Assembly (NCBI RefSeq): GCF_002979435.1
Contig: NZ_PCOV01000005.1
Span: 62,001 to 126,000, forward strand
DNA length: 64,000 nucleotides
Source: Microbacterium sp. MYb66
Lineage (GTDB): Bacteria > Actinomycetota > Actinomycetes > Actinomycetales > Microbacteriaceae
Reading direction: 5' to 3'
The notes beneath the pieces are model-generated. The model saw only the letters and a program-made list of their open reading frames with translations. It was not told where the DNA came from and did not search any database. How positions within the stretch are numbered: position 1 is the first letter of the stretch; the number at the start of each line of letters is the position of its first letter. Both the position numbers and the translations under genes were made by a program. Shown piece by piece: positions 1 through 64,000 of the stretch.

Positions 1-44
1 TCCTCCGGCGGCACCGGCGGCAGGGGCGGGGGCGGAATCGTCAT
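1..44 (-). CDS. 5' end of a proline-rich protein, cut by window edge
   Basis: Only the first 14 codons are inside the window. The ATG at 44-42 overlaps the TGA of the upstream gene in an ATGA junction. The visible peptide is almost entirely proline (MTIPPPPLPPVPPE), like the cytoplasmic Pro-rich head of many actinobacterial membrane proteins. It would be the third gene of the leftward operon. Function cannot be assigned. Confidence 0.45.
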   Translation of the reverse strand, partial: MTIPPPPLPPVPPE

Positions 45-601
45 CGGGCCCAGCCGTTCTCGTTCAGGAGCACCTCGGTCTCGACGGGCAGTGCATCGAG
101 GTCGATCGGCAGGTCGATCACGGCGTCGCGCCGCACCTCGGAGAGCCCGGCCCCCGGCACGCCCAGACGGAGTGTCGCCCGGTCGCCGGTGACGTCGTCG
201 GGGAGCTCGAACGCGAGGCTTCCTGCGCGGGGGACGCCGGTGACCAGGCGCTGAGCCGCGAATGTGGTGCCGCGATCCGTCGCACTGAAGGTGCGCTCGC
301 CGATCGTGAGCTCCGCGAGGGACAGGGTGCTGAGATCCTGCGTCACCCCGCTCGCGGCCTCGAGATCGACGACGAGCCAGGTGCCGTCGGCGGACCAACC
401 CTTCGCATCCGTGATCCGGTTCGCGAGGTGCACGTCGGTCACGGTCGCGATGAGATTGCGCGTGGCGGCTTCCTCGCCGATCTGCGCGACCGTGGAGAAC
501 GGGGCGTTCGGAGCCTCGTCGGGAAGCGTCGCCTTCGAGACGCCCCACGCGCACGCGAGCAGCGCGGCGGTGGCGAGCCAGACGAGGACGTGCTTCTTCA
601 C
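41..601 (-). CDS. Secreted or membrane-anchored protein of unknown function
   Basis: A 186-residue protein that I do not recognise. Residues 1-25 form a signal-anchor: two lysines, then a hydrophobic stretch (VLVWLATAALLACAW), so the rest should lie outside the membrane. That part is acidic and beta-rich, with a motif pattern (IATVTDVHLANRI, WLVVDLEA) like the Ig-like DUF4352 proteins that often follow such anchors. The start is GTG at 601, in a 4-nt GTGA overlap with the upstream gene, so the two are probably translationally coupled. Its neighbour at 598-1290 has the same plan and could act in the same cell-surface complex. Confidence 0.7.
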   Translation of the reverse strand: MKKHVLVWLATAALLACAWGVSKATLPDEAPNAPFSTVAQIGEEAATRNLIATVTDVHLANRITDAKGWSADGTWLVVDLEAASGVTQDLSTLSLAELTIGERTFSATDRGTTFAAQRLVTGVPRAGSLAFELPDDVTGDRATLRLGVPGAGLSEVRRDAVIDLPIDLDALPVETEVLLNENGWAR

Positions 602-1290
602 GGGAGCATCACCTCGTCGATCGTCGCCGTCAGGGTCGCTCCGACCCGGACGTTCTGCCAGTAGTCGCCGCGTATCAGACTCTGGCCGACGTAGTGATCG
701 GAGTCGGGGAGGGTCAGGGCGATCTCCTCGCCGTCGCGGAAGTCGTCCTGCCCCACGACCCAGGCGAGCTGCAGGCGGGCGGGGACATCGGGCTGAAGGT
801 CCGGATCGATGCTGCCGTCGTCGTCTCGCGAGACGCTGCCCTTCTCGTCGATCCCCTCGATGCGTATTCCGTCGACGACCGGCGACCGCGGATCGCTCGT
901 GGCCGATCCTCGGGGCCTGTCGAACGTGTTGACGACGTCGACGGTGACGACCAGGACTCGCTCGCCCTTCTCCTCGTCGGGGTAGGCGGCGGCGTTGCCC
1001 CGCTCATCCCGCAGTTCGACGCCGACGACGGTCATCTCCAGGTCCGAGCCGGTGAAGGTCTCGCCGACGGCGACGACCGGGGTCGGATCGACGGCCGCGG
1101 CCTCGAGCCCGCCGAAGATCGCGGTGGTCGCCAGCAGCACGGCGCCGGCGCCCGTGATCAGCCATGAGGTCGGGATGAGGTCGATGCTGCGTCGCGCCCA
1201 GCCGAGGACCTTCGCGCGCGCCCCGGCGTTCGCGGCGACGACGGCCGGGTCGGGCACCTGGGTCGGAGTCTCCGGCGGCGTGGTGGTCAC
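598..1290 (-). CDS. Membrane-anchored extracellular protein, DUF4352-like
   Basis: A 230-residue protein heading a leftward operon of at least three genes. The first 50 residues are cytoplasmic and Pro/Ala-rich, followed by one transmembrane helix (about 50-70, [20 protein letters not shown]) and an extracellular domain with alternating beta strands ([28 protein letters not shown]) typical of DUF4352-type Ig-like folds. The open frame extends far upstream, but I chose GTG 1290 because TATGCT ends exactly 6 nt before it, the leaderless arrangement seen repeatedly here. The function is unknown; binding or sensing at the cell surface is a guess. Confidence 0.7.
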
Positions 1291-1296
1291 GGCAAC

Positions 1297-1302
1297 AGCA
1301 TA
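1297..1302 (-). promoter_or_regulatory. -10 hexamer TATGCT, leaderless start at 1290
   Basis: TATGCT on the minus strand, separated by 6 nt from the GTG at 1290; no Shine-Dalgarno sequence precedes that start. Confidence 0.5.
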
Positions 1303-1404
1303 GATCGGGAGCGGGGGTCGGACGGCTCCTCCGCTTTCCGTAAGAACCTCGCTTCTTTCCCCGTCACAGAGCCGAAGGAGGGGCCCTTCCGGAACCCGCC
1401 TCAG

Positions 1405-1439
1405 TACTCTGAGCGAGAAGTCAGGGGCGCAGAAGCCCC
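1405..1439 (+). promoter_or_regulatory. Candidate pntAB promoter and leader hairpin
   Basis: TACTCT at 1405-1410 is a plausible -10, although I see no convincing -35. The transcript would carry a leader of about 60 nt with a small hairpin, GGGGC (1424-1428) and GCCCC (1435-1439), before the SD GGAGGAGGA at 1465-1473. No known riboswitch is recognised. Confidence 0.3.
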
Positions 1440-1477
1440 GGTGATCCCGTCGACGCAGACGGGCGGAGGAGGATGCA

Positions 1478-3031
1478 GTGGCAGTCATCGGCATCGTGCG
1501 GGAGCCTGCGGGCGAAGCACGGGTCTCGGCCACCCCGGCGACGATCGCGTCGCTCGGGAAGCTGGGACACACGGTCAGAGTCGAACGGGGAGCGGGCGCG
1601 GCAGCGTCGTACCCCGACGCGGAGTACGAGGCGGCGGGAGCCGCACTCGTCGACCGCGCCGAAGCCTGGGGGAGCGAGGTCGTCCTCGCCATCACGGCTC
1701 CCGGTCCCGAGGAGATCGTGCTCCTCGCCGACGGTGCGACCCTCATCGCCCTCCTCTCGCCCGCTCTGCGTCCCGACCTCGTCGACTCCCTCGCACAGCG
1801 GGGGATCACGGCGCTCGCCCTCGACGCGGTGCCGCGCATCTCGCGCGCGCAGTCGATGGACGTGCTCAGCTCGATGGCGAACATCGCCGGCTACCGGGCC
1901 GTCGTCGAGGCCGCCCACGAGTTCGGGCGCTTCTTCACCGGTCAGGTGACGGCCGCGGGCAAGGTTCCTCCGGCGAAGGTGCTCGTCGCCGGGGCCGGAG
2001 TCGCCGGACTCGCGGCCATCGGCGCGGCGTCGAGCCTCGGTGCGATCGTGCGCGCCACCGACCCGCGCCCCGAGGTCGCCGACCAGGTCACCTCGATCGG
2101 AGGGACCTACCTGCCCGTCGACGTCGAGGTCGCCGCCTCGACCGACGGATACGCGAAGGCGACGAGCGCCGACTACGACCGCCGTGCCGCCGAGATCTAC
2201 ACCGAGCAGGCCGCCGACGTCGACATCGTCATCACCACGGCTCTGATCCCCGGGCGTGCGGCGCCGCGCCTCATCACGGCGTCCGATGTCGCGCAGATGA
2301 AGCCGGGCAGCGTGATCGTCGACATGGCGGCGGGTCAGGGCGGCAACGTCGAGGGCTCTGTCGCCGGCGAGCGCATCGTCACCGACAACGGCGTGATCAT
2401 CCTCGGCTACACCGACCTCGCGTCGCGCCTGGCCGCACAGGCCTCGCAGCTCTACGGCACGAACCTCGCCAACCTCGTCGCCCTGCTGACCCCCGCCAAG
2501 GACGGGCGGCTGGTGATCGACTTCGACGACGTCGTGCAGCGCTCCGTCACGGTCGTGCGCGATGGGGAGGTCACCTGGCCGCCGCCCGCCGTGCAGGTCG
2601 CGGCCGCCCCCGCGGCGAAGGCGGCGTCGGCGCCTGTCGAGGTCGCGCCGCCGAAGAAGATGTCCACCGCCCGCCGGGTGGGACTGATCGTCGTCGGCGT
2701 CGCCGCCCTGTTCGCCGTGAACGCGTTCGCGCCGGCCCCGCTGCCGCAGCACTTCACCGTGCTCGTGCTGTCGGTCGTGATCGGCTTCTACGTGATCGGC
2801 AAGGTGCACCATGCGCTGCACACCCCGCTGATGTCGGTGACGAACGCCATCTCGGGAGTGATCGTGGTCGGCGCGATGCTCCAGATCACCTCACCCCTGC
2901 CGGTCGTGCAGGTGCTCGCCGCGATCGCGGTGCTGCTGGCGTCGATCAACATCTTCGGAGGGTTCGCGGTCACCCGTCGAATGCTCGCGATGTTCACACT
3001 CGGGACATCGGCGAAGGGCGGCCGGAAGTGA
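1478..3031 (+). CDS. pntA: NAD(P) transhydrogenase subunit alpha
   Basis: Alpha subunit of the proton-translocating Re/Si-specific nicotinamide nucleotide transhydrogenase, which moves hydride between NADH and NADP+ using the proton gradient. The 517 residues match the one-piece E. coli-type alpha chain: an NAD-binding domain I with a dinucleotide-binding loop ([11 protein letters not shown], about 169-179), an Ala/Pro linker at about 370-395, then four membrane helices from about 400 (part of domain II). The start is GTG 1478, 4 nt after a GGAGGAGGA ribosome binding site. The stop overlaps the GTG of pntB (GTGA), so the two subunits should be made together. Confidence 0.95.
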
Positions 3032-4425
3032 CCGTCGACGCGCTCGCCGGGGCGGCCTACATCGTCGCCGCGCTGCTGTTCATCCTCAGCCTCGCCGGCC
3101 TCAGCCGTCACGAGTCCGCCCGCGCCGGCGTGGTCTACGGCATCTCCGGCATGGCGATCGCCCTGGTCGCGACCGTGGCCCTGACCGTGGCCGATGCCTG
3201 GAGCACCGGCGCCTTCCTCGGCCTGGGGCTGCTCGTCGCCGCAGTGGTGATCGGCGCGGCCATCGGCCTGTGGCGGGCACGGGTCGTGGAGATGACCGGG
3301 ATGCCGGAGCTCATCGCGCTCCTGCACAGCTTCGTCGGCCTCGCCGCCGTGCTGGTGGGCTGGAACGGGTACCTCGCCCACCCGGAGATCGCCCCCGAAC
3401 TGGTCGGCATCCACAACGCCGAGGTCTTCATCGGGATCTTCATCGGCGGGGTCACCTTCACCGGATCGATCGTGGCGTATCTGAAGCTGTCGGCGAAGAT
3501 GTCGTCGAAGCCGCTCATGCTCCCGGGCAAGAACGGGCTGAACATCGGGGCGCTCGTCGCCTTCGTCGCCCTCACGGTGTGGTTCGTGAACGACCAGCAG
3601 CTGTGGCTCCTGATCGCCGTCACCGTTCTCGCGTTCGCGCTGGGCTGGCACCTGGTGGCCTCGATCGGCGGCGGCGACATGCCCGTCGTGGTCTCGATGC
3701 TCAACAGCTATTCCGGCTGGGCGGCGGCGGCAGCCGGCTTCCTGCTCAACAACGACCTGCTGATCGTCACGGGTGCGCTGGTCGGATCCTCGGGTGCGTA
3801 CCTCTCGTACGTGATGTGCAAGGCCATGAACCGCTCGTTCCTCTCCGTCATCGCGGGCGGGTTCGGGATCGCCGCACCGACGGCTGACGACACCGAGTAC
3901 GGCGAGCACCGCGAGATCACCGCCGAGGGGGCGGCCGAGCTGCTCGTCGCCGCCGGCAGCGTCGTGATCACCCCCGGATACGGCATGGCGGTCGCCCAGG
4001 CGCAGTACCCGGTCGCCGACCTCGTCCGCCGACTTCGCGAGCGGGGGGTGGACGTGCGCTTCGGCATCCATCCGGTCGCAGGTCGCCTGCCCGGTCATAT
4101 GAACGTGCTGCTGGCCGAGGCCAAAGTGCCGTACGACATCGTCCTCAGCATGGACGAGATCAACGACGACCTCGCCGCCACCTCCGTCGTCCTGGTGATC
4201 GGAGCGAACGACACCGTGAACCCGGCGGCAGCCGAAGACCCCGGCAGCCCGATCGCCGGGATGCCGGTGCTCAAGGTGTGGGAGGCCGAGAACGTCATCG
4301 TGTTCAAGCGCTCGATGGCCGCGGGCTACGCGGGAGTCCAGAACCCGCTGTTCTTCCGCGACAACGCGTCGATGCTGTTCGGCGATGCGAAGCAGCGGGT
4401 GGAGGACATCATCGCCGCGCTGTGA
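3028..4425 (+). CDS. pntB: NAD(P) transhydrogenase subunit beta
   Basis: Beta subunit of the same membrane complex, 465 residues. Residues 1-265 are about nine hydrophobic helices completing the proton channel (domain II). From about 310 the NADP(H)-binding domain III follows, with the hallmark segments [32 protein letters not shown] and [12 protein letters not shown] and the C-terminal [11 protein letters not shown]. The start is GTG 3028 inside the 4-nt overlap with pntA; the longer upstream frame is just the alpha gene read out of phase. The complex supplies NADPH for biosynthesis and redox defence. Confidence 0.95.
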
Positions 4426-4445
4426 GCGGGGCCGAGGGGTGCGGG

Positions 4446-4462
4446 CTCCCGCTTCGCGGGGG
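4446..4462 (+). terminator. Short GC hairpin after pntB
   Basis: CTCCCGC-TTC-GCGGGGG can form a 7-bp stem (one G-U pair) with a 3-nt loop 20 nt after the pntB stop. There is no U-tract, so terminator activity is only likely, not shown. Confidence 0.35.
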
Positions 4463-4472
4463 CATCCAGACC

Positions 4473-4478
4473 TAGGGT
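4473..4478 (+). promoter_or_regulatory. -10 hexamer TAGGGT, leaderless start of putA
   Basis: TAGGGT lies 7 nt before the ATG at 4486. The intervening GGAGACC could also act as a weak ribosome binding site. Confidence 0.5.
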
Positions 4479-4485
4479 GGAGACC

Positions 4486-7400
4486 ATGGCAGAGTCGTCG
4501 TCATCCCCCTCGGATGCCGTGGCATCCGCACCCCTCGCCGACCGTGCCGTCGAGCTCGCCCGACGGTGGGCGATCGAGGCCGCGGCGATCGAACCCGACC
4601 CCGCGGCCGCGCGGCTGGCCGGAGTCCTCCAGGACGAGAACGGGCTGCCGTTCACGCTGGGCTTCGTCGACGGCGTCATGCGCCCCGAGAGCCTGACCGC
4701 CGCCGCCTCGCAGCTGCACCGGATCGCCCCGATCGTGCCGGAGTTCCTGCCCTGGTACCTGCGCTCGGTCGTCCGGCTCGGCGGCGGAGTCGCGCAGATC
4801 CTGCCCGCGCCCGTGGTGCCGATCGCCCGCCGGGTGCTCCGCGACATGGTCGGCCACCTCGTCGTCGACGCGCGTCCCGCGAAGCTCGGGGCGGCGATCG
4901 AGCGGATCCGCGCCACCGGCTCCCGCCTCAACCTGAACCTCCTCGGCGAGGCCGTGCTCGGCGAGGCGGAGGCGCGACGTCGGCTCGACGGCATCCATCA
5001 GCTCATCCAGCGCCCGGACGTCGACTACGTCTCGGTGAAGGTCTCGGCGATCATCAGCCATCTGTCGATGTGGGCGTTCGACGAGATCGTCGACGAGGTG
5101 ATCGCTCGGCTCCTGCCGCTGTACGTCACGGCCGCGGCCGACGGCACCTTCATCAACCTCGACATGGAGGAGTACCGCGACCTCGACCTCACGATCGCGG
5201 TCTTCACGCGCATCCTGGAAGACCCTCGGCTGGCCGGACTCGAGGCCGGCATCGTGCTGCAGGCGTACCTGCCCGATGCGCTGCCCGCTCTGCAGGAGCT
5301 CACCGCGTGGGCGGAGGACCGGGTCGCCCACGGCGGCGCCCGCATCAAGGTGCGCCTCGTCAAGGGCGCCAACCTCGCGATGGAGCACGTCGAGGCGCGG
5401 ATGCACGGCTGGACGCCCGCGACCTACGACACCAAGCTCGACACCGACGCGAACTACCTGCGCTGCCTGGACTGGGCTCTGCGCCCCGAGCGCGCCGCCG
5501 CCGTGAAGCTCGGTGTCGCCGGACACAACCTGTTCGGGATCGCCTACGCCTGGCTGCTCGCGGGCGAGCGCGGAGTGCGCGAGGCCGTCGAGTTCGAGAT
5601 GCTGCTCGGCATGGCCCAAGGGCAGGTGCAGGCCGTCTCGCGCGAGGTCGGACAGGTGCTGCTGTACGTGCCGGTCGTCGAGCCCGCCGAGTTCGATGTG
5701 GCGATCAGCTACCTCGTGCGGAGGCTGGAGGAGAACGCCTCTCCGGACAACTTCCTCTCCGCCGCGTTCCGACTCGGCGACGACGAGGCACTGTTCGTGC
5801 GGGAGCAGGACCGCTTCCTGGACGCGCTCGACCGCGCCGAGGACCCCACGCTCCGCACCGGACCCCGCCGCACGCAGGACAGGCTCGCACCGGTGCACGA
5901 GTCCGTGCGCCCGGCCCCCGTCGCCCCGGCGCCGGAGACCGACCTGACCAAGGCGGTGCTCGGCATCTCCCGCGGCTCCGACGACGGCGACGGCGGCCGC
6001 GAGGCGTTCCTGGAGACCGCCGTGTACTCCGCCCGCGAGCGGGAGCAGGACGCCGGCGGTGCCCCCGGTTTCGCGAACACGGCCGACAGCGACCCCGCGC
6101 TCCCCGCGAACCGCGACTGGGCGCGCGAGGTGCGCGAGCGCATCCCCGCGTCCGACCTCGGCGCGGCCACGATCGCCGTCGCGCAGGTCTCCGACGCGGA
6201 GTCGCTCGAGCGCATCGTGCAGGGGGTCCGCCGCGCGGCGCCGGCGTGGGGCGGACGACCTGCCGCCGAACGCGCCGAGGTGCTGCTGCGAGCGGCAGCC
6301 GCGCTCGAGTCGCGCCGGGCGGACCTGATCGAGGTCGCCGCCGCCGAGACCGGCAAGGTCTTCGCGGAAGCCGACGTCGAGGTGAGCGAGGCCGTCGACT
6401 TCGCCCGGTACTACGCGGCCAAGGCCCGAGAGCTCGATGCCATCGCCGGCGCGGTGTTCGTGCCCGCCTCCGTCACGGTCGTCACGCCGCCCTGGAACTT
6501 CCCCCTCGCCATCCCCGCCGGCGGAGTGCTCGCCGCGCTGGCCGCCGGCTCCGGTGTCGTGTTCAAGCCCGCCCCGCAGGCGCGTCGCTGCGCCGCCGTC
6601 ATCGCCGAGACGCTGTGGCAGGCGGGCATCCCTCGCGACCTGCTCGCGCTCGTCGACATCGAGGAGGGCGACCTGGGCCGCGCGCTCATCACGCACGATG
6701 CGGTCGATCGCGTGATCCTCACGGGCGCCTGGGACACCGCCGCGCTGTTCCGGTCGTGGCGGCCCGACCTGCCCCTGCTCGCCGAGACCAGCGGCAAGAA
6801 CGCGATGATCATCACGCCGTCCGCCGACCTCGACCTCGCCGTGGCCGATCTCGTCAAGAGTGCCTTCGGCCACGCCGGCCAGAAGTGCTCGGCCGCGTCC
6901 CTCGCGATCCTCGTCGGCCCGGTCGGCCGCTCGCCCCGGTTCGCCCGCCAGCTCGCCGATGCCGTGCGCTCGCTGCACGTCGGGCCGCCCACCGACCCGC
7001 TGGCCGAGGTGGGGCCGGTCATCGAGAAGCCGCAGGGCAAGCTCGCCTGGGCCCTGAGCACGCTCGAGGGCGACGAGCAGTGGCTGATCGAGCCGGCGCT
7101 CGCTCCGGGAGACGACGGCAGCGGACGGCTGTGGCGCCCCGGCATCCGCGTCGGCGTGCAGCCGGGATCGCGCTTCCACACCGAGGAGTTCTTCGGACCG
7201 GTGCTCGGCGTCATGCACGCCCCGACGCTCGCGCGCGCCGTCGAGATGCAGAACGCGGTCGCCTACGGGCTCACCGCGGGGCTCCACACCCAGGACCCGG
7301 ACGAGCTCGCATTCTGGCTCGACCGCGTGCAGGCGGGGAACCTGTACGTCAACCGCGGCATCACCGGCGCGATCGTGCAGCGCCAGCCGTTCGGCGGATG

Positions 7401-8151
7401 GAAGCGCTCCGCGGTCGGCCCCGGCGCCAAGGCAGGCGGCCCGAACTACCTCATCGGCCTGGGATCGTGGCGCTCGCAGCCCGGCGGCCCGGCCTCCAGC
7501 ACCCTGCATCTGCGCGGACTCGACTCCCGCATCACGGCACTCATCGAAGCGGCCCAGTCGTCTCTCGAGTACGAGTCGTTCGAGTGGCTGCGCCGCTCGG
7601 CGCTCTCGGATGCCCTGGCCTGGACCCGCGAGTTCGGACAGGTGCGCGACGTCTCGCGTCTCGGCGTCGAGCGCAACCTCTTCCGCTACCGTCCGGTTCC
7701 GGTCGAGATCCGTGCGACGACGGATGCGACCCTGCAGGACCTCCTGCGCGTCGTGATCGCCGGGGTGCGCTCGGGCGCGGAGTTCGTGCTCTCGACGCCG
7801 GTGGGGCTTCCGGGCGAGGTGCGTCGTGCACTCGGCGACCTCGACGCCCCGGTCTTCCTCGAAACCGACGAGGAGTGGATGCAGCGGATGCTCCGCGCGG
7901 ACGACCGCGAGGGCTCGGTATCGCCGCCTCCGCGTCACCGAGTGCGCCTGGTCGGCGGTCGTGCCGGGGTCGCCGCGCTGCACTCGACCCTGGCGACGGC
8001 ATCCGGCGGGGATCCCGATCTCGCGGTGTACGACGGCGAGGTGACCGCTGCCGCCCGTATCGAGCTGCTTCCGTTCGTGCACGAGCAGTCGATCTCGATC
8101 ACCGCGCACCGCTACGGGAACCTCGACTCCTGGAGCAGCGACGTGATCTGA
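4486..8151 (+). CDS. putA: Bifunctional proline dehydrogenase / P5C dehydrogenase (PutA, type B-like)
   Basis: Oxidises proline to pyrroline-5-carboxylate (FAD, electrons to quinone) and P5C/glutamate semialdehyde to glutamate (NAD+), in one 1221-residue chain. The proline dehydrogenase barrel covers about 100-450 (IKVRLVKGANLAMEH near 290, AGHNLFGIAYAWLLAGERG near 350). The aldehyde dehydrogenase domain covers about 500-1000, with the PWNFP loop near 668, the general base Glu near 767 (LAETSGKN) and the catalytic Cys near 801 (GQKCSA). No N-terminal ribbon-helix-helix DNA-binding domain is present, so it is not an autorepressor like the E. coli enzyme. About 220 residues follow the ALDH domain, matching the extra C-terminal domain of type B PutAs. 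ATG 4486 was preferred over GTG 4477 for its promoter spacing. Confidence 0.95.
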   Translation: MAESSSSPSDAVASAPLADRAVELARRWAIEAAAIEPDPAAARLAGVLQDENGLPFTLGFVDGVMRPESLTAAASQLHRIAPIVPEFLPWYLRSVVRLGGGVAQILPAPVVPIARRVLRDMVGHLVVDARPAKLGAAIERIRATGSRLNLNLLGEAVLGEAEARRRLDGIHQLIQRPDVDYVSVKVSAIISHLSMWAFDEIVDEVIARLLPLYVTAAADGTFINLDMEEYRDLDLTIAVFTRILEDPRLAGLEAGIVLQAYLPDALPALQELTAWAEDRVAHGGARIKVRLVKGANLAMEHVEARMHGWTPATYDTKLDTDANYLRCLDWALRPERAAAVKLGVAGHNLFGIAYAWLLAGERGVREAVEFEMLLGMAQGQVQAVSREVGQVLLYVPVVEPAEFDVAISYLVRRLEENASPDNFLSAAFRLGDDEALFVREQDRFLDALDRAEDPTLRTGPRRTQDRLAPVHESVRPAPVAPAPETDLTKAVLGISRGSDDGDGGREAFLETAVYSAREREQDAGGAPGFANTADSDPALPANRDWAREVRERIPASDLGAATIAVAQVSDAESLERIVQGVRRAAPAWGGRPAAERAEVLLRAAAALESRRADLIEVAAAETGKVFAEADVEVSEAVDFARYYAAKARELDAIAGAVFVPASVTVVTPPWNFPLAIPAGGVLAALAAGSGVVFKPAPQARRCAAVIAETLWQAGIPRDLLALVDIEEGDLGRALITHDAVDRVILTGAWDTAALFRSWRPDLPLLAETSGKNAMIITPSADLDLAVADLVKSAFGHAGQKCSAASLAILVGPVGRSPRFARQLADAVRSLHVGPPTDPLAEVGPVIEKPQGKLAWALSTLEGDEQWLIEPALAPGDDGSGRLWRPGIRVGVQPGSRFHTEEFFGPVLGVMHAPTLARAVEMQNAVAYGLTAGLHTQDPDELAFWLDRVQAGNLYVNRGITGAIVQRQPFGGWKRSAVGPGAKAGGPNYLIGLGSWRSQPGGPASSTLHLRGLDSRITALIEAAQSSLEYESFEWLRRSALSDALAWTREFGQVRDVSRLGVERNLFRYRPVPVEIRATTDATLQDLLRVVIAGVRSGAEFVLSTPVGLPGEVRRALGDLDAPVFLETDEEWMQRMLRADDREGSVSPPPRHRVRLVGGRAGVAALHSTLATASGGDPDLAVYDGEVTAAARIELLPFVHEQSISITAHRYGNLDSWSSDVI

Positions 8152-8181
8152 CGGAGCCCGTGAGGGGGCGGAGCATTCGAA

Positions 8182-8247
8182 GTGTAAAAGATTCTTGACA
8201 CGGTGGATTACCGGACGTACGCTCAGTGTGTCAATAATTCTTTACAT
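8182..8247 (+). promoter_or_regulatory. Promoter with two dyad operators
   Basis: TTGACA (8195-8200) and TACGCT (8218-8223) with a 17-nt spacer form a good sigma-70-type promoter for the following operon. Two related imperfect palindromes flank it: GTGTAAAAGATTCTTGACAC (8182-8201), covering the -35, and GTGTCAATAATTCTTTACAT (8228-8247), covering the initial transcribed region. Site 1 and the reverse complement of site 2 agree at 16 of 20 positions. This is the layout expected for repression by a dimer, most simply the XRE protein encoded at 8692. Confidence 0.65.
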
Positions 8248-8257
8248 CGGAGGCATC

Positions 8258-8692
8258 ATGGTCTACGAAGAACGCAACGCCTGGGCGGGGCTCATCGTGA
8301 GTCCGATCGTGATGGTCGTCTACGTCGTGCTGGTGCTCCAGCAGGCCGGGGGAGGGCCGCTCACCGACGTCGACTGGTTCCCGCTCATGCTGTGGGTGAT
8401 AGGCGGCGGCATCGTCGCGACGATCGTCCTCAGCGTCCTCTGGGGCATGATCGCCGGGGCGAAGGACCCGGACGGCGTCGGTCGCTCCGACATCCGCGAC
8501 CGCGACATCAGCCGCCTGGGCGGTCGCGTCGAACAGGCCTTCGTCGTGATCGCCGGACTCGGGGTCATCGCGCTGTGCGCGGTCGGTTCCGACGTGTTCT
8601 GGATCGCGAACACGATGTTCGCGGGCTTCGCGGTGTCGGCGCTCGTCGGCGGCATCGCCCGTGTGATCGCCTACCGGCGGGGACTGGTCTGA
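8258..8692 (+). CDS. Four-helix membrane protein, XRE partner
   Basis: A 144-residue integral membrane protein with four predicted helices in two pairs (about 10-30, 40-62, 92-110 and 115-135), a short polar loop between pairs and an Arg-rich C-terminus. It resembles the small DUF2178-type proteins that commonly precede a Cro/CI-like regulator; the biochemical role is unknown. ATG 8258 has a good SD (CGGAGG, 8248-8253) and lies just after the second operator; the longer reading frame would start upstream of the promoter's transcription start. The stop overlaps the next start by one base (TGATG). Confidence 0.8.
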   Translation: MVYEERNAWAGLIVSPIVMVVYVVLVLQQAGGGPLTDVDWFPLMLWVIGGGIVATIVLSVLWGMIAGAKDPDGVGRSDIRDRDISRLGGRVEQAFVVIAGLGVIALCAVGSDVFWIANTMFAGFAVSALVGGIARVIAYRRGLV

Positions 8693-8922
8693 TGGTCAAG
8701 CCCACCCGCGTCTCGAACAGCATCCGCGTGCATCGCGAGCAGGCCGGGCTCACGCAGGCCGAGCTCGCCCGCACGATCGGAGTGACTCGGCAGACGCTCA
8801 TCGCGATCGAGCAGCAGAAGTACTCGCCGACCCTCGAGCTCGCCTTCCAGATCGCCCGGGCTTTCGGCGTGGGCATCGACGACCTCTTCGCGTATCCCGA
8901 GGCATCCGGAGCATCGTCATGA
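8692..8922 (+). CDS. XRE-family transcriptional regulator
   Basis: A 76-residue Cro/CI-type DNA-binding protein that is essentially one helix-turn-helix domain: RVHREQAGLTQAELARTIGV then RQTLIAIEQQKYSPTLELAF, ending with the FGVGIDDLF motif common in this compact family. It sits between the membrane protein and an oxidoreductase with 1-nt (TGATG) and 4-nt (ATGA) overlaps, so all three are probably one transcript. The palindromes at 8182-8247 are the likely binding sites, which would make the operon autoregulated. The signal is unknown; the membrane partner could be the sensor or antagonist. Confidence 0.88.
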   Translation: MVKPTRVSNSIRVHREQAGLTQAELARTIGVTRQTLIAIEQQKYSPTLELAFQIARAFGVGIDDLFAYPEASGASS

Positions 8923-9917
8923 GCCGGTCGATGCCCGCGTGGCGGCGGGAGACCTACGGCCCGGCCGACGGCGTGGCGCTCGAGCGCGTCCCGGTGCCGG
9001 TGCCGCGCCACGGCGAAGTCCTGCTGCGCGTGCGGGCGACGGCGCTGAACGCCGGCGATGTGCGACTCCTGCTCGGTGATCCGCTCCTCGTCCGGCCCGT
9101 GTTCGGGCTCACCCGTCCGAAGCATCCGGTGCGCGGCATGGAGGTCGCCGGCACCGTGGTCGCGCTCGGACCCGACGTGGTCGGTGCCGAGATGGACGAA
9201 GACGTCGTGGGGGAACTGGTCGGCGGCGGGGGTCTCGCCGAGTACGTGCGCGTGCCCGCCGCACGGCTCGTGCCGATCCCGCCCGACGTCGCACCGGAGA
9301 CCGCGGCCTGTCTGCCGATCGCGGGCGGCACCGCCTGGCAGGCGCTCGACCTCGCGGGTGTGGGACTCGGTCACGGCGCGACGCCGCGGGTGCTGATCAT
9401 CGGCGCATCCGGAGGAGTGGGCACCTTCGCGGTGCAGCTCGCCACCCTCCGCGGGGCCGAGGTTTGGGCGACCTGTCGCGGCCGCAACGCCCCGCTGATC
9501 GAGCGGCTCGGCGCCGTGCGCACGTTCGACCATCGCGAGTCGCCGCTGAGCGACCTCCCGGCCAATCGTTTCGACGCGATCATCGACATCGCCGGAGGGA
9601 TGCCGCTCCGCGAGCTGCAGCGCCTCGTCGTCCCGGGAGGCACGGTGGTGCTGGTCACCGGAGACGGCGGTCCCGTGCTCGGACCCGTCCCGCGGATGCT
9701 GCGGGCGGCGTTCCTCTCGATCGGCTCCCGCAGCATCCGCCCGCTCGCCGCGACGCCCCGCCCCGAGGTGCTGGCCAAGCTCCTGGAGCTCGTCGCCGAG
9801 GGTCGCGTGGTGCCCGTGATCGACCGCGAGTACCCGTTCGCCGAGGCATCCGCGGCCCTGGCGCACCTCGAGGCCGGGCACACGGTGGGGAAGGTCGTCG
9901 TCCGCGGCGTTGTCTGA
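8919..9917 (+). CDS. NAD(P)-dependent quinone oxidoreductase / alcohol dehydrogenase family
   Basis: A 332-residue medium-chain reductase of the zinc-independent QOR type. The N-terminal GroES-like half (about 1-125) has the usual VLLRVRATALNAGDVRLLLGD segment but none of the zinc-ligand cysteines of true alcohol dehydrogenases. The Rossmann half contains VLIIGASGGVGTFAVQLA (about 158-175). Such enzymes reduce quinones or enones with NADPH; the substrate here is unknown. It is translationally coupled to the XRE regulator (ATGA at 8919), so its expression should follow the same signal, perhaps redox or electrophile stress. Confidence 0.85.
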   Translation: MSRSMPAWRRETYGPADGVALERVPVPVPRHGEVLLRVRATALNAGDVRLLLGDPLLVRPVFGLTRPKHPVRGMEVAGTVVALGPDVVGAEMDEDVVGELVGGGGLAEYVRVPAARLVPIPPDVAPETAACLPIAGGTAWQALDLAGVGLGHGATPRVLIIGASGGVGTFAVQLATLRGAEVWATCRGRNAPLIERLGAVRTFDHRESPLSDLPANRFDAIIDIAGGMPLRELQRLVVPGGTVVLVTGDGGPVLGPVPRMLRAAFLSIGSRSIRPLAATPRPEVLAKLLELVAEGRVVPVIDREYPFAEASAALAHLEAGHTVGKVVVRGVV

Positions 9918-9934
9918 GCGAGTCGGATGCTCGC
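9918..9934 (+). terminator. Weak hairpin after the oxidoreductase gene
   Basis: GCGAG-tcggatg-CTCGC begins at the stop codon (9918-9922 with 9930-9934). It is a 5-bp stem without a U-tract and only a weak candidate. Confidence 0.25.
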
Positions 9935-10087
9935 GCCTCTGGCGGCGCACAGGGGCGGATGACACAATGGTTGCCGGCGTGCCCGAGTCGCATCTTCCCC
10001 GACGCCCGCTCTGAACGAGCGAAGGGTCGAAGGACCGCCGGGCCCCTGGACAGCGTCCGCCGCGCCCGTCCCCAGAGGAGAGCATCC

Positions 10088-10966
10088 ATGTCGACGCCTG
10101 AAGCCGCCGTCTCCACCGCCCCCGCGCGCACCGCGCACCACCGCCACTACCTGATGTGCAAGCCGGAGCACTTCACCGTCAACTACTCCATCAACCCGTG
10201 GATGGAGCCGTCGCGCCCGACCGACACCGCCAACGCGGTCGCCCAGTGGCAGAAGCTGCACGATCTGTACCTCGAGCTGGGGCACGAGGTCGAGCTCATC
10301 GAGCCGCTCGCCGACTACCCCGACATGGTCTACACGGCCAACGGCGGGTTCATCATCGACGGCCGCGCGTATGTCCCGGAGTTCCGCTTCGTCGAGCGTC
10401 AGGGCGAGGCCCCGGCTTTCGCCGACTGGTTCCGCGCCGCCGGCTACGACACCGTGATGCCCGAAGAGGTCAACGAGGGCGAGGGCGACTTCCTGCTGGT
10501 CGGCGACGTGATCCTGGCCGGCACCGGATTCCGCTCCACCGGTGACAGCCACCGCGAGGTCGGTGAGGTCTTCGGCCGCGAGGTCGTGTCGCTGAACCTC
10601 GTCGACCCGCGCTTCTACCACCTCGACACCGCGATCGCCGTGCTCGACCCGGTGCAGGGCGTGGAGAACGGCGGCCCGGAGCACGCGAACATCGCGTACC
10701 TCCCCGGTGCCTTCGACGACGCCAGCCGCGCCGAGCTCGAGAAGCGCTTCCCGGACGCGATCCTCGTGTCGGACGAAGACGGTTCGGTGTTCGGTCTGAA
10801 CTCGGCCAGCGACGGCTACAACGTGATCATCTCGCCGCGCGCGAAGGGGTTCGAGAAGCAGCTGCGCGAGCGCGGGTACAACCCGATCACGATCGACCTG
10901 TCCGAGCTGCTGCTCGGCGGCGGCGGCATCAAGTGCTGCACGCTCGAGCTGCGGGGTGCGAAGTGA
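10088..10966 (+). CDS. ddaH: Dimethylargininase-like guanidino-group hydrolase
   Basis: A 292-residue member of the amidinotransferase/DDAH/arginine deiminase fold. The catalytic cysteine lies in the C-terminal GGGGIKCCTLEL (about 283-284), the active-site histidine in RFYHLDTA (178), and the N-terminal substrate loop in YTANGGFIIDG. Family members hydrolyse dimethylarginine to citrulline plus dimethylamine; related cyanobacterial enzymes turn arginine into ornithine. The coupled gene is ornithine aminotransferase (GTGA at 10963), so an ornithine-producing activity would make better sense of the operon, but I cannot tell from sequence. ATG 10088 follows the purine-rich SD AGAGGAGAG. Confidence 0.85.
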   Translation: MSTPEAAVSTAPARTAHHRHYLMCKPEHFTVNYSINPWMEPSRPTDTANAVAQWQKLHDLYLELGHEVELIEPLADYPDMVYTANGGFIIDGRAYVPEFRFVERQGEAPAFADWFRAAGYDTVMPEEVNEGEGDFLLVGDVILAGTGFRSTGDSHREVGEVFGREVVSLNLVDPRFYHLDTAIAVLDPVQGVENGGPEHANIAYLPGAFDDASRAELEKRFPDAILVSDEDGSVFGLNSASDGYNVIISPRAKGFEKQLRERGYNPITIDLSELLLGGGGIKCCTLELRGAK

Positions 10967-12165
10967 CCGCGGTCGACGAGACCACCGAGGCCGTCACCGA
11001 GCCGCACGTCGCGCACAACTACCACCCGCTGCCGGTGAACATCGCCCGCGCGGAGGGCGCATGGGTGACGGATGTCGAGGGCAAGCGCTACCTCGATCTG
11101 CTCGCGGCGTACTCGGCCGTGAACTTCGGCCACCGGCATCCGGCACTGGTCGCGGCGGTCACCGAGCAGCTCGGACGGGTCACGCTGGTGAGCCGCGCGT
11201 TCCAGAGCGACCGGCTCGAGCCGTTCGCCGCGGCGCTGGCCGAGCTCGCAGGCAAAGACCTCGTGCTGCCGATGAACACCGGCGCCGAGGCCGTCGAAAC
11301 GGGCATCAAGGTCGCCCGAGCCTGGGGATACCGCGTCAAGGGGATCGCTGCGGGCAAGGCGCGCATCATCGTCGCGGCCGGCAACTTCCACGGCCGCACG
11401 ACCACGATCGTCAGCTTCAGCGACGACGAGCAGGCCCGTGACGACTTCGGTCCGTACACGCCCGGCTTCGACGTCGTGCCGTACGGCGACGCGGAGGCCA
11501 TCGCCGCGGCCATCACCGACGACACGGCCGCCGTGCTCGTCGAGCCGATCCAGGGTGAGGCCGGGGTCGTGATCCCGCCTGCGGGGTATCTGCGCCGCAT
11601 CCGCGAGATCTGCGACGAACGAGGGGTGCTGTTCATCGCCGACGAGATCCAGGCGGGTCTCGGTCGTGTGGGCGAGACGTTCGCGTGCGACCGTGAGGGC
11701 GTCGTGCCCGACCTGTACCTGCTCGGCAAGGCGCTCGGCGGCGGCATCCTCCCGGTCTCGGCCGTGGTCGGCAACACCGATGTCCTCGGCGTCATCCGCC
11801 CCGGTGAGCACGGCTCGACCTTCGGCGGCAACCCGCTGGCCGCGGCCGTGGGCCTGCGTGTGGTCGAGATGCTGCAGACCGGCGAGTTCCAGGAGCGGGC
11901 GCGGGCACTCGGCGCGCACCTGGAGCAGGCTCTCGCGCCGCTGATCGGGCACGGCGTCACGGCCGTGCGGATCGCCGGGCTCTGGGCCGGCGTCGACATC
12001 GATCCGGCGAAGGGCACGGGGCGCGAGATCGCCGAGAGGCTGCTGGAGCGCGGGGTGCTCGTGAAGGACACGCACGGTCAGACGGTGCGCATCGCGCCGC
12101 CGCTCGTGATCCGCGCGACCGAACTCGACTGGGCGGTGGAGCAGCTCAAGCTCGTGCTCGCCTGA
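10963..12165 (+). CDS. rocD: Ornithine aminotransferase
   Basis: A 400-residue class III PLP aminotransferase that converts ornithine and 2-oxoglutarate to glutamate-5-semialdehyde (spontaneously P5C) and glutamate. Recognisable parts are the PMNTGAEAVETGIKVAR phosphate-binding segment, the cofactor Asp in FIADEIQAGLGR (about 227) and the Schiff-base lysine near 256 in LLGKALGGG, followed by STFGGNPLA. The start is GTG 10963, overlapping the stop of the hydrolase gene by 4 nt. The product P5C is a substrate of PutA encoded 3 kb upstream, so arginine/ornithine carbon would reach glutamate through these two loci. Confidence 0.93.
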   Translation: MTAVDETTEAVTEPHVAHNYHPLPVNIARAEGAWVTDVEGKRYLDLLAAYSAVNFGHRHPALVAAVTEQLGRVTLVSRAFQSDRLEPFAAALAELAGKDLVLPMNTGAEAVETGIKVARAWGYRVKGIAAGKARIIVAAGNFHGRTTTIVSFSDDEQARDDFGPYTPGFDVVPYGDAEAIAAAITDDTAAVLVEPIQGEAGVVIPPAGYLRRIREICDERGVLFIADEIQAGLGRVGETFACDREGVVPDLYLLGKALGGGILPVSAVVGNTDVLGVIRPGEHGSTFGGNPLAAAVGLRVVEMLQTGEFQERARALGAHLEQALAPLIGHGVTAVRIAGLWAGVDIDPAKGTGREIAERLLERGVLVKDTHGQTVRIAPPLVIRATELDWAVEQLKLVLA

Positions 12166-12194
12166 CCGTCGGCTGGGCCGGTGTAGCGGGCAAC

Positions 12195-12246
12195 GCCATC
12201 GCAGGGGAGGGCCGTGGCCCGGGGGATGGCGACGGCTGGCGATGGC
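12195..12246 (+). terminator. Stem-loop between convergent genes
   Basis: GCCATCGC (12195-12202) pairs with GCGATGGC (12239-12246), enclosing a second hairpin GGGCC-GT-GGCCC (12209-12220). It lies between the convergent rocD and 12266 genes, so it probably ends rocD transcription. Confidence 0.45.
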
Positions 12247-12265
12247 GCTGCCCTCTCGCCGATGC

Positions 12266-12553
12266 TCAGGCCGGCGGGGAATCCGGGTCGAGCGTCTTCA
12301 GCGTGTCCTCTTCGGCGGCGTTGTCCGCGTCGAGCTGATCTTCGGTGTTCTCGTCGCCGCCGAGCGCGGCACGGTGGCCCTGGCCGGCATCGCCTTGGAT
12401 GGCTCCGCCGGTCGACTCGCCGCGGGAGCTGTCGCCCTGGATCGCGCCGCCGCTGCCGTCGCCCTGGCCCGCATCCTCCTCGGGCGTTCCGACGCCGGGG
12501 GCGCCCTCAGCCGGGTCCTGCGGGTGGGGTGTGCGTTCCGTGTTCTCGTCCAT
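12266..12553 (-). CDS. Small acidic low-complexity protein
   Basis: A 95-residue protein made mostly of Gly, Asp, Glu, Gln and Ala, with a repeated GGAIQGD unit (two copies near the middle) and an acidic C-terminal half (DENTEDQLDADNAAEEDT). It has no signal peptide or hydrophobic segment and is probably soluble and disordered. No SD is visible and a longer ORF occupies the other strand, but the biased yet non-random composition and its isolated position argue for this strand. Function unknown. Confidence 0.5.
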   Translation of the reverse strand: MDENTERTPHPQDPAEGAPGVGTPEEDAGQGDGSGGAIQGDSSRGESTGGAIQGDAGQGHRAALGGDENTEDQLDADNAAEEDTLKTLDPDSPPA

Positions 12554-12615
12554 GCATCGACGGTACGTTCACGCCCGGATGCCGTGGAGGGCGTTGACAA
12601 ACCCCGCAAGGAGGG

Positions 12616-13959
12616 TCAGTCCTCGACGTCGCGTCGTTTCGCGCTCCGGATCGGCGTGGTCACGGCCGCCTCATCGCTGAACTCGATCGGATCGACCTCG
12701 ACGACGCGGAGCGGACGGGTCTCGTCGAGTGTGAGCAGGAAGCGGCGGTTCTCGTCGCGGCGGAGGCGTCCGGACGTCGCCACCCAGATCACTCCGATCG
12801 CGCAGGCGACGAATCCGGCCGTGCCGCCGAGCATGATCGCCGCCCGTGGCCCGAAGGTGTCGGCCACCCACCCGGCGATCGGAGCGCCGACCGGGGTGGA
12901 TCCCATGATCACGGCCATGTAGAGCGCGAGAACGCGTCCGCGCAGTGCCGGTTCGGTCGTGATCTGCACGTAGCCGTTGGCTGTGGTGAGCAGGGTCACG
13001 ATCATGAAGCCGGTGAAGGTCAGCGTCACGGCGTACGAGGCGTACGTCGGCATGGCGGAGGAGATGAAAGCGGCGATGCCGAACCCGCCCGCGGCGAGGA
13101 TCACGACCCGCACCCGTGCCCGATCACGTCGGGCGGCGAGCAGCGCGCCGATGAGCGAGCCGATCGCGAGGACCGAGCTGAGCACCCCGTAGCCGTCTGC
13201 CCCCGCCCCGAACTCGAGCGCCATGGTGGATGCGAAGATCGGGAAGTTCATGCCGAAGGCGCCGATCAGGAACACCGTGACGAAGACGACCTTCAGATCG
13301 CTTCGCCCCCAGACGTAGCGGAATCCGGCCGCGAGCCCGCCGCGGCTGCGGTTCTTCAGTCGTGGGGCGAGCAGGCTGCGGCGCAACAGCATCAGCGCGA
13401 GGAGCATCGCCAGGAAGGTCGCCGCGTTCACGATGAACACCCAGCCGGAGCCGATCGCCACGATCAGCAGGCCGCCGACGGCGGGTCCCACCATGCGGGC
13501 GAGGTTGAACGACGCCGAGTTGAGGGCCACCGCGTTGGAGGTGTCGCCGGTGGAGACCATGTCGGAGACGAACGCCTGGCGGGCCGGAGCGTCGAACGCG
13601 TTCACCACCCCGAACCCGAGGGCGAATCCGAACATCATCGGCAGCGTCATCAGGTCGTTGAGCAGCAGCACGCCGACCGCGATCGCGAGGGCCAGCAGCG
13701 CCGACTGCGTCGCGAAGAGGATGTGGCGCCGGTCGAAGCGGTCGGCCACCCATCCGGTCAGGCTCACGAGCACGAGCGGCGGCCCGAACTGCAGAGCCAT
13801 CGTGACGCCCATCGCGGTGGCGTCGTTGTCGGTGAGCTCCGTGAGCACCACCCAGTCCTGGGCGGTGGCCTGCATCCACCCGCCGACGTTGGAGACCAGG
13901 GCGCCGGCGAACCAGATGCGGTAGTTGATGTTCGCGAAGGAGCGGAACATGGCGCTCAT
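12616..13959 (-). CDS. MFS transporter, EntS/multidrug-efflux type
   Basis: A 447-residue major facilitator with 12 predicted helices. The loop between helices 2 and 3 carries the motif A pattern (GWVADRFDRRHIL, about 68-80), and helix 5 has FDAPARQAFVSDMV, typical of the MFS_3 (enterobactin exporter-like) family. A 60-residue charged cytoplasmic tail follows the last helix. The start overlaps the stop of the upstream marR gene by ATGA, so the two form an operon, and the MarR protein probably controls export of a toxic compound it also senses. The substrate cannot be inferred. Confidence 0.88.
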   Translation of the reverse strand: MSAMFRSFANINYRIWFAGALVSNVGGWMQATAQDWVVLTELTDNDATAMGVTMALQFGPPLVLVSLTGWVADRFDRRHILFATQSALLALAIAVGVLLLNDLMTLPMMFGFALGFGVVNAFDAPARQAFVSDMVSTGDTSNAVALNSASFNLARMVGPAVGGLLIVAIGSGWVFIVNAATFLAMLLALMLLRRSLLAPRLKNRSRGGLAAGFRYVWGRSDLKVVFVTVFLIGAFGMNFPIFASTMALEFGAGADGYGVLSSVLAIGSLIGALLAARRDRARVRVVILAAGGFGIAAFISSAMPTYASYAVTLTFTGFMIVTLLTTANGYVQITTEPALRGRVLALYMAVIMGSTPVGAPIAGWVADTFGPRAAIMLGGTAGFVACAIGVIWVATSGRLRRDENRRFLLTLDETRPLRVVEVDPIEFSDEAAVTTPIRSAKRRDVED

Positions 13960-14396
13960 CGCTCCACCGCCCTTCGCATCAGCGCGCTGGCTTCGCGCAG
14001 CGTGGCGAGCTCCGCCTCGGTGTAGTCGACCTCGCGGAGCATGTCGGCGAGCAGCTCGTCGCGCCGACGGATGGTCTCGACGACGATCTCGATGCCGGCA
14101 GCGGTGATGTCGACCTGCACGCGGCGACGGTCGTCCTCATCGGGGGTGCGCACGACGAAGCCCTGCTCCTCGAGGCCGTTGATCGTGTTGGTCATCGACG
14201 GCGCGGCGACCCGCTCGCGGTCGGCGAGCGTCGAGATCGTGCGGCGGCCGTTCATGCGCAGGTCTGCCAGCACGGCGAGCTGCGCATCACTCATCGAGTC
14301 GGCGGCACGGGCGCAACGCAGGCGGCGGGCCAGCCGGAAGGTGGCCATGCGCAGGTCTGTGGCCGTGAGGTGGAGGGATTCATCAGACGCAGACAT
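13956..14396 (-). CDS. MarR-family transcriptional regulator
   Basis: A 146-residue winged-helix repressor: RTISTLADRERVAAPSMTNT is the recognition-helix region (about 53-72), followed by the wing RTPDEDDRRRVQVDIT, the most conserved MarR segment. It is the promoter-proximal gene of a two-gene operon with an MFS exporter. A 17-bp palindrome (14400-14416) sits immediately upstream of its ATG, overlapping the probable -10, so autorepression released by a ligand of the exporter is the natural model. The ATG is only a few bases from the predicted transcription start. Confidence 0.9.
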   Translation of the reverse strand: MSASDESLHLTATDLRMATFRLARRLRCARAADSMSDAQLAVLADLRMNGRRTISTLADRERVAAPSMTNTINGLEEQGFVVRTPDEDDRRRVQVDITAAGIEIVVETIRRRDELLADMLREVDYTEAELATLREASALMRRAVER

Positions 14397-14399
14397 TAC

Positions 14400-14416
14400 T
14401 TAGTTAGTCTATCTAA
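14400..14416 (-). promoter_or_regulatory. MarR-type operator over the marR promoter
   Basis: TTAGTTAG-T-CTATCTAA is a dyad with 7 of 8 matching positions per arm. Read on the minus strand, TAGACT (14411-14406) is the likely -10, so a bound dimer would block RNA polymerase. The AT-rich site stands out in very GC-rich surroundings. Confidence 0.65.
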
Positions 14417-14466
14417 TATTTCGCGCGTCGGGGAGGGCGGATGCCGGATGCCGTCGCGGCAGCGGG

Positions 14467-14472
14467 CACAAT
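14467..14472 (+). promoter_or_regulatory. -10 hexamer CACAAT, leaderless start of cutC
   Basis: CACAAT is followed by 6 nt and the GTG at 14479. Confidence 0.45.
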
Positions 14473-14478
14473 GGACAG

Positions 14479-15216
14479 GTGACCCGAACGCTCGCTCTCG
14501 AAATCGCCGTCCAGGATCCCGCCGGAGTGCGCATCGCGAAGGAGGTCGGCGCCGCACGCGTCGAGCTCGCGACCGCCCTCGCCCTGGGGGGACTCACCCC
14601 GTCCCCCGCGACGCTCGAACTCGCGGTCGAGGCCGCCGGCGCCGACGGACCCGAGGTGCACGTGCTGATCCGCCCGCGTGCGGGCGGCTTCCACTACGAC
14701 GATGACGAGCTCGCCGTCGCCGAGCACGACGTCCGCCGTGCGATCGCCGCCGGAGCGTCCGGGGTGGTGATCGGCGCGCTCGACGCCGAAGGCCGCCTCG
14801 ACCTCTTCGCCATGGCGCGCCTTCGTGACGCCGCCGACGGGGCCCCCGTCACCCTGCACCGCGCGATCGACGTGACCGCGGATCCGGTCGCGACGCTCCG
14901 CAGCGCCCGTGAGCTCGGCCTCCGTCGGGTGCTCACCTCGGGCGGAGCGTCGGCGGCGATCGACGGCATCGACACCCTGCGCGCCCTGGTGGCCGAAGCC
15001 GAGGGTGAGATCGAGATCATGGCCGGCAGCGGGGTCGACGTGGCGAGCGCTCCCGTGCTCGCCGCGGCCGGGGTCGACGCGATCCACTTCTCCGCCAAGC
15101 GCGCCGTGACCGAGGTGGGCGGCGTGCGGATGGGCTCCGCCTCCGACGGCGTCGGCGGCTACGAGGTCACCGACCGCGACATCGCCTTCGCGATCCGGGA
15201 TGCCGTCGCGCGGTAG
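14479..15216 (+). CDS. cutC: CutC-family protein
   Basis: A 245-residue TIM-barrel protein of the CutC family, historically tied to copper homeostasis although its activity is unresolved. Family segments are visible: EIAVQDPAGVRIAKEVGAARVELA at the N-terminus, VHVLIRPRAGGFHYDDDEL (about 58-76), GVVIGALDAEGRLD and LTSGGASAAIDGI. The start is GTG 14479. It is divergent from the marR operon, with about 60 nt between the two promoters. No copper-responsive gene lies next to it. Confidence 0.88.
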   Translation: MTRTLALEIAVQDPAGVRIAKEVGAARVELATALALGGLTPSPATLELAVEAAGADGPEVHVLIRPRAGGFHYDDDELAVAEHDVRRAIAAGASGVVIGALDAEGRLDLFAMARLRDAADGAPVTLHRAIDVTADPVATLRSARELGLRRVLTSGGASAAIDGIDTLRALVAEAEGEIEIMAGSGVDVASAPVLAAAGVDAIHFSAKRAVTEVGGVRMGSASDGVGGYEVTDRDIAFAIRDAVAR

Positions 15217-15237
15217 CCGCCCGCGGCGCCCGGTGGG

Positions 15238-15243
15238 TAGGCT
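15238..15243 (+). promoter_or_regulatory. -10 hexamer TAGGCT, leaderless start at 15250
   Basis: TAGGCT is followed by exactly 6 nt (CGCACC) and the GTG at 15250. Confidence 0.5.
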
Positions 15244-15249
15244 CGCACC

Positions 15250-16104
15250 GTGATGGATACCCGCGAGTTCACCGATGCCTATGGTGTCGACATCGTCTAC
15301 GACGTCCATCCTGCGCAGGGGTCGCCCCGGGGCGTGGTGCAGCTGCTGCACGGGGTGGGCGAGCACGCCGGGAGGTACGGCGCGCTGATCGCGGCGCTCA
15401 CCGCCGCGGGCTTCCACGTCTACGCCGACGACCACCGCGGGCACGGCCGCACCGGCATCCGTCAGCACGGCGGTCCCGAGAAGCTCGGACGTCTGGGCAA
15501 GGGCGGACTGCGCGCGGCCGAGGAGGCCGTGTGGCAGCTGACCGGCATCATCCGCGAGGAGAACCCCGACCTGCCGCTCGTGCTGCTCGGGCACTCGTGG
15601 GGCTCTTTCCTCGCACAGATGCTCGTCAACGACCACCCTGATGCGTGGGATGCCGTCATCCTCTCCGGCTCCGCCCTGCGGATGCCCGGTTCGCTCAACG
15701 CCGCCCCCCTGAACGCGCGCTGGGCAGGTGACGGCGCGACCGGGCTCGAGTGGCTCAGCCGCGACCCCGCCGTGTGGGCCGCGTTCGACGAGGATCCGCT
15801 GACCACCGACGAGCCGCTGCTCAAGCTGTTCGGCCCGATCGAGGCCGCGAAGCTCTACGGCCGCCCGGCCAAGGACCTGGGGCGCGACATCCCGATGCTG
15901 CTGCTCGTGGGTCGCGACGACCCGGTGGGCGGACCCCGGAGCGTGCACAAGCTGGCAGACGAATACCGCAGCCGTTCCGGACTCACCGATGTCACGACGC
16001 TGGTCTACCCGGATGCGCGCCACGAGATCTTCGCGGAGCTGCAGCAGGACGAGGTGCGTGCCGACGTGCTCGCGTGGCTCGACAAGCACATCCCCGCGCG
16101 CTGA
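15250..16104 (+). CDS. Alpha/beta hydrolase, monoacylglycerol-lipase-like
   Basis: A 284-residue serine hydrolase of the S33/Hydrolase_4 group. The oxyanion region is VVQLLHGVGEHAGRY, the lid start YADDHRGHGRTG, the nucleophile Ser in LLGHSWGSF (about 119), the acid Asp in LLVGRDDPVGG and the catalytic His in DARHEIF near the C-terminus. Lysophospholipase or monoacylglycerol lipase activity is typical; the substrate is not determined. GTG 15250 and ATG 15253 are both possible; the GTG fits the promoter spacing. No partner gene is evident; cutC ends 34 nt upstream on the same strand. Confidence 0.87.
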   Translation: MMDTREFTDAYGVDIVYDVHPAQGSPRGVVQLLHGVGEHAGRYGALIAALTAAGFHVYADDHRGHGRTGIRQHGGPEKLGRLGKGGLRAAEEAVWQLTGIIREENPDLPLVLLGHSWGSFLAQMLVNDHPDAWDAVILSGSALRMPGSLNAAPLNARWAGDGATGLEWLSRDPAVWAAFDEDPLTTDEPLLKLFGPIEAAKLYGRPAKDLGRDIPMLLLVGRDDPVGGPRSVHKLADEYRSRSGLTDVTTLVYPDARHEIFAELQQDEVRADVLAWLDKHIPAR

Positions 16105-16117
16105 GATCCCTTCCCTG

Positions 16118-16140
16118 ACGCCGCGGGTATGACGCGGCGT
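16118..16140 (+). terminator. Hairpin terminator after the hydrolase gene
   Basis: ACGCCGCG (16118-16125) and CGCGGCGT (16133-16140) form a perfect 8-bp stem with a 7-nt loop, starting 14 nt after the stop codon. Confidence 0.55.
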
Positions 16141-16271
16141 TACGTGCGGTGAAGGCGTGTGACACGACCCTGCCGCAGGCGCGGGAGCCGCCGTAGATTC
16201 GGGGCAATATTCCGCGCATGAGCGAGGAGTGCTCCGCGGTGCGGCGCCCTCGCAGGGGAGGATCCGCTCCG

Positions 16272-17009
16272 ATGAGCTTCGTCAAGGACTGGCAGGACTG
16301 GCACGCGTCACGCGAGCGCTACGCGGGCTCGGAGTACGGTCCGTCGGCACTGGAGTCGACGAACTGGCTCATCACGGAGGCGGCGGCGGTCGACGGCATC
16401 CCGGGACTCTGGGCGCTCACCGGCGACGGCGGCATCCGCGGCAGCGAGCTCGGTCAGGCCGGCTCCACCGTCACGCTGCGCGGGGGCGAGAGCATCCGTC
16501 TCGGCCGGCGCGAGCTGCGCGTGTTCGACCGACACGGCACGCTCGCGCTGCGCGTGCTGAATCCGGCGCGCCCGCAGCGGGAGTGGTTCACCGCGATCGA
16601 CGCGTATGCGCCGGACGAGCGCTGGCGGCTCCCGGCGGTCTTCGAGCACACGCCGGACGAGCGGATCGTGATCACCTCGGTCGACGGCGAGGCGCGGGAG
16701 ACTCCGGTGGCCGGGCGGCTGCGGTTCGAGCTCGCCGGATCGCCGCAGACCCTGACCGTCACGCGCAACGGCCAGGGCGCGCTCAGCGCGGTGTTCGCCG
16801 ACGGGACCAACGGGCTCGAGACCTACCGCTTCCGGTTCCTCCCGGTCGACGAACCGGCCGACGACGGCACGGCCGTGATCGACTTCAACCGCGCGTACCT
16901 GCCGCCGTGCGCCTTCTCGGATCAGTTCGTCTGCCCGCTCCCGCCCGCCGGCAACCGGTACTCGACGCCGATCCGCGCCGGGGAGCGGGTGGTGGTGCTC
17001 GGCGGCTGA
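16272..17009 (+). CDS. DUF1684 domain protein
   Basis: A 245-residue soluble protein of the DUF1684 family. These proteins share the C-terminal signature seen here as AVIDFNRAYLPPCAFSDQF followed by CPLPPAGNR, and a FHA-like first half (VTLRGGESIRLGRRELRVFDR). The biochemical function is not established. ATG 16272 follows AGGGGAGG (16254-16261). An alternative ATG at 16218, 7 nt after CAATAT, would add 18 basic residues and could be a leaderless start. It lies between two other leaderless genes and has no obvious operon partner. Confidence 0.8.
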   Translation: MSFVKDWQDWHASRERYAGSEYGPSALESTNWLITEAAAVDGIPGLWALTGDGGIRGSELGQAGSTVTLRGGESIRLGRRELRVFDRHGTLALRVLNPARPQREWFTAIDAYAPDERWRLPAVFEHTPDERIVITSVDGEARETPVAGRLRFELAGSPQTLTVTRNGQGALSAVFADGTNGLETYRFRFLPVDEPADDGTAVIDFNRAYLPPCAFSDQFVCPLPPAGNRYSTPIRAGERVVVLGG

Positions 17010-17035
17010 CCCGCCGGATCGAGGGCTGCGCGCCT

Positions 17036-17041
17036 TAAGCT
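17036..17041 (+). promoter_or_regulatory. -10 hexamer TAAGCT, leaderless start at 17048
   Basis: TAAGCT is followed by 6 nt (GGAACC) and the GTG at 17048. Confidence 0.5.
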
Positions 17042-17047
17042 GGAACC

Positions 17048-18097
17048 GTGCACGGTGAATACAAGGTTCCAGGCGGAAAGCTCGTCGTCGTCGACCTCGA
17101 GATCGAGGACGACCGGATCTCCCGCTTCCGTCTCGCCGGAGACTTCTTCCTCGAGCCGGACACGGCGCTGGACGACATCGACGCGGCGGTCAACGGGCTG
17201 CCCGCCGAGTCCGACGCGACGGCGATCGCCGCCGCCGTCCGCGAGGCGCTGCCCGACGGCGCTCAGCTGCTCGGCTTCACGCCCGAGGCCGTCGGCACCG
17301 CGGTGCGCCGCGCGCTCGTTACCGCTCCGGGCTGGCGCGACTTCGACTGGGAGATCGTGCACGAGAAGGCCGTCTCGCCGCGGATGAACCTCGCCCTCGA
17401 CGAGGTGCTCACCGCCCGCGTGGGCGAGGGCCGCCGCCGCCCCACCCTGCGCATCTGGGAGTGGAACGAGTCGGCCGTCGTCATCGGGTCGTTCCAGTCG
17501 TACCGCAACGAGGTCGACCCCGAGGGCGCAGCGCGGCACGGGTTCGACGTCGTCCGCCGCATCTCCGGCGGCGGCGCGATGCTCATGGCCGCCGGGCAGA
17601 TCATCACGTATTCGCTGTATGTGCCGGCATCCCTCGTCGCGGGCATGACGTTCGCCGACTCCTACGCCTTCCTCGACGACTGGGTGCTGCAGGCGCTGCG
17701 TTCGCTCGGCATCGACGCGGTCTACCAGCCGCTCAACGACATCGCGAGCCCGACCGGCAAGATCGGCGGCGCCGCGCAGAAGCGCCTCGCCAATGGGGGA
17801 GTGCTGCACCACGCGACCCTGTCGTACGACATCGACGGCCAGATGATGACCGAGGTGCTGCGGATCGGACGCGAGAAGCTGAGCGACAAGGGCACCGCGT
17901 CCGCGGCCAAGCGCGTCGATCCGCTGCGCAGCCAGACCGGACTCGAGCGCGCCGAGATCATCGAGCGCTTCAAGGACACCTTCCGCTCGCTGACCGACGC
18001 CGAGACCGGTTCGATCTCGGCCGACGAGTACGCCGACGCCGAGGCGCTCGTCGCGTCGAAGTTCGCCACCGAGGCGTGGCTGCATCGGGTGCCGTGA
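17048..18097 (+). CDS. Lipoate-protein ligase family protein with N-terminal accessory domain
   Basis: A 349-residue biotin/lipoate A/B ligase family protein. The catalytic domain has VVRRISGGGAMLMAAGQ (about 168-184), corresponding to the lipoyl-binding RRxSGGGAV loop, and the lysine-containing TGKIGGAAQKR (about 235-245). The first 55 residues (GGKLVVVDLEIEDDRISRFRL, then FFLEPDTALDDID) look like the small domain that E. coli LplA carries at its C-terminus, so the order is swapped. It would attach lipoate or octanoate to E2 or GcvH proteins. Its stop overlaps the start of a DNA methyltransferase (GTGA), a puzzling partner. Confidence 0.85.
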   Translation: MHGEYKVPGGKLVVVDLEIEDDRISRFRLAGDFFLEPDTALDDIDAAVNGLPAESDATAIAAAVREALPDGAQLLGFTPEAVGTAVRRALVTAPGWRDFDWEIVHEKAVSPRMNLALDEVLTARVGEGRRRPTLRIWEWNESAVVIGSFQSYRNEVDPEGAARHGFDVVRRISGGGAMLMAAGQIITYSLYVPASLVAGMTFADSYAFLDDWVLQALRSLGIDAVYQPLNDIASPTGKIGGAAQKRLANGGVLHHATLSYDIDGQMMTEVLRIGREKLSDKGTASAAKRVDPLRSQTGLERAEIIERFKDTFRSLTDAETGSISADEYADAEALVASKFATEAWLHRVP

Positions 18098-19164
18098 CGG
18101 CGCCGGACCCTGATCCTCCCGCCACGGCGGCCACGCCCGACGCCGCACCGGACGCCGTGCCCGTGACCGCGCCGGTCGTGCTCGAGCCGGTCGTGCCCGA
18201 GCCGGTCGTGCCCGGTGCGGTGACCATCATCGAGGGCGATAACCTCGTGGTCGCGGCGACCCTGCCGTCGGCCTCGTTCACCCTCGTCTACCTCGACCCG
18301 CCGTTCAACACCGGCCGCACGCAGGAGCGGCAGGTGGTCACGGCCCGGCGGACGTTCACAGCTCCTCGAGAATCCGATCCGGTCGCCGACCCGACCCCGG
18401 AATCCCGCGACCGCGATGGAGTGACCGGTTCGGATCCGAGGAGTTCTGCACCGGCACCGGGAGGCCCCGCGCCCGAGACCGAGGTGCGCCACGGGTTCCA
18501 CGGACACGCGTACGAGCGGGTGCGCGGCATGCTGCGCGCCTACGACGACCGCTTCGACGACTACGGCGCCTTTCTGATGCCGCGACTCGAGGAGGCGTGG
18601 CGGCTGCTCGCTGATGACGGCACGCTGTACCTGCACCTCGACTACCGGGAGGCGCACTACGCGAAGGTCATGCTCGACGCGGTGTTCGGGCGCGACTGCT
18701 TCCTCAACGAGCTGATCTGGGCGTACGACTACGGCGCCAAGTCGCGCAGCCGCTGGCCCACCAAGCACGACACGATCCTGGTCTACGTGAAGAATCCTCG
18801 GGAGTACGTCTTCGACTCCGATGCGGTCGACCGCGAGCCCTACATGGCGCCCGGGCTGGTCACGGCGGAGAAGGCCGCGCGCGGCAAGCTGCCCACCGAT
18901 GTCTGGTGGCACACGATCGTGCCGACGACCGGGCGGGAGAAGACCGGCTATCCCACGCAGAAGCCGGAGGGGATCCTGCGTCGCATCGTGACGGCATCCA
19001 GTCGTCCGGGCGACCGGGTGCTCGACCTCTTCGCAGGCAGCGGCACGACGGGCGCGGTGGCTTCGGCCCTCGGCCGCGATGCCGTGCTGGTCGACGACAA
19101 CCCCGAGGCCATCCGGGTCATGAAGGCGCGGATGCCGCACGCCGAGGCCGCGTCGCTCGACTGA
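18094..19164 (+). CDS. Solitary site-specific DNA methyltransferase, beta class (probably N6-adenine)
   Basis: A 356-residue SAM-dependent DNA methyltransferase. The catalytic motif IV, YLDPPFNTG, comes first (about 66-74) and the SAM-binding motif I, VLDLFAGSGTTG, last (about 309-320): the beta-class order. DPPF favours N6-adenine over N4-cytosine. A Pro/Val-rich head (about 1-45) precedes the domain, and a low-complexity insert at about 87-119 is encoded by an imperfect palindrome (18362-18443). No restriction endonuclease or specificity gene lies nearby. GTG 18094 overlaps the lipoate ligase stop; the longer frame upstream is the ligase gene out of phase. The role may be epigenetic or replication-related. 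Confidence 0.87.
   Translation: MTAPDPDPPATAATPDAAPDAVPVTAPVVLEPVVPEPVVPGAVTIIEGDNLVVAATLPSASFTLVYLDPPFNTGRTQERQVVTARRTFTAPRESDPVADPTPESRDRDGVTGSDPRSSAPAPGGPAPETEVRHGFHGHAYERVRGMLRAYDDRFDDYGAFLMPRLEEAWRLLADDGTLYLHLDYREAHYAKVMLDAVFGRDCFLNELIWAYDYGAKSRSRWPTKHDTILVYVKNPREYVFDSDAVDREPYMAPGLVTAEKAARGKLPTDVWWHTIVPTTGREKTGYPTQKPEGILRRIVTASSRPGDRVLDLFAGSGTTGAVASALGRDAVLVDDNPEAIRVMKARMPHAEAASLD
18362..18443. repeat. Palindromic insert inside the methyltransferase gene
   Basis: Left arm CTCCTCG (18362-18368) plus ATCCGATCCGGTC (18372-18384); right arm GACCGGTTCGGAT (18423-18435) plus CGAGGAG (18437-18443). The arms pair except for one mismatch and a small internal loop. It encodes a disordered, Pro/Asp/Arg-rich segment between motif IV and the rest of the enzyme, which suggests an inserted palindromic element kept in frame. 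Confidence 0.5.
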
Positions 19165-19247
19165 GCCCGGGTGGTCGGGATCGGCTTCGGGACCGGGCCG
19201 ATCGACGAAGTGCGCGGATCACCGTGGACGACCGGGAGAATGCTGTG

Positions 19248-20759
19248 ATGACCGATACCGATTTCGAGACGACCGCCGACTTCGTCGAGGTGGCCACCGC
19301 CGCAGGACGGGTGCGCGGTCGCTGGCGTCCGACGACGGGTGGGCGTGGGAACCCGCGGTCGGCGGCATTCCTCGGGATCCCGTTCGCGGAGGCGCCGATC
19401 GGCGCGCTGCGCTTCCAGGCGCCCGTGCCGAAGGCGCCGTGGGAGGGCGTGCGCGACGCGCTCGAGTTCGCCGCGACCGCTCAGCGCGGCGACCCGGGAG
19501 TGACGCTCATCCCCGAGCCGAGCGTCGAGGGCGACTCGACGCTGAACGTCAACGTCTTCACGTCGAACCCGACCCGAGCCGAGCAGGGGAGCGGCCTCCC
19601 GGTGCTCGTCTGGATCCACGGCGGCGGGTACTTCGCCGGCTCTCCCGCGAGCCCCTGGTACGACGGCCGCAACTTCAACCGCGACGGTGTCGTCACGGTG
19701 TCGATCTCCTACCGCCTCGGCTTCGACGGCTTCGGATGGATCGAGGATGCTCCCTCCAACCGCGGCGTGCGCGACTGGCTGCTCGCGCTGGAGTGGGTGC
19801 AGCAGAACATCGCCGCGTTCGGCGGGGACCCGTCGCGAGTGACGATCGCCGGACAGTCCGCCGGTGGCGGCGCCGTGCTGACCCTGCTCGGGATGGAGAA
19901 GGCGCAGCATCTCTTCCACGGTGTCTACTCGATCTCGGGCGCGCTGGCCGATGTCGCCTCCGCCCGCGCCGAGACGTTCGGCCGCGGGCTCGCCACCGCC
20001 GGCGGGGTCGAGCCGACCGTGGCCGGCTTCTCGTCTCTGACCGAGGAGCACATCCTCGCCCTGCAGAAGAAGGCGACCGAGCTCGGGCCCTCGTCCGTCG
20101 GAAGCATGATCGAGGAGGGGCTGCCGCTCGGACCGAGCATCGACGGCGACCTCCTGCCGCGCTCGACCCGCGAGGCGCTCGCCGCCGGTGTCGGTGCCGA
20201 CAAGCCGCTCGTGCTCGGTGCGACCGACGACGAGTTCACGATGGTGTTCTCGGATGCGGCCAAGAAGCTCCGCTGGGTGCCCCGGTCGCTGCTGCTGGGC
20301 AAGCTCGGATTGCCGAGGTCGGCGCGCCGGGAGTATCTCGCTGCAAACGCCGACATCGCGGGGCTGGGCAATGCCCGCGTGGCGGGGCGCCTGCTGACCG
20401 ATCGGATGTTCCGCTCGGCGCTGCTGAGGGTCGTCGCCGACCGCGGCGATGCACCGACCTGGCTGTACCGGTTCTCGTGGCCGTCGGGACGCTTCGGATT
20501 CGCCGAGCACTGCCTCGACGTGCCGTTCTTCTTCGACTGCCTCGACGGGCCGGCGATGGAGCCGCTCGCCGGCCCGAACCCGCCGCAGGAGCTGGCTGAT
20601 GAGGTGCACGGCGCTGCCGTCGCGTTCATCGCGGGCGGCGATCCCGGCTGGCCGCGGCATGAGGGGGCCGCGGGAATCGCACGGGTCTACGACGTGCCGA
20701 CGCGCGATGTCACCGATGCCTACGCGTCCGTGCGCCCGCTGCGAGGAGCAGCGTCGTGA
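19248..20759 (+). CDS. Type-B carboxylesterase
   Basis: A 503-residue carboxylesterase/para-nitrobenzyl-esterase family enzyme. The oxyanion hole is WIHGGGYFAGS (about 122-132), the nucleophile Ser lies in TIAGQSAGGGAV (about 206), the acid is probably in GATDDEFTM and the His in FAEHCLDVPFFF. The early GIPFAEAPIGALRFQAP is also characteristic. There is no signal peptide, so it is cytoplasmic. ATG 19248 has GGGAGA 8 nt upstream; the adjacent GTG 19245 is also possible. It faces the cupin/oxidase operon and has no evident metabolic partner. Confidence 0.9.
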   Translation: MTDTDFETTADFVEVATAAGRVRGRWRPTTGGRGNPRSAAFLGIPFAEAPIGALRFQAPVPKAPWEGVRDALEFAATAQRGDPGVTLIPEPSVEGDSTLNVNVFTSNPTRAEQGSGLPVLVWIHGGGYFAGSPASPWYDGRNFNRDGVVTVSISYRLGFDGFGWIEDAPSNRGVRDWLLALEWVQQNIAAFGGDPSRVTIAGQSAGGGAVLTLLGMEKAQHLFHGVYSISGALADVASARAETFGRGLATAGGVEPTVAGFSSLTEEHILALQKKATELGPSSVGSMIEEGLPLGPSIDGDLLPRSTREALAAGVGADKPLVLGATDDEFTMVFSDAAKKLRWVPRSLLLGKLGLPRSARREYLAANADIAGLGNARVAGRLLTDRMFRSALLRVVADRGDAPTWLYRFSWPSGRFGFAEHCLDVPFFFDCLDGPAMEPLAGPNPPQELADEVHGAAVAFIAGGDPGWPRHEGAAGIARVYDVPTRDVTDAYASVRPLRGAAS

Positions 20760-20780
20760 CGCCGTGAGCCTGCCCCACCC

Positions 20781-21128
20781 TCAGGCCACGTAGACCTTGC
20801 GCAGCGTCTCCGTGACGGTCCACGTCGTGCGCATGCCCTCGGCGAGGCGCACGACCGAGCCGGGGCCGATCTCGAGGTCGGGCAGCCCGGACGAGGCGAA
20901 CACGATCGTCGCGCGGCCGGACAGCACGACGAACACCTCGTCGGCCTCGGTGTCGGTCGCGGTGCCCGGGGTCATCTCCCAGACCCCCACCTCGACCCCG
21001 ACGAGTGTCGCCAGCTCGTGCACCGCGGTCGTCGGCGACCCGGCGAGCACCTCGTCCGCGGGGAGTGGTTCATGCACGAGGGGCAGGGCGCCGGCGTCCA
21101 CTCCGCCTCCTGCGGTGAGACCGGTCAC
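20781..21128 (-). CDS. Cupin-domain protein (Cupin_3/EutQ-like)
   Basis: A 115-residue single-domain cupin; the beta-barrel core VGVWEMTPGTATDTEADEVF and VLSGRATIVF resembles the DUF861/Cupin_3 group seen in ureidoglycine aminohydrolase and EutQ. Several of the usual metal-binding histidines are not visible, so it may bind a small molecule rather than act as a metal enzyme. The start is GTG 21128, overlapping the stop of the FAD oxidase gene (GTGA). It is co-translated with that oxidase and may handle its product or stabilise it. Confidence 0.8.
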   Translation of the reverse strand: MTGLTAGGGVDAGALPLVHEPLPADEVLAGSPTTAVHELATLVGVEVGVWEMTPGTATDTEADEVFVVLSGRATIVFASSGLPDLEIGPGSVVRLAEGMRTTWTVTETLRKVYVA

Positions 21129-22528
21129 GAGTCGAAGCCCATGCCGAGCGCGTCGAGCGTCTTGAGGAACAGGTTGCGCTTGCCGTCGTTGTGGTCGGCC
21201 CGGTTCATCGCGGCGCGCACCAGGTTCACGCCGATCGAGGCGGCGGGCTCGGGCGGGAACGGGATGGGCTTCTCGCGCACCATCCGCAGCTCGGTGCGCT
21301 CGGTCTCCTCGCCCGAGAGCTTGTCGAGCATGACGTCGGCCGCGAAGCGCGCAGCCCCGACGCCCAGGCCGGTGAATCCGGTCGCGTAGGCCACTCGTCC
21401 CTTGCGGGCGGTGCCGAAGAACGCGCAGAAACGGCTCGACGAGTCGATCGCCCCGGCCCAGCGGTGCGTGAAGCGCAGGCCCTCCAGCTGCGGGAACGTC
21501 GTGAAGAAGTGCGAGGCGAGCCTGCGGTGGCTCTCCATGCGGTCCTCGTACTCCGGACGCACCTTGCCGCCGAAGTGGTAGATCGCGTCGTAGCCGCCGA
21601 ACAGGATGCGGTTGTCCCCCGTGAGCCGGTAGTAGTGGAACTGGTTCGCGCTGTCGGCGAGGCCCTGCCGGTTCGACCAGCCGATCGACGCCAGCTGCTC
21701 GGCCGAGAGCGGCTCGGTCATGAGCACGTAGTCGTACACCGGCACGGTCATCAGGCGGTTGCGCTTGAGGAGCGAGGGGAACACGTTCGTGCCGAGCGCC
21801 ACGGCATCCGCGACCACCCGTCCGTTCGGGGTGACCAGCGTCACGGGACCCGACCCGTCGCCCTCGATCCCGCGCACCAGGCTGTGCTCGTAGATCTCGA
21901 CGCCCAGGTCGGCGGCCACGCGGGCCAGCTCCACGCCGAGCTTGGCGGGATGCACCATGGCGCAGCCGTCGCGGTCCCAATCACCCGCGAGGAAGGTCTC
22001 GGAGTGCACCTCGGCCTGCACGGCCTCGCGGTCGAGGAAGCCCGGCTCGTCGCGGTACCACTCGACCTGGTGCGGCTCGACGGCGACGGCCAGCTGCCCG
22101 GTCCGCTCGAACTCCGCGTCCATGGCGTAGCGGGCGACCGTCCGCTCGATGCCGTCGAGGTTCTCGTGGCCCAGCTCCTCGAGCCGGTCGATCTCCTCGG
22201 GCCACCGGTTCACCCCGTTCTCGTGTCCGTGGGTGAGGCTCGACTCGCAGAAGCCGCCGTTGCGGCCGGATGCCGCCCACGCGATGCGCGAGGCCTCGAG
22301 CAGGACGACGCGGCGCTCGGGATCGCGCTCCTTGGCGCGCACCGCCGTCCACAGCCCGGCATACCCGCCGCCGACGATCGCGAGGTCGGCGCGGACGGTC
22401 CCGTTGAGGCGCGGATGCGTCGGCCGATCCACGTCGTCGAGCCAGAAGACCCGCAGAGCGGCGTCGCGGAGGGAGTCGTCGATGACGGACGGCGACGGCT
22501 GCTGGCGTTCGAAGACGGTGGTACCCAT
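21125..22528 (-). CDS. FAD-dependent oxidoreductase, gamma-glutamylputrescine-oxidase-like
   Basis: A 467-residue flavoprotein of the DAO family. The ADP-binding loop is DLAIVGGGYAGLWTAVRA (about 48-65), followed by the E-S-R-I-A-W-A-A-S-G-R-N-G-G flavin motif common to PuuB-type amine oxidases; the C-terminal FTGLGVGAARFAADVMLD closes the FAD site. PuuB deaminates gamma-glutamylputrescine. The aldehyde dehydrogenase next door, 23126-24577, would oxidise the aldehyde, and the Lrp-type gene between them would control both. ATG 22528 has the SD GGAGAG. An amine or N-methyl amino acid is the likely substrate. Confidence 0.85.
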   Translation of the reverse strand: MGTTVFERQQPSPSVIDDSLRDAALRVFWLDDVDRPTHPRLNGTVRADLAIVGGGYAGLWTAVRAKERDPERRVVLLEASRIAWAASGRNGGFCESSLTHGHENGVNRWPEEIDRLEELGHENLDGIERTVARYAMDAEFERTGQLAVAVEPHQVEWYRDEPGFLDREAVQAEVHSETFLAGDWDRDGCAMVHPAKLGVELARVAADLGVEIYEHSLVRGIEGDGSGPVTLVTPNGRVVADAVALGTNVFPSLLKRNRLMTVPVYDYVLMTEPLSAEQLASIGWSNRQGLADSANQFHYYRLTGDNRILFGGYDAIYHFGGKVRPEYEDRMESHRRLASHFFTTFPQLEGLRFTHRWAGAIDSSSRFCAFFGTARKGRVAYATGFTGLGVGAARFAADVMLDKLSGEETERTELRMVREKPIPFPPEPAASIGVNLVRAAMNRADHNDGKRNLFLKTLDALGMGFDS

Positions 22529-22558
22529 TGGTTCTCTCCGTGGTGTGCGGGGCGCGCG

Positions 22559-23026
22559 TCAGCGCGTACCCCAGTTGTAGAGGTCTTTGTAGAGGCCTGC
22601 GTAGAGCATGCTCTCGGTGTGCGCGACCCCGGGGATCGTGCGGATGCGGGTCGCGATGAGGTCGATCAGGTGCTCGTCGTTCTCGCACACGGCTTCGACG
22701 AGGATGTCGAAGGTGCCGAGCGTGACGACGACGTACGCCAGCTCGGGGATCGTGGTGAGCTCCTCGGCGATCGCGCGCGGGTCGCCGGAGACCCGGATGC
22801 CGATCATCGACATGCGGTGGAAGCCGAGCTGCATCGGGTCGGTGACCGCGACGATCTGGATGATGCCCGCTTCGGTCATCCGCTGCACGCGCTGGCGCGC
22901 CGCCGCTTCGCTGAGGCCGACCTCGCGGGCGATCTCGGCATACGGGCGGCGGCCGTCCTCCTGCAGCAGCTCGACGATGCGCTTCGAGATGTCATCAAGG
23001 GCAGGCTGGGACGGCTTCGTGCTCAT
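22559..23026 (-). CDS. Lrp/AsnC-family transcriptional regulator
   Basis: A 155-residue feast/famine regulator. The N-terminal HTH is RPYAEIAREVGLSEAAARQRVQRM (about 27-50) and the C-terminal half is the ligand-binding RAM/ACT-like domain (VVVTLGTFDILVEAVCENDE). It lies between the oxidase and the divergent aldehyde dehydrogenase and shares a 100-nt control region with the latter, the classic position for a local regulator sensing an amino acid or amine. ATG 23026 lies 6 nt after CAATAT, so the mRNA may be leaderless. Confidence 0.9.
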   Translation of the reverse strand: MSTKPSQPALDDISKRIVELLQEDGRRPYAEIAREVGLSEAAARQRVQRMTEAGIIQIVAVTDPMQLGFHRMSMIGIRVSGDPRAIAEELTTIPELAYVVVTLGTFDILVEAVCENDEHLIDLIATRIRTIPGVAHTESMLYAGLYKDLYNWGTR

Positions 23027-23032
23027 GTGTCG

Positions 23033-23061
23033 ATATTGTCAGTCAGTGCTTATCAGTGCAA
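23033..23061 (-). promoter_or_regulatory. Promoter of the Lrp-type gene
   Basis: TTGCAC (23061-23056) and CAATAT (23038-23033), spacer 17 nt, then 6 nt to the ATG at 23026. Confidence 0.6.
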
Positions 23062-23090
23062 CTGATTCCGTTGTTTCCATGATCCGGATC

Positions 23091-23119
23091 TTTAGATTCC
23101 GCACCGATGTGGATACGAT
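23091..23119 (+). promoter_or_regulatory. Promoter of the aldehyde dehydrogenase gene
   Basis: TTTAGA (23091-23096) and TACGAT (23114-23119), spacer 17 nt, then 6 nt to the ATG at 23126. It is divergent from the Lrp-type promoter with 29 nt between the two -35 boxes, enough for one shared Lrp site. Confidence 0.6.
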
Positions 23120-23125
23120 GACCCC

Positions 23126-24577
23126 ATGTCCAGTCACCTTCTGAAGAACTCCGCGCCGTTGCAGAACTTCATCGGCGGACGCTACGTACCCGCGAGGGGC
23201 GAGGGACGGATGCCGCTCATCGACCCGGTCACCGAAGACGCCTACGGGGAACTGCCGGTCTCGGACGTCAGTGACGTGGATGCCGCCTACGCCGCCGCAT
23301 CCGCCGCCTTCCCGTTCTGGCGCGATGTCACTCCGGCCGACCGGCAGCTGGCGCTGTTCCGCATCGCCGACGAGATGCTGGCGCGGGCCGAGGAGTTCGC
23401 CGACCTGGAGTCGCAGGACACCGGAAAGCCGCGCGCCGGCCTCGTCGCGGACGAGATCATGCAGTCGGTCGACCAGCTGCGCTTCTTCGCAGGTGCCGCC
23501 CGCAGTCTCGAGGGCCGGGCGGCGGGGGAATACCTCGCCGGGCACACCTCCTTCGTGCGGCGCGAGCCCGTCGGCGTGATCGGCCAGGTGACCCCGTGGA
23601 ACTACCCGCTGAACATGGCGGTGTGGAAGATCGCTCCCGCGCTCGCCGCCGGCAACACGGTCGTGCTGAAGCCCGCGGAATCCACTCCGCTCACCACGCT
23701 GCTGCTGGCCGAGATCGTCGCGCTGCACACCCCTGCCGGCACGTTGAACGTGGTGCTCGGCGACCGCGACACGGGCGTCGCGCTGGTGGAGCATCCGACG
23801 CCGCAGATGGTCGCGATCACGGGTTCGGTACGTGCGGGCATGGCGGTCGCCCGTTCGGCGGCGAACGACGTCAAGCGTGTGCACCTCGAGCTCGGCGGCA
23901 AGGCCCCGGCGATCGTGTTCTCGGATGCGTCGATCGAGAAAGCCGTCGACGGGATCGTCACGGGGGCGTTCTTCAACGGGGGCCAGGACTGCACGGCCGC
24001 CACCCGGGTGCTGGTGCACTCGTCGCGGCACGATGAGCTCGTCGCGGCGCTGGTCGCCAGGGCGCGGATGCATGCCCGCACGGGCGGCCCGCACGAGGAG
24101 GGTGTGCTGTACGGGCCGCTCAGCAGCGCCGCCCAGCTCGCACAGGTGCAGGGGTTCATCGACCGCCTTCCCGCGCACGCGACCATCGAGACCGGCGGAC
24201 GCCGTCAGGGCGAGCAGGGCTACTTCTGGGAGGCCACGATAGTCTCCGGGGTGCGACAGGACGATGAGGTCGTGCAGGGCGAGATCTTCGGGCCCGTGCT
24301 CACCGTGCAGGCGTTCGCCGAGGACGACGAGGCGCTGGCGATGGCGAACGACGTGCCGTACGCGCTCGCCGCATCAGTGTGGACGACTGATCACGCGCGC
24401 GCGATGCGGTTCTCGCGCGACCTCGACTTCGGGTGCGTGTGGATCAACACCCACATCCCGTTCGTGTCGGACATGCCCCACGGCGGATTCAAGCACTCCG
24501 GCTACGGCAAGGACCTCTCGCAGTACGGCTTCGACGACTACACCCGGATCAAGCACGTGATGAGTGCGCTCGACTGA
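23126..24577 (+). CDS. Aminobutyraldehyde/betaine-aldehyde-type dehydrogenase
   Basis: A 483-residue NAD-dependent aldehyde dehydrogenase. Landmarks are QVTPWNYPLNMAVWK (about 154-168), KPAESTPLTT, the general base Glu in HLELGGKAPAIVF (about 255) and the catalytic Cys in NGGQDCTAATRV (about 289); the C-terminal PHGGFKHSGYGKDLS is typical of the gamma-aminobutyraldehyde and betaine aldehyde subgroup. Neighbours (PuuB-like oxidase, Lrp regulator) point to an aminoaldehyde from polyamine breakdown. The exact substrate cannot be fixed from sequence. Confidence 0.9.
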   Translation: MSSHLLKNSAPLQNFIGGRYVPARGEGRMPLIDPVTEDAYGELPVSDVSDVDAAYAAASAAFPFWRDVTPADRQLALFRIADEMLARAEEFADLESQDTGKPRAGLVADEIMQSVDQLRFFAGAARSLEGRAAGEYLAGHTSFVRREPVGVIGQVTPWNYPLNMAVWKIAPALAAGNTVVLKPAESTPLTTLLLAEIVALHTPAGTLNVVLGDRDTGVALVEHPTPQMVAITGSVRAGMAVARSAANDVKRVHLELGGKAPAIVFSDASIEKAVDGIVTGAFFNGGQDCTAATRVLVHSSRHDELVAALVARARMHARTGGPHEEGVLYGPLSSAAQLAQVQGFIDRLPAHATIETGGRRQGEQGYFWEATIVSGVRQDDEVVQGEIFGPVLTVQAFAEDDEALAMANDVPYALAASVWTTDHARAMRFSRDLDFGCVWINTHIPFVSDMPHGGFKHSGYGKDLSQYGFDDYTRIKHVMSALD

Positions 24578-24612
24578 CGCGAGCCCGCAGGGCCTCGGCT
24601 GCCGGTGTGCCG

Positions 24613-25137
24613 TCAGCGCGCCAGGAGCTTCACGCGACGGTGCTCCTCCAAGGTGAGCCCCGGGCGCTCCTCGATCTTGATCGCCCCGTCTTCGACCCAC
24701 CCGTGACGGGCGTAGAAGGAGTCGGCGCGATCGTTCCCGTCGAGCACCCACAGGTAGGCACGGTCATGGCCGGCCTCGGCGATCCGCTGCTCTGCGGCCT
24801 CGAGCAGCGCGTGTCCTGCGCCGGTCGACCAGGCGGCGGGATCGGCGTAGATGCCGTACACCTCGCCGTCGGCGAGCCCATCGGGGTCGCGACCCGAGCC
24901 GAGCGACGCCCAGCCGACGATGCGGTCGTCGCGCACGGCGACGAGGATTCCGAGGCTCGTCGGCAGCGGATCCGCGACGATGCGCCGCCAACCCGACGCT
25001 CTCTCCTCGACGGAGAGGCCATCGAGCACGGACTGGTCGATGAGCCCGCGATAGGCGACCTGCCAGGAGCGGACGTGCACGCCGGCGATGTCGTCGGCGT
25101 CTTCGGTGCGGGCTTCGCGGATCACCAGCGGGCTCAT
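24613..25137 (-). CDS. GNAT-family N-acetyltransferase
   Basis: A 174-residue GCN5-type acetyltransferase: REARTEDADDIAGVHVRSW at the N-terminus, the acetyl-CoA segment VYGIYADPAAWSTGAGHALLEAA (about 93-115; the usual Q/RxxGxG/A loop is replaced by STGAGHA) and YLWVLDGNDRADSFYARHGW near the C-terminus. The acceptor substrate is unknown. It stands alone between convergent and divergent neighbours. ATG 25137 lies 6 nt after TAGGGT. Confidence 0.88.
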   Translation of the reverse strand: MSPLVIREARTEDADDIAGVHVRSWQVAYRGLIDQSVLDGLSVEERASGWRRIVADPLPTSLGILVAVRDDRIVGWASLGSGRDPDGLADGEVYGIYADPAAWSTGAGHALLEAAEQRIAEAGHDRAYLWVLDGNDRADSFYARHGWVEDGAIKIEERPGLTLEEHRRVKLLAR

Positions 25138-25143
25138 CCGTCC

Positions 25144-25149
25144 ACCCTA
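25144..25149 (-). promoter_or_regulatory. -10 hexamer TAGGGT, leaderless start at 25137
   Basis: TAGGGT on the minus strand, then 6 nt (GGACGG) to the ATG at 25137. Confidence 0.5.
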
Positions 25150-25196
25150 GGGGGATCGCGGAGGCCGAACGGCGTCGCTGCGGTTCGACGTCTCGG

Positions 25197-26291
25197 TCAG
25201 CTCACGTTCTTCTGGAGCCACGGCAGCGGATCGACGGCGACCATGTTGATGTGCACCTCGAAGTGCAGGCAGGAGCCGAACACGTACCCGGTCGATCCGA
25301 CGTCGCCGATGTACTGGCCCTCCTCGACGCAGTCCCCGACCTCGACCGCGCGGGTTCCGTACTTCATGTGCGAATAGACGGTGCTCACGGCCTGCCCGTC
25401 GACGATGCTCTCGATCTGGATCGTCACGCCGTAGCCCTGGTAGCTCTCGGTGGAACGGGAGACACAGCCCCTCATCGCGGCATTGATCGGCGTTCCCACG
25501 CCCGCGGCGAAGTCCTGGCCGAGGTGCGATCGGCCCGGCCGCGAGGCGCCGAAGCCGTCGCTGAACGAGTAGGACCCGTCGGCCATCGGCATGACGATGC
25601 GCCCGGCGACAGGGATCTCGATCGCGCTTCCGAGCGGCATGCCGGCGGCGACGGCAGCGGCGGCCGCACGGGAGCGCGTCTCCTTGATCTCCTCGGGCGT
25701 CGTCGCGGAGAAGTTCCCGCGCGGGGCGATCTCCGCGCGGATCTCGTCCTTCGCCGTGTAGGACTGTGCGAGGCCGTCTGCCGTGGTGGAGACCCTGGCC
25801 GTGGCCGCGGCGGCCTGATCGTATGCAGGGCTGAGCGCGGGCAGCGCTGCTCCGGTGATCAGCACGCCGATCGCGAAGGTGGCGCTGAGTGCCTTGGTCT
25901 TCGCCCAGGGGCGGTTCGTTCGGCGGGGTCGAACCCGCGAGGTCCGGGCGGCCTGCGGCTCCGTCTGCGGGGCGGTCGGCGGCTCCGTCGGCGGCTCCGT
26001 CGGCGGCTCCGTCTGCGGGGTGTGCGATCGACGCTGCCTCGATCGGGGCGCATCGGTCGCCTGCTGCTGCGGGCGAGGGGCATCGGCGTCGGGTGCGTCC
26101 GCCGACTGGGGGCCTCGCGGATCCGCACCGGCGGATCGTCGCAGGTCACGACGCAGAAGGGGTCGGGGTGAGTCGGGCACTTCGGTGGGAGCTTCCGAGG
26201 CGTCGAGAGCGCGCTCGGGTGGCAGGGAATTCGTGACGGGGTCCTTCCGGGAGGGCGGGTGTGCTCGGCGGTCGATCCCCCCGGATGCCAC
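25197..26291 (-). CDS. Membrane-anchored M23-family peptidase
   Basis: A cell-wall peptidase of the LytM/M23 family, 364 residues if it starts at GTG 26291. A long cytoplasmic head rich in Pro, Arg, Thr and Gln (about 1-125, with three TEPP repeats) precedes one transmembrane helix (about 133-153) and the extracellular domain. Zinc ligands are visible as HLGQD (about 255) and HFEVH (about 340). It should cut peptidoglycan cross-bridges during growth or division. The start is uncertain: the promoter at 26306-26335 excludes ATG 26477, GTG 26291 lies about 8 nt from the predicted transcript start, and a good SD (GGAAGGA, near 26243) precedes only a GTC codon. Confidence 0.85.
   Translation of the reverse strand: MASGGIDRRAHPPSRKDPVTNSLPPERALDASEAPTEVPDSPRPLLRRDLRRSAGADPRGPQSADAPDADAPRPQQQATDAPRSRQRRSHTPQTEPPTEPPTEPPTAPQTEPQAARTSRVRPRRTNRPWAKTKALSATFAIGVLITGAALPALSPAYDQAAAATARVSTTADGLAQSYTAKDEIRAEIAPRGNFSATTPEEIKETRSRAAAAAVAAGMPLGSAIEIPVAGRIVMPMADGSYSFSDGFGASRPGRSHLGQDFAAGVGTPINAAMRGCVSRSTESYQGYGVTIQIESIVDGQAVSTVYSHMKYGTRAVEVGDCVEEGQYIGDVGSTGYVFGSCLHFEVHINMVAVDPLPWLQKNVS
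25975..26010 (-). repeat. Three exact 12-bp tandem repeats (TEPP codons)
   Basis: GTCGGCGGCTCC (plus strand) is repeated three times without change, encoding consecutive Pro-Pro-Thr-Glu units in the cytoplasmic head of the M23 peptidase. Likely a slippage-prone length polymorphism. Confidence 0.85.
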
Positions 26292-26305
26292 CGTTACCGA
26301 TCTGT

Positions 26306-26335
26306 AATGTAGGCGGCGAAACCACGGATCGTCAA
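26306..26335 (-). promoter_or_regulatory. Promoter of the M23 peptidase gene
   Basis: TTGACG (26335-26330) and TACATT (26311-26306) with an 18-nt spacer; the transcript should begin near 26299. Confidence 0.65.
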
Positions 26336-26550
26336 ATCGAGCGCGCTCCGACGGGGCATCACCGCCGTCGCTTCGACGGGGAGACCCGCGAGGGAGGGAT
26401 GAGTATGACTCGAAGTGTCGACTAGTGGGACGCGATGTGGCATCCTTGCGGGCACCGCCCTGACGTCGAGTACACAACGCCGCGCCCGATGTCGAGCACG
26501 GACCACGAAGACGTGTCGAGAAGCGACGAGAGAGCAGACCCCGGATTCAG

Positions 26551-27690
26551 ATGTCGAGACCACTCGCGGGACCGCAGAGCCTGCTTCGCACCCTCAACGG
26601 CCGTGCCATCCTCGAGGCCCTCGCCCGCAGCGGACCGCAGACCCGTGCCGAGCTGATGTCGACCACCGGGCTGTCCCGGACGGCCGTCACCCAGGTGCTG
26701 CGGATGCTCGAAGGCGCAGGAGCCGTCTCGGCCGCCGGCGTCGACCGTGACACCCGAGGTCCCGCCGCCGGGCGAGTCGCGCTGCATCCGCGGCTCGGCT
26801 TCGCGGCGGCCGTCCACGTCGACCACCATGCGGCGCACGTCGTGCTCGTCGATCCCGCCGGCACCGTGCGCGCCGAACGGCACGCGGCGTTCCCGCTCAA
26901 CGGCGACCGCGTCGCGCACATCGCCGAACTCGTCGACGCCTGCCGGCGCTCGGCGAAGGGGACCGTGCATCTCGCGATCGTCGGCGTGCCAGGGATCGTC
27001 ACCGTCGACGGCGGCATCCGCGACGACCAGGGGCCCGACGGAGGCGCCTTCCGCACCGCGCTGGCAGCCTCCCTCCGCTGCCCGGTCCGCATCGAGAACG
27101 ACGTCAACCTCGCCGCCCTCGCCGAGCTCACGGCCGGAGCGGGCAGCGCTCTCACCAGCTTCGCGCTGCTGCTCCTCGACGGAGGACTCGGTGGCGGGAT
27201 CGTGATCGACGGCGCGCTGCACCGCGGATTCTCCGGAGTCGCCGGCGAGGTCATGTACCTCCCGCAGACGCCGCTTCCGATCGGCGCGCCGGTCGTGAGC
27301 GAGGCCGTCGTCCACGACCTCGCGCTCGGTGTCGGGCGCGACGTCCACGCCTCTCTGCAGGAGCACCTCGACGACGCGGGCTCCGGCGATGTCGACGCTC
27401 AGAAGATCGTCGACGAGGTCGCCCGGCGCATCGTGCTCGTCGCCGGGAGCGTGGGGCTCGTGCTCGACCCCGAGGCGTTCATCCTCAGCGGCACCGCTGC
27501 TCACCCCGTGCTCGTCGATGCGATCGCGCGCATCGCCGACGACTATGCCGCACAGCTTCCCCTGCGATTCCGCGTGTCCTCCTTCGGCCCCGAGGCTCCA
27601 CTCGTCGGTGCCGTCGGAGAAGCGGCGACCGCACTCCGGGGTGAGGTGTTCACCCGGGTCCTCACTCCACCGGCCAAGTCCGGCCGCTGA
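26551..27690 (+). CDS. ROK-family transcriptional regulator
   Basis: A 379-residue NagC/XylR-type regulator: winged HTH at about 15-65 (TRAELMSTTGLSRTAVTQVLRML) followed by a sugar-kinase-like ROK domain (about 75-360) with IENDVNLAALAE and LLLDGGLGGGIVIDGALHRG. Where ROK proteins normally have the zinc-binding CxCGxxGC cluster this one has GEVMYLPQTPLPIG, so the cluster is absent and both zinc binding and classical sugar binding are doubtful. It is followed after 43 nt by a ChbG-like deacetylase and a sugar symporter, which it probably controls. No clear SD or -10 precedes ATG 26551. Confidence 0.87.
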   Translation: MSRPLAGPQSLLRTLNGRAILEALARSGPQTRAELMSTTGLSRTAVTQVLRMLEGAGAVSAAGVDRDTRGPAAGRVALHPRLGFAAAVHVDHHAAHVVLVDPAGTVRAERHAAFPLNGDRVAHIAELVDACRRSAKGTVHLAIVGVPGIVTVDGGIRDDQGPDGGAFRTALAASLRCPVRIENDVNLAALAELTAGAGSALTSFALLLLDGGLGGGIVIDGALHRGFSGVAGEVMYLPQTPLPIGAPVVSEAVVHDLALGVGRDVHASLQEHLDDAGSGDVDAQKIVDEVARRIVLVAGSVGLVLDPEAFILSGTAAHPVLVDAIARIADDYAAQLPLRFRVSSFGPEAPLVGAVGEAATALRGEVFTRVLTPPAKSGR

Positions 27691-27733
27691 TCCGCCCTCT
27701 CCGTACTCTCTCCATCACCCGACGGGATCTCCG

Positions 27734-28660
27734 ATGACCGCACCCTCCGACCTCGCCGATCGCCTCGGGCTCGCCCCCGGCGCCAGGGCGATCATCATCA
27801 ACGCGGACGACTTCGGCATGTGCCACGCGGCGAACACCGCGATCGTCGACCTGCTCGCGGGGGGACGGATCGACTCCACGACGGTGATGGTGCCGTGCTC
27901 GTGGTCGCCCGAGGCCCTGGCCTTCGCGGCATCCCGCACCGATCTCGACGTCGGAGTGCACCTCGTGCTCACGAGCGAATGGGCGCGGTACCGGTGGCGT
28001 CCGCTCACCGGCATCGCGACGAGTCTCGTCGATGCCGCAGGATTCTTCCCCACCGAGGTGGCGGCCGTCGAACAGGCCGCGTCCGAAGCGGACGTCGCCG
28101 CCGAGATCTCCGCCCAGCTGCAGGCCGCACTCGATGCCGGTGTCGATGTGACCCACCTCGACAACCACATGGGCTCGGTCTACGGACTCGTCACCGGCCG
28201 CGACTTCCTGCGCCCGGTCTTCGAGCTCGCCGCCCGCAGCGGGCTCCCCTTCCGGCTGCCGCGGAGCATGGACGGGGTGGGAGAGGATGCCGCACTCCAG
28301 GCCAAGCTCGACGGCGCGGCGGCGGCGGCCGATGCGCTCGGGGTCGTGATCATCGATCGGCTGTGGTCGCATCCCTTCGGGCTCCTCGGTGAGGGCACGC
28401 CGGACGACGAGACCTACGAGCAGGTGCGCGACGGCTTCATCGCGCTGCTGCGCGCCGTGCCCGCCGGGGTCACCGAGATCTACCTGCATCCGATGGTCGA
28501 CGACGACGAGCTCCGTGCGGCGGTCGACTTCAGCGCGGCGAAGCGCGGGTACGAGCTGCGCCTGCTCACCGACCCCGCCGTGCTGCAGGCGATCGACGAC
28601 GAGGCGCTCGTGCGGATCGGCTGGCGCGATCTGCGCGACCTGCAACGGGCAGGGGTGTGA
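27734..28660 (+). CDS. ChbG/HpnK-family carbohydrate deacetylase
   Basis: A 308-residue YdjC-fold deacetylase. The metal-binding Asp pair is in IIINADDFGMCHAANTA (about 20-36), and histidines appear in DVGVHLVLTSEW and THLDNHMGSVYG, the signature of the family that removes N-acetyl groups from chitooligosaccharides (ChbG) or hopanoid sugars (HpnK). Here a ROK regulator precedes it and a GPH-type symporter overlaps its end, so uptake and deacetylation of an oligosaccharide are likely; chitin fragments are one option. ATG 27734 was chosen as the first start after the ROK stop. Confidence 0.85.
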   Translation: MTAPSDLADRLGLAPGARAIIINADDFGMCHAANTAIVDLLAGGRIDSTTVMVPCSWSPEALAFAASRTDLDVGVHLVLTSEWARYRWRPLTGIATSLVDAAGFFPTEVAAVEQAASEADVAAEISAQLQAALDAGVDVTHLDNHMGSVYGLVTGRDFLRPVFELAARSGLPFRLPRSMDGVGEDAALQAKLDGAAAAADALGVVIIDRLWSHPFGLLGEGTPDDETYEQVRDGFIALLRAVPAGVTEIYLHPMVDDDELRAAVDFSAAKRGYELRLLTDPAVLQAIDDEALVRIGWRDLRDLQRAGV

Positions 28661-29985
28661 TGACCGCCCTGAGCGAGCGCCTGCGCGACCGGCGTCTGGA
28701 TGCCGCGCCTCGGCGATCGCAGACCATCGCGTTCGGCGCATCGGGGTTCCCGACCCAGCTGATGGCGCAGACCTTCTCGGCCTTCGTCGTCTACTTCTAC
28801 GTCTCGCACCTCGCGGTGCCCGCGGGCTGGGTCGCGGTGGCGATGATCGCCCACGGCATCCTGAACGCGGTCCTGAACCCGGTCGTCGGTGCTCTCTCCG
28901 ATCGACTGCGCACCCCCTGGGGTCGGCGCGTCCCGTGGATCGGACTGGGCATCGTGCCGCTCGTCGTCGCGTTCGCGCTGGTGTGGATGCCGCCCGAGCT
29001 CCCCGTCGCCGGGCTGATCGTCTGGTTCCTCGTCGTCGTGGCCGTGTACGACGTCGCCTTCGTCGTGGTGGTGCTGAACATCTCCGCGCTGTTCCCGGAG
29101 ATCTTCCGCACCACCGAGGAGCGGGCCCGCGGCAACGTGCCGCGCCAGATCTTCGCCATCCTCGGGATGGTGCTGGGCACGGCCGGCGCCCCCGCCCTCT
29201 ACAGCGCCCTCGGGTGGCCCGGCATGGCGATCGTGCTCGCCGTCGTCTGCCTGGTGCTGCTCGTGTGGTCGTTCTTCGGCGGCATGATCGAGCGTCGGGT
29301 CCCGGAGGCGGCGTCGGAGGCGATGCGGTGGGGCGACCAGCTGAAGTACACCTTCCGCAATCGGGCCTTCGTCCCGTACGTGCTCGGCTCGCTGTTCGTG
29401 CAGACGGCCATCGCGGTGATCCTCGCCGCGATCCCCTTCTACGTGCGGTACTCCCTGCATGCGGCGGAGGGCGAGGGCAGTCTCCTGCTCGGCGCCATCT
29501 TCGTCACCGCGATCCCCTCGATCGTGCTGTGGAGCGCGGTCGTCCGGCGTACCTCGCCGCGCACCGCGGTGCTGTGGAGCGTCGCGGTGTTCGGCGTCGC
29601 CGTGCTCGGCTACCTCGCGCCGTCGAACGTCATCGGCGCGGTGCTGGTGGGAGTGGGCGTCGGTGTCGGTGTCGGCGGACTGCTGCAGCTGCTCGAGGTG
29701 ATGCTGGCGCAGATCATCGACGAGGATGCCGTGCGCACCGGACACCGCCGTGAGGGCGCGTACTTCGGGGTGAACGGCTTCGTGGTGCGCGGCTCGGTCG
29801 TGCTGCAGGCGGTGGTCGCCGCGGTGGTGCTGACGGCGTCCGGCTTCGACGCCGCGCTGGAGGACGCGCAGCCCGAGACCGTCGACGGCGGCATCCGCCT
29901 GATGCTGGCGGTCGTCCCTCTCGGGTTCACCGCCCTCGCGTGGCTCTGCTTCTGGCTCTATCCGATCCGCACGCGCGACCTCTGA
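28660..29985 (+). CDS. GPH-type sugar:cation symporter (MFS)
   Basis: A 441-residue transporter with 12 predicted helices, related to the glycoside-pentoside-hexuronide (MelB) group; the helix 2-3 loop shows the family pattern GALSDRLRTPWGRRVPWIGLG (about 69-88). The extracellular and cytoplasmic loops are short, without fused domains. Starts overlap the deacetylase stop either as TGATG (ATG 28660) or as GTGA (GTG 28657). The operon context suggests that it imports the oligosaccharide acted on by the ChbG-like enzyme. Confidence 0.85.
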   Translation: MTALSERLRDRRLDAAPRRSQTIAFGASGFPTQLMAQTFSAFVVYFYVSHLAVPAGWVAVAMIAHGILNAVLNPVVGALSDRLRTPWGRRVPWIGLGIVPLVVAFALVWMPPELPVAGLIVWFLVVVAVYDVAFVVVVLNISALFPEIFRTTEERARGNVPRQIFAILGMVLGTAGAPALYSALGWPGMAIVLAVVCLVLLVWSFFGGMIERRVPEAASEAMRWGDQLKYTFRNRAFVPYVLGSLFVQTAIAVILAAIPFYVRYSLHAAEGEGSLLLGAIFVTAIPSIVLWSAVVRRTSPRTAVLWSVAVFGVAVLGYLAPSNVIGAVLVGVGVGVGVGGLLQLLEVMLAQIIDEDAVRTGHRREGAYFGVNGFVVRGSVVLQAVVAAVVLTASGFDAALEDAQPETVDGGIRLMLAVVPLGFTALAWLCFWLYPIRTRDL

Positions 29986-30063
29986 GGCCTTCTCCCATAC
30001 TCAGCACGGAGGAGTCGCGATACCCCACACGCGACAGAGTCGACCGACCTGCCGAAGGGCGCA

Positions 30064-30144
30064 GGGTCGCGCCGGTGCGAGCATCGGGGAGGGGACCCCG
30101 CTTGCGGGGAGGGGCGCCCCGCTCTGCGAGCAGCGGCGCGACCC
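30064..30144. terminator. Nested stem-loop structure between convergent operons
   Basis: Outer arms GGGTCGCGCCG (30064-30074) and CGGCGCGACCC (30134-30144) are perfect 11-bp complements. Between them lie the hairpin CCCCGC-TT-GCGGGG (30096-30109) and the palindrome GGGGCGCCCC (30111-30120). Position between two convergent genes suggests a bidirectional terminator, though it is larger than needed and has no U-tract. Confidence 0.5.
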
Positions 30145-30171
30145 GGAGCCCGCCCCACGAGCCGAAAGCGA

Positions 30172-31152
30172 CTAGGACCGAGCAGCCCGCCGCGCCTCCC
30201 ACCCCGTGCGCACCATCTCGTCGACCGTGTACCGCATGGTCCAGTCGAGGTCACGGGCGGCGAGCTCACCGGTCGCGACGATGCGGTCGGGATCTCCGGG
30301 GCGCCGGGGTCCGATCTCGGGGATGAAGTCGATGCCGGTGACGCGGGCGACGGCATCCATGATCTGCTTCACGCTGAGCCCGTCGCCGGAGCCGAGGTTG
30401 TAGGCCGCCTCGATCGGGCGGCCGTCGGCGAGGCGCTGCGCGGCGGCGACGTGCGCCGCGGCGATGTCGCCGACGTGCACGTAGTCGCGCACGTTCGTGC
30501 CGTCCGCGGTGTCGTAGTCGTCGCCGAAGATCTTCGGGGTCTTCCCCGCGAGCAGCGCCTCGAACACGATCGGGAAGAGGTTGTGCGGGCTGACGTCGTA
30601 GACGGTCGGGTCGGCCGAGCCCACCACGTTGAAGTACCGCAGCGAGGTGTGGCGCAGCGGCCGGGCGGAGTCCGCCGTGGCGATCGCCTGGTCGCGCAGC
30701 AGCCACTCGCCGATGAGCTTCGACTCTCCGTACGGGCTGGCCGGCTTCTTCGCGGTGTCTTCCACGACGAGCGGGACGTCGGGGGTGCCGAACACCGCGG
30801 CCGAGGAGGAGAACACGATGTTCGCGACCCCGGCGGCCTCCATCGCCTCGAGGATGATCCGGGTGCCCTCGACGTTCTGCGCGTAGGTATGCAGCGGGCG
30901 CTGCACCGAGACGCCGGCGTACTTGTAGCCTGCGACGTGGATCACGCCGTCCGCGTGGTGATCGCGCAGCGTCTTCTCGACGAGCGCGCGGTCCAGGATG
31001 CTGCCCTGCACGAACGGCACGCCCTCGGGCACGAACGACGGGACGCCGCTGGACAGGTCGTCGAGCACGACCGGGGTGAGGCCGGCATCCGCGAGGGCCC
31101 GCACGACGTGAGCACCGATGTAGCCGGCGCCGCCGGTGACGATCCAGGACAT
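30172..31152 (-). CDS. galE: UDP-glucose 4-epimerase
   Basis: A 326-residue short-chain dehydrogenase-type epimerase interconverting UDP-galactose and UDP-glucose. NAD-binding TGGAGYIGAHVVRAL starts at residue 6, the catalytic pair is in SPYGESKLIGEW (Tyr about 144, Lys about 148), and SLRYFNVVGSA and YNLGSGDGLSVKQ mark the substrate side. It is the last gene of galTKE, 48 nt after galK, with its own SD (GGAGAGG before ATG 31152). UDP-galactose may also be needed for cell-wall glycans. Confidence 0.95.
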   Translation of the reverse strand: MSWIVTGGAGYIGAHVVRALADAGLTPVVLDDLSSGVPSFVPEGVPFVQGSILDRALVEKTLRDHHADGVIHVAGYKYAGVSVQRPLHTYAQNVEGTRIILEAMEAAGVANIVFSSSAAVFGTPDVPLVVEDTAKKPASPYGESKLIGEWLLRDQAIATADSARPLRHTSLRYFNVVGSADPTVYDVSPHNLFPIVFEALLAGKTPKIFGDDYDTADGTNVRDYVHVGDIAAAHVAAAQRLADGRPIEAAYNLGSGDGLSVKQIMDAVARVTGIDFIPEIGPRRPGDPDRIVATGELAARDLDWTMRYTVDEMVRTGWEARRAARS

Positions 31153-31200
31153 TGCTTTCCTCTCCTGCCGCGGCGTCGTCGCGGCCCGTGGATCATTCTG

Positions 31201-32391
31201 TCAGGCGTCGCGGTGCGCGCCGGCGGAGGGGGCGACGGTGAACAGCAGGGGAGCGGCGAAGCCGGATGCCGCGAACGCCGCGTCGACGGCATCCGATACG
31301 GCGTCGACGGCATCCTGCTCGAGGAGGGCGATCGCGGCACCGCCGAAGCCGCCACCGGTCATGCGCGCGCCGAGGGCTCCGGCGGAGAGCGCGGTGTCGA
31401 CCGCGGTGTCGAGCTCGGGGGTCGAGATCTCGAAGTCGTCGCGCATCGACACGTGGGAGGCGACGAGCAGATCCCCGATCGCACGCACACCCTCCTCGCG
31501 GAGCAGCCGCACCGTGTCGAGCACACGCTGGTTCTCGGTGACGATGTGGCGCACGCGACGGAAGGTCACATCGTCCATCAGCTCCTCGGCGTGCGGCAGA
31601 TCGGCGATCGACACATCGCGCAGTGCCGGCACGCCCAGGAGAGAGGCGCCCAGCTCACAGGATGCTCGGCGCTCGCGGTAACCGCCCGTCGAATGCGCGT
31701 GCTTCACGCGGGTGTCGATCACGAGGATCGCGAGTCCGGCCGCGGCGATGCCGAGGGGCACGAGCCGGGTCTCCAGCGAGCGGCAGTCGAGGAAGATCGC
31801 GGTGTCGGGCTCGCCGAGCATCGACGCCATCTGGTCCATGATCCCCGTGGGAGCGCCGACCGCTTCGTTCTCGGCGCGTCGGCCGACGCCGGCGAGGGCG
31901 GTGCGATCGAGGTCGGTGCCCCACAGGTCGTTCAGGGCGGATGCCGTCGCGCCTTCGATCGCGGCGGAGGAGGAGAGACCGGCCCCCACCGGCACGTCGG
32001 AGGCGATCGCGATGTCGAGCGCCTCGAACGGGCCGGATCCGGATGCCGCCCGGCGCAGCGCCCACGCGACCCCGAGCGGGTAGGCGGCCCAGTCCGGGAC
32101 GGCCGGAGGCGTGCCGGGTGCGGTGGGGAAGAGACCGTCGAGTTCGTCGAGGCCCACTTCGACCGGCGCGTCGGCGAACGTCGAGCCGACCATGACCCGG
32201 CCGCGGGCGTCAGCGCGGAGCCCGACCGCGGCGACCGTGCGCTGCGGGATGGCGAACGGCAGCACGAAGCCGTCGTTGTAGTCGGTGTGTTCGCCGATGA
32301 GGTTGACGCGTCCCGGTGCCGACCAGAGCCCGTCGGGCTGGCGTCCGGTGAGGGAGGTGAACAGCTCTCGGGCGTCGCGGGCGGCGGTCAT
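31201..32391 (-). CDS. galK: Galactokinase
   Basis: A 396-residue GHMP kinase that phosphorylates galactose at C1. The galactokinase signature GRVNLIGEHTDYNDGFVLPF is at about 28-47, the ATP loop VPVGAGLSSSAAIEG at about 131-145, and the C-terminal GHMP motif is GARMTGGGFGGAAIAL. ATG 32391 overlaps the galT stop (ATGA), which sets the start; the longer frame continues through galT out of phase. It works between GalT and GalE in the Leloir pathway. Confidence 0.95.
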   Translation of the reverse strand: MTAARDARELFTSLTGRQPDGLWSAPGRVNLIGEHTDYNDGFVLPFAIPQRTVAAVGLRADARGRVMVGSTFADAPVEVGLDELDGLFPTAPGTPPAVPDWAAYPLGVAWALRRAASGSGPFEALDIAIASDVPVGAGLSSSAAIEGATASALNDLWGTDLDRTALAGVGRRAENEAVGAPTGIMDQMASMLGEPDTAIFLDCRSLETRLVPLGIAAAGLAILVIDTRVKHAHSTGGYRERRASCELGASLLGVPALRDVSIADLPHAEELMDDVTFRRVRHIVTENQRVLDTVRLLREEGVRAIGDLLVASHVSMRDDFEISTPELDTAVDTALSAGALGARMTGGGFGGAAIALLEQDAVDAVSDAVDAAFAASGFAAPLLFTVAPSAGAHRDA

Positions 32392-33590
32392 GCGGACGCT
32401 CCTGCGTCGGACCGGTCCTGCGAGGCGCGCTCGATCGCTTCGCGCAGGCGCGCGGCCCCCACCTCCGGCGGCACCTCGGCGGCCCACGCCCCCATCGCGG
32501 CCTCCGACCCGGCGAGGAACTTCAGCTTGTCGGCGGCCCGGCGCGGGCTCGTCAGCTGCAGGTGCAGGCGCACGGTGTCGCGTCCGACGTGCACGGGAGC
32601 CTGGTGCCAGGCGGCGATGTACGGGGTCGGGGTCTCGTACATCGCGTCGACACCGCGGAGCAGACGCCGGTACAGCGGGGCGAGCTCGTCGCGCTCGGCA
32701 TCCGTCGTCTCGGCGAAGTCGGGCACGTGGCGGTGCGGCATCAGGTGCACCTCGAGAGGCCACCGTGCGGCGAAGGGCACGAACGCGGTCCAGTGCTCGC
32801 CGCGGAACACCACCCGCTCCGAGGCCTGCTCGGACTCGAGGATCCGTTGGAACAGGTCGGGTGCGGTCCGCTCGATCGACTCCCGCACACGGGCGGTGCG
32901 CGGCGTCACGTACGGGTACGCGTAGATCTGCCCGTGCGGGTGGGGCAGTGTCACCCCGATCGCCTCGCCGCGGTTCTCGAACGGGAAGATCTGCTCGATG
33001 CCCGGCAGCGTCGAGATCACGGCGGTCCGGTCGGCCCAGGCCTCGATGACCGTGCGGGCCCGGGTGACGGACTGCGTGCCGAACGAGCCTGCGTGCTCGG
33101 GGCTGAAGCAGACGACCTCGCAGCGGCCGACCGCGGTGCGGGTGCGGCCGAGCCCGAGGTCGGCGAGGTCGTCGAGCCCGCGTGGGGCGTCCGGCGCCTG
33201 CGGGGCGGTGCCGACCGCCTCGGCGAGCGCGGGGCCGAAGGCGGGCGACCGGTTCTCGAACACCGCGACGTCGTAGCGCGACGGAACCTCCGACGGGTTG
33301 CCCGGAGTCTGCGGGGCCAGCGGGTCGGCGTCCGCGTCGGGCATCATGACGCGGTTCTGCCGGTTGGCGGCGACGGTGATCCAGTCGCCGGTGAGCACGT
33401 CGAGGCGCATGGTCGCGGTGTCGGGGCGAGGGTCGAGGACGCGGGCGTCGATCGAACGTGCGGCTCCGAGCGCGGTGCCGGGGTCGTCGTAGTAGATCAG
33501 GTCGCGCCCGTCGGCGAGGGTGGTGGCGCGTTTGACCACGCCGGCTCCGAGCGTCTCGGTGCGCAGCTCAGGAAGACCGTCCGTGTTCAC
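32388..33590 (-). CDS. galT: Galactose-1-phosphate uridylyltransferase
   Basis: A 400-residue enzyme exchanging UDP-glucose and galactose-1-phosphate. The active-site HxHxQ is seen in VTLPHPHGQIYAYP (about 224-237), and the UDP-binding RSPAFGP and later HHxH-type segments (EVHLMPHRHVPDF) are present. The open frame extends to 33749, but GTG 33590 lies exactly 6 nt after the TACCAT -10 of a strong promoter, so the mRNA is probably leaderless and upstream codons would not be transcribed. An operator palindrome includes the start codon itself. Confidence 0.93.
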   Translation of the reverse strand: MNTDGLPELRTETLGAGVVKRATTLADGRDLIYYDDPGTALGAARSIDARVLDPRPDTATMRLDVLTGDWITVAANRQNRVMMPDADADPLAPQTPGNPSEVPSRYDVAVFENRSPAFGPALAEAVGTAPQAPDAPRGLDDLADLGLGRTRTAVGRCEVVCFSPEHAGSFGTQSVTRARTVIEAWADRTAVISTLPGIEQIFPFENRGEAIGVTLPHPHGQIYAYPYVTPRTARVRESIERTAPDLFQRILESEQASERVVFRGEHWTAFVPFAARWPLEVHLMPHRHVPDFAETTDAERDELAPLYRRLLRGVDAMYETPTPYIAAWHQAPVHVGRDTVRLHLQLTSPRRAADKLKFLAGSEAAMGAWAAEVPPEVGAARLREAIERASQDRSDAGASA

Positions 33591-33628
33591 GTAAACATGG
33601 TAGGCGCAGCGCCGTGATAACGTCAACA
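33584..33628 (-). promoter_or_regulatory. galTKE promoter with two LacI-type operators
   Basis: On the minus strand: TTGACG (33626-33621), 18-nt spacer, TACCAT (33602-33597), then 6 nt to the GTG start of galT. Two related 14-mers overlap it: TGTTGACGTTATCA (33628-33615) covers the -35, and TGTTTACGTGAACA (33597-33584) covers the transcription start and the galT start codon. They agree at 11 of 14 positions, both have the central ACGT typical of LacI-family sites, and their centres are 31 bp apart, about three helical turns. Confidence 0.7.
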
Positions 33629-33688
33629 CTGCGGAGTTGTGAACCGAGTCGCGGGGCAGGTTGCGCCGCAGATCCGGACGGAGGCGCG

Positions 33689-34720
33689 GTGGTCGAGAGC
33701 AGAGACGACCAGGTCGCAGGAGGCGGGCCCGTTCGGCCGCGCGCGTCATCCGGGCGCGTCTCGATGGCCATGGTCGCCACTCGCGCCGGAGTCTCCGGAC
33801 AGACCGTGTCGCGCGTCGTCAACGGCAGTCCGCGCGTCGACCCCGCCACCCGTGCCCGCGTCGAGGGGGCGATGGCCGAACTCGGCTACCGTCCGCATCG
33901 TGCCGCCCGTGCTCTGCGCACCGGCCGCTCGCAGACCATCGGCCTCGTGGTCACCACACTCGCCACGGTCGGCAACTCCCGGATGCTGCAGGCCACGGCC
34001 GAGGCGGCGGCGGAACGCGGATACGCCCTCACCCTCGTCACCGCGGCCGATGGCGTCGCCGAGGCGTTCGAGCGCCTTGTCGAACAGGAGGTCGACGGCG
34101 CGATCGTCCTGAACGAGGCGTCGGCGCTCGTGTCGGGTGCCCGGCCACCTGCGGGGCTGCGTCTCGTCGTGGTCGACGCGCCCACGGATGCCGGCTTCAG
34201 CTCGGTGCACAGCGACCACCGGGGTGGCGCGGCCGAGGCCACGGCCCGACTTCTGGCGCTCGGCCACGACACGGTCCACCACCTCGCCGGCCCCGCCGAG
34301 TCCTTCGCGGCGGCGGAACGGGAGCGGGGATGGCGGGAGACGCTCGTCGCCGCGGGCATCCGTGCGCCCGCCGTCGTCCGCGGCGATTGGAGCTCGGACT
34401 CCGGGTTCGCGGCGGGGGCGGGCCTGGCCGCGGCATCCGCGGTGTTCTGCGCCAACGACCAGATGGCGCTCGGGCTGCTCCGCGCGTTCTCCGAGTCCGG
34501 CCGCCGCGTGCCGGAGGATGTCGGCGTCATCGGCTTCGACGACGTTCCGGATGCCGCGAACTACCGCCCGCCGCTGACCACGGTCCGTCAGGACTTCGAG
34601 GCTCTCGCCCACCGCGCGGTCGAGGTGCTGGTGGCGGAGATCGAAGGATCTTCGAGGTCTGCGCGATCCTCCGTGATCCCGACGTCCCTGGTCGAACGCG
34701 CCAGCGCCGCCGCGGGCTGA
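33689..34720 (+). CDS. LacI-family regulator of the gal operon (probable)
   Basis: A 343-residue repressor, divergent from galT. HTH AMVATRAGVSGQTVSRVVNGSPRV (about 27-50), hinge helix PHRAARALRTGRSQTIGLVV, then the periplasmic-binding-like ligand domain with SDHRGGAAEATARLLALGHD and the terminal VGVIGFDDVPDAANYRPPLTTV signature. About 25 extra residues precede the HTH from GTG 33689, which has GGAGG 4 nt upstream; GTG 33614 would lie inside the gal operator region. Galactose or an allolactose-like sugar is the likely inducer. Confidence 0.88.
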   Translation: MVESRDDQVAGGGPVRPRASSGRVSMAMVATRAGVSGQTVSRVVNGSPRVDPATRARVEGAMAELGYRPHRAARALRTGRSQTIGLVVTTLATVGNSRMLQATAEAAAERGYALTLVTAADGVAEAFERLVEQEVDGAIVLNEASALVSGARPPAGLRLVVVDAPTDAGFSSVHSDHRGGAAEATARLLALGHDTVHHLAGPAESFAAAERERGWRETLVAAGIRAPAVVRGDWSSDSGFAAGAGLAAASAVFCANDQMALGLLRAFSESGRRVPEDVGVIGFDDVPDAANYRPPLTTVRQDFEALAHRAVEVLVAEIEGSSRSARSSVIPTSLVERASAAAG

Positions 34721-34735
34721 GCCGCCGCGGGCTGA
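34706..34735 (+). repeat. 15-bp tandem duplication at the lacI 3' end
   Basis: GCCGCCGCGGGCTGA occurs twice back to back, so the stop codon and the four preceding codons are duplicated and a second in-frame TGA follows the first. A third, degenerate copy (GCGGCCGCGG) comes next and gives the end of the transcript hairpin-forming potential. Confidence 0.8.
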
Positions 34736-34864
34736 GCGGCCGCGGCCTCCTTCCTTCTCCGGCACGACTACCCGATCCGGTACGGCCGCACGACCGATCC
34801 GACGACTCCCGCGCCCGTCCGTGTCCTGCTCGGGCAGGGGTTCCCGGCTTCCCGATACCGCCGG

Positions 34865-34911
34865 TTGCGCTCTGCCGGTGTCTCATGTCATGATCTCGGA
34901 AAGCGTTTTCC
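34865..34911 (+). promoter_or_regulatory. Promoter and LacI-type operator of the Gfo/Idh-DUF993 operon
   Basis: TTGCGC (34865-34870), 18-nt spacer and CATGAT (34889-34894) form a plausible promoter. GGAAAGCGTTTTCC (34898-34911) is a 14-bp palindrome with one mismatched pair and a central CG, typical of LacI-family operators, and it covers the predicted transcription start. The LacI-type protein at 39089 is the best candidate to bind it. The rest of 34736-34973 shows no gene. Confidence 0.6.
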
Positions 34912-34973
34912 CGATTCCGAGGATCTCCGGGACGAGAAGGCGCGAACGACCTCCGCGAGAGAAACGGAACACG

Positions 34974-36137
34974 ATGGCACAGGCGAACACCCGCGAGATC
35001 GGGATCATCATGAACGGCGTCACGGGACGCATGGGCTACCGGCAGCATCTGGTGCGCTCGATCCTCGCGATCCGCGACGAGGGGGGCATCGAGCTCCCCG
35101 ACGGCTCGCGCATCACGGTCAAGCCCCTGCTCGTCGGCCGCAACGAGGCCACCCTCGCCGAGCTCGCGGCGAAGCACGACATCGCGGACTGGACGACCGA
35201 CCTCGACGCAGCCCTCGCCGACCCGCAGTGGGAGATCTACGCCGACTTCCTGGTGACCAAGGCACGCGCCTCCGCGATCCGCAAGGCCATCGCCGCAGGG
35301 AAGGCGATCTACACCGAGAAGCCCACGGCCGAGTCCCTCGAGGAGGCGCTCGAGCTCGCGCGGCTCGCCCGCACCGCCGGTGTCAAGACCGGCGTCGTGC
35401 ACGACAAGCTCTACCTGCCGGGCCTGCAGAAGCTCAAGCGCCTGATCGACTCCGGCTTCTTCGGACGCATCCTCTCGGTGCGCGGCGAGTTCGGCTACTG
35501 GGTGTTCGAGGGCGACTGGCAGCCGGCGCAGCGCCCGAGCTGGAACTACCGCACGGAAGACGGCGGCGGCATCATCACCGATATGTTCCCGCACTGGAAC
35601 TACGTGCTCGAGAACCTCTTCGGCGAGGTCAAGAGCGTCTACGCGCAGGCCGCCGTGCACATCGCTGATCGCTGGGACGAGAAGGGCGAGCGCTACACCG
35701 CCACCGCCGAGGATGCGGCGTACGGCATCTTCGAGATCGAGGGCGGCGTGATCGCCGAGATCAACTCCTCGTGGACCGTGCGCGTGAACCGCGACGAGCT
35801 CGTCGAGTTCCAGGTCGACGGCACGCACGGCTCGGCCGTGGTCGGCCTGTTCGGCGCGAAGATCCAGCCGCGCAACGCGACGCCCAAGCCGGTGTGGAAC
35901 CCCGACCTGGAAGACACCCGCGACTACGACGCGGACTGGCAGAAGGTGCCGACCAACGACGTGTTCCTCAACGGCTTCCGCCAGCAGTGGGAGGAGTACC
36001 TGGTCTCCTACGTCGAGGGCACCGACTACCCGTTCGACCTGCTCGCGGGCGCTCGCGGCGTGCAGTTCGCCGAGGCCGGTCTGACCTCCAGCGCCGAGGG
36101 CCGCAAGATCGCCCTGTCGGCGCTGAGCCTGGACTGA
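34974..36137 (+). CDS. Gfo/Idh/MocA-family oxidoreductase
   Basis: A 387-residue NAD(P)-dependent sugar dehydrogenase-like protein. The Rossmann loop is GIIMNGVTGRMGYRQHLVRS (about 9-28), with TGR rather than the more usual GxG. The family EKP motif is intact (IYTEKPTAESLEEA, about 118-131), and GGGIITDMFPHWNYVLENLFGE covers the conserved DxxxHxxD-like catalytic region. It starts a four-gene run with DUF993 and two TIM-barrel isomerases. It probably oxidises a sugar or inositol-like compound to a keto derivative. Confidence 0.87.
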   Translation: MAQANTREIGIIMNGVTGRMGYRQHLVRSILAIRDEGGIELPDGSRITVKPLLVGRNEATLAELAAKHDIADWTTDLDAALADPQWEIYADFLVTKARASAIRKAIAAGKAIYTEKPTAESLEEALELARLARTAGVKTGVVHDKLYLPGLQKLKRLIDSGFFGRILSVRGEFGYWVFEGDWQPAQRPSWNYRTEDGGGIITDMFPHWNYVLENLFGEVKSVYAQAAVHIADRWDEKGERYTATAEDAAYGIFEIEGGVIAEINSSWTVRVNRDELVEFQVDGTHGSAVVGLFGAKIQPRNATPKPVWNPDLEDTRDYDADWQKVPTNDVFLNGFRQQWEEYLVSYVEGTDYPFDLLAGARGVQFAEAGLTSSAEGRKIALSALSLD

Positions 36138-36141
36138 CGGG

Positions 36142-37314
36142 ATGAGCACCCTTCGACTCCTGGCCGCCGACGGAGCGGCGACGGACGCGGCTCTGAACGA
36201 GGGCGGCTCCTATGCGCGGCCGGCATCCGCGCTGCGCAGCCGGGTCGCCTACGCGGCCGCGCACGTCGTGCCGAAGACGTACGCCGACAACACCCCGGGG
36301 CAGCCCGCCGACATCGACTGGGATGCCACGCTCGCGTTCCGCCGGAACGTGTACTCGTGGGGACTCGGCGTCGCCGATGCCATGGACACCGCGCAGCGGA
36401 ACATGGGGCTGGATGCCGCGGCCACCCGCGAGCTGATCGCCCGCAGTGCCGAGGTCGCCCGCGAGGAGGGCGGATCGGTCGTGGTCGGAGTCAACACCGA
36501 CCACGTCGCCGAGACGCACATCTCGCTCGATCAGGTGATCGCCGCCTATACCGAGCAGCTGCACTTCGCCGAGGAGCAGGGGGCCGGCCCCGTGCTGATG
36601 GCCTCGCGGCACCTGGCCCGTGCGGCGACGGATGCCGCGGACTACCGCCGCGTCTACCGCGAGGTGCTGTCGCGGGCGACCGTGCCCGTGGTGCTGCACT
36701 GGCTGGGCACGGCCTTCGACCCTGAGCTCGCCGGCTACTTCGGCGCGGAGGACTGGCAGACGGCATCCGAGGTCCTCCTGCAGGTCATCGAAGAGAACCC
36801 GGGCACGGTCGCGGGCGTGAAGATGAGCCTGCTGAACGCGGAGTCCGAGATCTCGGTGCGCGAACGGCTCCCCGAGAGTGTGCACATGTTCACCGGCGAC
36901 GATTTCAACTACGTGAGCCTGATCGGCGGTGACACCGTCGGCGACGGCGCGGGGCATTCGGACGCACTGCTGGGGGCGTTCGCCGCGATCACCCCGGTCG
37001 CGTCGGCGGCGATCCAGGCGCTGGATGCCGGCGACGCGGAGGCCTACCTGCGCATCCTCGGTCCGACCGAGGAGCTCAGCCGTCAGGTGTTCGCCGCGCC
37101 CACCTTCTATTACAAGACGGGCGTCGCGTTCCTCGCCTGGCTGAACGGCCACCAGCCCGCATTCCAGATGGTGGGCGGGCTGCACTCCGCGCGCAGCCTG
37201 CCGCACCTGAGTCGGATCGTCGAGCTGGCGAACGCGTCGCTCGCGCTCGAGCAGCCCGACCTCGCCCGCGAACGATGGCACGGGATGCTGCGCCTGAACG
37301 GGGTGGACGCATGA
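36142..37314 (+). CDS. DUF993 / dihydrodipicolinate-synthase-superfamily protein
   Basis: A 390-residue protein of the DUF993 family, distantly related to class I aldolases of the DapA fold. Visible landmarks are YSWGLGVADAMDTAQRNMGL, VVVGVNTDHVAETH, VPVVLHWLGTAFDPEL, GVKMSLLNAESEISVR and MFTGDDFNYVSLIGGD; the lysine in GVKMS is in the position expected for a Schiff-base residue, but this is inference. It starts 4 nt after the Gfo/Idh stop and overlaps the next gene (ATGA). An aldolase or dehydratase step on the keto-sugar made by its neighbour is plausible. Confidence 0.8.
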   Translation: MSTLRLLAADGAATDAALNEGGSYARPASALRSRVAYAAAHVVPKTYADNTPGQPADIDWDATLAFRRNVYSWGLGVADAMDTAQRNMGLDAAATRELIARSAEVAREEGGSVVVGVNTDHVAETHISLDQVIAAYTEQLHFAEEQGAGPVLMASRHLARAATDAADYRRVYREVLSRATVPVVLHWLGTAFDPELAGYFGAEDWQTASEVLLQVIEENPGTVAGVKMSLLNAESEISVRERLPESVHMFTGDDFNYVSLIGGDTVGDGAGHSDALLGAFAAITPVASAAIQALDAGDAEAYLRILGPTEELSRQVFAAPTFYYKTGVAFLAWLNGHQPAFQMVGGLHSARSLPHLSRIVELANASLALEQPDLARERWHGMLRLNGVDA

Positions 37315-38177
37315 CCGCCGTCGATCCGCGTCTGTCGATCAACCAGGCGACCATCAAGCACGCCGACCTGGCCACGGCGCTGCGAGTCACCGCCGATGCC
37401 GGCATCCAGGCCATCGGCCTCTGGCGGGAGCCCGTGAACGAGGTCGGCCTCGACACCGCCGCACGGATGCTCGCCGACTCGGGCCTGCGCTTCTCTACCC
37501 ACTGCCGCGGCGGGTTCTTCACGCTCCCGGCAGGGTCGGAGCGGGATGCCGCCCTCGACGACAACCGCCGGGCCATCGAGGAGACCGCGACGCTCGCCGC
37601 CGCCGGTGCCGAGGGCTCCACCGCGGTGCTGGTGCTCGTCGCCGGCGGCCTGCCCGCGGGGTCACGCGACCTGATCGGGGCGCGCGAGCGCGTGCGCGAT
37701 GCGATCGGCGTGCTGGTTCCCGAGGCGAAAGCGGCCGGAGTCACACTCGCGATCGAACCGCTGCATCCGATGTACGCGTCCGACCGGGCCGTCGTCTCGA
37801 CGCTCGGCCAGGCGTTGGACATCGCCGCCGACTTCGAGCCCGAGGTCGTCGGCGCGGCGGTCGACACGTTCCACATCTGGTGGGATCCGCAGGTGCTCGA
37901 CCAGATCGCGCGGGCCGGTCGAGAGGGTCGCATCGCCACCTATCAGGTGTGCGACTGGAAGACGCCGCTCGCCGCCGACGTGCTGCTCTCGCGGCACTAC
38001 ACCGGCGACGGGGTCATCGACTTCGGCTCGCTCACCCGTGCCGTCGTCGCGACCGGCTACGACCGCGACATCGAGGTCGAGATCTTCAACGCCGACATCT
38101 GGGCGGATGCTCCCGACCGGGTCGTGCGCCGCACCGCGGAGACCTTCGCCGCCGCGGTCTCCCCGCACCTCGGCTGA
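37311..38177 (+). CDS. Sugar phosphate isomerase/epimerase (AP-endonuclease-2 TIM barrel)
   Basis: A 288-residue TIM-barrel protein of the xylose-isomerase-like group. Metal and substrate residues are suggested by LAIEPLHPMYASD (Glu about 147), VVGAAVDTFHIWWDPQV (Asp and His) and the late glutamate in RDIEVEIFNAD. ATG 37311 overlaps the DUF993 stop by ATGA, so these two products should be made in step. Members isomerise or epimerise keto-sugars, inosose or hydroxypyruvate; nothing here fixes which. A second, weakly similar barrel follows at 38296. Confidence 0.83.
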   Translation: MTAVDPRLSINQATIKHADLATALRVTADAGIQAIGLWREPVNEVGLDTAARMLADSGLRFSTHCRGGFFTLPAGSERDAALDDNRRAIEETATLAAAGAEGSTAVLVLVAGGLPAGSRDLIGARERVRDAIGVLVPEAKAAGVTLAIEPLHPMYASDRAVVSTLGQALDIAADFEPEVVGAAVDTFHIWWDPQVLDQIARAGREGRIATYQVCDWKTPLAADVLLSRHYTGDGVIDFGSLTRAVVATGYDRDIEVEIFNADIWADAPDRVVRRTAETFAAAVSPHLG

Positions 38178-38295
38178 GAGTGCGTCACACTTGTCGGAAG
38201 CAGGAACGGATGCAGGCCCCCAACGCGACTTCTGATCCGGCATCCGCGAATCGGCCGTGCATCCGTGCCTGCGGAGCGGCCCGGAGGATGACACC

Positions 38296-39060
38296 ATGAC
38301 CCGAATCCGTCCAGGACTCTGCTCGGTGACCTTCCGCGAACTCGCGCCGGAGCAGATCATCGCGCTCGCCGCGGATGCCGGGCTCGAGGCCATCGAGTGG
38401 GGCGGCGACGTGCATGTGCCGCCGGGCGACGTGGTCCGCGCCGCCGAGGTGGCCCGTGCCACCGCCGACGCCGGGCTCGCGGTCGCCTCGTACGGCTCGT
38501 ACTTCCGGGCGGGGGCGGACGAGCCTCTCACGCCCGTGCTCGACGCGGCGCAGGCGCTCGGAGCGGACCGGGTGCGCGTCTGGGCCGGCCGCACCGGCTC
38601 GGATGCGGCGACCGAGGCCGACGGAGCCGCCGTGGTCGCACGGCTCCAGGCCGCGGCATCCGAGGCCGAGGCGCGGGGGATCGGACTCGCCCTCGAGTTC
38701 CACTCCGGCACCCTCGCCGACACGGCCCCGGCCACCCTGCGGCTCCTCGCGGCGGTGGGGAGCCCCGCCCTCTCGACGTACTGGCAGCCGACCGTCGCGG
38801 CCTCGGTCGAGACCGCGCTCGCGGAGTACCGGCTGCTCGCGCCGCACACGAGTGCAGTGCACGTCTTCTCCTGGTGGCCGGAGCGGGATCGGCTGCCGCT
38901 GCGGGCGCGCGATGCGCTGTGGACGAGGTTCGCCGCAGCGGCGCGAGCGGAGGCGAGCCCACCGCGCGATGCGCTGCTGGAGTTCGTGCCGGGAGACGAC
39001 CCCGCGCTGCTGGCGGGAGAGGCCGCCGCACTGCGCGAGTACCTCGGGGCGCCTGCGTGA
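38296..39060 (+). CDS. Second TIM-barrel isomerase/epimerase family protein
   Basis: A 254-residue xylose-isomerase-like protein, shorter and more divergent than the preceding one. PGLCSVTFRELAPEQIIALA starts the barrel; IEWGGDVHVPPGD, LALEFHSGTLADTAPATLRLL and VHVFSWWPERDRLPLRAR carry probable metal-binding residues. ATG 38296 has GGAGG at 38283-38287. The 118 nt between it and the upstream gene contain no terminator that I can see, so the run from 34974 may be one transcript. It could open a ring or epimerise the product of the first barrel. Confidence 0.78.
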   Translation: MTRIRPGLCSVTFRELAPEQIIALAADAGLEAIEWGGDVHVPPGDVVRAAEVARATADAGLAVASYGSYFRAGADEPLTPVLDAAQALGADRVRVWAGRTGSDAATEADGAAVVARLQAAASEAEARGIGLALEFHSGTLADTAPATLRLLAAVGSPALSTYWQPTVAASVETALAEYRLLAPHTSAVHVFSWWPERDRLPLRARDALWTRFAAAARAEASPPRDALLEFVPGDDPALLAGEAAALREYLGAPA

Positions 39061-39075
39061 TGATGACCCGGGAAG

Positions 39076-39081
39076 TAGGCT
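39076..39081 (+). promoter_or_regulatory. -10 hexamer TAGGCT, leaderless start at 39089
   Basis: TAGGCT followed by 7 nt (CTGGGGC) and the ATG at 39089, giving the regulator its own promoter. Confidence 0.5.
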
Positions 39082-39088
39082 CTGGGGC

Positions 39089-40159
39089 ATGACCAAGCCC
39101 GCATCGTCCGCGGAGCGGCCATCCGCCTCGCGCGCCCGTCGTCACCCGCGGGGGGCAGCGCCCACGTTGCACGATGTCGCTCGCGAGGCCGGCGTATCCC
39201 TGGCCACCGCTTCGCGGGTGCTGAACGGCTCCGAGCGCAAGGTCGCCGAGTCGTTCCGCGAGCGGGTGGAGTCCGCGGCCGCCGAGCTCGGCTACACCGC
39301 CAACGTCTCGGCGCAGTCCACCGCCCGCGGCACCTCCCCGGTCATCGCACTTCTCGTCGCCGACATCGCCGACCCGTACTTCGGCCTGATCGCGTCGGGC
39401 GTCGCCCGCGGTGCCGACGAGCACGGGCTGGTCGTGACGATCGCGATCACGGAACGCGACCCGGAACGCGAGTCCCGCATCGTGCGTGCGCTCCGCGGCC
39501 AGCGCCCGCGCGGGCTGATCCTCGCGGCCTCCCGCACGCAGGAGCCGCGGGAGGCGGAGACCGCGCACGATCTCGCCGAGTTCGCCCGTCTCGGCGGACG
39601 GGTCGTCGCCTTCGGGCCGGACGGCGACGCGGAGCGCCGCATCGAGATCGACAATCGTGCCGCCGCTGAAGACCTCGGCCGGCGGATGGCGGGGCTCGGG
39701 TACCGTTCCGCCCTCGCGCTCGCCGCCGCGGAGGGCGTGCGCACCTCGGATGATCGCCTGGCCGGGTTCCGTGCCGGATTCGAGGCAGCCGGAGGCGTCG
39801 TCGCCGGCGTGCGGCGAGGCGACTTCCGACGCGAATCCGGAGCAGCGGACATGACGGAGGCCCTCGCCGACGGCGTGCCGGCGGGCACCCTCGTCTTCGC
39901 GATCAGCGATGTGGTGGCGATCGGCGCGATGTCCGCGATCCGCGATGCCGGGCGTGATGTGGGTGCCGACATCGCGGTGTGCGGCTTCGACGACGTGCCG
40001 GCGAGCAGCGATGTGACGCCGGCGCTGACGACCGTCCGCGTGCCGTTGAGCGAGGTCGGCTATCAGGCCTTCCGTGCGACGGTCGACGCCGACTGGGAGC
40101 AGCCTCCTCTTCCGCTCGAGGTCGTCGTGCGTGCGAGCACTCCCGGGATCACGGCGTGA
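39089..40159 (+). CDS. LacI-family regulator of the sugar cassette (probable)
   Basis: A 356-residue repressor: a basic tail, then HTH TLHDVAREAGVSLATASRVLNGSERKV (about 27-53), the hinge YTANVSAQSTARGTSPVIAL and a ligand domain (FGLIASGVARGADEHGL, CGFDDVPASSDVTPALTTVRVPL). It lies directly downstream of the two isomerase genes and is translationally coupled to glycerate kinase (GTGA). The palindrome at 34898-34911 upstream of the first catabolic gene is the most likely target. Confidence 0.88.
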   Translation: MTKPASSAERPSASRARRHPRGAAPTLHDVAREAGVSLATASRVLNGSERKVAESFRERVESAAAELGYTANVSAQSTARGTSPVIALLVADIADPYFGLIASGVARGADEHGLVVTIAITERDPERESRIVRALRGQRPRGLILAASRTQEPREAETAHDLAEFARLGGRVVAFGPDGDAERRIEIDNRAAAEDLGRRMAGLGYRSALALAAAEGVRTSDDRLAGFRAGFEAAGGVVAGVRRGDFRRESGAADMTEALADGVPAGTLVFAISDVVAIGAMSAIRDAGRDVGADIAVCGFDDVPASSDVTPALTTVRVPLSEVGYQAFRATVDADWEQPPLPLEVVVRASTPGITA

Positions 40160-41265
40160 CCCGGGTCGTTCTGGCCCCGGACAGCTTCAAGGGAACGATC
40201 ACGGCGGCGGATGCCGCGGCGGCGCTCGCCCACGGCTGGGCCGCGGTGGACCCCGACGCCGAGTTCGTCCTTCGCCCCATGGCGGATGGGGGAGAGGGCA
40301 CGGTCGCGGCCTTCGAGGCGGCGGTGCCGGGTGCCCGACGGATGCCGGTGGCGGTCGAGGGGCCGGCGGGCGCGGTCGTCGGATCCTTCTGGCTGCTGCT
40401 GCCTCCGACGGAGGACGCGCCGGAGGGGACCGCAGTCGTCGATCTCGGCTCGACCTCGGGCATCGAACTGCTGGATGAGCTGCGTCCGTGGGATGCCGAC
40501 ACCACGGGCCTCGGCCAGGCGATGGCTGCCGCACTCGACCACGGCGTCTCCCGGCTCGTGGTCGGCATCGGATCGAGTGCCTCCACCGATGGCGGCACCG
40601 GGATGCTCGCGGCGCTCGGCGCGCGGTTCCTCGATGCCGCAGGTGGTCCGGTCGCACCCGGCGCGCGCGGGCTGGCCGACATCGCCGCCGTCGACCTGAC
40701 GGCGCTGCGTGCTGCCCCCGAGGTGCGCGTGCTCACCGACGTCACCAACCCGCTCATCGGGCCGCGCGGGGCCGCCGCGGTGTTCGGTCCGCAGAAGGGG
40801 CTGCGCGCCGCGGAGGACATCGCGCTCGTCGACGAGGGTCTGCGGCGTCTCGCCGACCTGCTGGGACTCGACGCCGCGCTTCCCGGCAGCGGTGCGGCCG
40901 GCGGCACCGGCGGTGCTCTCGTCGTCTGGGGCGGTGTGCTCGCACCGGGCGCCGCCGCGGTGGCGGAGCTCATCGGTCTGACCGACGCGATCGCCGACGC
41001 CGACGTGGTGATCACGGGAGAGGGGTCCTACGACGGGCAGTCCGGCGACGGCAAGGTGCCCTCGTTCCTCGCCTCGCTCGCCGCGGATGCCGGAGCGGGC
41101 GCGATGCTCGCCGCCGGGCGCATCGCCGACGACGCCGACATGACCCCGTTCGCCGCATCCGCTTCCCTCACCGCGCTCGCCGGATCAGCCGAGGCTGCGC
41201 TCGCCGAACCCGCACGCTGGTTGCGCGAGGCCGGTGCCGTCCTGGCTCGCGCCGCCGCATCCTGA
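40156..41265 (+). CDS. glxK: Glycerate kinase
   Basis: A 369-residue class I glycerate kinase (GarK/GlxK family), forming 2-phosphoglycerate from glycerate. VVLAPDSFKGTITAADAAAALAHG opens the protein; RPMADGGEGTVAAF, VGIGSSASTDGGTGMLAALG and VITGEGSYDGQSGDGKVPS are strongly conserved in the family. GTG 40156 overlaps the LacI stop. Its inclusion suggests that the cassette's substrate is cleaved to a C3 unit such as tartronate semialdehyde or glycerate before entering glycolysis. Confidence 0.92.
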   Translation: MTRVVLAPDSFKGTITAADAAAALAHGWAAVDPDAEFVLRPMADGGEGTVAAFEAAVPGARRMPVAVEGPAGAVVGSFWLLLPPTEDAPEGTAVVDLGSTSGIELLDELRPWDADTTGLGQAMAAALDHGVSRLVVGIGSSASTDGGTGMLAALGARFLDAAGGPVAPGARGLADIAAVDLTALRAAPEVRVLTDVTNPLIGPRGAAAVFGPQKGLRAAEDIALVDEGLRRLADLLGLDAALPGSGAAGGTGGALVVWGGVLAPGAAAVAELIGLTDAIADADVVITGEGSYDGQSGDGKVPSFLASLAADAGAGAMLAAGRIADDADMTPFAASASLTALAGSAEAALAEPARWLREAGAVLARAAAS

Positions 41266-41266
41266 C

Positions 41267-41280
41267 GCGCGGCGCCGCGC
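41267..41280. terminator. Palindrome between convergent genes
   Basis: GCGCGGCGCCGCGC is a perfect 14-bp palindrome lying in the 21 nt between glxK and pgm, which converge. As RNA it would form a short GC-only hairpin in either direction. Confidence 0.4.
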
Positions 41281-41286
41281 TCGGAG

Positions 41287-42930
<1,644 letters not shown>

Positions 42931-42936
42931 CTCTTC

Positions 42937-42942
42937 AGTCTG
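42937..42942 (-). promoter_or_regulatory. -10 hexamer CAGACT, leaderless start of pgm
   Basis: CAGACT on the minus strand, then 6 nt to the ATG at 42930; weaker match than most. Confidence 0.35.
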
Positions 42943-43003
42943 CCCCCTGATCGGCGTGACCGCATCCGGAAGTCACCCGAAGATCGGTCGGGTCGGCGAG
43001 GGC

Positions 43004-43009
43004 TAAGGT
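43004..43009 (+). promoter_or_regulatory. -10 hexamer TAAGGT, leaderless start of pheA
   Basis: TAAGGT followed by 7 nt (GAAACCC) and the GTG at 43017. The alternative GTG at 43008 overlaps the hexamer and can be excluded if the promoter is real. Confidence 0.5.
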
Positions 43010-43016
43010 GAAACCC

Positions 43017-43958
43017 GTGACTGAACGCCGCACCTACAGCTATCTCGGCCCTGCCGGAACCTTCACGGAGGCGGCACTCGACCAGGTCGCCGAGGCCCGC
43101 GGACAGGAGTGGCGCCCCGTGCACAACGTGGGCGAGGCGCTCGCCGACGTCCTCGAGGGGCGCAGCGATGCAGCGATGATCGCGATCGAGAACTCGATCG
43201 AGGGCGGCGTCTCCACGACGCAGGACGCGCTGGCGACGCTGCCGGGGCTGCGCATCATCGGCGAGTACCTGGTGCGGGTGAACTTCGTGCTCGTCGCGCC
43301 GCGCGGCACGACGCTCGACCAGGTCGAGGTGATCGCGGCGCATCCGGTCGCCTACGCGCAGTGCCACGGATGGCTCGGCGTGCACCTGCCGTCGCACTCG
43401 CACGTCCCCGCGTCGAGCAATGTGGCCTCCGCGATCGGGGTGCTCGACGGCACGCTCCCCGCGCAGGCGGCCATCGCGGCTCCGGGCATCGTGAACCACT
43501 ACGACGTCGAGGTGCTCGCCGAGGGCATCGGCGACAACTCCCAGGCCGTGACCCGCTTCGTGCTGGTCACGCGCACGACGCCCTCTCCCGAGCCGACCGG
43601 TGCCGACAAGACGTCACTGATCGTCGAGCTCCCGCACGACCATCCGGGGTCGCTCCTCGAGATGCTCGAGCAGTTCTCCACCCGCGGCATCAACCTGTCG
43701 CTCATCGAGTCCCGGCCGATCGGCGACGAACTCGGTCGCTACCGCTTCGTGATCGACGCCGACGGGCACATCGAGCACGAGCGGATGGCCGACGCGCTGC
43801 TCGGCATCCGCCGGTTCAGCCCGCGCGTGGTCTTCCTCGGGTCGTACCCGCGCGCTGATCGGCAGATCGTGCAATATCCCGACCGCTACTCCGACGATGT
43901 GTTCGTCGAGGCGCGCGACTGGCTGCGCGGCATCCTCTCCGGCGAGCCGGAAGCGTGA
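43017..43958 (+). CDS. pheA: Prephenate dehydratase
   Basis: A 313-residue monofunctional enzyme converting prephenate to phenylpyruvate for phenylalanine synthesis. The catalytic domain runs from YSYLGPAGTFTEAAL through MIAIENSIEGGVSTT to VTRFVLVTRT (about 1-190). It is followed by an ACT regulatory domain (about 200-275: HPGSLLEMLEQFSTRGINL, LIESRPIGDELGRYRF) that carries the phenylalanine-binding ESRP motif, so feedback inhibition by Phe is expected. It is divergent from pgm and ends at a strong hairpin. Confidence 0.94.
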   Translation: MTERRTYSYLGPAGTFTEAALDQVAEARGQEWRPVHNVGEALADVLEGRSDAAMIAIENSIEGGVSTTQDALATLPGLRIIGEYLVRVNFVLVAPRGTTLDQVEVIAAHPVAYAQCHGWLGVHLPSHSHVPASSNVASAIGVLDGTLPAQAAIAAPGIVNHYDVEVLAEGIGDNSQAVTRFVLVTRTTPSPEPTGADKTSLIVELPHDHPGSLLEMLEQFSTRGINLSLIESRPIGDELGRYRFVIDADGHIEHERMADALLGIRRFSPRVVFLGSYPRADRQIVQYPDRYSDDVFVEARDWLRGILSGEPEA

Positions 43959-43964
43959 CGTCAC

Positions 43965-43993
43965 CCGTCCGGTCGCCCAGCACGACCGGACGG
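43965..43993. terminator. Bidirectional terminator hairpin after pheA
   Basis: CCGTCCGGTCG (43965-43975) and CGACCGGACGG (43983-43993) form a perfect 11-bp stem with a 7-nt loop, between convergent genes. Confidence 0.65.
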
Positions 43994-44003
43994 ATGCCGT
44001 GGC

Positions 44004-44213
44004 TCAGTGCTCCTGGAATCGTGGCCAGTCGCTGCCCGGTGCCATGTGGGAATGCAGAGCGCCCTTCGCCGAGGCGAGGCTCGGGTAGGTGCCGGTCGAG
44101 GCGTCTGACCCGACCATCGTGACCGTGTACCCGTCTTCGTCGTGGCGGATGCTGCCGACCACTCCGTTCGGGCCGTATGCCACCCAGAGGGCGAGGGTCT
44201 TGGTGGTGCTCAT
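44004..44213 (-). CDS. Small conserved-looking protein of unknown function
   Basis: A 69-residue soluble protein, too short to stand out from long overlapping frames, but supported by a strong SD (AGGAG, 7 nt before ATG 44213), its own terminator downstream and a separate leader upstream. The sequence LWVAYGPNGVVGSIRHDEDGY and TGTYPSLASAKGALHSHM suggests a compact beta-rich fold with one helix, similar in plan to small DUF2188-like proteins, but I do not recognise a family. Function unknown. Confidence 0.65.
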   Translation of the reverse strand: MSTTKTLALWVAYGPNGVVGSIRHDEDGYTVTMVGSDASTGTYPSLASAKGALHSHMAPGSDWPRFQEH

Positions 44214-44251
44214 GATCGAACTCCTTCCGCTGCCGGTGACCCGTGCGTCCG

Positions 44252-44271
44252 CCGGTGCGGTTGCGCACCGG
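44252..44271 (-). promoter_or_regulatory. Hairpin in the leader of the 69-residue gene
   Basis: CCGGTGCG-GTTG-CGCACCGG is a perfect 8-bp stem with a tetraloop, about 40 nt upstream of ATG 44213. A -10-like TAGCGT (about 44298-44293) would place it in the 5' leader. Confidence 0.35.
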
Positions 44272-44350
44272 ACGGCCACACTGATCGTGACGCTACGCCT
44301 GTGCCTTCCGGAATACCAGGGCTTGACAGGGCGAGGGAAAGAGCGCGGCG

Positions 44351-45397
44351 TCAGCCCCCGAGAGCGGCGGCGATCAGCTCGAGGGTCTGTGCGCGACCGG
44401 GGGACGCGTCCTTCGGCTCGCCCTCGTACGATGCGGCGACCGGTGACAGCATGACCTCGTCGACGCCGTGGCGCTCGGCGAAGGCGCGGATCTCGGCGGC
44501 CACGCTCTCGCCGGTGCCGACGAACCACCGCGCGCGGGCGGCCTGCACGACCTCGTCGGTCGCGGCATCCGTCGCGGCGGAGGCGGCCTCCTCCACGGTC
44601 TCGAGTGCGAGGAGCGGCTGGTTCAGACGCAGGCGCGCCATCATCCGCAGCTGCGGGAGGGCGCGGGCCTCCGCCTCCTCCTGCGTGGGCGCGGCGACCG
44701 CGTTCACGGTGAGGAACGTGCGCGGCTCGGGGTGCTCCTCGCTCGGACGGTAGCCGGTGCGGTACAGGTCGAGCGCGCGCTCGAGCCCCTGTCCGGAGAA
44801 GTGGTTGGCGAAGACGTAGGGCAGCCCCTGTGAGGCGGCGAGCTGCGCCGAGTAGTCGCTCGATCCGAGCAGCCACACCTCTGGTGACCCGGTGGCTGCC
44901 GGCGTCGCGCGCACCGTGTACTCGCCGCCCGAGGTGAAGCGCACGGTCGCGCCGTCGCCGGAGAGCAGCGCCGCGATGTCCTGCACGTGCCGGGGGAACT
45001 GCTCGACGTCGCTCGTGGTGCCCGAGCCCCGGAGCAGCTGGGTGATGACCGGATCGCTGCCCGGCGCGCGACCGAGGCCCAGGTCGATGCGTCCCGGCGC
45101 GATCGCCTCGAGGGCGGCGAACTGCTCCGCGACGATGAGCGGCGCGTGGTTGGGCAGCATCACGCCGCCGGAGCCCAGCCGCAGACGGTTCGTGCGCGTC
45201 GCGGCCGCCGCGATCAGCACCGGGGGAGTGGTGGACGCCACCGCGGGCATGTTGTGGTGCTCGGCGAACCAGTAACGGCGGTAGCCGAGGCGGTCGGCGG
45301 TCTCGGCGAGCGACAGGGAGGAGGCGACGGCCTCGGCGCTGGTCTGGCCGGTGCGCACCGGGACGAGGTCGAGGACGGAGAGAGCTGTATCGGGCAT
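44351..45397 (-). CDS. LLM-class flavin-dependent oxidoreductase
   Basis: A 348-residue bacterial-luciferase-like monooxygenase family protein. The opening LSVLDLVPVRTGQTSAEAV and RYWFAEHHNMPAVASTTPPVL (about 41-61) and RLGSGGVMLPNHAPLIVAEQF are the standard signature of the alkanal-monooxygenase-like subgroup that uses FMNH2. The substrate is unknown; such enzymes are frequently of housekeeping or unknown role. ATG 45397 has a GGGATGAAGG purine-rich stretch upstream. It is divergent from the antiporter gene. Confidence 0.88.
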   Translation of the reverse strand: MPDTALSVLDLVPVRTGQTSAEAVASSLSLAETADRLGYRRYWFAEHHNMPAVASTTPPVLIAAAATRTNRLRLGSGGVMLPNHAPLIVAEQFAALEAIAPGRIDLGLGRAPGSDPVITQLLRGSGTTSDVEQFPRHVQDIAALLSGDGATVRFTSGGEYTVRATPAATGSPEVWLLGSSDYSAQLAASQGLPYVFANHFSGQGLERALDLYRTGYRPSEEHPEPRTFLTVNAVAAPTQEEAEARALPQLRMMARLRLNQPLLALETVEEAASAATDAATDEVVQAARARWFVGTGESVAAEIRAFAERHGVDEVMLSPVAASYEGEPKDASPGRAQTLELIAAALGG

Positions 45398-45438
45398 CCT
45401 TCATCCCAACGCGCGCCGGCACGCCACCATTCCCCCGC

Positions 45439-45444
45439 TACCGT
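45439..45444 (+). promoter_or_regulatory. -10 hexamer TACCGT, leaderless start at 45452
   Basis: TACCGT followed by 7 nt (GGTGGGC) and the ATG at 45452. Confidence 0.45.
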
Positions 45445-45451
45445 GGTGGGC

Positions 45452-47185
45452 ATGGAAGCAGGCATCTTCTACGTCCTCGTCGGGTCTGTCGCCGTCGCCG
45501 CGTTCGCGCGCTGGCGGGGATGGCCCGCGCCGCTGCTCGTGACGGTCGTGGCGCTCGCCGCCTCCTTCCTCCCGTTCGTGCCCGACCTCGACATCGACGG
45601 GCACGTGCTCCTGAGTCTCGTGCTGCCGCCGCTGCTGTACTCGGCCGCGCTCGACGTGTCCTTCGTGGGGTTCAAGCGCAGCCTCCCGCAGATCCGACGG
45701 CTCGGGATCTGGCTGGTGCTGCTCACGGCGGTCGCCGTCGGCTTCGTCGCGTGGTGGATCCTGCCGTCGCTCACGCTTCCCGGCGCCCTGCTGCTCGGCG
45801 CGATCGTGGCCCCGCCCGACGCGGTCTCGGCTGCCGCGATCGGCCGTCGACTCGGACTGCCGCGGCGCATCATGACCGTGCTCTCGGGCGAGAGCCTGAT
45901 CAACGACGCGACCTCGCTCACGCTGTACCGGGTGTTCGCATCGTTGACGATCGCGGGCGCGACCGTCTCGATCTGGGACGGCATCTGGCAGTTCCTCGTG
46001 GCAGTCGGTGTCGGTGTGGTCGTCGGCCTGGTGTTCGGCATCGTCCTGCACCAGCTGCGCATGCGCATCAGTGATCCGGTCGTGATCGGCACGTTCGGGC
46101 TGCTCGCGCCGTTCGGCGCCTACGCGATCGCCGAGCACCTGCTCGGATCGGGGGTCCTCGCGGTCGTCGCGATGGGGCTCTACGTCGGATACAACTCGCC
46201 GCGCACCGACTACACCACGCGCCAGCAGGAGAAGCCGCTCTGGCTCTCGGCCGACCTGCTGCTGGAGAGCTTCGTGTTCGCGTACATCGGGCTGCAGTTC
46301 CCGCGCGTGCTCAGCGATCTCGGCAGCGAGTCCGTCGGGCAGATCCTGCTGCTCTCCGGCGCGGTGCTGCTCGTGGTGCTGATCGTGCGACCGCTCTACA
46401 TCTACCCGACGAGTGCGTGGTCGAACTTCCAGGATCGCAAGAGGCTGGAGCGGTGGGATCGAGGTGTCGAGTCGGGGGAGTTCGAGAAGCGGCATCGCAA
46501 GTCCCGTCGCTGGGAGAAGTACACGGCGGACGAACTGCGCAGCCACATCGTGCGCGAGCAGATGGCGGGACTCAAGCTCACCTGGAAGGACAGCGCCGTC
46601 ATCTCGTGGGCCGGGATGCGCGGGGTGGTCACCCTCGCGATCGCGGTGGCCGCCGCCGACCTCGCCACGCTCGACACCGAGGCGTCGCACGCCATCGTCG
46701 TGGTGGCCTTCATCGTCACCGTCGGCACGCTGCTGATCCAGGGGCTGACCCTGCCCTTGCTGATCCGCAGCCTGGGCATCGCCCGCGACGTCGACGAGCA
46801 GGAGGACGAAGAGGCGCTCGCGGACATCCGGGCGAAGAGCCGTGAGGCCGGGAAGGCCTTCCTCGCCGAGAAGCGCGTCGAGTGGGAGGCGAAGTACGGC
46901 GAAGTCGACCTCGGTGTCTTCGATGCGTTCACGAGGCGCATGACGCGGGTCGAGAAGGACACCGACGAGGCGCAGAAGGTGGAGGACGCCGCGAGCCGGC
47001 CGTCGTACGAAGACCTCGTCGCCCTGTCGAAGGGGTGGCTGCAGGTGCGCCGCGAGATCCTGCTCGCCGAGCGCGACGCCGGCAACCTCGACGAGGAGGT
47101 CATGCGCGAGCTGATCGCCGCGATGGATGCCGAGGAGCTCGCGCTCGATACCCGCGGTGCCACGCGTCAGCCCGGCCGCGCCTAG
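45452..47185 (+). CDS. Na+/H+ antiporter, CPA1 family
   Basis: A 577-residue cation/proton antiporter with about 12 helices in residues 1-430, interrupted by a charged cytoplasmic loop at about 325-380 (DRKRLERWDRGVESGEFEKR). Key CPA1 motifs are GAIVAPPDAVSAAAIGRRLG (the transport Asp near 128) and LSGESLINDATSLTLYRV (about 145-162, ND motif). The last 140 residues form a charged, helical cytoplasmic tail likely to be a coiled coil. It exports Na+ (or K+) to regulate pH and salt tolerance. A very strong terminator follows. Confidence 0.9.
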   Translation: MEAGIFYVLVGSVAVAAFARWRGWPAPLLVTVVALAASFLPFVPDLDIDGHVLLSLVLPPLLYSAALDVSFVGFKRSLPQIRRLGIWLVLLTAVAVGFVAWWILPSLTLPGALLLGAIVAPPDAVSAAAIGRRLGLPRRIMTVLSGESLINDATSLTLYRVFASLTIAGATVSIWDGIWQFLVAVGVGVVVGLVFGIVLHQLRMRISDPVVIGTFGLLAPFGAYAIAEHLLGSGVLAVVAMGLYVGYNSPRTDYTTRQQEKPLWLSADLLLESFVFAYIGLQFPRVLSDLGSESVGQILLLSGAVLLVVLIVRPLYIYPTSAWSNFQDRKRLERWDRGVESGEFEKRHRKSRRWEKYTADELRSHIVREQMAGLKLTWKDSAVISWAGMRGVVTLAIAVAAADLATLDTEASHAIVVVAFIVTVGTLLIQGLTLPLLIRSLGIARDVDEQEDEEALADIRAKSREAGKAFLAEKRVEWEAKYGEVDLGVFDAFTRRMTRVEKDTDEAQKVEDAASRPSYEDLVALSKGWLQVRREILLAERDAGNLDEEVMRELIAAMDAEELALDTRGATRQPGRA

Positions 47186-47207
47186 TATCCGACGCCGACC
47201 CACCCCG

Positions 47208-47261
47208 TTACGACCGAGCGGGCCCCCTGCGTACGCACGCAGGGGGCCCGCTCGGCCGTAA
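47208..47261. terminator. Strong bidirectional terminator
   Basis: Arms 47214-47231 and 47238-47255 are perfect 18-bp complements (CCGAGCGGGCCCCCTGCG and its reverse complement) around a 6-nt loop. Beyond one A/C mismatch the stem extends 5 bp more (TTACG with CGTAA), followed by AAAA on the plus strand. It separates the convergent antiporter and symporter genes. Confidence 0.85.
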
Positions 47262-47292
47262 AAGGGGTGGATCGACCCGGTGGAAGTGCGGG

Positions 47293-48720
47293 TCAGCGCG
47301 CGCCGACCGGCTCCTTGTCGGAGGTGGGACCGGCCTCCGGTGCGTCCTCGTCGTCGCCGGAGTCGTCGGCGAAGGGCAGACCCTCGCGCGGCGCGTTGTA
47401 GAGCTCCTCGTTCAGGATGCCTTCGCGCTTGGCGACGATCGTCGGGATCAGCGCCTGGCCCGCGACGTTGACCGCCGTGCGGCCCATGTCGAGGATCGGG
47501 TCGATCGCGAGCAGCAGTCCGACACCCTCGAGCGGCAGGCCCAGGGTCGACAGCGTCAGCGTGAGCATGACGACGGCGCCGGTCGTGCCGGCGGTGGCGG
47601 CGGATCCGACGACCGACACGATCACGATCAGCAGGTACTGCACGAAGTTCAGCTCGATGCCGAAGAACTGCGCGACGAAGATCGCGGCGATGGCCGGGTA
47701 GATCGCGGCGCAGCCGTCCATCTTCGTGGTGGCGCCGAGCGGCACGGCGAAGGATGCATAGGAGCGCGGCACGCCGAGGTTGCGCTCGGTCACGCGTTCG
47801 GTGAGGGGCAGCGTGCCGATCGAAGAGCGGCTGACGAACGCCAGCTGCACGGCGGGCCACACACCCGAGAAGTACTGCTTGATCGACAGGCCGTGTGTGC
47901 GGACCAGGATCGGGTAGACGACGAACAGCACGAGCGCGAGGCCGATGTAGACGGCGGCGGCGAACCAGCCGAGCGAGGCGAGCTTCTCCCAGCCGTACTT
48001 GATCACGGCCGAGCCGATGAGGCCGAAGGTGCCGAGCGGGGCGATGCGGATGATCCACCACAGCACACGCTGGATGACCTTGAGCAGCGACTCGGTGAAG
48101 ACGAGGAACGGCTCGGCCTTCTTGCCGGCCTTGAGGGCCGCGATGCCGACGACGGCCGCGACCACGATGACCTGAAGGATGTTGAAGCCGACGCTCGACG
48201 AGAACGTGCCGTCGGCTTCGCCCGGCGAGGTGCTGACGGTGAGGCCGAGGAAGTTCTGCGGGATGAGCCCCAGCAGGAAGTTCCACCAGGTGCCGACCGT
48301 GTACGGGTCGCCCGGCTCGAGTCCGGCGCCTGCGCGGTCGCCCGGACGGATCACGAGACCGAGACCGATGCCGATGACCACGGCGATGAAGGCGGTGATC
48401 GCGAACCACAGGATCGTCTGCCCGGCCAGGCGCGCGGCGTTCTGCACGCGCCGCAGATTCGAGATGCTCGCGACGATCGCCGTGAAGATCAGGGGGACGA
48501 CCGCGGCGCGCAGCAGCGTCACGTACGAGTTGCCGATCGTGTCGAGGGTCGCGGACAGGCCGGTCGGATTCTCGGCGGTGGCGCCGAGCTGGCGGCCGAT
48601 CAGACCGGCGGCGACGCCGAGGACGAGGGCTGCGAGGATCTGGAAGCCGAACGAGGTCAGCAGCTTCCGGACCGGTCCGCGGGTGTCTGGCGCCTTCTGG
48701 GCGCGTGCGGTGGTGCTCAT
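47293..48720 (-). CDS. Dicarboxylate/amino acid:cation symporter (SDF/DAACS family)
   Basis: A 475-residue elevator-type symporter of the glutamate/aspartate/C4-dicarboxylate family. It has eight membrane helices plus two re-entrant hairpins: HP1 contains SRSSIGTLPLT (about 297-307), TM7 the NMDGT-like TTKMDGCAAIYPA (here KMDG instead of NMDG), and HP2/TM8 the substrate-binding DPILDMGRTAVNVAGQ (Asp and Asn). The cytoplasmic C-tail is acidic. It probably imports glutamate, aspartate or dicarboxylates with Na+ or H+. ATG 48720 was chosen because residues before it are not membrane-protein-like. Confidence 0.9.
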   Translation of the reverse strand: MSTTARAQKAPDTRGPVRKLLTSFGFQILAALVLGVAAGLIGRQLGATAENPTGLSATLDTIGNSYVTLLRAAVVPLIFTAIVASISNLRRVQNAARLAGQTILWFAITAFIAVVIGIGLGLVIRPGDRAGAGLEPGDPYTVGTWWNFLLGLIPQNFLGLTVSTSPGEADGTFSSSVGFNILQVIVVAAVVGIAALKAGKKAEPFLVFTESLLKVIQRVLWWIIRIAPLGTFGLIGSAVIKYGWEKLASLGWFAAAVYIGLALVLFVVYPILVRTHGLSIKQYFSGVWPAVQLAFVSRSSIGTLPLTERVTERNLGVPRSYASFAVPLGATTKMDGCAAIYPAIAAIFVAQFFGIELNFVQYLLIVIVSVVGSAATAGTTGAVVMLTLTLSTLGLPLEGVGLLLAIDPILDMGRTAVNVAGQALIPTIVAKREGILNEELYNAPREGLPFADDSGDDEDAPEAGPTSDKEPVGAR

Positions 48721-48881
48721 TGAGGGGGACTCCAGAATCGCGGCGCGCCGAGTGCGCGCCATGAGGCTCAACGCTACGAGCGTCGTTTCATTCCGGGTCC
48801 GCGTATGACGAAGGATGACGGATGCCGCGGTGCCGGCGGAGGCGAGATCCCCGAATACACCCAGGTCATGTACGAGAGTCG

Positions 48882-49136
48882 TCAGGTCGTGATGTCGCGC
48901 ATGTGGGCGGCGAGCACGAGCAGGTCGCCGACCTCGCAGTCGAGCGCCTCGCAGATCGCCCGCAACGTGGAGTAGCGGATGGCGCGCGCCCGGTCGTTCT
49001 TCAGCACCGACAGGTTCACGATGCTCACCCCCACCGCGGCGCTCAGCTCGGTCAGCGTCATCCCGCGGTCGGCGAGCAGCTCGTCCAGCCGGCAGTGGAT
49101 GCCGGTGAACTCGTCGTCGCTCTCGGCAGGGCTCAC
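48882..49136 (-). CDS. Small XRE-family regulator of the DUF2975 operon
   Basis: An 84-residue Cro/CI-like DNA-binding protein. The HTH is LDELLADRGMTLTELSAAVGVSIVNLSVLKN (about 16-46), followed by IRYSTLRAICEALDCEVGDLL, the form usual in regulators that accompany DUF2975 membrane proteins (YozG-type). GTG 49136 overlaps the stop of the third membrane protein gene by GTGA, making it the last gene of a four-gene operon. The large palindrome at 51189-51225 is the natural target, giving autoregulation. Confidence 0.87.
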   Translation of the reverse strand: MSPAESDDEFTGIHCRLDELLADRGMTLTELSAAVGVSIVNLSVLKNDRARAIRYSTLRAICEALDCEVGDLLVLAAHMRDITT

Positions 49137-49906
49137 ACCAGGCCCTCCGTGTCCTTCTGCAGGCGCTCGGTCTCCCGCTGCAGACGCGCCCTGTCCTGTT
49201 CCAGGCGCGTCCCCTGACGGAAGACCGCGGCGAGCGCGACGAGGGCGAGCGCCGCTCCGAAGGGGAGAGGAGTGACGGTGAGCTGATACGCCGACGGATA
49301 CCACTCGCTGTCCTTGGGGAACACCTCTCGCAGCCCGGTCGTGGCGGCGATGCCGCCGAGGAGGTCGGTAGCCACTCCGAGGATGAGCACGGCGACGGCA
49401 CCGCCGATGAGGGCCCGCGTCACCGCCTGCGAGAACACCCGGCCGCGCAGTGTCTGGAAGCAGATGACCGCGAGGATCACGGCCGGCATCGTGGTCAGGG
49501 CGAGCGTGCCGAGCTGAGCCGCGGCCGCGAGCAGCCGGAGTCCGAGGGAGGCGTTCCCGATGGTGAACTCCGTGAGCGGCTCGCTGCCGCAGGTGAGCAT
49601 GGTCGTCGCGCTGTCGCCGAACTCGGAGCACGGCAGGTTCGCCGGCCAGTCGATGGAGACGTATGTCTGTCCGTCGAGCTCGGCCCAGTCGACCGTGAAG
49701 GCCTTGATGATGTAGGTCACGGCGCTGAGGATCCCGAGCAGGATCCACCACCCGGAAAGCGTGAGTGCAGCGTCCAGCGCGACGGTGCGGCTGCCGCGGC
49801 GGCGGCTGTTCCACACGACGACCGCGACGATCAGCGTGATCACGACGAGCGCGATCCCGATGTTGAGCAGGGACGGCCAGAGCTCGTCCGATCCGAAGGA
49901 GAGCAT
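49133..49906 (-). CDS. DUF2975-type membrane protein, third of three
   Basis: A 257-residue integral membrane protein with an N-terminal helix followed by four more, and a cysteine-containing extracellular loop (CSEFGDSATTMLTCG, about 93-107; the two cysteines may form a disulfide). The last part is a cytoplasmic basic helix (RLEQDRARLQRETERLQKD) ending in TEGLV. Its two upstream neighbours have the same plan. ATG 49906 overlaps the previous stop by one base (TGATG). DUF2975 proteins have no known activity; with an XRE partner they probably serve as membrane sensors. Confidence 0.8.
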   Translation of the reverse strand: MLSFGSDELWPSLLNIGIALVVITLIVAVVVWNSRRRGSRTVALDAALTLSGWWILLGILSAVTYIIKAFTVDWAELDGQTYVSIDWPANLPCSEFGDSATTMLTCGSEPLTEFTIGNASLGLRLLAAAAQLGTLALTTMPAVILAVICFQTLRGRVFSQAVTRALIGGAVAVLILGVATDLLGGIAATTGLREVFPKDSEWYPSAYQLTVTPLPFGAALALVALAAVFRQGTRLEQDRARLQRETERLQKDTEGLV

Positions 49907-50544
49907 CAGACGAGTCCCTCCGTCTCCTTCTCGAGCAGCGATTTCTCCTGCTGCAGTCGGATGCCGCGGCGGAAGGCGACCGCGACCAGGCCGACCGTCA
50001 CCCCGGTGGCGAAGAACGGCGTGATCGTCCAGAAGTCGAGCAGGTGCGTGGGCTCGCCGTCGCCGAGGCCGAGCGCGGCGGTGACGCCGTTGCGTCCCAT
50101 CGTCTCGAGCATCACGATCAGGATCGGTGCGCCCACGAGCGTCCATCCGATCGCGTTGAACGCCCGGACGTTCGCGCGGACGAAGAAGCGTCCGCGCAGG
50201 AAGTTCCAGGCGACCAGGGTCACGCCCGCGATGACCACGAGGGCCGCGAGCGCCCACAGTGCGATGGCGCCGATGATCGCGACGATCGTCACCGTGTCCA
50301 CACCGCCGGCGATGATCATGGCCTCGTCGGCGAAACCGTCGATCGAGATGGCACCGGAGTCGGTCGTCGCCGAGATCGGCTGCTGGTCGATGGGGATCGT
50401 CCAGGCGATCCCCGTCTCACGGAAGGTGCTCGCGACGCGCAGGATCGTGGCGAACGCGACCGTGACCAGCGCCGCGGCGGCGTAGAGGATCACGGTGATG
50501 GCATCCGCGGTCTCGGACCGGGTGGGGGTGGCGGTCGTGGTCAT
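49906..50544 (-). CDS. DUF2975-type membrane protein, second of three
   Basis: A 212-residue membrane protein with four predicted helices, a moderately long extracellular loop after the first (about 48-72) and a charged cytoplasmic C-terminus (RRGIRLQQEKSLLEKETEGLV). FLRGRFFVRANVRAFNAIGW between helices 2 and 3 corresponds to the conserved GxxFxxxxVxxL segment of DUF2975. It is linked to both neighbours by TGATG junctions. The ribosome binding site for the downstream gene, GGAGGGA, lies inside the codons for its last residues. Confidence 0.82.
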   Translation of the reverse strand: MTTTATPTRSETADAITVILYAAAALVTVAFATILRVASTFRETGIAWTIPIDQQPISATTDSGAISIDGFADEAMIIAGGVDTVTIVAIIGAIALWALAALVVIAGVTLVAWNFLRGRFFVRANVRAFNAIGWTLVGAPILIVMLETMGRNGVTAALGLGDGEPTHLLDFWTITPFFATGVTVGLVAVAFRRGIRLQQEKSLLEKETEGLV

Positions 50545-51167
50545 CAGACGAGTCCTTCCGTGTCGCGCTGCAGGCGTCGGCCGACTTCGAACAGCGCCGC
50601 GACGAGCGCGAGCGCGAACGCCCAGCCCACGGGTGCGAGGTCGAATCGCACGAGGAGCGTCCACAGCACGTCCTCGACCTGCGGGTCCGCGGCCGCGAGG
50701 TCCTGCACGATCATGGCCCGGCCGACGCCGCCGGCGAACTGCCCGAGCAGCGAGCCGGCGATCATCAGGATCGCCGCGAGGGCGAACATCCAACCCAGCG
50801 AAGCGCGGAAGGGGCGCGAGCGGATGAGGGAGACGCCGAGCCACCAGACGCCGGCGCACAGCGCCACGGTCGCGAGAGCGGGGAGCGCGACTTCGAGGAA
50901 CAGCATCCAGCGGGCGCCGGAGGGCATCGCCGGAACGGTGACGAGCGCGGAGTCGACCGTCGCCGCGCTCACGCCGGAGACGTCGTCCAGCGCTGTCAGC
51001 TCGACATCGTGCACGGGCATCGGCACGGTCGGTGTGGGACCGAACACCTCCGAAGCGGCCGACACGACCGCGACGATCGCACCGATCGCGACGCTGACCG
51101 CACCCGTCGCGATGAGTCCGAGGGATATCCCGTCCGCGAGCGAGGGGCGTCCTTCTCTGGTGAGCAT
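50544..51167 (-). CDS. DUF2975-type membrane protein, first of three
   Basis: A 207-residue membrane protein with four helices, a long extracellular loop between helices 1 and 2 (about 42-85) and a short cytoplasmic tail ending GRRLQRDTEGLV, almost identical in its last six residues to the other two. It heads the operon, with a good SD (AGGAGA) before ATG 51167 and a promoter overlapped by a large palindrome. Three tandem paralogues suggest either a hetero-oligomer or three sensors for one regulator. Confidence 0.8.
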   Translation of the reverse strand: MLTREGRPSLADGISLGLIATGAVSVAIGAIVAVVSAASEVFGPTPTVPMPVHDVELTALDDVSGVSAATVDSALVTVPAMPSGARWMLFLEVALPALATVALCAGVWWLGVSLIRSRPFRASLGWMFALAAILMIAGSLLGQFAGGVGRAMIVQDLAAADPQVEDVLWTLLVRFDLAPVGWAFALALVAALFEVGRRLQRDTEGLV

Positions 51168-51188
51168 CGCTGTCTCCTAGCGTTGATT

Positions 51189-51233
51189 GTTATCGACAGT
51201 CGTTAACATAACGACTGTCGATAACTCGGTCAA
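51189..51233 (-). promoter_or_regulatory. DUF2975 operon promoter with 37-bp palindromic operator
   Basis: GTTATCGACAGTCGTT (51189-51204) and AACGACTGTCGATAAC (51210-51225) are perfect 16-bp inverted repeats around a 5-nt centre. Each arm is itself nearly palindromic (TATCGACAGTCGTTA, 12 of 15 positions), so it reads as two adjacent operators. On the minus strand TTGACC (51233-51228) and TATGTT (51210-51205), spacer 17 nt, form the promoter; the operator fills the spacer and covers the -10. Confidence 0.75.
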
Positions 51234-51328
51234 CCCCCGGTATGCCCACGGCGAACACGGGCATACACGGCATCCGCGGTGGTTACTCTCGATGTACAGG
51301 CGCAGAGAACCGTCACAGGCGTCAGCGC

Positions 51329-51343
51329 TTCGCCCCGTGCGAA
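51329..51343 (+). promoter_or_regulatory. Dyad upstream of clpC, possible ClgR-like site
   Basis: TTCGC-CCCGT-GCGAA is a perfect 5-bp dyad with the CGC-N5-GCG spacing of ClgR sites known from actinobacterial clp promoters, but the inner positions fit poorly. It lies right before the SD AAGGAG (51345-51350), an unusual place for an activator site, so a small mRNA hairpin is an alternative. Confidence 0.35.
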
Positions 51344-51357
51344 TAAGGAGTCACAGC

Positions 51358-53889
<2,532 letters not shown>

Positions 53890-53900
53890 TCTTCGGCTGA

Positions 53901-53942
53901 ACAGGAAAGGGGCGGATGCTGCGGCATCCGCCCCTTTCCTGT
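53901..53942 (+). terminator. clpC terminator
   Basis: Arms 53901-53919 and 53924-53942 are perfect 19-bp complements (starting ACAGGAAAGGGGCGGATGC) with the loop TGCG; the descending arm ends in CCTTTCCTGT. Confidence 0.8.
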
Positions 53943-53974
53943 GTCCGGCACAGGTGGCGACGGGTCGCGGGTTC

Positions 53975-53980
53975 TAGGCT
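53975..53980 (+). promoter_or_regulatory. -10 hexamer TAGGCT, leaderless start at 53987
   Basis: TAGGCT followed by 6 nt (TGACCC) and the GTG at 53987. Confidence 0.5.
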
Positions 53981-53986
53981 TGACCC

Positions 53987-54487
53987 GTGAGCGAGTACAT
54001 CGTCCGGCCGGCGCGCAGCGCCGACGTCGTCGGCATCCGGAACCTGCTGCAGCCGCTGGTGGAGCAGCGCATCCTGCTCGGCAAAGACCTGGCGGTGCTC
54101 TACGGCGCCGTGCAGGAGTTCGTCGTCGCCGAGGCGGACGGCGAGCTGATCGGCTGCGGCGCATTGCACGTGTTCTGGGAGGACCTCGGCGAGGTCCGCA
54201 CGCTGCTCGTGCGCGACGACTGGCTGCACCACGGTGTCGGTCGCGCGATCGTCGACCGTCTCGAGGACAATGCGCGGACGCTCGGCCTCTCGCGTCTGTT
54301 CTGCCTGACGTTCGAGGTCGAGTTCTTCGGGCGCCGAGGCTTCACGACGATCGGCGAGCAGGTCGTCGACCCCGACGTGTACTCGCAGCTGCTGCGCAGC
54401 GGTGATGCCGGTGTCGAGGAGTTCCTCGACCTCGCGCACGTGAAGCCGAACACGCTCGGCAACACCCGCATGATCAAATCGCTCTGA
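53987..54487 (+). CDS. argA: Amino-acid N-acetyltransferase (short ArgA type)
   Basis: A 166-residue GNAT protein resembling the stand-alone actinobacterial N-acetylglutamate synthase (Rv2747 type), which acetylates glutamate or glutamine to begin arginine synthesis. Segments are IVRPARSADVVGIRNLLQPLVEQRILLGKD in part, ALHVFWEDLGEVRTLLVRDDWLHHGVGRAIV (the acetyl-CoA loop HHGVGRAI) and FEVEFFGRRGFTTIGEQVVDPDVYSQ. The last 20 residues include HVKPNTLGNTRM, common to this subgroup. It lies alone after clpC, away from other arg genes. Confidence 0.85.
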   Translation: MSEYIVRPARSADVVGIRNLLQPLVEQRILLGKDLAVLYGAVQEFVVAEADGELIGCGALHVFWEDLGEVRTLLVRDDWLHHGVGRAIVDRLEDNARTLGLSRLFCLTFEVEFFGRRGFTTIGEQVVDPDVYSQLLRSGDAGVEEFLDLAHVKPNTLGNTRMIKSL

Positions 54488-54546
54488 GCACGCGCCGCAG
54501 GACGGTCCCGCCGTCCGGCCTCCCAGGATGCAACCGGAGGATCGCT

Positions 54547-54552
54547 TAGCCT
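54547..54552 (+). promoter_or_regulatory. -10 hexamer TAGCCT, leaderless start at 54559
   Basis: TAGCCT followed by 6 nt (GGAGTC) and the ATG at 54559. Confidence 0.5.
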
Positions 54553-54558
54553 GGAGTC

Positions 54559-55203
54559 ATGCCCCGTCGCTCTGCCGCCGTCTACCGTCGTCGGCGACTG
54601 GTCGTCATCGTCCTGCTCGTCCTCTTCGTCGCCGCCATCGGCATCGCGGTCTGGCTCCTCATCGCGCGGCCCTGGGCTGCCGCCGAGACGGCGACCCCTC
54701 CTCCCGCGACCTCGTCTGCGACACCGACGACCGCTCCGACGGCCGGCACCGAATCGCCCTCACCCGACCCGTCGGCCGAAGCGACCCCGGCGATCGTGGC
54801 GTGCGAGGCGAAGGACATCGAGGTCTCGGCCGTGACCGACGCCGAGACCTACGCCGCCGGCGTCCTCCCGAAGCTCTCCATCTCGTTGACCAACAAGGGC
54901 ACCGAGGACTGCACGATCGACGTGGGTTCGACCACCCAGGTGTTCACCGTCTCCAGCGGTGCCGACGTCTGGTGGCGCTCGACCGACTGCCAGGAGAATC
55001 CGAGCAGCATGATCGCCACACTCACCGCGGGGACGACGGTCACCAGCAAAGACCCGGTGACCTGGGACCGCACGCGGTCGAGCGTCGAGACCTGCGCCCA
55101 GGAGAACCGGCAGCGGGCACCGGGCGGAGGCGCGTCGTACCACGTCGAGGTCTCGATCGGCGGCTTCCCGAGCGTCTCGACCGCGCAGATCCTGCTCTAC
55201 TGA
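54559..55203 (+). CDS. Membrane-anchored extracellular protein of unknown function
   Basis: A 214-residue protein with a basic N-terminus (RRSAAVYRRRRL), one transmembrane helix (about 14-36) and a 40-residue Thr/Pro/Ser linker, then an extracellular beta-rich domain (about 78-214) with four cysteines (CEAKDIEV, EDCTIDV, STDCQENP, ETCAQENR) likely to form two disulfides. This plan, cell-surface Ig-like domain on a stalk, is frequent in Microbacteriaceae; I know no function. It stands alone between argA and the SseB-like gene. Confidence 0.75.
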   Translation: MPRRSAAVYRRRRLVVIVLLVLFVAAIGIAVWLLIARPWAAAETATPPPATSSATPTTAPTAGTESPSPDPSAEATPAIVACEAKDIEVSAVTDAETYAAGVLPKLSISLTNKGTEDCTIDVGSTTQVFTVSSGADVWWRSTDCQENPSSMIATLTAGTTVTSKDPVTWDRTRSSVETCAQENRQRAPGGGASYHVEVSIGGFPSVSTAQILLY

Positions 55204-55422
55204 TCGCCTCGGAGTTCGAAGCGATCGCGTCGAGTGTCCACGAAAATCGTCGCGCGGCATCGGTCCGACGTACGAAATGACGCGACGTGGGGTGCCTTCG
55301 GCACGCGATGCTGACAGGCGCTTCTCTTTGGGATACCATAGAGGTGACTCTCCGCATCATGCGGCACCAAGCCATCCCCAGTGGCGTCGAACTACAGCGT
55401 CCCCAGCGCTTCGACACCGCCG

Positions 55423-55483
55423 CTCGAGAGTCCGAGGGCCCTCTCGAGTACCCCAGTCCCCAATGTGGGACTCGAGAGGGCCC
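55423..55483. repeat. Three-arm inverted repeat with alternative pairing
   Basis: CTCGAGAG (55423-55430), CTCTCGAG (55441-55448) and CTCGAGAG (55471-55478). The middle arm can pair with either outer one. The longer pairing joins GGGCCCTCTCGAGT (55436-55449) and ACTCGAGAGGGCCC (55470-55483), a perfect 14-bp stem, with CCCA/TGGG extending inside. It may be a terminator, attenuator or mobile palindrome. Confidence 0.6.
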
Positions 55484-55531
55484 CAATCGTCTCCGCCGCC
55501 GGATTCGGCGCGTGATGCCGCGTACCGTGAA

Positions 55532-55537
55532 TAAGCT
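55532..55537 (+). promoter_or_regulatory. -10 hexamer TAAGCT, leaderless start at 55544
   Basis: TAAGCT followed by 6 nt (GGACGC) and the ATG at 55544. Confidence 0.5.
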
Positions 55538-55543
55538 GGACGC

Positions 55544-55954
55544 ATGGCAGCGAAGAAGGCGAAGTCGGCGAAGAGCAAGCCCGCACCCGAGGACTTCCGG
55601 TCGGATGCTCTGGCCAAAGCCCTGGAGAAGCAGGACGTCGCCGCGGTCGCGCTGGCACTCCGCCATGGCACCACCATCGTGCCGCTGATCAAGCCCGGCG
55701 CGCGCGACAACCCACTCGACAGCGGCGAGGTGTGGACCTACCGCGACCCGAAGACCGGTGACCTCGCACTGCTGCTGTTCAGCGACGCCGAGAACAAGCC
55801 GGCCAACCTCCCTCCCGGGGTGGGCATCTACACCGCGGACTGGCTGCGGAAGTTCCTCGCGGCCCACCCGATCACGACCGTGTTCCTCGACATCGCGGGC
55901 CCGCATCCGATGCAGGCCGACCCGACCGAGCTGCTCAAGGCGCTCGACGCCTGA
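55544..55954 (+). CDS. Small SseB-like protein
   Basis: A 136-residue soluble protein with a lysine/alanine-rich head (AAKKAKSAKSKPAPED) and a compact alpha/beta domain. The pattern of a strand after polar residues (LALLLFSDAENKPANLPPG), a helix (WLRKFLAAH) and VFLDIAGPHPMQADPTELLKAL resembles the SseB N-terminal domain, but the match is weak and I would not assign a role. It converges on radA; only 36 nt separate their 3' ends. Confidence 0.7.
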   Translation: MAAKKAKSAKSKPAPEDFRSDALAKALEKQDVAAVALALRHGTTIVPLIKPGARDNPLDSGEVWTYRDPKTGDLALLLFSDAENKPANLPPGVGIYTADWLRKFLAAHPITTVFLDIAGPHPMQADPTELLKALDA

Positions 55955-55990
55955 CCGCCCGACGTCAGGCCGGAGGGCCCGCGCTTCCTC

Positions 55991-57358
55991 TCAGAACGGC
56001 GGGATGTCGCGGTCGGAGCGCCGTGAGGTGTTGCGTGCGCGCACGTCGCCGAGCGCGGCGCGGAGCGTCTTCGAGCGGTCGTCGACGACCTGCTCGTAGC
56101 CGAGGCGCGCCGCCTCCGAGCGCCGCTGCGCAGCCTGGGTGACCGGGCGGATCTCCCCGGCCAGGCTCAGCTCTCCGACTGCGGCGACCGTGCGCGGCAC
56201 CGAGATCTGCTGGATCGAACCCGCCACCGCGATCGCGATCGCGAGGTCGGCCGCCGGCTCGGTGAAGCGCACCCCTCCGACCGTCGACACGTAGACGTCG
56301 AGGCTGCCGGTGGGGATGCCGGCGCGTCGTTCGAGGATCGCCAGCACCATCGCCACGCGCGAGGAATCGAGGCCGTGCACGATGCGGCGCGGGTTCGGCG
56401 CGTTGCTGGGCACCGTGAGCGCCTGCACCTCGACGGGAAGGGCTCGGCGGCCCTCGAGTGAGATGGCGACACAGGTGCCCGGTTCGGTCGCGCCCTGCGA
56501 GAGGAAGAGGCCCGAGGGGTCGGGCACTTCGGCGATCCCGTCTCCGGTCATCTCGAAGCAGCCGACCTCGTCGGTCGGACCGAAGCGGTTCTTGAGGGCG
56601 CGGATGAAGCGCAGCGAGGTCTGCCGGTCGCCCTCGAAGTGGCACACGACGTCGACCAGGTGCTCGAGCACTCGGGGGCCGGCGACCTGACCGTCTTTCG
56701 TGACGTGCCCGACGAGGATGATCGGCAGATCGCGGTCCTTCGCGATGCGGATCAGCGTCGCCGCGACCTCGCGCACCTGGCTCGGCTGCCCGGCGGCGCC
56801 GTCGATCATGGACGACGACACGGTCTGCACCGAGTCGACGATCACCAGCTGCGGCTTCACCTCGTCGATGTGGCCGAGGATCGTGGCCAGATCGGTCTCG
56901 CTCGCGAGATACAGCTCATCGTGCAGGGCACCGGTGCGCTCGGCGCGCAGCCGCACCTGGCCGGGTGACTCCTCCGCGCTCGCGTAGAGCACACGGCGTC
57001 CGCCGCGTGCGGCTTGCGCTGCGACCTCGAGCAGCAGCGTCGACTTGCCGACGCCCGGCTCACCGCTGAGCAGGATCGCGGCCCCCGGCACGATGCCGCC
57101 GCCGAGCACGCGGTCGAACTCGCCGACGCCGCTCGAACGACGCGGAGCATCCTGCGTCGTGATCTGGGTGATCGGCCGCGCGGCGCGCTCGGCGGTCGGA
57201 GCGACCGGGCCGACGCGTCGGAGGATGCCCGTCTGCGCCGCCTGCTCCTGGACCGTTCCCCACTGCTGGCACTCGCCGCAGCGGCCCACCCACTTCGCGG
57301 TCGTCCACCCGCATTCCGTGCACACGTACGCAGGAGGAGCGGGTTTCCGGGTGGCCAT
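55991..57358 (-). CDS. radA: DNA repair protein RadA
   Basis: A 455-residue RecA-related ATPase that promotes branch migration during recombination repair. An N-terminal C4 zinc finger (CTECGWTTAKWVGRCGEC, about 11-28) leads into the RecA core with Walker A GEPGVGKSTL (about 92-101) and the RadA-specific KNRFG motif (about 252-256), and ends in a Lon-protease-like domain (VEVQALTVPSNAPNPRR, GLDSSRVAMVLAIL). ATG 57358 lies 6 nt after TAGCCT. It is divergent from the cyd operon. Confidence 0.95.
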   Translation of the reverse strand: MATRKPAPPAYVCTECGWTTAKWVGRCGECQQWGTVQEQAAQTGILRRVGPVAPTAERAARPITQITTQDAPRRSSGVGEFDRVLGGGIVPGAAILLSGEPGVGKSTLLLEVAAQAARGGRRVLYASAEESPGQVRLRAERTGALHDELYLASETDLATILGHIDEVKPQLVIVDSVQTVSSSMIDGAAGQPSQVREVAATLIRIAKDRDLPIILVGHVTKDGQVAGPRVLEHLVDVVCHFEGDRQTSLRFIRALKNRFGPTDEVGCFEMTGDGIAEVPDPSGLFLSQGATEPGTCVAISLEGRRALPVEVQALTVPSNAPNPRRIVHGLDSSRVAMVLAILERRAGIPTGSLDVYVSTVGGVRFTEPAADLAIAIAVAGSIQQISVPRTVAAVGELSLAGEIRPVTQAAQRRSEAARLGYEQVVDDRSKTLRAALGDVRARNTSRRSDRDIPPF

Positions 57359-57364
57359 GCCCCC

Positions 57365-57370
57365 AGGCTA
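57365..57370 (-). promoter_or_regulatory. -10 hexamer TAGCCT, leaderless start of radA
   Basis: TAGCCT on the minus strand, then 6 nt (GGGGGC) to the ATG at 57358. Confidence 0.5.
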
Positions 57371-57446
57371 TCGCCGGCATCGGACATCCCTATCGGCCAG
57401 GTGTTTATTCACGGCCATACCTCTCTGCAAACTCGCAGACTCGCGG

Positions 57447-57452
57447 GATACT
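57447..57452 (+). promoter_or_regulatory. -10 hexamer GATACT for the cyd operon
   Basis: GATACT followed by 6 nt (GGGGTC) and the ATG at 57459. A direct repeat ACTCGC-AG-ACTCGC and the partial dyad GTGTTTATTCAC lie 5-50 nt upstream and could be regulator sites. Confidence 0.4.
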
Positions 57453-57458
57453 GGGGTC

Positions 57459-58178
57459 ATGGCCAACGGCGGGCCCGTCTGCGGGCCGATCTCGAGCTAC
57501 TCCCGGGTGCAGATCCTGCACTTGCTCTTCGAAGCGGGAAGCTCGACGACCCGCGCCGAACTCTCGATCACCGAGCTGTGCGAGGCCACGGGGCTCCACC
57601 CCAACACGGTCCGCGAGCACCTGCAGCGCCTGATCGAGGGCGGCTATGTGATCCCGACGATCGAGCACCGCACCACGCGGGGCCGGCCGCGCACGCTGTA
57701 CAGCGCAGCCACCGGCGCACCCGGTGCCTCCAGCCCGGTGGCCCGGGACAAGGCCAAGGCCGCCGCCCGCCGCGGAGACCTGATGCGGAGCATGCTCCCC
57801 GATGCGACGGCATCCGATCTCGGCCGCGAAGCCACCTACCAGCTCGATGCTCTCGTGGAGCACCTGGAAGAGAGCGGCTTCGAGCCCATCCTCGACGACC
57901 GGCACCTCACCGTCGACCTCAGCCCGTGCCCGCATGCGGCCGGTCGCTCGGAAGACCGCCCGATGCTGTGCCGCGTGCATCTCGAACTCATGCAAGGCGT
58001 CCTGAACGAGGCAGGCGGACCACTCGAAGCCGAGTGCGTGCGCGACGCGGTCCTCGCATCGGATTGCACCGTGCAGCTGCGCGACACCACCGCGCCGCTG
58101 ATCGAGGGAACGGGGCAGCTGCGTCACAGCACGAAGCAGCGGCTCCACAGAACAGGAGTCGTGCATGGAATGGCTTGA
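57459..58178 (+). CDS. HTH regulator with C-terminal cysteine cluster, upstream of cydABDC
   Basis: A 239-residue winged-helix regulator: SSYSRVQILHLLFEAGSS and ITELCEATGLHPNTVREHLQRLIEGGY (about 37-63) with the wing TTRGRPRTLYS. The C-terminal half holds C157, H159, C171, H174, C193 and C203 in LSPCPH, MLCRVHLELMQG, AECVRD and SDCTVQ. This is reminiscent of the iron-sulfur SufR-type regulators, where spaced cysteines bind a cluster; zinc is an alternative. Its last 14 nt overlap the start of cydA, so it is part of the cytochrome bd operon and probably its redox or oxygen sensor. Confidence 0.83.
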   Translation: MANGGPVCGPISSYSRVQILHLLFEAGSSTTRAELSITELCEATGLHPNTVREHLQRLIEGGYVIPTIEHRTTRGRPRTLYSAATGAPGASSPVARDKAKAAARRGDLMRSMLPDATASDLGREATYQLDALVEHLEESGFEPILDDRHLTVDLSPCPHAAGRSEDRPMLCRVHLELMQGVLNEAGGPLEAECVRDAVLASDCTVQLRDTTAPLIEGTGQLRHSTKQRLHRTGVVHGMA

Positions 58179-59580
58179 TCCGCTCGCTCTGGCCCGATGG
58201 CAATTCGGGCTGACGACCGTCTACCACTACCTCTTCGTTCCGCTGACGATCGGCATGGCCCTGGTGGCCGCGATCTTCCAGACCGCGTGGGTGCGTACCG
58301 GCAAGGTGCAGTACCTGCACCTGACCCGCTTCTTCGGCAAGATCTTCCTGATCAACTTCGCGATGGGCGTCGTCACCGGCATCGTGCAGGAGTTCCAGTT
58401 CGGCATGAACTGGTCGGACTACTCGCGCTTCGTCGGCGACGTGTTCGGCGCCCCGCTCGCGTTCGAAGGGCTGCTCGCCTTCTTCTTCGAGGCCACCTTC
58501 ATCGGGTTGTGGATCTTCGGCTGGGACAAGCTCCCGCAGAAGCTGCACCTCGCCACGATCTGGTGCGTCTCGATCGGCAGCATCCTCTCGGCGTACTTCA
58601 TCATCGCGGCCAACGCCTTCATGCAGAACCCGGTCGGCTACACCTTCAACGAGGCGACCAACCGCGCTGAGCTGACGGACTTCTGGGCGCTGCTGACCAA
58701 CCCGGTCGCGCTCGCCGCGTTCCCGCACACGATCTTCGGCGCGTTCATGTTCGCGGCCGGTGTCGTGATCTCGGTCTCCGCCTGGCACCTCTCGCGCGGC
58801 CAGCACTTCGACACCATGCGCATCTCGCTCAAGTTCGGGCTGTGGGCGATGATCGTCTCCACCGCGGGCGTCGTGCTCACGGGCGACCAGCTGGGTCTGG
58901 CGATGTACGCCGCGCAGCCGATGAAGATGGCGGCAGCGGAGGCGACCTTCAACACGGTGTGCGGGCCGGATGCCTCGTTCAGCATCTTCACGCTCGGCAC
59001 ACCGGACGGCAGCTCGGAGCTGTTCTCGATCCGCGTCCCGTATCTGCTCTCGCTGTTGTCGACGCACACGCTCGACGCGTGCGTGCACGGCATCAACGAC
59101 CTCAACGCCGAGTACGCGCAGACGTACGCCGCCACCGGCCTCGAGGACTTCGCCCCGGTCCTGTGGATCACGTACTGGGCGTTCCGCTGGATGATCGGAC
59201 TGGGCGTCGCCGCCGCGCTCGTCGCCGTCGTCGGCCTCTGGCTGACGCGCAAGGGCGCCAAGAAGCCTCCGGCGCAGTGGATGTGGAAGCTCGCGATCTG
59301 GTCCTTCCCGCTCGCGCTCGCCGCCAACATCATGGGTTGGGTCTTCACCGAGATGGGCAGGCAGCCCTGGATCGTGTTCGGGCTGATGACGACGCAGGAC
59401 GGAGTCTCGCCGGGCGTCAGCGGGCTCGAGGTGCTGATATCGCTCATCGCGTTCACCGCCATCTACGCGGCGCTCGCCGTCGTCGAGATCCGTCTCATCA
59501 TCCGGGCCGCCCAGAAGGGGCCCGACACCGAAGAGCAACCGCATGACGAGACGGCCCAGCTGCCGTCGGTCGTCTACTGA
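58165..59580 (+). CDS. cydA: Cytochrome bd ubiquinol oxidase subunit I
   Basis: A 471-residue integral membrane subunit of the high-affinity quinol oxidase, with about nine helices. Haem ligands are visible: His21 (YHYLFVPLTIG), His188 (FPHTIFGAF) and Met397 in FTEMGRQPW, the GRQPW signature. Its length matches the short Q-loop form (like B. subtilis) rather than the longer E. coli one. It oxidises menaquinol and reduces oxygen at low pressure without pumping protons. ATG 58165 has AGGAG upstream and lies inside the end of the regulator gene. Confidence 0.97.
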   Translation: MEWLDPLALARWQFGLTTVYHYLFVPLTIGMALVAAIFQTAWVRTGKVQYLHLTRFFGKIFLINFAMGVVTGIVQEFQFGMNWSDYSRFVGDVFGAPLAFEGLLAFFFEATFIGLWIFGWDKLPQKLHLATIWCVSIGSILSAYFIIAANAFMQNPVGYTFNEATNRAELTDFWALLTNPVALAAFPHTIFGAFMFAAGVVISVSAWHLSRGQHFDTMRISLKFGLWAMIVSTAGVVLTGDQLGLAMYAAQPMKMAAAEATFNTVCGPDASFSIFTLGTPDGSSELFSIRVPYLLSLLSTHTLDACVHGINDLNAEYAQTYAATGLEDFAPVLWITYWAFRWMIGLGVAAALVAVVGLWLTRKGAKKPPAQWMWKLAIWSFPLALAANIMGWVFTEMGRQPWIVFGLMTTQDGVSPGVSGLEVLISLIAFTAIYAALAVVEIRLIIRAAQKGPDTEEQPHDETAQLPSVVY

Positions 59581-59594
59581 GAGGGAGGAGCATC

Positions 59595-60623
59595 ATGGAT
59601 CTCGCAACACTCTGGTTCTTCATCGTCGCCTTCTTCTTCGTGGGCTACTTCGTCCTCGACGGGTTCGACTTCGGCGTCGGCATGTCGCTGCCGTTCCTCG
59701 GCAAGAACGACGTCTCGCGCCGTCAGGTCATCAACACCATCGGTCCGGTCTGGGATCTCAACGAGACCTGGGTCATCGTCGCCGGCGCCGTGCTGTTCGC
59801 ATCGTTCCCCGAGTGGTACGCGACGCTGTTCAGCGGGTTCTACCTGCCGCTGCTGCTGATCCTGCTCGCGCTGATCCTGCGCGGCGTCTCCTTCGAGTAC
59901 CGGCACCAGCGCGACAGCGCGAAGTGGAAGGCCGGCTTCGACCGGATGATCGTGATCGGCTCGGTCGTTCCGGCTCTGCTGTGGGGCGTCGCGTTCGGCA
60001 ACATCGTGCAGGGCGTGGCCATCGATGAGAACCACATCTACGTGGGCGGCTTCTTCGCTCTGCTGAACCCGTATTCGCTGCTGGTCGGCGTCACCACGCT
60101 GCTGCTGTTCTTCCTGCACGGGGTGCTGTTCGTCGCGCTCAAGACCGACGGTCAGGTGCATGAGGACGCGCGGAGGCTGGCCAAGAAGGCCGCGATCCCG
60201 ACGATCCTCGTCGCAGCCGCGACGGTGGTCTGGACCGTGCTGATCGCGATGGGCCGTGAGGCTCCGCTGCTCTGGCTCGTCATCGGCACCGGGGCGCTCG
60301 CCGCGGTCAGCCTGATCGCGGCGGTCGGGTTCTCGCTCGTCCGTCGTGACGGCTGGGCGTTCTTCGCCGGCATCCTCACGGTGCTGTTCGCCGTGGTCAT
60401 GCTGTTCTCCGCCCTGTTCCCGTACGTGATGCCGTCGACGATCGACCCGGCGTTCAGCCTCACCATCGAGAACGCCTCGAGCACTCCGTATACGCTGCAG
60501 ATCATGAGCTGGACCGCCCTGATCGCGATGCCGCTCGTGCTCGCGTACCAGGCCTGGACGTACTGGGTCTTCCGCAAGCGCGTCACCCGGAAGTCCATCG
60601 AGGGGGCTCCGGCGCACGCGTGA
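59595..60623 (+). CDS. cydB: Cytochrome bd ubiquinol oxidase subunit II
   Basis: A 342-residue partner of CydA with eight predicted membrane helices. The family opening FVGYFVLDGFDFGVGM (about 15-30), the conserved INTIGPVWDLNETWVI (about 50-65) and GVSFEYRHQRDS are intact. It stabilises the haem groups and forms the oxygen channel. ATG 59595 follows GGGAGGAGC, 14 nt after the cydA stop; its own stop overlaps the cydD start (GTGA). Confidence 0.96.
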   Translation: MDLATLWFFIVAFFFVGYFVLDGFDFGVGMSLPFLGKNDVSRRQVINTIGPVWDLNETWVIVAGAVLFASFPEWYATLFSGFYLPLLLILLALILRGVSFEYRHQRDSAKWKAGFDRMIVIGSVVPALLWGVAFGNIVQGVAIDENHIYVGGFFALLNPYSLLVGVTTLLLFFLHGVLFVALKTDGQVHEDARRLAKKAAIPTILVAAATVVWTVLIAMGREAPLLWLVIGTGALAAVSLIAAVGFSLVRRDGWAFFAGILTVLFAVVMLFSALFPYVMPSTIDPAFSLTIENASSTPYTLQIMSWTALIAMPLVLAYQAWTYWVFRKRVTRKSIEGAPAHA

Positions 60624-62287
60624 AACCCGTCGACCCGAGACTGCTGCGATACGCGGGTGCCGCGAGGGTGTTCCTCGCGGCATCCGCGTTGATCGGCGTC
60701 ATCCAGACCGTCGTCACCATCGCCTTCGCCTGGCTGCTGACCGATGCGATCACCGGCGCGATCGCGGGGCGCGACGTCACCGCGTCGCTGCTCTGGCTGC
60801 TGGTCACGGCGCTGCTGCGGGGGCTGCTGATCGCCGCGTCCGATGCCGCGGGGACGCGGGCGGCGGCGAAGACCGGGATGCAGCTGCGTGCGGCGCTGGT
60901 CGCTGCGGTCGGGAAGCTCGGGCCGGGCTGGCTGGCGCAGCGGAACCAGACCGAGCTCGCGGTCACAGCGGGCCACGGGCTGGAGGCGCTGGACGCCTAC
61001 TTCGCGCGGTACATCCCCCAGCTCGTGCTGACGGTGATCGCGACGCCCGTGCTGGTCGCCGTGATGTGGTGGCAGGACTGGCCGAGTGGTCTGACCGCGG
61101 TGATCACGCTCCCGCTGATCCCGCTGTTCCTGATCCTGATCGGCATGGCGACCCGCACGGTGCAGACCCGCCAGTGGCAGACGCTGCAGCATCTCGCGGC
61201 CCGATTCGCCGACACGGTGCAGGGCCTCTCGACGCTGCGGCTGTTCGGGCGTGACCGGCGGGCCGCCGACCGCATCGAGGTCACCGCCGACAAGTACCGC
61301 CGCGAGACCATGAAGGTCCTGCGGTTCTCGTTCCTCTCCGGCTTCGCGATGGAGCTGCTGGCGTCGATCGCCGTGGCCCTGATCGCCGTGTCGGTCGGGT
61401 TCCGGCTGCTGTCCGGCGACCTGACGCTCGAGGTGGGCCTGTTCGTGCTGCTGCTCGCGCCCGAGGCGTTCCTGCCCATCCGCCAGGTCGGCGTGCAGTT
61501 CCACGCCGCAGCCGAGGGCGTCGCCGCCACCGAGGACGTGTTCGACGTGCTCGATGCGGCGGGGGATCGTGCTGCATCGGTGAACGACTCCTCAGAGCCG
61601 TCGGGAGACGGTGTGACCCGAGGCGGGACCGCGGGTGACGGCCATGCTCTCGAGGAGTCCTTCACGGCGACGGGTCGTGACCTGGTGGTGGACCGGCTCC
61701 GAGTCCGAGACCTGCCGCCGATCTCGTTCACGGCCGAGCCGGGGACGATCACGGTGATCGAGGGGCCGAGCGGTGCGGGAAAGTCGAGCCTGCTCGCGGC
61801 GTTGCGGGGCGCAGCCGACTTCGAGGGGACGGCCGCCTTCGCCGGGGAGGATGTGCGCGTCCTCCCGCCGGCGGCCTGGCTCGCCTGGGCCGGGCAGGCT
61901 CCCGGTCTGACGCGGGGGACCGTGGCGGCGAACGTCGCGCTCGGCGATCCCGCTCCGGACGGACACGGCATCCGTGCCGCGCTCGACGACGCCTGCGCCG
62001 AGACGATCGACCCTGATCGGGAGCTCGGCGTGCAGGGGGCAGGCCTCTCGGGCGGTCAGGCGCAGCGCGTCGCGGTCGCCAGAGCTCTGTACCGCCACGC
62101 CTCCGCCCCTGGCCGAGTGCTCGCGCTCGACGAGCCCTCCAGCGCGCTCGACGGTGAGACCGAGGCACGGCTGTGGCGGTCGCTGCGGGAACGCGCGGAT
62201 GCCGGGGCGACGATCCTCCTCGTCTCCCACCGCCGCACCGCGCGCGAGATCGCGGATCAGGTCGTGGCGCTGGGGGTGAGCGCATGA
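60620..62287 (+). CDS. cydD: ABC transporter CydD (thiol/haem exporter subunit)
   Basis: A 555-residue fused transmembrane/ATPase protein. About six helices occupy residues 15-305; the ATPase follows from about 360 with Walker A EGPSGAGKSSLL (about 381), signature LSGGQAQRVAVARAL and Walker B LALDEPSSALDG. CydDC exports glutathione/cysteine or binds haem and is required to assemble cytochrome bd. A low-complexity linker (about 320-349) is encoded by an imperfect palindrome (61580-61665). GTG 60620 overlaps the cydB stop, and the stop overlaps cydC (ATGA). Confidence 0.93.
   Translation: MKPVDPRLLRYAGAARVFLAASALIGVIQTVVTIAFAWLLTDAITGAIAGRDVTASLLWLLVTALLRGLLIAASDAAGTRAAAKTGMQLRAALVAAVGKLGPGWLAQRNQTELAVTAGHGLEALDAYFARYIPQLVLTVIATPVLVAVMWWQDWPSGLTAVITLPLIPLFLILIGMATRTVQTRQWQTLQHLAARFADTVQGLSTLRLFGRDRRAADRIEVTADKYRRETMKVLRFSFLSGFAMELLASIAVALIAVSVGFRLLSGDLTLEVGLFVLLLAPEAFLPIRQVGVQFHAAAEGVAATEDVFDVLDAAGDRAASVNDSSEPSGDGVTRGGTAGDGHALEESFTATGRDLVVDRLRVRDLPPISFTAEPGTITVIEGPSGAGKSSLLAALRGAADFEGTAAFAGEDVRVLPPAAWLAWAGQAPGLTRGTVAANVALGDPAPDGHGIRAALDDACAETIDPDRELGVQGAGLSGGQAQRVAVARALYRHASAPGRVLALDEPSSALDGETEARLWRSLRERADAGATILLVSHRRTAREIADQVVALGVSA
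61580..61665. repeat. Palindromic insert inside cydD
   Basis: Left arm GTGAACGACTCCTCAGAGC (61580-61598) and right arm 61646-61665 are complementary at 18 of 19 positions with a single extra base, separated by 47 nt. The segment encodes a Gly/Ser/Thr-rich linker between the transmembrane and ATPase halves. Confidence 0.5.
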
Positions 62288-63972
62288 GCATTCGGCAGAC
62301 GCCGGAACGCCGGGAGGGGCGCAGTCGGCGGGTTCGCAGCATCCTTCGGCTCGCGCAGCCGCCGGTCGGCCGCTTCGTCCCCGGCCTCATCTGGGGGATG
62401 CTGTCCGCCGCGGCCGCGGTGAGCCTGCTCGCGGTCAGCGGCTGGCTGATCGTGAGCGCCTCGATCGTCGACTCGCTCGTTCCGCTCTCGATCGCGGTCG
62501 TCGGCGTGCGCTTCTTCGCGGTGTCGCGTGCGGTGACCCGCTACCTGGAGCGGCTGAGCGGCCACGACGCCGCGCTGCGCCAGCTCTCCTCGACCCGCGC
62601 CGACATGGTGCGACGCCTGATCCCGCTCTCTCCGGCCGGGTTGGGGTCCACGGACCGCGGCCAGGTGCTCACCGCACTCGTGGACGACGTCGAGAACCTG
62701 CAGAACCTGCCGCTGCGGGTGGTGCAGCCGCTCGGAGTCGCGGCGCTCGTCGCCCTCGGCGCCGTCGGGTTCATCGCCTTCGTCTCCCCGCCGGCCGCCC
62801 TCGCCCTCGCCGCGTGCCTCGTGATCGCGGGCGCCGCGGCGATCGGGCTCGGGTGGGTCTTCGGCTCGCGTGCCGAGGCTCTCGTCTCCGCCCGCCGGGC
62901 CGAGCTCTCCGCCGCCCTCGTCGACTACTTCGGCAGCCTCGACGTGCTCCTCGCGTACGGCGCCGAGGAGCAGGCGCGCGCACGCATCCAGGCCGCGGAT
63001 GCCGCGCTTCGGCGCGTGGTCGACCGCGCCTCGCTCGCACAGGCCGTCGCCGCCGGCGTGGTCTCCGCGGTCGCCGGCGCTGCCTCGGTCTGGGCGCTCG
63101 CCGCGGCCGCTCCCGGACTCGTCGACGGCTCGATCGACGGACCCTGGCTGGCTGTGGCCGTGCTCGTGCCGATGGTGGTGTTCGAGATCTTCGGCGCGGT
63201 ACCGGTGGCCGCGGCATCCTGGCGGAGCGTGCGGTCGAGTGCGGAGCGCATCGTCGACGTGCTGCCGGAGCGGATGCCGCCGGAGCTGCGGCCAGACGCC
63301 GGTGACGAGATCGAGATCGACGGCACTCCGGCGCTGCGGCTGCGCGGTGTCCGTGCGAACTGGCCGGGCGGTGCGCCTGCGCTGAAGGGAGTGGACCTCG
63401 ACCTCCGCCCCGGAGAGCGGGTGCTGGTCGCGGGGCCGAGCGGTGCGGGCAAGAGCTCGCTGGCCGCAGCCCTCGTCGGTTTCCTGCGCGTCGACGGCGA
63501 GTATCTGGTCGGCGGTCGCGAGGCCTCGGCACTCTCCGGACCGGCACTGCGGCGGATCATCGGACTCTGCGAGCAGAGCCCTCAGCTGTTCGACGAGGAC
63601 ATCCGCCAGAACCTGCTGTTCGCGCGCGACAGCGCGACCGACGCCGAGCTGCACGACGTGCTCGAGCGCGTGGGTCTCGGGGACTGGGTGCGCGAGCGCG
63701 GTGGTCTCGACGCCCGAGTCGGCGACCGTGGGGCGCTGGTGTCGGGCGGACAGGCGCAGCGGATCTCGCTCGCCCGCGCACTGCTGCGCGGCTTCCCGGT
63801 GCTGGTCCTCGACGAGCCGACGGCGGGGGTCGACCCGGAAGCATCCGATGCGCTGCTGCGCGACCTGCTGCAGGCCGCGGGCGACCAGTCGGTGCTGCTG
63901 ATCTCGCATGTCGCGCCGCCCGCGGGAACCGTCGAGCGCACCGTGCGGATCGAGGACGGGCGCACCGTCTGA
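62284..63972 (+). CDS. cydC: ABC transporter CydC (thiol/haem exporter subunit)
   Basis: A 562-residue partner of CydD with the same plan: six helices (about 22-310) and an ATPase with Walker A AGPSGAGKSSLAAAL (about 383), the LCEQSPQLFDEDIRQNLLF Q-loop, signature VSGGQAQRISLARALL and VLDEPTAGVDPE. ATG 62284 overlaps the cydD stop by ATGA. The order cydA-B-D-C is that of mycobacteria. The last 28 nt of the window hold no further feature. Confidence 0.93.
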   Translation: MSIRQTPERREGRSRRVRSILRLAQPPVGRFVPGLIWGMLSAAAAVSLLAVSGWLIVSASIVDSLVPLSIAVVGVRFFAVSRAVTRYLERLSGHDAALRQLSSTRADMVRRLIPLSPAGLGSTDRGQVLTALVDDVENLQNLPLRVVQPLGVAALVALGAVGFIAFVSPPAALALAACLVIAGAAAIGLGWVFGSRAEALVSARRAELSAALVDYFGSLDVLLAYGAEEQARARIQAADAALRRVVDRASLAQAVAAGVVSAVAGAASVWALAAAAPGLVDGSIDGPWLAVAVLVPMVVFEIFGAVPVAAASWRSVRSSAERIVDVLPERMPPELRPDAGDEIEIDGTPALRLRGVRANWPGGAPALKGVDLDLRPGERVLVAGPSGAGKSSLAAALVGFLRVDGEYLVGGREASALSGPALRRIIGLCEQSPQLFDEDIRQNLLFARDSATDAELHDVLERVGLGDWVRERGGLDARVGDRGALVSGGQAQRISLARALLRGFPVLVLDEPTAGVDPEASDALLRDLLQAAGDQSVLLISHVAPPAGTVERTVRIEDGRTV

Positions 63973-64000
63973 GGGCGCCCGTCCTGGGGCTCACCAGTCG

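Follow-up and report, generated by a model that had tools for sequence, protein, structure and literature searches.

The window analysed here, a stretch of 64,000 nucleotides from the soil-type actinobacterium Microbacterium sp. MYb66, was found to hold a conserved three-gene unit, G-D-X, behind a LacI-type operator. This unit is new in this analysis and is smaller than the cassette in which it lies, a run of six genes on one strand between positions 34974 and 41265 which, according to Pfam, encode G, D, X, Y, R and K (Table 1). We consider the chances about even that G-D-X-(Y)-R-K forms a catabolic operon under LacI control which breaks a small polyhydroxylated compound down to glycerate. In the proposed scheme, G would use NAD(P) to turn a secondary alcohol group in the substrate into a ketone, and X, probably a metal-dependent barrel, would epimerize or isomerize the keto compound. 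D would then form a Schiff base via K227 and free a C3 fragment by retro-aldol carbon-carbon cleavage. The fragment would yield D-glycerate, directly or via glyceraldehyde and an aldehyde dehydrogenase, and K would phosphorylate the glycerate into lower glycolysis, while R would repress the operon at 34898-34911. Since no tested function for any G-D-X enzyme was found in the literature searched, the order of these reactions is a guess, and the sequence of oxidation, isomerization and aldol cleavage given in the initial annotation lacked support as stated.

Table 1. Features of the cassette and its upstream region in the window.
Feature	Position	Strand	Assignment
r	33614..34720	+	Other LacI-family regulator (Pfam); coordinates of the longest ORF, which may begin upstream of the true start
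LacI-type operator (predicted), GGAAAGCGTTTTCC	34898..34911	+	Starts 76 bp before the G start codon
G	34974..36137	+	GFO_IDH_MocA (Pfam); Gfo/Idh/MocA NAD(P)-dependent dehydrogenase, close relative of PDB 3OQB
D	36142..37314	+	DUF993 (PF06187), Pfam 535 bits; DapA-superfamily barrel; close relative of PDB 4DNH
X	37311..38177	+	AP_endonuc_2, Pfam 115 bits; xylose-isomerase-like barrel; close relative of PDB 3JU2/3QC0/7VPF
Y	38296..39060	+	AP_endonuc_2, Pfam 53 bits; second, divergent barrel; accessory
R	39089..40159	+	LacI (Pfam); LacI-family regulator, likely cassette repressor
K	40156..41265	+	Gly_kinase, Pfam 330 bits; PF02595-type glycerate kinase

Orthologues of G, D and X were confined, all or none, to the same 54 of 99 Microbacterium genomes, which indicates that the grouping is more than chance. 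The three genes stood together in 79 of the 80 named loci (76 actinobacterial, one from Chloroflexota, one from Gemmatimonadota and one labelled Vibrio), and the 80th, L109, held D alone. In L135, G and D shared one reading frame. The initial annotation had made its reading depend on DUF993 keeping company with the flanking families in other genomes, and the 54 genomes showed this co-occurrence; the expected Gfo/Idh and AP_endonuc_2 partners were borne out for G and for one barrel. That barrel is X. A homologue of Y was present within 6 kb of D in only 8 of the 80 named loci and 15 of 51 further loci, so that of the two barrels formerly counted in the cassette X belongs to the core and Y is an add-on. 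X was not beside D in L138, L140, L144, L177, L179 and L250, and the G orthologue was missing in L138, L139, L142, L144, L146, L149, L174-L177 and L179; therefore, neither is strictly needed for D. DUF993 itself recurred in many Actinomycetota and in plant-associated Pseudomonadota. It was absent from all 14 well-known genomes searched as controls, which may explain its lack of characterization.

D matched PDB 4DNH, a solved DUF993 structure (S. meliloti SMc04132) whose title gives no function, with an E value of 2.8e-102 and 47% identity. The predicted model of D (pLDDT 92.9) gave a VIA Z score of 55.8 over 381 residues against 4dnh and of about 31 against DHDPS (2.4 A over 287-292 residues). 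A family that does not appear in the fold list is not thereby excluded. The eight-stranded barrel of D was superposable on DHDPS with a Foldseek probability of 1.00. Moreover, over residues 137-313, hhalign (probability 92%) placed K227 opposite the lysine that is invariant among four PF00701 proteins from MYb66, and the GxKxS lysine motif was present in 155 of 155 D homologues from overlapping samples. The earlier placement of DUF993 in the DapA superfamily was thus supported by hhalign, the model, VIA and Foldseek, and the sequence marks K227, on strand 6 at the position of the DHDPS lysine, as the candidate Schiff-base residue. D therefore shares the barrel fold and the lysine position with the class I aldolases and dehydratases of the DHDPS/DapA type, but differs from them in three respects. 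The GTTGE-type loop (G-T/S-T/S-G-E), present in three of the four PF00701 proteins of MYb66, is missing, and its one occurrence among the 155 homologues (L230) was far from the expected place; the Tyr of LYxxP was aligned to the His of LHWLG; and D is about 100 residues longer. By the order of secondary structures, outside the profile alignment, the MDTAQR motif found in 152 of 155 homologues would lie at the end of strand 2, where the GTTGE loop would stand. Because this loop binds the pyruvate carboxylate, the ketone on which D acts probably falls outside the canonical 2-oxo-3-deoxy acids, and D is probably a carbon-carbon lyase whose ketone substrate is no standard 2-oxo acid.

The DapA superfamily also includes dehydratases and hydratase-aldolases, among them the KDG and 5-keto-4-deoxyglucarate dehydratases, which work through a Schiff base. 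D could be such a dehydratase, with the cleavage taking place elsewhere and K serving another branch. The fold and the lysine fit either chemistry, and 12 of 22 annotated plasmid loci had no annotated aldehyde dehydrogenase to receive an aldol product, although their gene tables are incomplete. We regard this reading as unlikely, however, because the recurrent glycerate kinases of two families need a C3-forming cleavage somewhere. K satisfied both Pfam and NCBIfam as a glycerate kinase (276 bits against TIGR00045, cut-off 168), and it was present in 30 of the 51 further loci and 17 of the 80 named loci, being missing from 21 and 63, respectively. Glycerate kinases of the PF02595 and the DUF4147/MOFRL families occurred near DUF993 in different phyla, and K gave no BLAST match to the second of these kinds at E 1e-6. 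These results support glycerate as an end product and uphold the previously noted link to glycerate kinase. An aldehyde dehydrogenase was annotated in 10 of the 22 plasmid loci (L138, L140, L142, L144, L149, L177 and L179, and, with a regulator in between, L141, L173 and L181), while the cassette of the window had none. Overall, the initial interpretation was partly supported, in its architecture and its glycerate outlet.

The match of G to PDB 3oqb, an entry entitled 'Oxidoreductase' that as listed names no substrate, reached a phmmer E value of 4e-146. G combines the Rossmann and C-terminal domains of Gfo/Idh/MocA proteins (Pfam) with the EKP lysine and the D-x3-H motif, and E115-K116-P117 and D203...H207, whose lysine and D-x3-H residues we take to be catalytic, were at least 95% conserved in 80 sequences. 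The inositol (iol) and levoglucosan (lgd) operons likewise pair Gfo/Idh with AP_endonuc_2 proteins; to our knowledge, neither contains DUF993. The likening of the cassette to inositol-type systems did not hold for the enzyme itself, since G scored 63.1 bits against the IolG model (TIGR04380, cut-off 355) and 61.7 bits against that of levoglucosan dehydrogenase (NF052479, cut-off 650), far short of the cut-off in both cases. X matched PDB 3ju2 with an E value of 1e-71. Its residues E149, D185, Q212 and E257 were conserved in 80 sequences and are, by family, presumably the metal ligands; compared with the Glu-Asp-His-Glu quartet, the third position was Gln in 78 and His in 2 of the 80 sequences, with the other three kept.

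A glycoside could also be processed by oxidation and elimination: G would oxidize C3, X would eliminate the aglycone, D would hydrate or rearrange the 3-keto sugar, and K would phosphorylate a glycerate aglycone, as from glucosyl- or mannosylglycerate. The weak matches of G to levoglucosan dehydrogenase (61.7 bits) and DgpA (E 4e-6) point in this direction, as do the GH95, GH38, GH42, GH51 or GH35 genes that some Microbacteriaceae and related bacteria carry in the vicinity of the cassette, and a GMC oxidoreductase by the cassette in plasmid pAO1, whose counterpart on a related plasmid is annotated as 2-keto-gluconate dehydrogenase. But the glycosidase families vary and each occurred in a minority of loci (for example, GH42 in 8, GH38 in 5 and GH51, counted where directly upstream, in 10 of 51), and the core has no second Gfo/Idh protein to reduce a 3-keto sugar. 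By Pfam, none of the six genes encodes a CarB/CarC-type deglycosidation subunit. The levoglucosan route, as far as we know, needs no DapA-type lysine enzyme, and on balance we judge the glycoside route improbable.

The pAO1 cluster of Paenarthrobacter nicotinovorans (L140) resembles the cassette in having G-D-K, an ABC transporter and an aldehyde dehydrogenase that passes the NCBIfam cut-off for AldH; it differs in lacking X, in its extra GMC oxidoreductase and in having no LacI gene among 13 listed genes. A study of oxidative xylose breakdown in pAO1 is said to concern this very cluster. An oxidative xylose or arabinose pathway, in which G would make a lactone and D would be a 2-keto-3-deoxypentonate aldolase or dehydratase, is suggested by the title of that study in the reference list of PMC6305408 and by a GH51 arabinofuranosidase gene immediately upstream of G in 11 loci, including 10 of the 51 further loci; the passages of PMC10494377 on pAO1 do not contain the word xylose. 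L-arabinose, the substrate that this GH51 gene brought to mind, was disfavoured, AraA being unrelated to the cassette. AraA was present in 46 of 54 genomes with the cassette and 38 of 45 without it, was missing from MYb66, and was present in all 10 genomes (outside the named loci) that have GH51 immediately before G. The cassette thus neither stands in for the isomerase route nor tracks it. Together with the lack of a sugar-acid dehydratase in the cassette and of the GTTGE motif of pyruvate aldolases in D, this makes a pentose pathway very unlikely.

As the initial annotation had stated, the cassette of the window has no transporter. That transporters stand alongside it in some relatives is new in this analysis. 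Their types vary (NMT1 ABC, sugar ABC, tripartite tricarboxylate and MFS), and the substrates may therefore differ between lineages. Related NMT1-type ABC transporters were found in 8 of 80 named loci and 3 of 51 further loci, and in all three of the latter GGAATACGCTTTCC lay shortly before the transporter genes. By analogy with relatives carrying NMT1-type ABC or tripartite tricarboxylate transporters, our best guess, a hint, is a small, perhaps anionic, sugar-like compound. Among nine PF09084 matches in the MYb66 genome, identity to the cassette-linked proteins was about 31% at best (36% in one 70-residue match), and with such low identity the strain seems to be without an orthologue of the cassette-linked NMT1 transporter. 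An enolase-superfamily dehydratase annotated beside DUF993 in four Pseudomonadota loci (L145, L172, L178 and L180) was dropped as a firm clue, as Pfam backed two of the four and the one compared with the PDB gave no match.

The operator GGAAAGCGTTTTCC was the sole match with at most one mismatch to GGAAAGCGNTTTCC in the 3.88-Mb genome, and a search for a distant transporter of the same regulon thus found no further site at this level. At two mismatches there was no excess (24 matches against 34 for the reversed-pattern control), and a degenerate pattern gave two weak extra sites, which did not exceed its control. A match of at least 10/14 to GGAAAGCGCTTTCC was present in the 320 bp before G in 75 of 80 sequences (79 loci and the window), compared with a mean of 9.5 in 20 base shuffles. 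A site at 13/14 or better occurred upstream of G in 49 of the 51 further loci, a count that is partly circular because the patterns came from such sites. A LacI gene most like R stood no more than 6 kb from D in 68 of 80 named and 45 of 51 further loci, and R is likely the cassette repressor. Close relatives of r (64-86% identical) were found upstream of G with at least galT detected beside them (L188, L191, L194, L197, L199, L206, L214, L227 and L232), and r probably regulates the neighbouring gal genes, outside the cassette.

The coding sequence of G begins at the ATG at 34974, not at 34865. The overlaps and short gaps described in the initial annotation were confirmed: G and D are separated by 4 bp, D and X overlap by 4 bp, gaps of 118 and 28 bp follow between X and Y and between Y and R, and R and K overlap by 4 bp. 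Given these junctions, G-D-X is tightly coupled, and R-K likewise. A second promoter may lie in the 118-bp gap, a question that a sigma-70 consensus scan of 34700-41700 (0 promoters, 0.3 expected) leaves undecided. That gap, and the absence of R and K from some loci, would suit a chance assembly of two units answering different signals, G-D-X and R-K or Y-R-K, but most loci have a LacI gene in the company of D, and in several lineages DUF993 has K or a different glycerate kinase in its neighbourhood, which makes this the least credible reading.

In the literature searched, no paper was found on DUF993, on the gene combinations of the cassette or naming 4DNH or 3OQB, and none relevant for 7VPF, 3JU2 or 3QC0. 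In S. meliloti, the relatives of D and X are close by locus number (SMc04132 for 4DNH, and SMc04130, the molecule name of 3JU2), and each of the three core proteins has a close relative of solved structure (4DNH, 3OQB and 3JU2). Returning to D as a lyase, we tentatively suggest that DUF993 may represent a new class of DapA-fold Schiff-base lyase, one that lacks the pyruvate-type carboxylate site and acts on a keto polyol or a keto acid, and that G-D-X may be the core of a pathway towards glycerate, so far undescribed, that is common to Actinomycetota, Pseudomonadota, Gemmatimonadota and Chloroflexota. Three routes to the substrate, through the operator, the glycerate kinase and the NMT1 transporter found in relatives, make the DUF993 family directly testable.

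The initial annotation proposed a six-gene cassette on one strand, and all six genes were present; its start at 34865 proved to be that of the open frame, and the first gene begins at an ATG at 34974. The genome comprises 3.88 Mb with a completeness of 99.81%, and among the matches listed, the best named matches of its DUF993 protein were from Microbacterium. Spacing was tight within G-D-X and within R-K, and the X-Y gap was 118 bp. The genes and other features are collected in the table.

Features of the cassette and of the loci compared with it
Feature	Source	Position	Remarks
LacI-type palindrome GGAAAGCGTTTTCC	Window	34898-34911	5' of G
Cassette	Window	34974-41265	One strand, in the order G (Gfo/Idh), D (DUF993), X (AP_endonuc_2), Y (second, divergent AP_endonuc_2), R (LacI), K (PF02595 glycerate kinase)
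Gene D	Window	36142-37314	
Leloir genes galE, galK, galT and LacI gene r	Window	30172-34720	Adjoin cassette; gal genes on minus strand, named from sequence
G orthologue near D	L140, L141, L143, L145, L147, L148, L172, L173, L178, L180, L181, L249, L250		Plasmid loci
SDR proteins in place of G orthologue	L142, L149, L174-L176		Plasmid loci
Distant Gfo/Idh in place of G orthologue	L138, L144, L177, L179		Plasmid loci
Shikimate-dehydrogenase-like protein (Pfam), annotated ThiF family	L139, Paraburkholderia caribensis	7032-7853	5' of DUF993
Single open frame spanning G and D	L135, Gemmatimonadota metagenome bin	8648-11198	
Cassette DUF993	L078, record titled Vibrio cholerae strain 35D	10001-11107	70% identity to the window DUF993
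Gfo/Idh-DUF6807 fusion protein	L092	12091-14169	Near cassette
NMT1-type transporter with cassette	Rhodococcus, Rhodococcoides, Nocardia, Mycolicibacterium (2), Micromonospora, Pseudoclavibacter, Microbacterium murale		Named loci

The cassette is real and widely conserved. Orthologues of G, D and X were found in an identical set of 54 of 99 Microbacterium genomes (the lists were matched by eye), whereas the remaining 45 yielded none of the three at the thresholds applied. The named-locus sample comprised the best 80 of at least 590 confirmed relatives of D. In 79 of these loci D had G and X directly beside it; the automated adjacency counts were 77 and 78, and inspection added L119, with a 4-bp overlap, and L135, whose G and D share one reading frame. 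The sole exception was L109, an unclassified bin with D alone. A further 51 loci, from 49 Microbacterium and 2 relatives and partly overlapping the first sample, all contained G, D and X, together with R in 45, K in 30 and Y in 15; Y is therefore an add-on.

Single loci showed peculiarities of their own. The G-D linker of L135 resembles repeat-like sequence also found 5' of G, so the frame may reflect an inserted repeat rather than a true fusion. The close match of the L078 protein to its window counterpart points to mislabelling or contamination of that assembly. The Gfo/Idh-DUF6807 fusion occurs in some Actinobacteria, as assigned by Pfam in L092 and L084 and by clustering in L118.

Of 80 sequences, 75 had a LacI-type site related to that of the window 5' of G, compared with 9.5 after base shuffling. 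Such a site also preceded G in 49 of the 51 further loci, a partly circular count since the patterns were drawn from such sites. The site at 34898-34911 was the only one within one mismatch in the window genome. Most loci pair the cassette with a LacI gene, and the upstream LacI gene r instead goes with gal genes, an association observed in the 51 further loci; R is therefore the likely cassette repressor. It would bind at this site. All three gal homologues also adjoin the cassette in L188, L194, L197 and L214.

For plasmids and megaplasmids, 24 loci were sampled from 23 of 147 records, chosen among 60 listed. A G orthologue (54-67% identity) adjoined D or lay within 3 kb in 13 of them, and the remaining 11 had other dehydrogenases or none; the L139 protein is another different dehydrogenase in G's place. 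X was not beside D in L138, L140, L144, L177, L179 and L250. A CoA-transferase was present at ten loci without an adjacent G orthologue (L138, L139, L142, L146, L149, L174-L177, L179), eight of which also carried an enoyl-CoA hydratase or acyl-CoA dehydrogenase; these may encode a pathway variant that yields an acyl-CoA. Mihasan et al. reportedly described in 2013 an oxidative xylose pathway on pAO1, to which the cluster in L140 is presumably linked.

G retains the expected Gfo/Idh residues and scored below both equivalog cut-offs for inositol and levoglucosan dehydrogenase. Of the four metal ligands expected in X, three are kept, and Gln takes the place of His in 78/80. L-arabinose is disfavoured as the substrate because AraA is unrelated to cassette presence and missing from the window genome. 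The AraA_N domain, not found in the window genome, was present in 84 of 99 Microbacterium genomes.

Related copies of an NMT1-type ABC transporter accompanied the cassette in 8/80 named loci, with binding proteins that share 49-72% identity with the Rhodococcus query (its near-identical copy excepted), and in 3/51 further loci (61-67%). GGAATACGCTTTCC lay shortly 5' of the transporter genes in all three of the latter, and also at other positions in L217 and L222. Among solved structures, the Rhodococcus binding protein came closest to a formylaminopyrimidine-binding protein (E 4e-17). Tripartite tricarboxylate transporter genes were near D in L148, L173, L178 and L180; transporters of either type commonly move small compounds, which are often anionic. 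None of nine candidates in the window strain was a close NMT1 orthologue. The Microbacterium cassette often has a sugar ABC transporter and GH51, GH42, GH38, GH95 or GH35 genes nearby, and in some cases operator-like sites precede both operons, which argues against a single simple substrate.

PF02595 glycerate kinase was found in 17/80 named and 30/51 further loci. The Pseudomonadota enzyme near DUF993 is of the unrelated DUF4147/MOFRL kind (Paracoccus L141, Erwinia L143, Octadecabacter L149, Microvirga L177), with no BLAST match to K at E 1e-6; L181 has a gene annotated glycerate kinase. The strongest case for glycerate as an outlet is that two different enzymes of one named activity lie near DUF993. 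Glyceraldehyde as precursor would fit the aldehyde dehydrogenases annotated in 10 of the 22 plasmid loci with annotation; the window's cassette has none.

The literature search returned no mention of DUF993, 4DNH or 3OQB, subscription journals being mostly beyond its coverage. In the excerpted table of PMC12542648, SMc04132 (the S. meliloti relative of D), SMc04133 and SMc04135 are consecutive entries with values of -1.69, -3.65 and -1.23, respectively, and an excerpt of PMC11387232 gives SMc04134 as a transcription factor.

The predicted model of D was confident (pLDDT 92.9), and its top structural match was 4DNH, the structure of SMc04132 (Z 55.8), followed by DHDPS structures (Z about 31). 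When D was aligned by profile to four PF00701 proteins encoded in its own genome (residues 137-313, probability 92%), K227 fell on the lysine invariant in those proteins, H186 on the LYxxP tyrosine, and TGDD on SGDD. Across overlapping samples of 155 DUF993 homologues, GxKxS was present in all and MDTAQR in 152, and G[TS][TS]GE occurred once (L230), far from the pyruvate-type loop position. We inferred that D is a putative Schiff-base lyase whose ketone is held otherwise than pyruvate. In the homologues matched, the loop between GDDF and SDALLG was between 10 and 73 residues long (46-73 in L232-L235).

The scheme first put forward, oxidation to a keto-sugar, isomerisation and aldol cleavage by D with glycerate kinase as the outlet, is partly supported. 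The cassette is probably a variant of Gfo/Idh sugar-type catabolic operons combined with a DapA fold, built on an enzyme family that is uncharacterised and whose active site is altered.
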